From Fidelibacterota bacterium TCS56 (GTDB lineage: Bacteria > Fidelibacterota > Marinisomatia > Marinisomatales > TCS56): a DNA stretch of 33,778 bases. Below the pieces are notes generated by a model that worked only from the letters and a program-made list of their open reading frames with translations, searched no databases and had not been told where the DNA came from. Of this stretch, positions 1 to 33,778 are shown piece by piece. Within the stretch, counting starts at the first letter, position 1. Each line of letters starts with the position of its first letter. The position numbers and the translations under genes are program-made. The stretch lies in the NCBI GenBank assembly GCA_001577055.1, contig LSCG01000016.1, forward strand, positions 1-33,778, in the 5' to 3' direction.

Positions 1-2
1 GG

Positions 3-2330
3 GTTGTCAATATCTGCCGGACTATCCCCTGGGTAGATGGTTTTCAATTTTTCAGCTATGGCAGTTGGGAAGGCCATCAATACTGGGATGAAGCCGGCAA
101 TACATTTTTCGGTAAAAAAACTAAGATCAGACCTTCGGTAATGATTCCTGTGAATGAAACACCAACATTAGCCCTGAATCAAAACGATAATCTGAATTAT
201 GATATATCAATAACCCCACCGGCAGGAATACCTAACCAATGGTTCCTCATATACCGTTCGCCAACGAATAATATCAGTGTTGACAGTTCAGAGATAATTG
301 CCATCATATTTGATGACAGCACTCATACCATAACAGAAAGTTTCACCGGCAATCAGGATTTCAACGGCCAGTACAGCTATGGCGCTACGATGGCAAACCG
401 TTATTGGAACGAGTCGCCTGTATCAAATCTGGTGATAGTGGATTCACTGACTTCTTACGCTCCCAGGGTAGTTAACCACCTGCCGCAAGACAGCAGTCTG
501 GTTCCGGTCAACGTTGAGATTGTAATTGATTTTTCTAAAAAAATCGATGCCGCCAGCTTCGACAGCGGTCTGGTGATTACACCGGCAATTCCGGCATATG
601 ATTTGACTTGGTCTGAACACTGGACTGACTATCATAGATCAGTAACCATCAACCCGCAGACACACCTGTTATTTGATACGACCTATAATGTGACAATCGG
701 CGCAGAAGTAGTTGATCTTAATGGCCGGCCCCTTGACGGCGATGGTGATGGCGTCGGAGGCGATGCTTACAGTTTCAGTTTCACGACCCAGGCGATAGAT
801 TTGGAAGGTCCCCAGGTCGAATTCACTTTCCCTGATTCCGGCAGCGACGCGATTGACAGCGACGAAGCCCTGACGATACTTTTCGACGAACTGATAGACC
901 CGCTGACAGTTAATCAGAATAACCTTACCTTATCCGGTCCCACCGGTGACATTACTTTGGAATACTTACTGACAGCTATCAATGATGAGAATTCCCTGAT
1001 CAGTGCAAAACCGCTTTCAAAGCTGGTAGCTAACAGCAATTATCATTTTACCGCCACGCAGATTGCCGATACGGCCGGTAACTTGCTAACCGAAGCCCTT
1101 CAATTGGATTTTCAAACCAGCGACTTTCACTATTCCGCTAACTCACCAATTGCGTTGTTCAATAGTGGATCTGAGAACTGGTGGCAACCGGATGGCAGCG
1201 GATCAACCACTGGTATCATCCTGTCTCAAACCGGGTTCGGTCTCACCAACGGTGTTTATTTACCGGCCAGCGGTGCTCCCGGATCACCACGGAAAAGCGG
1301 ACGTCTGAATTATGCCTGGGATGAAGACGCCGCCAGCCATCTGTTGAGATTACATAATGCCGGCTCACCGTCGGATATTTACATTGACACCAGCTATACG
1401 CTGCAGATTTATCTCTATGGTGACGGCAGTAATTCCACCTTCACATTTTCGCTGTACGAAAAAAATTCAAACGGCCAAAATACCGCTGATATAATTGAAG
1501 TTGCTAGTTGGACGGCGATCGATTGGGTGGGCTGGCGTTTAGTGGAATGGGATCTGTGCGATCCCAGTCAAGTGGGTGATTTCATCAGCCAGGATCAGGC
1601 CATGGATGGCCACCACTATAAATTGGATGGCTTGCTGTTACGTCATCCTGCCGGTAGCGCTTCTACTGGACAAATCTATTTTGATAATCTGCGAATTGTC
1701 CAGAAAACCGCCGGGCCAGCACCGGAGAACTCACCACCGGTCCTCGAGGAGATAGCCGACACGAATGCCGTCCAGGGCCAATACGTTGGTGTCACGGTCA
1801 ATTACACCGATGCCGATGCCTCTGACAATCATCTGATACGGATAAATGCGGATAATCCCGATATGGAATACCTGATCAATGATCATTCCTCCGGATCAAT
1901 CGCCTATATCCGCTCCGAACCAGATTTTCTGGGTGATGTAGCGATCGAGCTGATTGTCAGCGATCTCGGAGTGGGCGAACTATCGGACACATCACAGTTT
2001 ACTTTGACAATTGTCGAAGACCTGGCAATTGACAATGGATCAAATCAGCCCCATCAATACGCCCTGCTGCCCAACTATCCTAACCCATTTAATCCGGTAA
2101 CGACAATTGCTTTCTCCTTGGCTAATACCGGCAATGCTAATCTAACAATCTACGATATCACCGGTCGTCAGGTTAAAAATATAGTTAAATCAAATTTATC
2201 AGCCGGCTATCACACTATTCGCTGGAGTGGACGGGACAATGCTGGTCAGGCCGTAGCCACCGGCGTTTATTTTTACCGTCTGGAAGCCGGAAGCTTCAGT
2301 GCTACTCGCCGAATGCTGTTGCTTAAATAA
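3..2330 (+). CDS. Secreted multidomain protein, 5'-truncated by the window edge: fn3-like segment, Big_5 (SbsA Ig-like), jelly-roll/CBM-like segment, C-terminal T9SS type A sorting domain; upstream part possibly a GHL10-type glycoside hydrolase
   Basis: The frame of the 141..2330 ORF is open back to base 3 (VVNICRTIPWVDGFQFFSYGSWEGHQYWDEAGNTFFGKKTKIRPSVM...), so the ATG at 141 is probably not the true start. C-terminus YPNPFNPVTTIAFSL...GRDNAGQAVATGVYFYRLEAGSFSATRRMLLLK is a typical T9SS type A sorting domain. The GHL10 idea is low confidence. Confidence 0.75.
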   Translation, partial: VVNICRTIPWVDGFQFFSYGSWEGHQYWDEAGNTFFGKKTKIRPSVMIPVNETPTLALNQNDNLNYDISITPPAGIPNQWFLIYRSPTNNISVDSSEIIAIIFDDSTHTITESFTGNQDFNGQYSYGATMANRYWNESPVSNLVIVDSLTSYAPRVVNHLPQDSSLVPVNVEIVIDFSKKIDAASFDSGLVITPAIPAYDLTWSEHWTDYHRSVTINPQTHLLFDTTYNVTIGAEVVDLNGRPLDGDGDGVGGDAYSFSFTTQAIDLEGPQVEFTFPDSGSDAIDSDEALTILFDELIDPLTVNQNNLTLSGPTGDITLEYLLTAINDENSLISAKPLSKLVANSNYHFTATQIADTAGNLLTEALQLDFQTSDFHYSANSPIALFNSGSENWWQPDGSGSTTGIILSQTGFGLTNGVYLPASGAPGSPRKSGRLNYAWDEDAASHLLRLHNAGSPSDIYIDTSYTLQIYLYGDGSNSTFTFSLYEKNSNGQNTADIIEVASWTAIDWVGWRLVEWDLCDPSQVGDFISQDQAMDGHHYKLDGLLLRHPAGSASTGQIYFDNLRIVQKTAGPAPENSPPVLEEIADTNAVQGQYVGVTVNYTDADASDNHLIRINADNPDMEYLINDHSSGSIAYIRSEPDFLGDVAIELIVSDLGVGELSDTSQFTLTIVEDLAIDNGSNQPHQYALLPNYPNPFNPVTTIAFSLANTGNANLTIYDITGRQVKNIVKSNLSAGYHTIRWSGRDNAGQAVATGVYFYRLEAGSFSATRRMLLLK

Positions 2331-2333
2331 TTA

Positions 2334-2395
2334 ACAGGGGTTGCCGGTCTCGGCGACCCCTGTCAATTATAGGGATTGTCAGTCATTACTGACAA
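2334..2395. terminator. Two tandem hairpins in the convergent intergenic region
   Basis: Stem 1: ACAGGGGTTGCCG-gtct-CGGCGACCCCTGT (2334-2346/2351-2363, one T-G pair). Stem 2: TTGTCAGT-catt-ACTGACAA (2376-2383/2388-2395). Lies between the stops of convergent genes at 2330 (+) and 2486 (-). No strong T-tract. Confidence 0.55.
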
Positions 2396-2485
2396 CCGGT
2401 CGGCATTTAATTCAGCGACAATTGAGATTGGACGTTGTGGCCGATGCTTAGCATCAACCGTTATCTGTTGCAATAGCAGCTACAA

Positions 2486-5005
2486 TCACCTGATCAATAA
2501 CATCCGTCGTGATAAATTTTGCGAATCCGAAGTCAATCGATAGATGTACACACCGCTGGCGGCTTGATTACCGCGTGAATCACGGCCATCCCAGGTGATC
2601 CGATGGGTACCGGCCGGGATTTCCTCCTTCACCAGTGATCGTACCAGTTGACCTTTCAGGTTATAGATTGCCAGGTGGACACTTCCGGCCTGCCGAACAC
2701 TGTATTCGATAGTAGTTTCCGGATTGAAGGGATTGGGGAAATTCTGTTCCAGGTGAAATTCCTGTGGCAGTTGCGCTAATTGCGGTTCGATCCCCACAAT
2801 TACAGGGGTAACCAGGCGTAAATCATCAAAATACAATCGACCGAAAACCGCCCCTTCGGTAGTATGCGTCAATTGAATACTGTCAAAGCGATAGCGCGAA
2901 CCATCCAAAGCACCGTTGCCGATCCAGCTTCCGACCTGTGCCGGATCGGATAAATCCCACTCGATCAGTTTCCAGCCATACCAATCGATGGTAAACCATT
3001 GCGAAACTTCGTGGTTAGGCCAGCTACTGCTGGTGCCCTCATCCAGTGCAAAACGGAACTGATTGCCGCTGCCATCACCAAAAATATAAACCTGCAGCGT
3101 ATAATCGGTATTGAAAATCACATTGCGTGGTGCACCGCCAGACAGGTACTCACGCAACAGCCAATTATTGGCTGCAACATCCCAACCGTAGGTAATTTCC
3201 ATCGATTTAGTGCTGCCGGTAGTATGATTCACAATGTCGGAATTGGCAGCCATATTCACGCTGTCCGGGACCAGTCCGTCACTGCTGCCGCTTTGTAATG
3301 GTTGCCACCAGTTTGATGTCAGATTGTTTTCAAGAGGACTGATGGTACGAATATCAATATCGGTCGCGGCAGTAAGGAAACTATAGGCACCGGCTTCGTT
3401 TATGGTATTGCCATGACTATCATAAATGCCAGGTTCGATTCGGGTGACATAGACTTCATCGGGATAGAGTTTAGCCGAAGGGAAAAGACTCACGACCGTG
3501 CGGTCATTGACGGTATAGTTCTCAAATATATTGTCCACCAGGGTGTGATCGGCGAAACGCTCAATGGTAAAATAGGTTGATAATTGATCGGCGGGTCCGA
3601 CAATTTCGTTGTACACAATATTAATTATCGGTTGCAGTTCGATTTGATTTGAGGAGACCGGGGGATAAATGTCAACGATTTCTGGTGCAATAATATCACT
3701 GCCACTGGTGCGAAATGTCAGGACAAAATCGCCGCCGGCCACACCGTCATGATCACCATCCAGGGCATGACCATACAGATCAACCGCCGAGTCGGCTATG
3801 GTGACGGTATAATCAGTAGTGAAAGCCAGACTGTCTGGGACAAATACCAGCCGGCGATTATCGCCAGACCAGGCAAAATAGCCCGTTGCTTCAGGCAAGA
3901 TACTAAAAGCATTTTCAGTAGTGGGGCGATCCATGCCACGACTGAAATCGAGAATGATATATTCCCAGGCCGGGTAGGCCGAGTCGCCTTTCGCCGGTGT
4001 CGATTCAACAATTCGTGGCGGGGTACTGGATAATAACTCTACATCCCGGAAAGTAAAGAAGGTATCGATGATTGACACCATTTGCGTATCACTGTAGAAG
4101 CCATCGGCTTCGACAACCAGTTCAAAAACCGAATCGGGTAATCCTTCAAAATAATAGAAACCATTGCTTAACTGGTCAGGATCGGTGGAATACTGATAAA
4201 ATAAAGAATCATAAGTATCGGTCATGTAAGTTTGACCATCAACCGAAACGGTGGCGCCATTGATCGTTCTACCGGATTCCAGATTCGAAATTATACCCGT
4301 GATAATACCGACAGGGGGACGGGCAATATCATGGTACTCAAGAATTGACCAGAAAAACGTCCAGGCTTCCAGTCGCTTCCATTCCGCGTTCATATTTAAT
4401 TGATTCTGACGGGGATTGGTATGGAAACCGGCTTCACTTAATTCGGAAGGCATATAAGTCAAACGATTTACTGCCAAATACGGACCGCCAGAAGTCTGGC
4501 ACCAGTTGCTCCAGGTATAGAAACTGCAATCACCGATTGACCCGCGGGTGGTGGTGCGCATACCACGAGTAAGCAGATCGACCATATATCCACTCATTTC
4601 CTCGCCGCCGATCGGCGGATCGGGCTGGCCGTTGTACAATTCGCCCCATAAAAGCAAAGTGCTGTTGTAGGTAGATGACCCGGCGTCACTGTGGAGTGAG
4701 TGATACCAGGATGCCCCCAGGTCATTCGCTAAATAACAGCGCTCCGCCAGCCCGATGTATTGCTGAGCATTAGTGCGGGACATTAAAACCGTATCGATAT
4801 CGGTATTATTCAATAAAAGGTCGCGCAGGTGCAGTCCGACTCCCAGGTTCTTCATAGCTTCGGAATAATTATAGACGCCCATATTTTCATTCTGACTGTG
4901 TCCAGGGTCGACGAATATATCCCATCCAGCCAAACCGGTGACCTGGGCACTGGTAAATGAAAAGGCAACCACAAACGTCAAAATTATACTTACTGATTTC
5001 AGCAT
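2486..5005 (-). CDS. N-acetylmuramoyl-L-alanine amidase (Amidase_3) with carboxypeptidase-regulatory-like, Big_5, jelly-roll-like and T9SS type A sorting domains
   Basis: Signal peptide; Amidase_3 motifs DIFVDPGHSQNE, WYHSLHSDAG, SELSEAGFHTN; C-terminus FPNPFNPETTIEYSV...SGVYIYRLTSDSQNLSRRMLLIR. Confidence 0.85.
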   Translation of the reverse strand: MLKSVSIILTFVVAFSFTSAQVTGLAGWDIFVDPGHSQNENMGVYNYSEAMKNLGVGLHLRDLLLNNTDIDTVLMSRTNAQQYIGLAERCYLANDLGASWYHSLHSDAGSSTYNSTLLLWGELYNGQPDPPIGGEEMSGYMVDLLTRGMRTTTRGSIGDCSFYTWSNWCQTSGGPYLAVNRLTYMPSELSEAGFHTNPRQNQLNMNAEWKRLEAWTFFWSILEYHDIARPPVGIITGIISNLESGRTINGATVSVDGQTYMTDTYDSLFYQYSTDPDQLSNGFYYFEGLPDSVFELVVEADGFYSDTQMVSIIDTFFTFRDVELLSSTPPRIVESTPAKGDSAYPAWEYIILDFSRGMDRPTTENAFSILPEATGYFAWSGDNRRLVFVPDSLAFTTDYTVTIADSAVDLYGHALDGDHDGVAGGDFVLTFRTSGSDIIAPEIVDIYPPVSSNQIELQPIINIVYNEIVGPADQLSTYFTIERFADHTLVDNIFENYTVNDRTVVSLFPSAKLYPDEVYVTRIEPGIYDSHGNTINEAGAYSFLTAATDIDIRTISPLENNLTSNWWQPLQSGSSDGLVPDSVNMAANSDIVNHTTGSTKSMEITYGWDVAANNWLLREYLSGGAPRNVIFNTDYTLQVYIFGDGSGNQFRFALDEGTSSSWPNHEVSQWFTIDWYGWKLIEWDLSDPAQVGSWIGNGALDGSRYRFDSIQLTHTTEGAVFGRLYFDDLRLVTPVIVGIEPQLAQLPQEFHLEQNFPNPFNPETTIEYSVRQAGSVHLAIYNLKGQLVRSLVKEEIPAGTHRITWDGRDSRGNQAASGVYIYRLTSDSQNLSRRMLLIR

Positions 5006-5943
5006 TATCTAACCTCCTGCAACCAAATCTGACCGGTATTGTAAGTATCAAAGGCAATCCATTTTCCATCCGGTGACCAGTCAGGGTGCATTTCAAGAAT
5101 GCCTGGTGTTGCAGTTAGATTTACTTTATTGGACCCGTCAGCGTTAATGATATATATATCGGCGCTGGTAAATTGGTGCCCATCATCGGTAATAATGGCA
5201 AAAACCAGGCGACTACCGTCCGGGTGCCAGGACGGATCACTGCCCGGGCCAAGCTTGATGGGATTTGAACCATCATAGCCAGCGACCCATAAATTACCTT
5301 CCATTGTTTTATAAACGATCCTTGAATGATCCGGGGAAGGTATTTGATAAAGAATTTTATTATCCCCTGTTGATATCAGAATATCAATACCAGAATCCAA
5401 ACGGCGTTGATATAATTTATCACGTTTTCGATAGGTGATGACTTCGTTCAGAGCCCCGATAGCGTTATTGCTGTCGATCATCCGGAATACTCTGAATTGC
5501 CGATTACCATCCAGGTAAACACCTTGATTATCGGCTAACCAGCGCGGTGCCCCGGATAAATCATTATCATAATCAGATAATAATTGTCGTTCACCAGTCG
5601 AAACAGTATATACCGCCACTGCATCCGATCGCCTTTTATTCGCAAAACGGGAAATTCGGGCTGCCAGATAGCGGCCATCGGGAGACCAAGTCATTCCAAA
5701 ACCCGCTGACGGATCATTGGTAACAGAGGTAATACTGGTATCTTCAACATTATACACTGAAATGCCATTATAATGGCTACTGGTATAAGCTATCCGCAAA
5801 CCATCAGGTGCCCAGCGCGGAGACATGGCGTTAATTTCTTTATCAACCAGCAAAACCGGTGAACCGACTTTTACAACCGCCGGTTGTCCCTGTACCATCA
5901 TATTTATTCCAAGTAATAAAACAATTAAAAATATTTTTTTCAT
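5005..5943 (-). CDS. WD40-like/PD40 (TolB-type) beta-propeller protein, secreted
   Basis: Repeated SPRWAPDGLRIAYTS, GMTWSPDGRYLAAR, DPSWHPDGSRLVFA, HPDWSPDGKWIAFD blades. Start trimmed to ATG at 5943 (MKKIFLIVLLLGINMMVQGQ signal peptide); the listed ORF starts at 6009. Confidence 0.8.
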   Translation of the reverse strand: MKKIFLIVLLLGINMMVQGQPAVVKVGSPVLLVDKEINAMSPRWAPDGLRIAYTSSHYNGISVYNVEDTSITSVTNDPSAGFGMTWSPDGRYLAARISRFANKRRSDAVAVYTVSTGERQLLSDYDNDLSGAPRWLADNQGVYLDGNRQFRVFRMIDSNNAIGALNEVITYRKRDKLYQRRLDSGIDILISTGDNKILYQIPSPDHSRIVYKTMEGNLWVAGYDGSNPIKLGPGSDPSWHPDGSRLVFAIITDDGHQFTSADIYIINADGSNKVNLTATPGILEMHPDWSPDGKWIAFDTYNTGQIWLQEVR

Positions 5944-6023
5944 TTTTACACCGCTAAACAGTTTCGCAGGATTACCAGCCTTAATTAATAACCTGGTATT
6001 AAGCTTCAAAATAGCTGAAATAA

Positions 6024-6049
6024 AAAAGCCCCCGTCGCCGGGGGCTTTT
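6024..6049 (-). terminator. Rho-independent terminator of the 6060..7526 gene
   Basis: AAAAGCCCCCG-tcgc-CGGGGGCTTTT, followed on the minus strand by a T-run, about 10 bp after the stop codon at 6060. Confidence 0.88.
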
Positions 6050-6059
6050 CAGGGATTTG

Positions 6060-7526
6060 CTATTTAATGAACGTCATTCGTTTGGAGAATTTTACTGTCG
6101 GTGATGACAGAGTGTAGATATAGACTCCGGTCGAGACGGATTCACCGGCATTGTTGGTGCCGTTCCAAGTCGCTTCGTGAGTACCACGATGGTTCCAACC
6201 ATTGTACAGGGTTTTAACCAGCTCACCTTTCACATTATAGATCGAAAGGTTGACATTGCCATGTTGTGGCAGACTGTATTCAATGGTGGTCGTGGGGTTG
6301 AAGGGATTAGGATAATTCTGTGCCAAACGGAAACCTTCGGCAACAATCGGATTATCGCTTTCGTCGTCAATTTCCAAGACAACCGGATTCGGGTTGGTCC
6401 AAACGCCGATCGTATTGGAGTAGAAATCGGACAGATACAGGGTGTGACCGTCCGGACTCCAATCGGCTCCGCGGGGTCCGTCGGTTCCGCCTAAAGCGTA
6501 ATCACCATGCTGTAATCCGGCTTCATCCAGTAATTCATAGGAAACGGGATCAAATCCATAATACTTACCACCCATCGGTCCGCCCCATTCGGCGGTCAGG
6601 GCACCGGCCCACAGAATTCCGCTGTTATCGAAGTCCAGGCAACTGGCCCAGATAGCGGTGTTCATGGTATCGGTGGCTGCGGAGGGGGGATCGGCCACGA
6701 CCCAGGCCGAATCGCCGACAGCACTGTTGATCGAGTCATATACAACCGGTACATCTTCGAATACACCGAAGGTATCTACCACTGTGAAGGGGATGACGCC
6801 TGGAAGATCACTGTGCCAATGCTCGATCCCAAAGCCACTCCAAGTCGATCCAACATACAAGTCGTTACCACTTGGGGTTATGGCAAGAGAGCGATTGATG
6901 TGACCTAAGGTATCAATGGCGTTTGCCAGGAAATTGAAGTCCGTATCCAAAATCATGACGGGACGAGCGGCCGAAAGAACATAGCCATAATAAATATAGC
7001 CGTTTTCGTCCTGCACCGCTTCCGTGCACGAGCTCATGTCACTGGGTGTGAATTTATTCATGCCTTCACCAGTCAGATAATTGATCCGGTACAGGGATGT
7101 CCAGCAGGTGGCCAAAATATTTCCATCGTTATCAAGCGATATTCCCTTGCCACTGCCGTTATCGACACTTTCGGCATACAGGGTGTCCGTTGAGCCATCG
7201 GGAAATGACAGATGCGTAATCGGTGAAAATGAGACATGATCACCGGTTGCCGGATCGATAACATAGATAGGTTTATAATGCAAGGTATCCCCATTGGCAT
7301 AAAATGTCTCACCATAACCACTATGGATTGATATCCAGATGTTCCCGTCGGGAGCTACTACTACACCATGTGGACCATTTGGTGGGTACCCGGGAGTAAA
7401 GTGTCCCGCAACGGGCGCACTTAGCGTATCGCTGAAATCGACCAGAATTTGATCGAATGTCCAATCATCGGCAAAACCGAAGCTGACCAGACCAGCGATA
7501 GCAAGGATTGTTATCAGTTTCTTCAT
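6060..7526 (-). CDS. Secreted beta-propeller-like protein with T9SS type A sorting domain
   Basis: Signal peptide MKKLITILAIAGLVSFGFA; repeated V(V)APDGNIWIS / SPDGHTLYLSD motifs; C-terminus YPNPFNPTTTIEYSL...STGVYIYTLSSPTVKFSKRMTFIK; SD AAGGAG upstream of the ATG. Confidence 0.75.
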   Translation of the reverse strand: MKKLITILAIAGLVSFGFADDWTFDQILVDFSDTLSAPVAGHFTPGYPPNGPHGVVVAPDGNIWISIHSGYGETFYANGDTLHYKPIYVIDPATGDHVSFSPITHLSFPDGSTDTLYAESVDNGSGKGISLDNDGNILATCWTSLYRINYLTGEGMNKFTPSDMSSCTEAVQDENGYIYYGYVLSAARPVMILDTDFNFLANAIDTLGHINRSLAITPSGNDLYVGSTWSGFGIEHWHSDLPGVIPFTVVDTFGVFEDVPVVYDSINSAVGDSAWVVADPPSAATDTMNTAIWASCLDFDNSGILWAGALTAEWGGPMGGKYYGFDPVSYELLDEAGLQHGDYALGGTDGPRGADWSPDGHTLYLSDFYSNTIGVWTNPNPVVLEIDDESDNPIVAEGFRLAQNYPNPFNPTTTIEYSLPQHGNVNLSIYNVKGELVKTLYNGWNHRGTHEATWNGTNNAGESVSTGVYIYTLSSPTVKFSKRMTFIK

Positions 7527-7648
7527 TTAGGTTACTCCTTGTTGTTTAGGTTTATCAAAGGGTCGGAGGCAGGTATCATCTCTGTAATCTATAACATAAG
7601 CGACTATTTTGACAGTCTTTTTCCACGATAACCACTACCCTTTAATCA

Positions 7649-9775
7649 TTAACGAATTACCACAAATTTACGATAGGTTGAGGCACCTTTTTGGAATATA
7701 ATTGCACCGCTGGCCTCTTCGACAATGTTTTCTGTGACCTCAAAATGAGCGATATAAATTCCACTCACTACTGTTTGCCGGGAAGAAGTCAATGAATCCC
7801 AGAATTCATCACCACTGCCATCCAAATGCATGATGTCATCCACCAAATCTCCTCTTTCAGTATATATCCGGATTCGACATTTACCAGGGATATTGTAGAA
7901 TACCAGGCGATCTTTATTGCTTACAAATTGCATGTTCTTCTGGGCAGCACCGAGATGAAACGGATTGGGTACAACCCGAATATCGTCAAGACTGGTACCA
8001 GCCTTGCGCTTAAGATTGGCTTCCTTGGTTGTTTTTGTATAAAAGCGACTACTGTACAGTGGTCCCCCAGGGTTGGTTTCACCAGGATTATTGCTGCCAT
8101 CATTGAAAGCAACGATATAATAATAATATGACTGACCTCGTACAGCGGTTTTATCATCAAACTTGGTCTCGCCCGGTGCTGCAGTATAAATTTCCTGATA
8201 GATCGTATCCGGTTTACCGATTGCACGAAAGATCTTATAGCCGCCGAAATCCGGAGCCACGCCATCGTCCGGGCTTAGCATCCATGAGAGGGCAATCCGG
8301 TCACCACCGGAAACAATATTAAAAAGTGAAGGTGGTTGCGGAGGTTGGGGGATATTATAACCGGAACGGAAATTGCGCAAAGCACGGCTGAAGGTTAAAA
8401 GAATTGAATCGATTCCGGTATATACCCAGGCATTTTTATATTCGTCTCTATCGCTGGTGGTGCCACCACCCGGCAGTGATCCGGGTGTATCATTCAACCA
8501 ATTGCTTCCCACCATTTCACACATTTGACGATTCAGTCCCGCAATGCCCTCTGCTTCAACAATTAAAATGCTGTCGCCATGGGGAATATTAAAGGGTCCG
8601 TAAGTGATCCACACATTGGTACCGCCCCCATCTCCATGGATAGCATAAGGGACAACCGGATCGGTGGGCCCGGTGACATTATCTTCGTAGAAGCGGTTAG
8701 TCCCGCCATCTCCTGTTGAAGGATAGGGTATTCCAGATAAAAAATCCCAGGTACGCTGACTGGTAGTTTCGTCCTCCGGGTAGGGGTATGAATCACCGGC
8801 ATGCCAGCCTAATACCGCCGGTTGATCAGGATCATCGCTGCGATCATCGGTACTCTTATCGACGTGCAAAATAGCGGTACCGGCGAACTGGGGCGCGGTC
8901 AGGCGACCAAGTCCATCCCTTTTCGGCCCGCCGATGTTATCAAATGATACATTTTCCGACTGGCCAAACCAACTGAATCCGCATCGGATCGAATCCACAA
9001 GCTGGCTGTAATTTTCCCCACGCCGGGAAACCCAGCTGAATTTCCCCCAAGATTGATTACCGTCAACGGTCATCGCACCTTCTCGGCACACGCTGTACCT
9101 GGTACCCCAACCAATTCGTACACCATTCAGGTCGGCAGTCAGTTCAATATCCTCATCATAATCCACATTACCGGTATTTTTCAGGATTATTTCTTTAATC
9201 AGGTAATTATCGTGGTATTGCTGACTGAATACCAGCACCCGCCGGGTGAAGCTTAATCCCATGGTGGTATTGACCGTGTTGGTGATTATCCGGTCGGGTA
9301 TCTGATCGGGATACGGCTCACCATCCCAATCATTTTGGTAGGGGGCGGAATTGGAAACGCCATCGACGAAGACGGAGGGAATTGCGAATTTTGTGGTCTG
9401 ATCCAGTCGCACGGGAAAAATTTTATTCTCCACTTCAGATTTGGTTACATATACGCCCCAGTAATCCCAATGGTTACCGCCGGCATCAGTGAAATCCTCA
9501 GTGGCAATCCAGGTTCGCTTGATCACGGAATTGTCGGTATAAGGATAATCCGCCGGCCAGCGCAATCCCTCGTAATAAGAATTATTATAAGCCCGTTCGG
9601 CACCATAAGAGGATATATGTGTCTGCAGCTCTCCGATGCGGACATAACGAGTCTCGCTTTCACCAACCTGCGCCGCAAGTACATTAATTAGCAGCAATAC
9701 AGCAAGTGTAATCAGTGGTCTGTTATTTATCAGCATTAATAGTCTGCCCGCATTTTTCAATTGGTTCCACACCAT
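7649..9775 (-). CDS. Large secreted protein with fn3-like region and variant C-terminal sorting-like domain; paralog of 15880..18015
   Basis: Shares LNDTPGxLPxG...DxxEYKxxWVYTGIDS...RSGxxIPxPPxPP and C-terminal NIPGKCxIRIxTERGDL...SSRQxxVSGxYIAHxEVTE...KFxVxR with the second protein. Confidence 0.7.
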   Translation of the reverse strand: MVWNQLKNAGRLLMLINNRPLITLAVLLLINVLAAQVGESETRYVRIGELQTHISSYGAERAYNNSYYEGLRWPADYPYTDNSVIKRTWIATEDFTDAGGNHWDYWGVYVTKSEVENKIFPVRLDQTTKFAIPSVFVDGVSNSAPYQNDWDGEPYPDQIPDRIITNTVNTTMGLSFTRRVLVFSQQYHDNYLIKEIILKNTGNVDYDEDIELTADLNGVRIGWGTRYSVCREGAMTVDGNQSWGKFSWVSRRGENYSQLVDSIRCGFSWFGQSENVSFDNIGGPKRDGLGRLTAPQFAGTAILHVDKSTDDRSDDPDQPAVLGWHAGDSYPYPEDETTSQRTWDFLSGIPYPSTGDGGTNRFYEDNVTGPTDPVVPYAIHGDGGGTNVWITYGPFNIPHGDSILIVEAEGIAGLNRQMCEMVGSNWLNDTPGSLPGGGTTSDRDEYKNAWVYTGIDSILLTFSRALRNFRSGYNIPQPPQPPSLFNIVSGGDRIALSWMLSPDDGVAPDFGGYKIFRAIGKPDTIYQEIYTAAPGETKFDDKTAVRGQSYYYYIVAFNDGSNNPGETNPGGPLYSSRFYTKTTKEANLKRKAGTSLDDIRVVPNPFHLGAAQKNMQFVSNKDRLVFYNIPGKCRIRIYTERGDLVDDIMHLDGSGDEFWDSLTSSRQTVVSGIYIAHFEVTENIVEEASGAIIFQKGASTYRKFVVIR

Positions 9776-9778
9776 TGC

Positions 9779-12700
9779 TCAAAAACTGAAGGTTAGCCCG
9801 ATTGTTATATCCCTGGGATTCAGAAAAGTGAAATAGGTCAGATTGGGCATGTCGATATATGCTTTAGGCTCAATAACGTTTTTCTCAATCCAGCCCTTAC
9901 TGCGCTCGACCCAGGCATCATTTTCATATTGCAAATACCGTTCGGTTAGCTGATCATAATATACCGCTCGTTCATACAGATCGCTTTTTTGCGATACATC
10001 CTCATAAGTTATCAACGGTATAAATTCCGTGTTTTCTTCACGATACTCACCTACCCGGTCGCTACCTTTAAACTGGCCGAATTTCTCATCATCAAACATC
10101 AATGATTCCATATAATAACGATAATCGTAAGTATCGGCGAACCCGGCATAACTCAGAAACTTAGTGTTCAGCAGATTGTCAATATCCACATATAACTGGA
10201 CACGCTTGGTCTGGCCTATATTGATATCCTTTTTCAAGCGCAGATCGATCCGGTAAGTATCTTTCCAGCGGACGTTATATAATACATTAGCCTGATTATC
10301 AGGATTCCAGGTCGTATATCTGCCGGCCCGCCAGGAAAAGAGCATATTAGCCGACCATCCGCCCAGAAAACGCCGGCCCAGCAAGCTTGGTCCAAAGGTT
10401 TTTGGGATAGCTAAATCCAAATTAGCCCGGGCATAAGGCTGGGGCCGTGGTTTTTCCTGAACCGGGTTATTTCTCAAGTATTCGCGCTGTTTGTTAGGAT
10501 CTTCCCAATTCTCCAACAGACCAAAATAGCCGGAGGTGCTGACCATATAGGTATAGTTAACAAACCCGGATAACCAGGAACGGGTATTTTTACGTTTTTC
10601 CATGGTGATCTCCAGACCACGGATATCTTCATAATTATTGTTATCAGGTTTGCTGTATTGGACGGAACTATTGAGATTATAATAATCGATCCAACCCGGC
10701 TGGGCGGTAACATCTTTGTAGTAACCGGCAATACTCAATAGATAATCATTTTGAAATGCCTGAACATAGCCCAATTCATAAGAAATCGTACGCTCTCGCT
10801 CCAGATTGGGATCACCGATTGAAGTGACCAGGCCACTATATTCTCGTTGCAGTCTGAAGCGATAGGAGGAGGCCGGTTCGGTATGGAAATGGCCATAATT
10901 GAAATATAATTTTGAATTGTCGGTAATCGGATGAGAAATAGCCAGGCGGGGATTAAGACTAAGATCCGGCTGGGATTTTATTGTAGGAGCTTCATCTTCG
11001 ATCAAATGACCGTAGTACTCTTTGTAGTATTTATCATAGATTGCCAGATCATACCAACTTACTGCTGAATTAGAATATTCCGCCCGCAGACCGATATTGG
11101 CGATAAAGCCTTTATATTCCAATTTATCCAGCAGATATGCTTCAAACCTGATTGGCGATACATCATACACCTGGCTGCGGTTCCAGGTCGTCATCCCCGG
11201 ATTAGTGGCACCGGAATTGATATCCATCCTTTCCCGAACATAGATGAAACCGGTTTTAATTTCGTTGGTGGGATTCAATTGCGTCGTGAGATCAAGCTTC
11301 AGAGTTGAGGTAGTAACGACACTGGTATCACGACCTAAATTCATCCATCCCCCCAGCCGCATACCATCCTTGCCTCCGACACCATAGCCCCAATAACCAT
11401 ACGGGGCTTCATCCACATAATAGCCATCGACAATTTGATAAACTTCAGCCGTGTCACGATCCTCAATCTGATAAGTGAGGTAATCATTAATATTATGTTG
11501 TGCGAAAACAGTATAATACGTTTTATCATTCAGAATATGGTTAAAATTCACTCCCATGACCATTCGATCAATGGTGGTCGGACTGTACCACCCGGGCATA
11601 TAGATCAGACTGTTGCCGGAGCTGCTGCCTACCAGATTAGCGATTTCATAATCGGAACGTAATACCTGGCCGGTGGGGGTGGTAGTCCAGTTATACGGTG
11701 AAACCGACTCAGTCCGGGCTTTGGAAGTAATCAGGCTTAATTTCATATCGGAACTGAGATCAGAAGTCAGTTTCAGGCGGCCCACTGTTTCCGAATAACT
11801 GTCCTGTGAAAGAGGAATGACGAACATTTCCTGTATATCGCGATATGAAGCGTAGAACCGCATATTCCCCAGTGCTGCTCCCATACCTGGAAGCGGCCCG
11901 CCAAACCCGAAATCAATCGTATAATCAGGTTTGACAATATCTCCCTGACGCCGGTGTTGAAATTCCCACTCATGCTTGGCCCCTTCCGGTGTCAAATCGT
12001 TGCTAGGATCATCATCCATCAAGGTCTGGTTGGCAACGGAATTCCACCCCTGAAATTTGGGATACTGGCGTTTTTGATAAACATCCCAGGGACTGGCGGG
12101 GCTATGGGTACCAATGAAACAAACTTCCGGGTCGGTGTATGGTCGCAGGAAATATGTATCCGGGTGGTATACTGACAAGCCGAAGTGTTTGGCGGCCGGG
12201 GGACGATGTTGGTAAATCAGGGTACCATGATAATGATCAGGATCTCCTTCGCGCGTAGAAATATTGACTATTCCTGACCGGGTATTGCCGTATTCAGCAG
12301 AGAATCCGCCGGTTTGTACCAGTAAATCATTAATCGAACTCAGGCTGACTGCCGTGAACGGTATGTTGGAGCGACTATCGTTCATGATAAAGCCATCCAC
12401 CATGTAGGTAGTCTGACGGGAAGCTCCGCCGCGAATCACCAATCCATCCTGGATACCGGCCTGCATACCAATTACCGTGTTAACATCATTCACAGGCAGG
12501 GCTTCGATCGTTTCAGATGAAACATAAAGCTGGCTGGCGGCGACATCCACCACAACCGGCTTCCGTTCGGCTACGATTGTCACTCCCTCCATGCCAATCA
12601 CTTCCGGCACTAGGGAAGCATCAATTGTTGTTGTGCGGTCCACCACGACCTTGACAGCCGTCACTTCTACCCGGTTATATCCAATCATAGAAATATTTAA

Positions 12701-12916
12701 ACTGTAATCCCCGGGCGGGACATTCAATATAACATAATATCCATCCGCATCGGTGGCTACCCCCAGGCTGGTTCCGGTTAAAATAATATTAACCCCGGTT
12801 AATCCCTCACCCGTTTCCTGATCGGTAATCTTTCCGCTGATTTTACCGCTTACACCGGCCAGAATAAAATTTAACCCGATTATTACGGCCAGTAGCACAC
12901 TTTGAATTATTTTCAT
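9779..12916 (-). CDS. TonB-dependent receptor with N-terminal carboxypeptidase-regulatory-like domain (copy 2)
   Basis: GKISGKITDQETGEGLTGVNIILTGTSLGVATDADGYYVILNVPPGDY; plug GLVIRGGASRQTTYMVDGFIMND; TonB-receptor barrel of ~1045 aa ending in FLNPRDITIGLTFSF. Confidence 0.88.
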   Translation of the reverse strand: MKIIQSVLLAVIIGLNFILAGVSGKISGKITDQETGEGLTGVNIILTGTSLGVATDADGYYVILNVPPGDYSLNISMIGYNRVEVTAVKVVVDRTTTIDASLVPEVIGMEGVTIVAERKPVVVDVAASQLYVSSETIEALPVNDVNTVIGMQAGIQDGLVIRGGASRQTTYMVDGFIMNDSRSNIPFTAVSLSSINDLLVQTGGFSAEYGNTRSGIVNISTREGDPDHYHGTLIYQHRPPAAKHFGLSVYHPDTYFLRPYTDPEVCFIGTHSPASPWDVYQKRQYPKFQGWNSVANQTLMDDDPSNDLTPEGAKHEWEFQHRRQGDIVKPDYTIDFGFGGPLPGMGAALGNMRFYASYRDIQEMFVIPLSQDSYSETVGRLKLTSDLSSDMKLSLITSKARTESVSPYNWTTTPTGQVLRSDYEIANLVGSSSGNSLIYMPGWYSPTTIDRMVMGVNFNHILNDKTYYTVFAQHNINDYLTYQIEDRDTAEVYQIVDGYYVDEAPYGYWGYGVGGKDGMRLGGWMNLGRDTSVVTTSTLKLDLTTQLNPTNEIKTGFIYVRERMDINSGATNPGMTTWNRSQVYDVSPIRFEAYLLDKLEYKGFIANIGLRAEYSNSAVSWYDLAIYDKYYKEYYGHLIEDEAPTIKSQPDLSLNPRLAISHPITDNSKLYFNYGHFHTEPASSYRFRLQREYSGLVTSIGDPNLERERTISYELGYVQAFQNDYLLSIAGYYKDVTAQPGWIDYYNLNSSVQYSKPDNNNYEDIRGLEITMEKRKNTRSWLSGFVNYTYMVSTSGYFGLLENWEDPNKQREYLRNNPVQEKPRPQPYARANLDLAIPKTFGPSLLGRRFLGGWSANMLFSWRAGRYTTWNPDNQANVLYNVRWKDTYRIDLRLKKDINIGQTKRVQLYVDIDNLLNTKFLSYAGFADTYDYRYYMESLMFDDEKFGQFKGSDRVGEYREENTEFIPLITYEDVSQKSDLYERAVYYDQLTERYLQYENDAWVERSKGWIEKNVIEPKAYIDMPNLTYFTFLNPRDITIGLTFSF

Positions 12917-12985
12917 CTTACAACCAGGCCTGATCGATAAGAGATTTCACCAAGATTAATCTTAATGTTGCTGAGGTTTTCACTG

Positions 12986-14233
12986 TCAGTCTCTGCCATA
13001 ATATGGAGCACCCGGTTCACCCATGTTGATCTTCAGTAACCGCTTCGCTCCTAAATTACCATAATTGGCATACAAGAAATCGCCGGTGCCCCAAACTATT
13101 TTATTGATCGGTGTACTTAAAACCAACTGGTAAAATGGCTGCAGTATGCCGTCTGTGGTCATCACGGTGAGGGCGCTACCACCATTGGCACTTAGGAATA
13201 ATTTTCCATCGGCAGCGAAGGTAATACCGGTGATATTTTCAAACGTTTTGCCGGTGTAACTAAACCAATCCAAAACCAATTCTTCGGCACCCAGGGTACC
13301 ATCAGCGGCAATCGGCAGTTTCCAGACACCTTCCTGAATCGCACTGGAATCGGAACCAAAGTATTTTCCCGCCAGATACAGGTCATTTTGGAAAACCTTT
13401 AAACCGGCCACTTTTACGGAATCTAATGTTGCTTCCAGCGTGGCAGTCTTAGTATCGGTATCCACCCGGTATATATCACCGGTGCTGCCGGAGGTGTATA
13501 AATGGCCATACTGATCGAAGTCCAGATCCTTCAGGATCAGATTGCGGGGGAACAAAGATAACCAGGTTGGATCACTGGCCCCGGCGGGTCCGATGCGAAA
13601 CATGGCAAAAGTCTGAACAAAATACAGGTAACCACCTGGGCCGAAACGCATGGCAGTGGCCCCACTGGCACTGAAACTGGCATAATCTGAGCTGATATCG
13701 GTTGAATCCGGGGCAATGGAAAATATATCCTTCTTTACGGAAGCAAATACATTTTCCGCTGTATCACAAGCAACGGCATTGATATCGTCGGCATCGATAA
13801 AACCACCTATTTCGCCGTAAACAGGCATCAATTTAAATGGTGCGATAGTGTTGGAATACAGGTAAGCGCCGAGCGTTGAGACTTTTACCTGGATCGAATC
13901 ACCTTCGATATTAGGAACAAGGACGGTCAGGTCAGTGGTTGTAGCATCAAGAATTTCACCTTTAGTGGAATTGAAGAAAACCAGATTATCGCTGATTTGA
14001 TCGGAAAAGTTTTCGCCGATTAAAGTTATTTCACCGACACCGGAATAGGTCTGGGTTCCACTGGCGGCCGGGGTATATCCGGTCATATTTGCCGGTACAA
14101 CCTGACTGATCACCGGATCGGAATTGACTTCTTGATTGGGGTCCCAAAGACTGTCAGGATAATCAGGATCTTCACACCCAATCAGCCCCAACAAAATCGT
14201 AATGCTAATGATTGCGGATAAGAAATTTTTCAT
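12986..14233 (-). CDS. Lipoprotein with IPT/TIG-like domain and propeller-like C-terminal region
   Basis: Lipobox ILLGLIGC; IPT/TIG-like stretch VGEITLIGENFSDQISDNLVFFNSTKGEILDATTTDLTVLVPN; following repeats resemble NHL/SMP-30-type blades. Confidence 0.65.
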   Translation of the reverse strand: MKNFLSAIISITILLGLIGCEDPDYPDSLWDPNQEVNSDPVISQVVPANMTGYTPAASGTQTYSGVGEITLIGENFSDQISDNLVFFNSTKGEILDATTTDLTVLVPNIEGDSIQVKVSTLGAYLYSNTIAPFKLMPVYGEIGGFIDADDINAVACDTAENVFASVKKDIFSIAPDSTDISSDYASFSASGATAMRFGPGGYLYFVQTFAMFRIGPAGASDPTWLSLFPRNLILKDLDFDQYGHLYTSGSTGDIYRVDTDTKTATLEATLDSVKVAGLKVFQNDLYLAGKYFGSDSSAIQEGVWKLPIAADGTLGAEELVLDWFSYTGKTFENITGITFAADGKLFLSANGGSALTVMTTDGILQPFYQLVLSTPINKIVWGTGDFLYANYGNLGAKRLLKINMGEPGAPYYGRD

Positions 14234-14272
14234 GACTTTATCTCCAATAAGCTGGTGAGCATTTAAGGCGAT

Positions 14273-15283
14273 TTAAAATGACAGGTTTAATGAAAACTGT
14301 TGGACATCCACAAATCTGCCGAATGGTGTGTAAGCGTAATCGATACCGATTTTCATCAGATTAATATCTTTGTGAACACCAAAACCATAAGTGAATCCCT
14401 GCTCATCATAATTATAGCGGTACCCGCCACGAAGCGCCAGCATATTCATCAAGGTGTATTCGACTCCCAGGTTGAGGCGCTCCGAATAGGATCTTTGATG
14501 AATGGCGTCCAGAGATAAAATCAGTTTACTGTTCTCGGACCGCGACGGCCAGAAATTGAACAGATCAACAGAAGAGCCGATCTGAAAGGTTAATGGCAGT
14601 TGGAATCCTTCGGAATAAAATTTTATCTCTTCTGAGAAATTCCGGATCGACATGCCAAAAGTGAATTCTTTCCACTGAGTAACGTAGATGGTACCGAAAT
14701 CAAATGCAAAAGCATCGGCAATATTCTTATCCACAATCCGGGTGGTATCTGAGGTTGGCGTTATGCTCTTCCCCAGATATTGATAGGCTTTCTTAATTTG
14801 CCCACCAACGGTAAAACTCTGTGACAGGGCGCGTGCATAACCAATCCCCATACTGAAAGCACTGGGGTTAAGGATTTCAGTATCAATATAACCTAATTCA
14901 TTTCCCCAAACCATCGTGCCTTCAACCTGACCGTAATCTACGGTTTGCAGGGAAAACCCAATCACACCAAACCGTCCGCCCATAGGTGCAAATGCGGCAC
15001 TTAGTGAATTGTGTTTAATATCGGCAATCCAATTATTCTGGTTAAGCCCAAGATCAACGAACCCGGTTATCCGAGCCATACCGGCAGGGTTGTAATACAA
15101 GGCACTGGAATATCCTTGTAAGGTTGTCATTGCTTCAGCCATACCGGCGGCGCGGGCGTCCGAGCCGACACTGAGAAACTGAAATCCGGTCTGGGCCAGC
15201 TTGGTATCAGCGCCTGTTATACTGTGCGGTATCAATACTGTTGTAGCTAGCGAGACGATAATTATTGACAGTCTTTTACGCAT
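14273..15283 (-). CDS. PorV/PorQ-family outer-membrane protein
   Basis: GFQFLSVGSDARAAGMAEAMTTLQGYSSALYYNPAGMARI is the characteristic PorV/PorQ N-terminus; beta-barrel pattern follows. Start moved to ATG 15283 because GAGGG upstream gives a good SD (listed ORF starts at 15298). Confidence 0.82.
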   Translation of the reverse strand: MRKRLSIIIVSLATTVLIPHSITGADTKLAQTGFQFLSVGSDARAAGMAEAMTTLQGYSSALYYNPAGMARITGFVDLGLNQNNWIADIKHNSLSAAFAPMGGRFGVIGFSLQTVDYGQVEGTMVWGNELGYIDTEILNPSAFSMGIGYARALSQSFTVGGQIKKAYQYLGKSITPTSDTTRIVDKNIADAFAFDFGTIYVTQWKEFTFGMSIRNFSEEIKFYSEGFQLPLTFQIGSSVDLFNFWPSRSENSKLILSLDAIHQRSYSERLNLGVEYTLMNMLALRGGYRYNYDEQGFTYGFGVHKDINLMKIGIDYAYTPFGRFVDVQQFSLNLSF

Positions 15284-15287
15284 TTTA

Positions 15288-15857
15288 TTATCCCTCATTT
15301 AAAACTACGGCGTTAAAATTCTTGAGTGCTGCGGCATCGCAGGTGAACCATACAATATATTTTTCAGCACTTAAAGTATACTCCAGTCGAGTTTTGACTT
15401 GATCACAACCGGCGACGGTTTCCATAGCGATTGAATAATCATTTGCTGCAACCGGCAAACCATCAAGATCATACAAGCTGACATGCAGATCCGTATTCGA
15501 ATACCGGTCAAAGAAGAAAATAATTTCTGTCCCACCCGTACTATTATCAAACAGATATAGAATCGTATCACCGGCGGCGGCAACGTCGAAAGACCATACG
15601 GAATCGGTACGGACAAAAAACACTTGATCGACCGAATCCAGTACAGCTATTGTGTCTGCTATTGAACCCAAGGTCGAATCAATCGTTGCGGTGGGTGTGA
15701 CTTCGACGAAATTTGAATCAACCGTGAAATTTTGTAGTAACGTACAAGCCTCCTGATCCACATCGGCAATTAGATAATCCTCATCCTGAAAATCTTCACA
15801 GGAATAAAAAATCGCAATCGCCAAAATAAACAGCAGGTAAGTATTTGTCTTTTTCAT
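15288..15857 (-). CDS. Putative lipoprotein of unknown function
   Basis: MKKTNTYLLFILAIAIFYSCEDF lipobox; start trimmed from 15917 to ATG 15857; lies between fn3-like and PorV-like genes on the same strand. Confidence 0.65.
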   Translation of the reverse strand: MKKTNTYLLFILAIAIFYSCEDFQDEDYLIADVDQEACTLLQNFTVDSNFVEVTPTATIDSTLGSIADTIAVLDSVDQVFFVRTDSVWSFDVAAAGDTILYLFDNSTGGTEIIFFFDRYSNTDLHVSLYDLDGLPVAANDYSIAMETVAGCDQVKTRLEYTLSAEKYIVWFTCDAAALKNFNAVVLNEG

Positions 15858-15879
15858 GACATTTCCCATTTTAAAAGTC

Positions 15880-18015
15880 TCATCGCACAACAATAAATTT
15901 CTTGAAAGTACTATCACCTTTCCTGAAAATCAGATTGCCGGTCCCGGGATCGGTGATATCCTCAGTCACCTCGATATGGGCAATATACAGGCCACTGACA
16001 ATCACCTGTCGGGAGCTGGTCTCCGAATTCCAGTCCTGGTCACCACTGCCATCGATATGGTTGATGGTTTTGATTAGATCGCCTCGTTCGGTGAAAATTC
16101 GAATCGTACATTTACCGGGGATATTTAAAAACATAATCCGGTCTTTCCCCAATTCGGTCCCGTATTGACTGCTACGGGCGCTGATCGAGTATGGATTTGG
16201 TACAATACGTATATCATCAAGTCGTTTACCTGGTGGCCGCTTCAAACTGGCCGGCTTATTGGTCATTGTGTAAAACTTGCTACTGACCAATGGATGGCCA
16301 TTGGAATTCGTTCCATCATCATAACTGACGATATAATAATAGTAATCGAATCCTCTTACGGCGGTAATATCATCGAATGTATTGACGCCCGCCGGTCCGT
16401 CATAAATCAGGTCAAAAGTGGTATCAGATTGGAAAATAGCCCGATAGATTTTATAACCGGCGAAGCCACCTGACACCTCGGCATTGGAATCCCAACTCAG
16501 GGCAATCCGATCACCCTGTCCATTGACATTGAATGTCGCCGGCGGCGGTGGTGGCGACGGAATATCAAAACCGGAGCGGTAATTCTCCCGGGCCCGCTGG
16601 AAAGTTTGAATCAGCGAATCAATCCCGGTATAGACCCAGTAATCCTTATACTCATGCCGGTCGGCTGGCGAGCTGCCATCGGGAAGATCACCGGGTGTAT
16701 CATTCAGCCAGTTGGCACCGATTTCATAGCATAATTCACGACTGAGACCAGCCACGCCTTCGGCTATAACAATCTTTACCTTCTCCCCTGGCATCATCGT
16801 GTACGGCCCGAATCCCTGTCCTTGGGAATAACCACCCGGATTGGTTTTCCCGGGTTCAGTCCATTGATCGGCAAAACTGTCGCAATCCGGTCCCGGTGTG
16901 CCGCCGCAAACTGATTCTGCGTGGCTTTCCGGCGGATGCCCGGCGCTCATTGCTGCGTATTCAGCGGTCATCCGCGAGGGATTGAACTGATCATTCCCGG
17001 CGGTGGTAATATATTCATCGGACCCCACATACCTGGTGGTCATTGGTTGATACAGGTTATCGCTGTTATCGCCCGGGGAAATGTCAGCATGAATTGTGGC
17101 ACATCCGGCAAATTGAGCTGCCCCAAGATGTCCATCGCCATTCACATTGGGAGCGCCGATATTATTAAAACTGGCACCCGAGTGTCGTCCATGCCAGGAA
17201 TAAAGCGCTCGAATAATTTCACCATCGTTATAGAACCGATCGCTGGGACCGGGAGCTTGCGGTGTCTCCCCAATAACCTCGTTAAGCGTATTATGTCCCC
17301 AGGCGGCGCTCTGTGGCAGCCAATTGCCATCGTACACGGCTCCCTCCCGCGAAATTGCATAACGGTACTGAAAAAACAGATACACATCCTCAAGGGTTTG
17401 ATCATAGGTAATATTACCATCCTTGTCATAGATACCGTTATTCTCAAGTTCGTATTCGTAAATAAAATAATTATCATGGAATTGATTTGAAAAAGCGTAG
17501 ATCTTCCGCGTAATCTTAACACCCATGGAAGTCTGAACAACTGTTTCCAGCATTCGATCTGATGGCAGGTCAGCATCCAGGGAATCAACCTGGTCCATAT
17601 ACTGCATATCAGTAGCCGGTACTAAATCCACATACACACCAGGATGATCAAATTTCCCCCAGTATGTGAATTTTTTAGGCATAGTTTCACTTTGAATATC
17701 CAGGTGACGCGGCCCAACGTGTACGACCTTATGTTCAAAATCAGTATTAGCGACCGGGTCATGATAGTTTTTGGCCCCAAGCCACATCCCCTTAGCCGCC
17801 TGATTGTCCTGCGCCGAATATTGCGCCGGCCAACGCAGACCATCCTGCTGATCATCGATTTGACCGGTGCGACCGGTTTCCTGTTCAGAGCCAGCCTCAG
17901 AATACCAATTATGAAGATTACCAATGGCAATCCATTTGGTCTCTTCACCGGACAAGATTCCCAGAGCCACAAATGCTAAGACAGCTAAATATGTAAAACC
18001 ATTATGTATTTTCAT
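15880..18015 (-). CDS. Large secreted protein with fn3-like region and variant C-terminal sorting-like domain; paralog of 7649..9775
   Basis: Same conserved blocks as the 7649..9775 protein. Likely start ATG 18015 (AGAGGAATT-ATG, signal peptide MKIHNGFTYLAVLAFVALGILSG); the longer ORF from 18069 overlaps the receptor stop. Confidence 0.7.
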   Translation of the reverse strand: MKIHNGFTYLAVLAFVALGILSGEETKWIAIGNLHNWYSEAGSEQETGRTGQIDDQQDGLRWPAQYSAQDNQAAKGMWLGAKNYHDPVANTDFEHKVVHVGPRHLDIQSETMPKKFTYWGKFDHPGVYVDLVPATDMQYMDQVDSLDADLPSDRMLETVVQTSMGVKITRKIYAFSNQFHDNYFIYEYELENNGIYDKDGNITYDQTLEDVYLFFQYRYAISREGAVYDGNWLPQSAAWGHNTLNEVIGETPQAPGPSDRFYNDGEIIRALYSWHGRHSGASFNNIGAPNVNGDGHLGAAQFAGCATIHADISPGDNSDNLYQPMTTRYVGSDEYITTAGNDQFNPSRMTAEYAAMSAGHPPESHAESVCGGTPGPDCDSFADQWTEPGKTNPGGYSQGQGFGPYTMMPGEKVKIVIAEGVAGLSRELCYEIGANWLNDTPGDLPDGSSPADRHEYKDYWVYTGIDSLIQTFQRARENYRSGFDIPSPPPPPATFNVNGQGDRIALSWDSNAEVSGGFAGYKIYRAIFQSDTTFDLIYDGPAGVNTFDDITAVRGFDYYYYIVSYDDGTNSNGHPLVSSKFYTMTNKPASLKRPPGKRLDDIRIVPNPYSISARSSQYGTELGKDRIMFLNIPGKCTIRIFTERGDLIKTINHIDGSGDQDWNSETSSRQVIVSGLYIAHIEVTEDITDPGTGNLIFRKGDSTFKKFIVVR

Positions 18016-18068
18016 AATTCCTCTTGCAAAATTGAAACTTGACGATTCATGCTCAGATCGATAATTCA

Positions 18069-21000
18069 TCAGAAATCATATGAGATTGTCAACCCGAAAT
18101 AAATATCGCGGGGATTGAGAAATACGTACCCGGACTGATTCGGCATATCAATATATGCTTTATCCTCGAGCACGTCATCGAAAAACCCTTGATCAACTGC
18201 CTGCCAGCCGTCAGCCGACGTATACTGCAGATAACTGTCACTGGCATAATCATAGTAAATCGGGCGCTCGCTGGGCTCTGACAAGCCATTAACATCACCT
18301 ACCCATTCCAACGGCACAAAATCCACATCATTTTCACGGTAATCGCCGGGTCGATCATTTTTATCAATCCTCGGGAACGTTTTTAATCCGATCTCTTCAC
18401 GGATTTTATCAGGTACCAAGAGGGATTCCATATAGTATGAATAGTCAAAGCCGTCGATGAAACCGTATCCTGAGAAAATCTTGGTATTCAAGGCATTATT
18501 GATATCAGCGAATATCTTTATCTTGGCCCTGCCAATAGTAAATATCTTCGACAGTTTCAGATTCAAGGTCAATTGATCACGATACTGCATATTGTATTCA
18601 ACCCCTTGGACCTGGCCGGGATTATACGTAAACCAGAGGCCGGCCTGCCAGCGGGTGGTGGTATTCAGGTGTATTCCTCGCAGCAGATTAACTCGGAAAT
18701 CATCAGGTACATGAAAATCGATCACCGATTTTACTCGTGGTATCGGCTTTGGTTTTGACTGCGGGATATTGCGGCGTTCATAGTCACGTTGTTCAGAGGG
18801 ATTTTCAAAATAAGTATCCACACCGAAATGTCCGTAAGAGTTAACACGGTACTCGGCATTAACGAAACCTGTTACCCAGTCACCAGCGGCTTTGGCTACC
18901 TCGAACTCAAACCCGCGGATATCTTCATAACTGTTGGAAGTCAGTTGACTGTAATTGGATTTACTGTCGGCGCTGATGTAATCAGTATAATCCTGCTGAT
19001 CGGTCACGTCCTTGTAATAAGTAGACAAATGCAAGCGGTAGATCTCCATCAGTACCTGATCGAAACCCAATTCGTAAGATATGGTTTTGGCCAAAGGCAG
19101 ATTGGGGTCACCTAAATTATAAACTTCATTGGCTGGTCCTCGTCTTACGCGGTATAGATCCTGTGCCAGGGGCATTTGTCGGTAATGACCATAATTGAAA
19201 TACAGTTTTGAATTCTCGGTTATCGGATGCGATACTGCCAGGCGGGGACTGAGTGTAAGATTTGGTTTGATTTTCTCAACCGGAAACTCATTCTCTAAAT
19301 TAGGATCATAAGAAGTCGAGAAAAAACTGGCATCGTAAGGTGAAACCACATACCAATCACCATTCGGGTTAATAAAATCCAAGACCAATCCGGCAGAAGC
19401 AATAAATCCTTTATATTCCAATTTATCCTGGGCATATATATTAAAACGGTAGGGTTGTTGGTCCACGGATGACCAGTAATTTCCGCCCGGCAGAAATTCA
19501 TTGCGTGAGCCAAATTCCATATTCAGATTATTAACCACCAAGTTAAAACCTGTTTTTAATTCATGGTTGGTAGTTATCTGGCTGGTCAGGTCACCACGAA
19601 ATGTGTAGGTGGTAATCCGGCTGGTATCACGTGAAGTGCTGATCGCTCCTCCAAAGGCCAGCGAACCCTCGACACTGTATGAAGATAACCCGGAGAAACC
19701 AACCGGAGCCTCATCAGCATACCAGGTGGGGAAAACTTCGTAAATCGGATCAAAATTACGCCGGCGGTCATGCCAGGTATGGTAATATTTATGGCTGCGC
19801 TGAAACAAAACTTCGTAATAAGTCCTCTGACTTAGTTGATGGGTCAGTCGCATTGAAAGTGCATTTTGAAATATTTTGGTGGGACTCCAATAATTATCAG
19901 TGTATAACCGCCAGGGCATAGTAAATCCATCACGATCAACAGACCCGGCTAAATCCCAGACATCATTCATATAGGAGGTGCCACCACCGCGCGAAATAGT
20001 AGTGGCGTCAACTTCCCCATACATGCCGGTAAATGTGAAGCGGATTGCGGATGATAAATCTGAGGTAAGTTTCAGCATCGATGTTGAGGTGTTTAAGGCC
20101 GGACGCGATACCTGATATAAATACATCTCCTGATTCTTTTTATGCGATAAGAAGAATCGCAGGTTGCCCAGCATCTGACCGATAATCGGTACGGGACCGC
20201 CAAATCCGCCATCAATAACAAAATCAGGTTTATCGATGGCGCCATTTTTACGGTGCTCCCAAGTAAACAATTTGCGCGCACCTTCCGGGGTCAGGTCATT
20301 GTCAGGATTATCATCCGCCAGGGATTGAGCTGCAATTGAGTTCCAGCCCTCGAACTGGGCATATTGACGCTGGGTATATTCATCCCAGGCTCCACTGCCT
20401 GAGGTTCCGGTCCAACAAACCTCATCATCCATATAAGGCCGTAAAAAATATGAGGAAGCATCATAGGGAGAAAGTCCAAAGTGCTTTTGGCTGGCAGGAC
20501 TATGCTTAATAGTAATTGTACCGGAATAGCCCGTCAAAGACCCACTGCGCGTAACAACATTAACAACCCCCGAACGAACATTATTGTACTCGGCATTGAA
20601 GCCACCTGTTTGTACGGAAATATCGGAAATAGCGCTGAGGGGTATGAAGGTGTTGGGTTGATTATTTCGTTCATCATTCAAAATCAATCCATCCACCATC
20701 AACATTGTCTGATCAGTACCTCCACCCCGGATACTGAATCCTTGAATACCGGCTTTTAATCCGATTATTTCAGATACATTGGTCACAGGCATTTCTTCGA
20801 TTTGTTCAGCGGGAACACTAGTTTGACTGGCGGCGACATCCATTTTTATTGGCTTTCTACCGGCCTCTACTACCACTGTCTGTCCCATAATAATTTCCTG
20901 TGATAAACTAATATCCAATTGAGTGGTCAGATCGATTTCGATCCGGACATCACTGGCTTGATAACGGGTATAGCCCATCATGGTGACGATGACATCATAG

Positions 21001-21218
21001 GTGCCGGGAGGTATATTCAAAATGACAAAATTACCATTCAGATCAGTTGCGGCCCCCATGGTCGAGCCAGCGATTATTACATTAGCGCCAATCAACGGAG
21101 CTTCAGTATCAGCCTCGTAGACTTTGCCAGTCAGTTTACCGGAAATACCGGCAAACAGAGTTGTTATCATGAAGGGTATAAAAACAATTACGATTTTAAA
21201 AATAGAATTGTTTCTCAT
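18069..21218 (-). CDS. TonB-dependent receptor with N-terminal carboxypeptidase-regulatory-like domain (copy 1)
   Basis: GKLTGKVYEADTEAPLIGANVIIAGSTMGAATDLNGNFVILNIPPGTYDV; plug IQGFSIRGGGTDQTMLMVDGLILND; barrel ends FLNPRDIYFGLTISYDF; SD GGAGGA upstream. Confidence 0.88.
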   Translation of the reverse strand: MRNNSIFKIVIVFIPFMITTLFAGISGKLTGKVYEADTEAPLIGANVIIAGSTMGAATDLNGNFVILNIPPGTYDVIVTMMGYTRYQASDVRIEIDLTTQLDISLSQEIIMGQTVVVEAGRKPIKMDVAASQTSVPAEQIEEMPVTNVSEIIGLKAGIQGFSIRGGGTDQTMLMVDGLILNDERNNQPNTFIPLSAISDISVQTGGFNAEYNNVRSGVVNVVTRSGSLTGYSGTITIKHSPASQKHFGLSPYDASSYFLRPYMDDEVCWTGTSGSGAWDEYTQRQYAQFEGWNSIAAQSLADDNPDNDLTPEGARKLFTWEHRKNGAIDKPDFVIDGGFGGPVPIIGQMLGNLRFFLSHKKNQEMYLYQVSRPALNTSTSMLKLTSDLSSAIRFTFTGMYGEVDATTISRGGGTSYMNDVWDLAGSVDRDGFTMPWRLYTDNYWSPTKIFQNALSMRLTHQLSQRTYYEVLFQRSHKYYHTWHDRRRNFDPIYEVFPTWYADEAPVGFSGLSSYSVEGSLAFGGAISTSRDTSRITTYTFRGDLTSQITTNHELKTGFNLVVNNLNMEFGSRNEFLPGGNYWSSVDQQPYRFNIYAQDKLEYKGFIASAGLVLDFINPNGDWYVVSPYDASFFSTSYDPNLENEFPVEKIKPNLTLSPRLAVSHPITENSKLYFNYGHYRQMPLAQDLYRVRRGPANEVYNLGDPNLPLAKTISYELGFDQVLMEIYRLHLSTYYKDVTDQQDYTDYISADSKSNYSQLTSNSYEDIRGFEFEVAKAAGDWVTGFVNAEYRVNSYGHFGVDTYFENPSEQRDYERRNIPQSKPKPIPRVKSVIDFHVPDDFRVNLLRGIHLNTTTRWQAGLWFTYNPGQVQGVEYNMQYRDQLTLNLKLSKIFTIGRAKIKIFADINNALNTKIFSGYGFIDGFDYSYYMESLLVPDKIREEIGLKTFPRIDKNDRPGDYRENDVDFVPLEWVGDVNGLSEPSERPIYYDYASDSYLQYTSADGWQAVDQGFFDDVLEDKAYIDMPNQSGYVFLNPRDIYFGLTISYDF

Positions 21219-21349
21219 GTGCTTAGTTCCTCCAATGCGTTATTCACCGGCTGATTACATATAGGAATAGTAATTACAATCATCGATGAAAACAACCGAG
21301 TTTGAATGTGTTTTGGGATTGTAGCTCCTGTCCACCGATAATCAGCATC

Positions 21350-22351
21350 TCAATAATCCTTAACCACATTCAGTAATGCAAGATAATTCTCAAATTTCAC
21401 ATAATCAGGGATACTGTTCCCGGACCCGGCGCAATATCCACCGTTATGTCCTACGTGTTCAATATTGTAAATAACAGCTTTTCTGACGTCCTCTGGCGTC
21501 CCCATTGCCAGGATATCGCCAACATCCACATTGCCGATTAAGGCCAGTTTATCGCCGTATCGTTTTTTTACTTCAACTATATCCATTGCCTTGGGCTCGA
21601 TTGGATGTAAGGCGTTGATGCCACATGCAATCAGATCATCGATCACATCCCACAAGGCGCCATCACTGTGATAAATCAAAGGTTTATTGGCCGCAGCGGC
21701 CAGATCCCCGATCTGGTTTATCCAGGGGAAAAGGTATTCACGAAGAACCTCCGGACTCATCATCAGGCCAGCGATATAGGCAATATCATCACTGTACCAG
21801 AGTGCGTCAACCGCCTCGTGCCGGGCAAAATATCTGAACATTTCCAGTACCGGTTCCCCAATCCGGGTAAAAATCGCCTTGATTAATTCGGGATCGTCAT
21901 ACAACGCCAGGGAAAATCCTTCAAACCCCATCAGCTCCCAGGTCATTGTGAAGATATCACCGTATTGGCCGATCACCCCCATCCCCGGGGGAAGATACCT
22001 GCTCACCCGGTCAAAATTGCTATAATCAATTTCTTCCGCGGTCAGGAAATCAAACTGCTCAAAATCATCCCGGTTGCTGATAGTCCCCTTACCTTCCGCT
22101 GCCCAGGACACTTCGCTGGTCACGCTTTCATCGCTGTTGTGCAAAGGAACCCGAAAATCGGCCCGCGGTTGCAGTTTGATATAATCATAACCGGCCGAAT
22201 GCCAGAAATCCACGTCGTCGGCCAAAGTGTTAACCGGCCGCCCCAAATACTGAGCCTTAATTTTCGGATGGATTCCCAGCTCCATCAGTGGAATATGCGT
22301 ACCTTTACCACCCCATAGCGTGTGAATTAATTGTTCCTTGTCAGGCCTCAC
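21350..22351 (-). CDS. Uroporphyrinogen decarboxylase (UroD)-family protein, probable corrinoid-dependent methyltransferase
   Basis: UroD-family pattern ...DALWYSDDIAYIAGLMMSPEVLREYLFPWINQIGDLA...PLIYHSDGALWDVIDDLIACGINALHPIEPKAMD...LIGNVDVGDILAMGTPEDV. GTG start at 22351. Confidence 0.8.
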   Translation of the reverse strand: MRPDKEQLIHTLWGGKGTHIPLMELGIHPKIKAQYLGRPVNTLADDVDFWHSAGYDYIKLQPRADFRVPLHNSDESVTSEVSWAAEGKGTISNRDDFEQFDFLTAEEIDYSNFDRVSRYLPPGMGVIGQYGDIFTMTWELMGFEGFSLALYDDPELIKAIFTRIGEPVLEMFRYFARHEAVDALWYSDDIAYIAGLMMSPEVLREYLFPWINQIGDLAAAANKPLIYHSDGALWDVIDDLIACGINALHPIEPKAMDIVEVKKRYGDKLALIGNVDVGDILAMGTPEDVRKAVIYNIEHVGHNGGYCAGSGNSIPDYVKFENYLALLNVVKDY

Positions 22352-22409
22352 TGCCGGCGCTCATCTGGTATTTACCTCCCTGCAGAAACCGCTTGAACCG
22401 GAAACAACT

Positions 22410-22429
22410 ATAGTCGTCTAGACAACTAT
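22410..22429. promoter_or_regulatory. 20-bp near-perfect palindrome, candidate operator
   Basis: ATAGTCGTCTAGACAACTAT, one mismatched symmetric pair, located between the divergent UroD and corrinoid-protein genes. Confidence 0.4.
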
Positions 22430-22556
22430 CCCAGCACATTATCATGGCGTAAAAATAACCGCAAACAGGATAAATGCCAAAGATTACTGTGTACTATTTC
22501 AACTAAATATTAACTTTCAAACCCTTAATTAATCCTGAATCCACACTGGAAATATC

Positions 22557-23183
22557 ATGAACGAACTTACGGAGATAGCACAAAAACTGGAGGCCGGTGA
22601 CAGCCAGGCGGTGACCGCAGCAATTGAGCAGGCCATCACCGGCCAAATTCCCGCTGCCACGATTCTCAACGAAGGATTAATCGCCGGGATGAACGTCATC
22701 GGTCGCAGATTTAAGGCCGGTGAGATTTTTATCCCCAATGTACTGATCGCCGCCCGCGCCATGAATGCGGGAATCGCCTTACTGGAACCGCGTCTGGCGG
22801 CTGATGGGATTAAACCGGTGGGGAAATTGTTAATCGGTACCGTTCAGGGGGATTTACACGATATCGGTAAAACACTGGTTAATATATTGTTTAAAGGGGC
22901 CGGATTTGAAATTATCGACTTGGGCGTAAACGTACCGGCGGAAAAATTCCTGCAGGCGGCCCGGGCAGAGAAACCCGACCTGATCGGAATGTCGGCTCTG
23001 CTGACCACCACAATGCTGAACATGGAGAGCTGTATCCGCCAATTACGAGCCAGCGACGTAACTGCCACAATCATTATCGGGGGCGCACCCACTTCCCAAA
23101 AATTCGCCGCTAAGATAAATGCCGACCTGTGGGCCGCCAGCGCCGCCGATGGAGTCGAGCTGGCAAAACAAGCCGTTGCCTGA
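22557..23183 (+). CDS. Corrinoid (B12-binding) protein, MtaC/MtbC/MttC type
   Basis: N-terminal helical cap (B12-binding_2) followed by GTVQGDLHDIGKTLV (DxHxxG base-off motif), IGMSALLTTTM, IIGGAP. Confidence 0.9.
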   Translation: MNELTEIAQKLEAGDSQAVTAAIEQAITGQIPAATILNEGLIAGMNVIGRRFKAGEIFIPNVLIAARAMNAGIALLEPRLAADGIKPVGKLLIGTVQGDLHDIGKTLVNILFKGAGFEIIDLGVNVPAEKFLQAARAEKPDLIGMSALLTTTMLNMESCIRQLRASDVTATIIIGGAPTSQKFAAKINADLWAASAADGVELAKQAVA

Positions 23184-23192
23184 TACCGGAAA

Positions 23193-24032
23193 CTATTTCA
23201 ACGGGACAAAGCGGCTGACGACAATGCCATCAAACAGCGGTCCCTCCGGCGGAAAATAATAATCGATAAAATCGAGAATCACCGTTTCCCCGGCCGACTG
23301 GGAAGCATGCACCAGTGATTTCCCGTCAATAATCATCCCCTCGTGGGCGAAGATAATCCCCAGCATGTAATATTGCTCACGGACGAATGAGACGACACAA
23401 ACCTCCGGTAATTGCGCCAGAAGTTCCCGGTTGATTTGATCACTGGGGATATATTTTAACTTGATGGGCCGCTGCCAGTCCAAATCCAGAAACTCTTCTC
23501 CATCCTCTTTTATATTCAAAATAATCTCGGCTGTCGCCAACCGATTATCGGGCAGTAAGTCCTCCACAAAACTGACCGTATAGGGATTGGCCGTTACGCG
23601 ATCGGCGGTGTAATGCCAGCGGGAACGATAAGTGGGTTTTTTATGACCGTCCCGGTCCGCTTTATAGTGGATTTCGATCATATTGGCGCGCGCTTCAGCC
23701 CAATTGGCACTTTGGGCCAGGGCCAGTGATGTGAGCACATGACCGGTACAATCGGAAACATCCAGCCGGATTATAGGATCGGGATCGGGTTCGATCTCCT
23801 CTCCCAGCTTGAAAATCTCGTAAGGAGTACCCACGCGCCACAAAGCGATGGCCTTCAGCCGTTTCTCAAAATCGGGGAAACGCTGCTGGAACTCGGCCAG
23901 GATTTCCGAAGCCTTATCCTCAGCCAGGCGCCATGGTTTCGGCTGACTGGCCAACCATTCCCAGTCATTCCGGCACCCGGCCAGGGTCATGAACGTAATT
24001 GATAATACTATCAATAATAATTTTTTAATCAT
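23193..24032 (-). CDS. Lipoprotein resembling DUF1460 / NlpC-P60-like amidase
   Basis: Lipobox MTLAGC; DCTGHVLTSLALAQ (candidate Cys) and HEGMIIDGKSLVHASQSAGETVILDFIDYY resemble DUF1460 patterns; starts inside the stop region of the upstream homocysteine methyltransferase gene. Confidence 0.55.
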   Translation of the reverse strand: MIKKLLLIVLSITFMTLAGCRNDWEWLASQPKPWRLAEDKASEILAEFQQRFPDFEKRLKAIALWRVGTPYEIFKLGEEIEPDPDPIIRLDVSDCTGHVLTSLALAQSANWAEARANMIEIHYKADRDGHKKPTYRSRWHYTADRVTANPYTVSFVEDLLPDNRLATAEIILNIKEDGEEFLDLDWQRPIKLKYIPSDQINRELLAQLPEVCVVSFVREQYYMLGIIFAHEGMIIDGKSLVHASQSAGETVILDFIDYYFPPEGPLFDGIVVSRFVPLK

Positions 24033-24921
24033 GATTTACCTCAGAATCAATATGCTTTCGAATCGCCCTAATATGATCAGGAGTGGTACCACAACAACCG
24101 CCAAGAATTTTAACCTTCGCTTTCATCAGACGATCAATATTCGCCGCAAAAAACTGTGGTGATTCGCCATATTCCAGTCCCCCGTCTTTTTCTACCGGTA
24201 AACCGGCATTGGATTGAATCATCAATGGCAGGTCTGTCAGGGACGATATTTCGGTGGCGATGGCGATCATATTCTCCAGGCCATGACCGCAATTGGAGCC
24301 GATCATATCCACCTGGGCCGCTTCGATGGCAGTTACTGCTTCTGAAATTGCCGTCCCCATCATAGTAAAAAAGCCATTGGGGGTCGCATCGAAGGTCATG
24401 CTGGCGACAATTGGCATCCCGGGATCAACTTCCCGGCAGGCGTCGATCGCCAACTGCAATTCATTCGGATCGGTCATGGTTTCGATAAAAATAACATCGA
24501 CATCCCCATCAATCAGACCTTGGATCTGGCGCTGGAACCCGGCCTGGATTTCAGTCGGCCGGGCCGGACCGCAGGGCTCCAGCAGCAGTCCGGTGGGTCC
24601 GCAGGAACCGGCCACCAGGATTTCCTCCCCCACCGCCGCCCGGGCCAACTCGGCTGCCAGACGATTCAGTTGCTCGGTTTTATCATCCTGACCGTAAATG
24701 GCCAATTTGGCCGGTGATCCGCCAAAACTATTGGTTTCCACCAGATCGGCGCCGGCCCGGGCATAATCACGGGCAATGGAACGAATCAATTCCGGCCGGC
24801 TCAGGTTCAGCGCTTCGGGGCAGTCACCCGATTGCATTCCGGCGGCCATCAGCATGGTCCCCATAGCACCATCACTGACCAGAATTGATTTTTCATTCAA
24901 GGCTTCCAGGAAGCTATTCAT
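24025..24921 (-). CDS. Homocysteine S-methyltransferase family protein (MetH N-terminal domain-like)
   Basis: LVSDGAMGTMLMAAG, ADLVETNSFGGS, zinc-ligand motifs GSNCGHG and GGCCGTTPDHIRAI. Confidence 0.88.
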   Translation of the reverse strand: MNSFLEALNEKSILVSDGAMGTMLMAAGMQSGDCPEALNLSRPELIRSIARDYARAGADLVETNSFGGSPAKLAIYGQDDKTEQLNRLAAELARAAVGEEILVAGSCGPTGLLLEPCGPARPTEIQAGFQRQIQGLIDGDVDVIFIETMTDPNELQLAIDACREVDPGMPIVASMTFDATPNGFFTMMGTAISEAVTAIEAAQVDMIGSNCGHGLENMIAIATEISSLTDLPLMIQSNAGLPVEKDGGLEYGESPQFFAANIDRLMKAKVKILGGCCGTTPDHIRAIRKHIDSEVNHD

Positions 24922-24932
24922 AAGTCTTTCCG

Positions 24933-25613
24933 CTAAGTATTTTTAAGTCCACGTAAGCGTGGCAAACAGGATTTGGTGCGGCATTCACGACAGAAGGTGA
25001 AGCCGGGATGAAAATGATGTATTGCGGGCGCCCCTGTAACCACCACGCCGGAAACAGATTTCAATGGTTGCATCAGGCATTCCTCATTAATTATCACACC
25101 GATTTGCTCCGGCTTCAGCCAGGCAAACAGGGCCCGCTGCCCGGTTATATGCCAGCCACAATATCCAGGACTATAGGCCAGGCTGACCCGGTTATCATTA
25201 TATTCCTGCTGTTCTAAATAACCGACGGCATTATCGGCGGCACAGGAAGCCACAGCATCCAGCAGATAGCCGTGGGCAATATCACTGGTCAGGGTTGATT
25301 CAATGGCAGCGCTGAGATCACTGCCGAGAGTCAGCACGAAAACCAGCAGTTCCTCCCCACCGGGAAAAATATCCTGCAGGGGCGCCTGAGGATCGTTGGC
25401 TGCGTTTTTAAAAATGGTGCTAAATCGGCGCCGGGTAACCCGATCAGTAATGGCCCGGGCCTGCACCTGTCGGTCATAATCATGAAAGGCCTGTTCCAAC
25501 GCATCCCGGGCCGGCGCTGACAAGTGGTTGATCTCGGCCACGCCCTGCTCGGCCAGAACCTGCTCAAAACCGGGCCGGATTAGCCGGGGATCAATCTCAA
25601 GGATGGTACTCAT
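24933..25613 (-). CDS. Stand-alone B12-dependent methionine synthase activation (SAM-binding) domain protein
   Basis: SLAYSPGYCGWHITGQRALFAWLKPEQIGVIINEECLMQPLKSVSGVV matches the MetH activation-domain core; C-terminal CRECRTKSC. Start trimmed to ATG 25613, giving an ATGA overlap with the upstream stop. Confidence 0.82.
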   Translation of the reverse strand: MSTILEIDPRLIRPGFEQVLAEQGVAEINHLSAPARDALEQAFHDYDRQVQARAITDRVTRRRFSTIFKNAANDPQAPLQDIFPGGEELLVFVLTLGSDLSAAIESTLTSDIAHGYLLDAVASCAADNAVGYLEQQEYNDNRVSLAYSPGYCGWHITGQRALFAWLKPEQIGVIINEECLMQPLKSVSGVVVTGAPAIHHFHPGFTFCRECRTKSCLPRLRGLKNT

Positions 25614-27103
25614 TGCGGCGGCAGCCTGCAATCAAATTTTTGCGCTTCAGACGCCATTCGCCGATCCAGCTCCTGCTGTTTCTCCCTAGACAGCGACGGA
25701 CCTTCATCGCCAGTTATGATTTCCTCTACCAGCGCACGGGCACGGGCCGGCAGCGATTGCCTGTCTTCCGCTTCCCATTTGGAAGTGGGGCTCCGGTCGA
25801 TAACCGCCCCCGGAAATTGATGTTCCTGGTTCAAGTATTTCAAGGTGTGATCGGATATAATCAAATGTTGATCGCGCTCCATTTCGTCCAGCAGCGGTTG
25901 TACGGCAATATTTCCATAGTCGGTCACACCGGACTGCAACCGCCGACACATCCCGGCGATTTCATTATCCACCAGCAGTTTTTCCAGGCTGAAACTGTTT
26001 TCGAATTCCAGCATCCCCGGTCCGGAGATACTGTTGATTCCGCTCATGGTGGCCAGCACTGCTCCCATCCCGGTTTCCAGCCCGGCCTGGGTATCGAGTT
26101 GCTTGGCATCGCTGAGGGCGATATAGGCCTGGGTGGGAATTGCCTGTGATTGGCCGATTTCATTATTGCCGCAGTCCAGCAGCATGGTTTCCATGGCGCC
26201 CATGGGCGTAGTCTGATGGCGAATATCGAAGGCCGTCGGCGACCCGCCCCACAGAACGGGATTACCGGGATTAACCAGTTGCACCAACACAATGCCACTG
26301 ATGATTTCCGCCGCCATTTGAGCCAGGGTGCCGGTAATTGTCACCGGGGAAATAAAACCAGTCATGGGCATGGGGACGATTTCCATGGGAATACCGTGAC
26401 GGGCACAATCGATAATAGTACTGGCAACCGGCGCGCTCAATTTCAGCGGAGCCACCGGGCAGACGGTAAAAACCGTCAACGGATATCGCCGCAGATCGGC
26501 CGAATCCCGGCGAATAATCGTCTGCAAATCGTGCATGATCGCCAACGATTCAGCGCCGAAAGTACCGGTTATTACCGGCTTGGTACCGAATTTCAAACTG
26601 AGATATAAACGATAGCTGTCGGAAATCTCAACGGCCACATCATCGGGAATGAAGGCCGTACTCTGTCCGTCGATATATTTCAGTTGCTCCACCAACCGGA
26701 CGTAGTAAATATAATCGGCGGTATTGGGCGAACGCATTTGACCGCTGATGGAATCAATGATTTTTAAAGCCGATGATCCTGGCTCGAAATGAGTTTGCCC
26801 TTTTACGAAATGATGCGTCTGCCGGTAATTGGAATCATACAGGGAAAACTCAGCCGGTACGCGCTTTAACGCTGCCTGGGCCATATCGGCGGGGATCAGC
26901 AATCGTTTTTCATCCGCTTTGAGTTTGGCTCCGTTATCCAGCAGCAGCGCGGAGGCCTGGTTGTCCCCTACCTCAACGCCGAATTCCGCCAGACAAATGA
27001 AGGCTTCCTCAAGTATCCGCTGGCGCAAATCGGGTGACAGGAAACGAATGTGCGCCGGATTGTCTGCTGAACGGTTGTTGCCGGATTTAGGCGTTTGATC
27101 CAC
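25610..27103 (-). CDS. Trimethylamine methyltransferase (MttB) family protein without internal TAG (non-pyrrolysine type)
   Basis: FLSPDLRQRILEEAFICLAEFGVEVGDNQASALLLDNGAKL...FEPGSSALKIID...GFISPVTITGTLAQMAAEIISGIVLVQLVNPGNPVLWGG...; 497-aa uninterrupted frame; GTG start at 27103. Confidence 0.85.
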   Translation of the reverse strand: MDQTPKSGNNRSADNPAHIRFLSPDLRQRILEEAFICLAEFGVEVGDNQASALLLDNGAKLKADEKRLLIPADMAQAALKRVPAEFSLYDSNYRQTHHFVKGQTHFEPGSSALKIIDSISGQMRSPNTADYIYYVRLVEQLKYIDGQSTAFIPDDVAVEISDSYRLYLSLKFGTKPVITGTFGAESLAIMHDLQTIIRRDSADLRRYPLTVFTVCPVAPLKLSAPVASTIIDCARHGIPMEIVPMPMTGFISPVTITGTLAQMAAEIISGIVLVQLVNPGNPVLWGGSPTAFDIRHQTTPMGAMETMLLDCGNNEIGQSQAIPTQAYIALSDAKQLDTQAGLETGMGAVLATMSGINSISGPGMLEFENSFSLEKLLVDNEIAGMCRRLQSGVTDYGNIAVQPLLDEMERDQHLIISDHTLKYLNQEHQFPGAVIDRSPTSKWEAEDRQSLPARARALVEEIITGDEGPSLSREKQQELDRRMASEAQKFDCRLPPQ

Positions 27104-27139
27104 AGCGAACTTTAGGGCGAGTGATTGAGAAATGACAAT

Positions 27140-27172
27140 AAAAAAAGGGTGGTAACGCCAATACCACCCTTT
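27140..27172 (-). terminator. Intrinsic terminator-like hairpin in the leader region of the mttB-like operon (possible attenuator)
   Basis: AAAGGGTGGTA-(acgccaa)-TACCACCCTTT; on the minus strand the stem is followed by TTTTTTT and ends ~37 nt before the GTG start at 27103. Confidence 0.7.
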
Positions 27173-27199
27173 ACTCTATCAGCTAATCGAGGATCGACT

Positions 27200-27229
27200 A
27201 TTAGAGATTAAGTCCTGGTGTCATGTCAA
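27200..27229 (-). promoter_or_regulatory. Candidate sigma70-like promoter for the mttB-like operon
   Basis: Minus strand TTGACA (27229-27224), 18-nt spacer, TCTAAT (27205-27200), upstream of the terminator-like hairpin. Confidence 0.35.
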
Positions 27230-27257
27230 TTATGTTTAGTCGCATAATTATGCTTAA

Positions 27258-27285
27258 ATTGCTCCACCACATACAAAGGAGCAAT
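27258..27285 (+). promoter_or_regulatory. Hairpin overlapping the transposase ribosome-binding site
   Basis: ATTGCTCC-(accacatacaaa)-GGAGCAAT, perfect 8-bp inverted repeat whose 3' arm contains most of the SD (aaGGAG) just before ATG 27287. Confidence 0.5.
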
Positions 27286-27286
27286 C

Positions 27287-28073
27287 ATGAAGAGATATAC
27301 AGTAACACTTACCAAAACCGAGCGTGAAGAGCTTCAGGATATTGTACGCAAAGGGAAGCACCGGTCGCAAAAAGTTCTGAATGCCTTGATTCTTTTAAAC
27401 TGTGATAAAGGCCGGTTCCAAACCAAGCGTACGCTCAATGAAGAAATGGCAACTGTCCTCCAGATTAGCATGCGGAAAATCGACCGGGTGAAAAAAGTTT
27501 TTGTGGAACAAGGATTGGATGTGGCGTTGAATGGAACCCGCGGCCAACGGGTATACAAGCGGGTAGCCGACGGAGAGGTGGAAGCCCATTTAATTGCCTT
27601 AAGCTGCAGTAAACCACCCCGGGGATATGCCCGCTGGTCGCTGCGACTGTTAGCGGATAGAGCGGTGGAATTAAACTATGTCGATCATATTTCCCATGAA
27701 ACCGTTCGCCGGGTGTTAAAAAAAACGAAATTAAACCATGGCGCCAACAAGGCTGGGTAATCCCCCCGGATGAGAACAGCAATTTTGTGGCCCAAATGGA
27801 AGCCGTTTTGGATGTCTACAAACGGCCCTATAATCCCTTAAGACCCGTAGTCTGTATGGACGAGTCTCCCCGGCAATTAATACAGGAAACCCGCACACCT
27901 TTACCGGTCAAAGCCGGCCGTGCAGGTCGCTACGATTATGAATATCGCCGTTGTGGGGTCTGTTCCATATTCATGGCCGGTGAACCCTTAAAAGGGACAC
28001 GGTTATCCAGGTGCGTAAACAACGGACCAAGCAAGACTGGGCCCGGTTTTTGGCCGCTATGACAAAGCACTAG
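27287..28073 (+). pseudogene. IS630-family-type transposase, frameshifted and 3'-truncated remnant
   Basis: N-terminal HTH ORF 27287..27760 continues in the -1 frame after an A8 run (27718-27725) as KNEIKPWRQQGWVIPPDENSNFVAQMEAVLDVYKRP...VCMDESPRQLIQETRTPLPVKAGRAGRYDYEYRRCGVCSIFMAGEPLKG. A second frame change near 27991-28001 leads to TVIQVRKQRTKQDWARFLAAMTKH*. The C-terminal catalytic third is missing. Confidence 0.8.
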
Positions 28074-28155
28074 AGATTTTTGTTGCATGTTAAATTGGTA
28101 TCCAAATAAATTTATCTAGGTGAAGGACTTTATTTAATGGGTTAGGAGCTATCAA

Positions 28156-31100
28156 ATGAGAAAAAGATACTATTATTTCATTTTGGCATGTGTTTTTAAC
28201 AACTTCGTTCTATCGCAGTCTTCAATTGAAGGTACTGTTTCAGACAAATCAGGGAATCCATTAGCTGGTGCAAATATTATTGTTGATGGTACATCTTACG
28301 GTAGCGCAACTGGAGTGGATGGATTTTATGAGATAAATATTCCACCGGGAACGGTAGAGGGGACTACTATTTTTCTTACTGCCAGTTATATTGGCTATAA
28401 GAGTTCCTCTGCGTCAGTGGATGTACCTGTCAGAGGTTCTGTTACCCACAATTTTTCTTTAGCATTATATGCCATTGGAATGAAGGCTGTCAGCGTAACC
28501 GCTTTGGGCTTTACGGCCAATCGTGATGAGCTGGGTGCCTCTAGCGTTTCTGTGTCAGCGGAGAAAATGACTCGATCCGGCGAATCTTTAATTGGTAATT
28601 CGTTGTCGGCAAAAGCCTCCAATGTAAGAGTCAATGCAGTGGCCGGTGACCCAGGGGCATCCACAACCATAAGGATTCGTGGTGCCAACACCATTTCTGG
28701 CTCCTTTCAACCCTTAATAGTTATAGATGGAATGCCATTGAACAATTCTACGGTTTATGGCGGTGGTAATGAAATTTCTGGTGGCTCTGATGCAGGCACT
28801 GTTCAGCAGTCCCGTTTGAATGACTTGAATGCGAATGATATAGAATCGGTCGAAATACTTAAAGGTGCTTCTGCGGCAGCCTTATGGGGTTCAAGAGCCG
28901 CAAACGGTGTGGTTATGATCACAACCAAAGATGGTGAAGCCGGAAAAATAAAAATGAATTATAAAAGGACCATGTCCTTTGATGAAATTCATGAACGTAT
29001 TCCCATGCAAGACACTTGGGGACAGGGTCAGAATGGGGAATACGATAATTCTAGCTCTGAGTCCTGGGGCGATTATATTCCTGATCGTGCCGGTGGCGCT
29101 GATGAAGTTGATGAATCTTCAGGGGAGTATTTCATTTCTGATGATGGGACATTTATACAGTATCCCATTATAACAAAAAATTCAAAAGATACTTATGTTA
29201 ACTCTAACTGGGACCAGGTATTTCAGACAGGGACATATGTACAGGATGATTTCCAGGTCACCGGAGGTGACGAATCAAAAACATTTTTGTTTAGCTACAG
29301 CCGTCTCCGTCAGGATGGAATTATCCGTAACTCATGGTATGACCGAGATAATTTCAGGTTAAATACCAAATTTAGATTATCCGACATGATTTCTATGGAA
29401 TCCAAAGCTTCCTATACGTTCACAAATTCAAACCGTATTCAGCAAAGTTCTAACGTAACCGGGTTGATGCTTGGATTGTTAAGAAACGCACCTGATTTTG
29501 ATATTACACATTACATGGGTACCTATGTGGATGGAGAAACAGAGTATGATGACCGTCAGCGCGCCTATCGTAAGTACTTGGCTCAAGCGACGCATCCAAT
29601 TTATAATAACCCTTTGTGGACGATCTATGAGCAGGCAGCCGATACAAAAGTTGACCGATTTATTATGACAAATGAAATGACCATTACCCCCGACCAGATG
29701 ACAAGCCTTGTTATCAGGGCAGGTATTGATGCATGGGGTGATGATAGATCCTGGTTTTTCCCCGTAGGATCTACCAGCTCAAGAAGCCCTGGTGTGTTTG
29801 CGGAGGACGCTCTGACAAACCGCGAAGTTAACTATGATTTTATCGCCCGAAGGAATTTGAATTTGGGAGCGATTTCTATGAGTATAACCGCTGGATATAA
29901 CTGGTGGGATCGCGAATATCATAGAACGAGTTTTAATATCTCTAGTTTTCTGGTAAGCACTGACAAACAAACGGCTGATGTTAACACCTCTGCGGAAGCT
30001 TCAACAGTTGATAACAGTAGAATGTTTATTCGCACTGGCCGCACTTATGGACTCTTGTCAATATCAGCAATGGATAATTTGTTTGTTAATCTTTCAGGAG
30101 TAAACGAGGAACACTCCACAATTAGTGATCCATACTTTTATCCTGCCATGGATATGGCATACCAGTTCAATAATAGCGAAAACGGAACGCTCAGCTTTGG
30201 AAAATTACGATTTGCCTTGGGTCAAGTTGGTGTACGGCCAGAAGCCCATCGTTTCCAGACGCTGGCTGAGTCTGGGTTCACCTACAGCTCATACAGTGAT
30301 CCTATTGATGTATCATCGTTTGGCGGTGGTTATCGGGTGGATGATGATAAAGGTAACCCTGATTTGAAACCGGAACTGAAAACAGAAATTGAATTTGGCA
30401 TAGATCTGCGTCTTTTTGATAACCGATTAGCACTGAGTCTTACAAGCTATTCGAATCTGGTTGAAGATATGCTGATCGACGTATCACAATCTCCATCAAC
30501 TGGCTACGATACACAGTATATGAATGCAGCCTCTATGGAGAATACAGGGTTTGAACTTGATGGTTCATACCGGGTTATGAACGAAGCTGATAGAGCTCTA
30601 GATCTGTATTTTAACTGGGCTACGAATAAAAATGAGGTTACAGACTTGGCTGGTACTGATATTATCTTTTTAGGTACTCAATCCGTAACCAATGTTGCGG
30701 CTGTTGGTCATCCATTGGGAGTGCTTTATGGTACGGGGTCACAAACCGAAGATGGTACAGTAGACGGTAAACTAATTTTGGATGAAAATGGTTTCCCTCA
30801 AATTACTTTGCTGCCTATTGTACTTGGTGATCCGAACCCAGACTGGACCGGTACCCTAGGACTAAATGCACGCTGGAAGAATTTCAATATGAATGTTTTA
30901 TTGGAACATTCACAGGGCGGAGATTATTCACCACGTACGCAATGGGTGTTAAATCGCTTTGGCACAACAGAAGAAACAGCCGGCGCCATTACACTTACAG
31001 AGGATATGGTAAACTTTGCCGGTGACACTCTCACTGCCGGGACGTTTGTTCGTGGCAACATTCATGATTTTGGCGGCGGTGATGTGCTGCTCGATGAATC

Positions 31101-31416
31101 TTGGTATCGACATGGTATTGGTGGTGGCTTTGGTGATAACCAGGCCTATAACTTTTTGATTAAGGATGCCACGTATACCCGCTTAAGAGAACTTTCGTTC
31201 TCTTATACATTCAGTTCACCATCATTTAGGCAAACAACAAAACTGAGTGCAATAACGTTCAGATGGACAGGTCGAAATCTGTGGGCAAATTATAAAGAGC
31301 TGGTCGGTATTGACCCATCTGTCAACCAGTGTGGTGTAACTAATGGGTTTGGATTAGACTATTTTACTAATCCAAGTACAAAGTCCTATTTGTTCACTAT
31401 TTCGGTTGATTATTAA
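28156..31416 (+). CDS. SusC/RagA-family TonB-linked outer-membrane protein
   Basis: IEGTVSDKSGNPLAGANIIVDGTSYGSATGVDGFYEI; TTIRIRGANTISGSFQPLIVIDGMPLNNS; ILKGASAAALWGSRAANGVVMITTK; SD AGGAG upstream. Confidence 0.92.
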   Translation: MRKRYYYFILACVFNNFVLSQSSIEGTVSDKSGNPLAGANIIVDGTSYGSATGVDGFYEINIPPGTVEGTTIFLTASYIGYKSSSASVDVPVRGSVTHNFSLALYAIGMKAVSVTALGFTANRDELGASSVSVSAEKMTRSGESLIGNSLSAKASNVRVNAVAGDPGASTTIRIRGANTISGSFQPLIVIDGMPLNNSTVYGGGNEISGGSDAGTVQQSRLNDLNANDIESVEILKGASAAALWGSRAANGVVMITTKDGEAGKIKMNYKRTMSFDEIHERIPMQDTWGQGQNGEYDNSSSESWGDYIPDRAGGADEVDESSGEYFISDDGTFIQYPIITKNSKDTYVNSNWDQVFQTGTYVQDDFQVTGGDESKTFLFSYSRLRQDGIIRNSWYDRDNFRLNTKFRLSDMISMESKASYTFTNSNRIQQSSNVTGLMLGLLRNAPDFDITHYMGTYVDGETEYDDRQRAYRKYLAQATHPIYNNPLWTIYEQAADTKVDRFIMTNEMTITPDQMTSLVIRAGIDAWGDDRSWFFPVGSTSSRSPGVFAEDALTNREVNYDFIARRNLNLGAISMSITAGYNWWDREYHRTSFNISSFLVSTDKQTADVNTSAEASTVDNSRMFIRTGRTYGLLSISAMDNLFVNLSGVNEEHSTISDPYFYPAMDMAYQFNNSENGTLSFGKLRFALGQVGVRPEAHRFQTLAESGFTYSSYSDPIDVSSFGGGYRVDDDKGNPDLKPELKTEIEFGIDLRLFDNRLALSLTSYSNLVEDMLIDVSQSPSTGYDTQYMNAASMENTGFELDGSYRVMNEADRALDLYFNWATNKNEVTDLAGTDIIFLGTQSVTNVAAVGHPLGVLYGTGSQTEDGTVDGKLILDENGFPQITLLPIVLGDPNPDWTGTLGLNARWKNFNMNVLLEHSQGGDYSPRTQWVLNRFGTTEETAGAITLTEDMVNFAGDTLTAGTFVRGNIHDFGGGDVLLDESWYRHGIGGGFGDNQAYNFLIKDATYTRLRELSFSYTFSSPSFRQTTKLSAITFRWTGRNLWANYKELVGIDPSVNQCGVTNGFGLDYFTNPSTKSYLFTISVDY

Positions 31417-31427
31417 AGGAGGATCAA

Positions 31428-32876
31428 ATGATGAATAATTCAAGAATAATTCATAGACAGATGAGGAACTTTTTTAACTTGATCCTGACTGGGTCGATGT
31501 TGATGTTTGTTTCTTGTGAAATCCCGACTGGTTTAAACGATAACCCCAATGAGATAACTTTAGATGATCCTGCTCCGAATTTGTTCTTAAATGGTGCACA
31601 GCTTGCGAATATTATGATCCAAAATAGTCATCTCAACAGGATCACTGGTATGTATTCCGGACAGCTCGTAGGCTATACATCACTCTATTCAACCATTTAT
31701 GGATATTCACTTTCTACAGCAGAATCCAATGATGAGTGGAACGGTTGCTATACGGGTGTTATGACAAACGCACGACATATACGTGAAACTGCACCTGATG
31801 ATAAACTGATGGTAGGAATTTCAAAGGTGCTTGAGGCCCATGCTGTTGGTACTCTGGCCATTATAATGGGAGACATACCTTACTCAGAAGCGATATCAGA
31901 AGTGGATGATCCAAAGTTTGATTCTCAGGTAGCCGTCTTAACTGATTTGACATCACTTTTAGACGAAGCTATTTCTGATCTAGAAAGCGCTACAAGTCGT
32001 TCTGATGATTACGATATCTATTATGGCGGTGATAAGGATCAATGGATAGCTGCCGCATACACGCTAAAAGCCCGTTATGCGTTGATCCAAAGTGATTACG
32101 CTGGTGCATTAACCGCTGCAAATATGGGTATTTCGTCTTCGGCGGATGATATGAACTTTATTCCTCGCGGAGATGCCGCTGTAATAGACGGCGATAAGAA
32201 TCTCTTTAATGCAATTTTATCCGGCTCAAGAACAGGTGATCTTGGCAATAATGGCAGTTATTTGCTAGATATTTTGAATGATACCACCGCTAACTATAGA
32301 GGCAATGCCAAAACCAACGAAACTGCTCGGCATAATTACTATAAGATTGATGAGACATCAGGTGAAGGTAATTTGGGAGTTATTGAACGGTTTGAACCGA
32401 TGCCTATGGTAACCTATTTTGAAAACCAACTGATCAAGGCAGAGGCAGCAGCACGGACTTCTGGTTTTTCAAGTGGGCTAAGTCATTTGAACGATTATCG
32501 TGCCTGGTTAGCAAGCGGTGGCCGGTTGAATGATACTTTTAATGAATCGGCAAACATCTTATATGAAGCCTATGTTGATACTGACTTCGACTCTGGTGGT
32601 ATGGAAAATCCTGATAACGTATCTGCTGAAACGGCCTTGCTCCGTGAAATTATTGAAGAAAGATATGTGTCTGGATTTGGAACTTACATGCCCTTCAACG
32701 ATCATAGGCGCCTCCGCGGAGATGGTGAAACGGAGCTAATTCCGCCTTTTCCGTTAAATACTACTACAGCAACAGAACATGTAGAACGGATTCCGTATGC
32801 ACGGGATGAATTAGTATCTAATAGTGGCATGGCTGATGATCCGGGATTATATGTTCAAACGGAGGTCAATCAATAA
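31428..32876 (+). CDS. SusD/RagB-family (SusD-like) surface lipoprotein
   Basis: Lipobox MLMFVSC, followed by LNDNPNEITLDDPAPNLFLNGAQ; VLEAHAVGTLAIIMGDIPYSEAI; 11 bp downstream of susC with AAAGGAGG SD. Confidence 0.88.
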   Translation: MMNNSRIIHRQMRNFFNLILTGSMLMFVSCEIPTGLNDNPNEITLDDPAPNLFLNGAQLANIMIQNSHLNRITGMYSGQLVGYTSLYSTIYGYSLSTAESNDEWNGCYTGVMTNARHIRETAPDDKLMVGISKVLEAHAVGTLAIIMGDIPYSEAISEVDDPKFDSQVAVLTDLTSLLDEAISDLESATSRSDDYDIYYGGDKDQWIAAAYTLKARYALIQSDYAGALTAANMGISSSADDMNFIPRGDAAVIDGDKNLFNAILSGSRTGDLGNNGSYLLDILNDTTANYRGNAKTNETARHNYYKIDETSGEGNLGVIERFEPMPMVTYFENQLIKAEAAARTSGFSSGLSHLNDYRAWLASGGRLNDTFNESANILYEAYVDTDFDSGGMENPDNVSAETALLREIIEERYVSGFGTYMPFNDHRRLRGDGETELIPPFPLNTTTATEHVERIPYARDELVSNSGMADDPGLYVQTEVNQ

Positions 32877-32927
32877 TTCAGGCACTCTCTTTAGGAGATG
32901 ATAACTAAAAGTCCTGAATTAATAATT

Positions 32928-33428
32928 TTACTCTATAATGCCACCTATGGTGTTTATTTCTATGTGGTAACACCCGACGGTGTAATGCATCAATTGGGCA
33001 TTGGTACTAATACCCATCTTTTTCATAATCCGTGAGCGAAAATTGGTCTTGACACTCAGCGCCGGATCAGCGGCGATTTCCGAGACGGTCTTCCCCTGGG
33101 CGATCATTATCAGCACCTGATACTCACGGTCAGATAATTGCCCGTGGATACTGGCGCCCGTATTGTTCTGGACGATGTCTAACAGCCGTTCGGCCAGGTT
33201 GGAGCTGACATATTTCCCGCCGGCATGTATTTTTCGAATCGCATCGGTTAGTTCATCGGGAGTGCTTTCCTTTTTCATGAATCCGGCGGCAGGATATCGA
33301 TTGGCTGGTCCTGGTCACCGATTATGCGCATCAATTCATCGCCCTCACCGGTTTCGCCCACGACTTTCATGTCGTTTGATTCCTTCCCGGATCAGGGCAT
33401 GATCGTCAACAATGAAAACTTTAATCAT
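32928..33428 (-). pseudogene. NarL/LuxR-type response regulator, decayed (receiver domain frameshifted and internally deleted)
   Basis: 33428 onward encodes MIKVFIVDDHALIREGIKR; another frame gives MKVVGETGEGDELMRIIGDQDQPIDI; then AAGFMKKESTPDELTDAIRKIHAGGKYVSSNLAERL and LuxR HTH LSDREYQVLIMIAQGKTVSEIA. The segment expected to hold the phospho-acceptor Asp is missing. Confidence 0.78.
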
Positions 33429-33778
33429 GGTTAATTAGGCCTTCCTCAAATACTCCTAACTAATTGATATAGTATGATATACGGTACATTTATTGTAAAT
33501 TATCTGCACGGAAATAGCCTTTTTTCACACAAAACCCTTGCAGATTTTTCCCTTTAAAACTAATAAGTTATTGCGTAAAATCGTTTTAGGTAGCACCGAA
33601 TAATTGTACTGACGATTCTGATGGATTACTGAATAGGCGGGAAATACTGGTTAATGCGCAACTACACACAAATCCAAAGGCCGGATATACGCAATATTGT
33701 GTTTAACGGGACGTTAGGTGAAATGCCCAAGCCCATAGAAATGATGAAAATTTAATATTAAGAAAAGAATATTTAAGG

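Follow-up and report, generated by a model that had tools for sequence, protein, structure and literature searches.

In the window, the 33,778-nucleotide stretch of contig LSCG01000016.1 of Fidelibacterota bacterium TCS56 that was analysed here, the five ORFs of an initial annotation were all confirmed at their coordinates within 21350-27103. The minus strand encodes a non-pyrrolysine MttB-family (COG5598) methyltransferase (MttB; 25610..27103; PF06253, 5.6e-65), a stand-alone MetH-type reactivation protein (Act; 24933..25613; PF02965, 2e-6, and a fold match to TM0269), a zinc-type homocysteine S-methyltransferase (HcyMT; 24025..24921; PF02574, 6.6e-70), an AmiA-like lipoprotein (23193..24032; PF07313, 5.8e-19) and an MtaA/CmuA-like protein of the UroD superfamily (UroD; 21350..22351; PF01208, 5.3e-22). 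The plus strand encodes a corrinoid protein (Corr; 22557..23183) with cap and Rossmann B12-binding domains (PF02607, PF02310). The motifs DLHDIG (in Corr), GSNC and GGCCG were found in the window proteins, and the start of Act overlaps the stop of MttB by 4 bases. Pfam detected no folate-binding protein among these genes and no Pterin_bind folate domain, as in full MetH, in the encoded complex. The five ORFs, their Pfam matches and the fold of Act thus bear out the earlier description of split MetH-type proteins accompanied by MttB and UroD and lacking a folate domain. An Rfam scan of the window and 20 relative loci gave no SAM or cobalamin riboswitches; PYLIS_3 matches in the relative loci were dismissed as coding homology to mttB, with Leu, not Pyl, at the site.

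MttB scored 219.7 bits against PF06253 (gathering cut-off 25), placing it in the MttB superfamily, and the solved proteins aligning to it are MttB 7xcl, MtgB 9yce and 2qne. The Pyl position is occupied by Leu (L330 in A-L-S-D-A-K) and the ORF has no internal stop, so that a pyrrolysine trimethylamine methyltransferase proper was rejected. MttB is predicted from its sequence to be a methyl donor:Co(I)-corrinoid methyltransferase. A structure model of the window protein built from 13 sequences had a low pLDDT (52) and was set aside.

Act matches Met_synt_B12 (PF02965) over 61 residues just above the cut-off, and its assignment was therefore decided by fold similarity. The AlphaFold2 model (pLDDT 89) matched TM0269 (1j6r) with an E-value of 4.8e-10 and a TM-score by target of 0.79, and MetH activation domains at about 1e-6, placing Act in the MetH activation-domain fold of the TM0269 type. 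TM0269 is the stand-alone MetH reactivase of Thermotoga. T. maritima TM0268/TM0269 and the window system thus share a separate reactivation protein, SAM-dependent in Thermotoga, but TM0268 contains the folate domain, and Act has additional conserved cysteines, one in a YCGW motif and others in a C-terminal CX2CX4C motif. Act retains the PGY motif; no conserved residue in it corresponds to the Arg with which E. coli MetH binds SAM.

The closest solved relative of HcyMT is the N-terminal part of T. maritima MetH (1q7m, E 4e-52), followed at a distance by BHMT (5e-16); against the NCBIfam BHMT model it scored 231.8, below the cut-off of 338. Its zinc cysteines (NCG, GGCCG) are conserved. Judged by these matches, HcyMT is the N-terminal module of MetH on its own protein. 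Corr matched B12-binding_2 (2e-20) and B12-binding (6e-25) in Pfam. In relatives its gene lies directly 3' of Act on the same strand, whereas in the window it is inverted and detached, with the amidase-like gene inserted. The AmiA-like gene sits between HcyMT and Corr, overlaps the end of HcyMT and has no match within the fetched relative loci; it is probably an insertion peculiar to the window and unrelated to the pathway. The initial annotation had missed the plus-strand orientation of Corr, this gene at 23193-24032 and a full-length MetH elsewhere in the genome.

UroD matched the MtaA/CmuA models weakly, below their cut-offs. It is not found beside the MttB operons of relatives and was therefore rejected as a conserved operon partner, so that its inclusion in the initially proposed set was not supported. 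In variants, UroD genes replace MttB (L069) or flank Corr/Act (L047, L054), and by its family the window UroD could possibly be a second methyltransferase acting on the same corrinoid protein. These three variants are the main point of comparison with type I mlp clusters, which also combine corrinoid methyltransferase genes with UroD-family proteins and are proposed to function in methionine salvage, but which have multiple UroD-family Mlps and Ram/RACE activases and lack MttB, HcyMT and a MetH-type reactivase (PMC10418091).

For a wider context, 54 well-framed loci among the best 80 of 415 were compared. All four genes MttB, Act, Corr and HcyMT were present in 45 of the 54, and 43 had exactly the order MttB-Act-Corr-HcyMT, with MttB as the first gene. 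The operon occurs under approximately 18 phylum-level labels of uncultured bacteria among these loci, and all operon-bearing Neomarinimicrobiota loci show the same order as far as their contigs extend. Such conservation across many phyla excludes chance clustering. Moreover, the catalytic motifs are conserved among relatives, and the pairwise distances of the four proteins correlate with each other (r 0.64-0.77, above all shuffles). HcyMT is nearly always inside the operon; four Aminicenantes/Acidobacteria loci have MttB-Act with no Corr or HcyMT nearby. Of the five-family neighbourhood expected earlier, the four operon families are therefore conserved and UroD is not. No pterin protein (e.g. 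MtgD-type PF00809) adjoins the operons at the surveyed loci, and no recurrent neighbour names a substrate, only scattered transporters and reading-frame shadows being seen.

The methionine synthase genes of 60 genomes were surveyed. As judged at Pfam level and mostly in MAGs without stated completeness, 13 of the 60 keep the operon with no recognisable MetH or MetE, comprising G069 and G187 (both 96% complete) and 11 others including the single-chromosome genomes G284 and G285. G285 also encodes an HcyMT-MTHFR fusion and is thus not a clean case. The operon is therefore the only methionine synthase recognisable at Pfam level in about a dozen genomes, and its HcyMT is the sole PF02574 protein in G245, G258, G259, G279, G282 and G293. 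MetF is also missing in 9 of the 13, compared with 2 of 45 genomes that have either MetH or MetE (Fisher p 3e-6), leaving no recognised route to methyl-THF in those nine. An MtrH-type acceptor (PF02007) was found in none of the 60 genomes, a model that may miss some MtgA/MtqA-type proteins.

The window organism itself encodes a full-length MetH followed by MetF on another contig, so that the module supplements an ordinary MetH and does not replace the methionine synthase there. A Pfam search of this genome found Pterin_bind only in MetH and FolP, no MtrH or MtgD-type pterin protein and no PF01717 (MetE-like) protein; it contains one MttB and two cap-type corrinoid proteins, MetH included. The genome search thus found MetH, and neither MetE nor a separate folate acceptor.

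Taken together, the conservation of an operon that lacks a folate acceptor and the disappearance of MetH, MetE and MetF from some genomes that keep it point to a folate-independent methionine synthase. We consider it probable that the operon encodes a four-protein, B12-dependent enzyme of this kind, in which MttB stands where MetH has its folate domain. The steps of methyl transfer, and the direction in which they run, are inferred as follows. MttB would transfer the methyl group of a methylated compound to Corr, from which zinc-dependent HcyMT would pass it to homocysteine, yielding methionine; Act would use SAM and an electron to remethylate the oxidised corrinoid, the role that TM0269 has with MetH in Thermotoga. 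A chain of this form with its own SAM-type reactivase had been proposed in the initial annotation, and the conserved operon and the loss of MetH/MetE now lend it support. Its folate independence is likewise favoured by the lack of a pterin protein at the operons, by MetH and FolP being the sole pterin-binding proteins of the window genome and by the frequent loss of MetF; the folate-accepting partner that would have spoken against it was found neither in that genome nor beside the operons.

The closest known system is MtgBCDE of Ruegeria pomeroyi, in which glycine betaine demethylation is linked to methionine synthesis (PMC12478193). Both systems encode separate MttB-family (MtgB), corrinoid (MtgC) and PF02574 homocysteine (MtgE) proteins that join a methylated amine and methionine, but Ruegeria uses the pterin protein MtgD and MetF2 as the link, other reactivation proteins and scattered genes (PMC12478193), whereas the window and its relatives belong to other bacterial phyla and have a MetH-type reactivase and no MtgD, the genes being packed into a single tight operon in the relatives. 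In the three-part split MetH of Phaeobacter inhibens, HcyMT and cap/B12 domains on separate proteins also make methionine jointly, but a separate pterin-binding protein is required, RamA-like and DUF1638 proteins take part and no PF02965 member is present (PMC5764234). Here MttB would take the place of the pterin protein and Act would serve for reactivation, and the three-protein HcyMT/pterin/cap-B12 split was not found. The core methionine synthases MesA-MesD also make methionine without a folate-binding domain, and MesA-C are thought to accept the methyl group from a corrinoid protein; these enzymes resemble MetE (PF01717) and rely on a corrinoid protein of central metabolism (PMC7857596), whereas the operon has a MetH-type acceptor enzyme (PF02574, not PF01717), a corrinoid protein of its own and MttB as the donor enzyme. 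MtgB, MtpB, MtcB, MtyB and MthB are likewise non-pyrrolysine MttB proteins with a small corrinoid protein, but they deliver the methyl group to THF or coenzyme M via MtqA/MtgA/MtaA and rely on ATP-dependent Ram activases (PMC8604678, PMC12155760); the predicted acceptor of the operon is homocysteine. A search of the literature outside subscription journals for MttB in methionine synthesis returned MtgBCDE and no description of this operon.

For the window genus, a decaying or function-changing module, redundant with MetH, rearranged and with a drifting MttB, is a tentative and rather less likely reading, in which UroD may now be the donor enzyme for the relocated Corr, whose gene diverges from UroD 205 bp away. 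The terminal branch of window MttB (1.61) is about ten times longer than those of two same-family relatives (0.16-0.18); window MttB is 50% identical to these two, which are 80% identical to each other, while MetH is 66% identical in all pairs. Altered residues occupy 33 of 163 near-invariant MttB positions, including T107E beside the predicted pocket, and the branches of Act, Corr and HcyMT are likewise long. The window MttB has thus diverged and may act on a different substrate from the rest of its family. Against decay, none of the four ORFs is truncated, their catalytic motifs are intact, and MttB, Act and HcyMT are still tightly packed. Because the two same-family relatives have MetH and still keep a conserved MttB, MetH alone does not account for the divergence.

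Glycine betaine, a common osmolyte, had been suggested as the donor, which would make MttB an MtgB-like enzyme and the operon a B12-dependent betaine:homocysteine methyltransferase. MtgB (9yce, 2qne) is among the closest solved relatives of MttB, and the best NCBIfam models for Corr are of MtgC (MtgC/MtbC-type), but these scores fall below cut-off and the operon MttB shares only ~28% identity with MtgB and plasmid-borne rhizobial/roseobacter homologues. Docking predicts that DhMtgB binds betaine through Y94, N199, R309 and H345 (PMC6855144); the aligned residues are S110, C215, Q325 and S360, near-invariant in the operon MttB clade, a hint against betaine. Neither betaine transport nor dimethylglycine genes recur nearby. 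The betaine version is therefore improbable.

Still less credit is given to catabolic methylotrophy, in which MttB would demethylate an osmolyte to feed folate C1 metabolism with HcyMT as a side branch: Ruegeria (MtgBCD) and Desulfitobacterium (MtgBCA) provide precedents (PMC12478193) and the window genome has MetF, but the MtgD- or MtrH-type protein is lacking there and beside the operons, HcyMT hardly ever leaves the operon and several genomes have no MetF. That MttB has turned into a methyl-THF-binding subunit of a folate-dependent split MetH is very doubtful, as the sequence remains within PF06253 and MetH, MetE and MetF are all absent from nine genomes with the operon, even though MttB-family proteins share the TIM-barrel fold with pterin methyltransferases and G069 and G187 retain MetF without MetH.

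Methionine production ordinarily depends on methyl-folate. The evidence leaves evenly balanced the broader proposal that a folate-independent operon of this type represents an unrecognised class of methionine synthase in many uncultured phyla, with MttB replacing methyl-folate, several lineages without MetH, MetE and MetF wholly dependent on it, a donor that is a new MttB-superfamily substrate and a cysteine-cluster, possibly Fe-S, reactivase. If true, the operon would constitute a widespread bypass by which external or recycled methyl groups reach methionine directly via B12, explaining methionine production in bacteria without MetH, MetE and MetF. A large MttB-superfamily branch would then gain an assigned function, and predictions of auxotrophy would be corrected in many uncultured phyla.

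The initial annotation's open reading frames agree with those found in the window, in which Pfam and NCBIfam identified a URO-D protein (21350-22351, minus strand), a corrinoid protein with cap and B12-binding domains (Corr; 22557-23183, plus strand), an AmiA-like lipoprotein (23193-24032, minus), a homocysteine S-methyltransferase (HcyMT; 24025-24921, minus), part of a Met_synt_B12 domain in the stand-alone MetH-type reactivation protein (Act; 24933-25613, minus) and an MTTB protein (the non-pyrrolysine MttB; 25610-27103, minus). Another part of the window (5005-21218) carries large outer-membrane-type proteins, whose start regions are carboxypeptidase-like, and secreted proteins that are fibronectin-like, in two adjoining and apparently duplicated sets (1045/708 aa and 1049/729 aa).

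The gene neighborhood proved to be conserved. When Act was searched against 245 genomes of the phylum, close full-length homologs were found at 13 loci in 12 genomes, the window included, and the relatives' loci all carry MttB-Act-Corr-HcyMT on a single strand, to the limit of the contig. In a wider scan of GTDB r220 (one genome per species), Act relatives are encoded at 415 loci. Among the best 80 of these, 54 had sufficient flanking DNA, of which 45 contain all four genes and 43 have them in the order MttB-Act-Corr-HcyMT. The MAGs are labeled Neomarinimicrobiota, Cloacimonadota, Zixibacteria, Acidobacteria, Aminicenantes, Gemmatimonadota, Eisenbacteria, Fermentibacteria, Bacteroidetes, KSB1, Calditrichia, Electryoneota, WOR-3, Planctomycetes (Phycisphaerae), Deltaproteobacteria/Myxococcota, Armatimonadetes, Actinomycetota and others, labels that may be wrong in places, as L059 (Armatimonadetes) and L061 (Cloacimonadota) lie close together in the tree. 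Pairwise distances of the four proteins correlate (r 0.64-0.77), each exceeding 500 shuffles, indicating that they evolved together. Corr relatives retain DXHXXG, HcyMT relatives the zinc cysteines, and MttB relatives L-S-D-A-K, with Leu at the pyrrolysine position of Methanosarcina MttB. Rfam PYLIS_3 matches occur inside non-pyrrolysine mttB genes (L059, L061, L066, L071, L079, L086-L088, L091, L093, L094, L099 and L115), where the model seems to respond to homology of the coding sequence and not to a Pyl signal. In Aminicenantes loci L081, L112 and L131, MttB and Act are paired with neither Corr nor HcyMT close by, and genes for a P-loop (MinD-like) ATPase and a small J-domain-like protein precede every pair.

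By Pfam, the assignment of Act was the weakest, its Met_synt_B12 match spanning 61 residues just over the cut-off. Three results make it firm: the operon alignment, a profile match (5e-9) to TM0269 (1j6r), the stand-alone MetH reactivase of Thermotoga, and an AlphaFold2 model (pLDDT 89) that structurally matches TM0269 best (E 4.8e-10) and MetH activation domains next. Act relatives keep YSPGYCGW, and the YCGW cysteine and a C-terminal CX2CX4C are invariant in the best 80 of the 415 loci (80/80) but are not found in TM0269, making them a candidate Fe-S or zinc site.

We class the operon with corrinoid methyl-transfer systems and split methionine synthases. MttB would transfer a methyl group from a methylated compound to Co(I)-Corr, HcyMT would pass it to homocysteine, and Act would use SAM to restore Corr whose cobalt has been oxidized, a step with direct precedent in TM0269, which the modeled Act fold matches. 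Ruegeria MtgBCDE also combines MttB-family, corrinoid and homocysteine proteins, but joins them via the folate protein MtgD (PMC12478193), and the Phaeobacter split MetH requires a pterin protein (PMC5764234), whereas no pterin-binding protein lies inside or adjoining the operon at the relatives' loci checked. Mes synthases are MetE-like (PMC7857596). In none of these do MttB, Act, Corr and HcyMT form a self-contained operon, and no description of one turned up in the papers searched.

A direct reaction of HcyMT with betaine appears unlikely, since its sequence is nearer to MetH than to BHMT. Glycine betaine, initially named as an example of a donor for MttB homologs, also appears disfavored: the MtgB residues predicted by docking to bind betaine (Y94, N199, R309 and H345; PMC6855144) are S, C, Q and S in the operon MttB, near-invariant within the clade, which hints at another substrate. 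Quaternary amines that bear an acidic group are the substrates of known MttB enzymes lacking pyrrolysine (PMC8604678, PMC12155760), so such compounds are the first guess.

The window genome (1.94 Mb, 88% complete; relatives Neomarinimicrobiota) encodes a full-length MetH on contig C12, whose single 1238-residue frame spans homocysteine, pterin, cap and reactivation domains and which is followed by MetF, and an MmuM-like HcyMT on contig C55. The module therefore does not stand in place of methionine synthase in this organism. The suggested lack of a folate partner holds at Pfam-level sensitivity: Pterin_bind occurs only in MetH and a 281-residue DHPS-like protein, and a profile search found no MtrH in this genome, leaving no separate folate acceptor of known type for Corr.

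The window copy, the genome's only MttB, clusters with same-family relatives on a branch of 1.61 versus 0.16-0.18. It is 50-52% identical to these relatives, which share 80% with each other, whereas MetH identity is ~66% in all three pairs, and it is altered at 33 of 163 positions conserved at ≥95% in the clade. Act, Corr and HcyMT are also accelerated, but less so. The corrinoid gene is inverted and the AmiA-like gene overlaps HcyMT, yet reading frames and motifs are intact. Our reading is that selection on the module has been relaxed or altered in the window genus, where the neighboring UroD protein is possibly a new donor enzyme. Just upstream of MttB, an HTH_32/HTH_29 protein (27287-27760; Pfam) resembles IS630-like insertion sequence proteins and could have had a part in local rearrangement. 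Elsewhere, UroD genes hold the donor position (UroD-UroD-...-Act-Corr-HcyMT, L069:1016-6799) or flank Corr/Act (L047:7276-10723 and L054:6179-10410), with one or two UroD-family proteins per module and MttB absent, suggesting that donor enzymes are apparently exchangeable on a common corrinoid/reactivase core.

Furthermore, 60 operon-bearing genomes were searched for Pterin_bind, PF01717 (MetE/Mes catalytic domain), MTHFR and MtrH, and 15 of them for PF02574; MtrH was matched in none of the 60. At Pfam level, MetH and MetE/Mes are both absent from 13 genomes with MttB in the operon (G069, G187, G245, G246, G258, G259, G274, G279, G282, G284, G285, G286 and G293), including two 96% complete (G069, G187) and two single-chromosome assemblies (G284, G285). 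MetF is also absent in 9 of these 13 versus 2 of 45 genomes having MetH or MetE (Fisher p 3e-6; the 1.1 Mb MAG G270 excluded), or in 10 of 14 versus 2 of 45 (p 9e-7) with G250, which lacks MetH and MetE/Mes and whose locus lacks both MttB and Corr. The operon HcyMT is the sole PF02574 protein in G245, G258, G259, G279, G282 and G293; other matches in G284 are short and weak, and G285, with an HcyMT-MTHFR fusion, is not a clean case. Five Fermentibacteria/Aegiribacteria genomes (G268, G269, G272, G278 and G291) encode 533-797-residue frames with a weak Pterin_bind match (in G269 also PF02574), adjoined in four of the five by a 609-residue frame with an MTHFR match; these may represent a further atypical kind of MetH that accompanies the operon.

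Alternatively, some of the bacteria without MetH and MetE may import methionine. For a folate-independent methionine synthase, one would predict loss of the whole methyl-folate branch with retention of the operon, and the losses of MetH, MetE and MetF fit such a synthase, within the limits set on the counts by MAG gaps, common ancestry and Pfam-level sensitivity. MttB-Act-Corr-HcyMT has a fair chance of representing a distinct class of methionine synthase.
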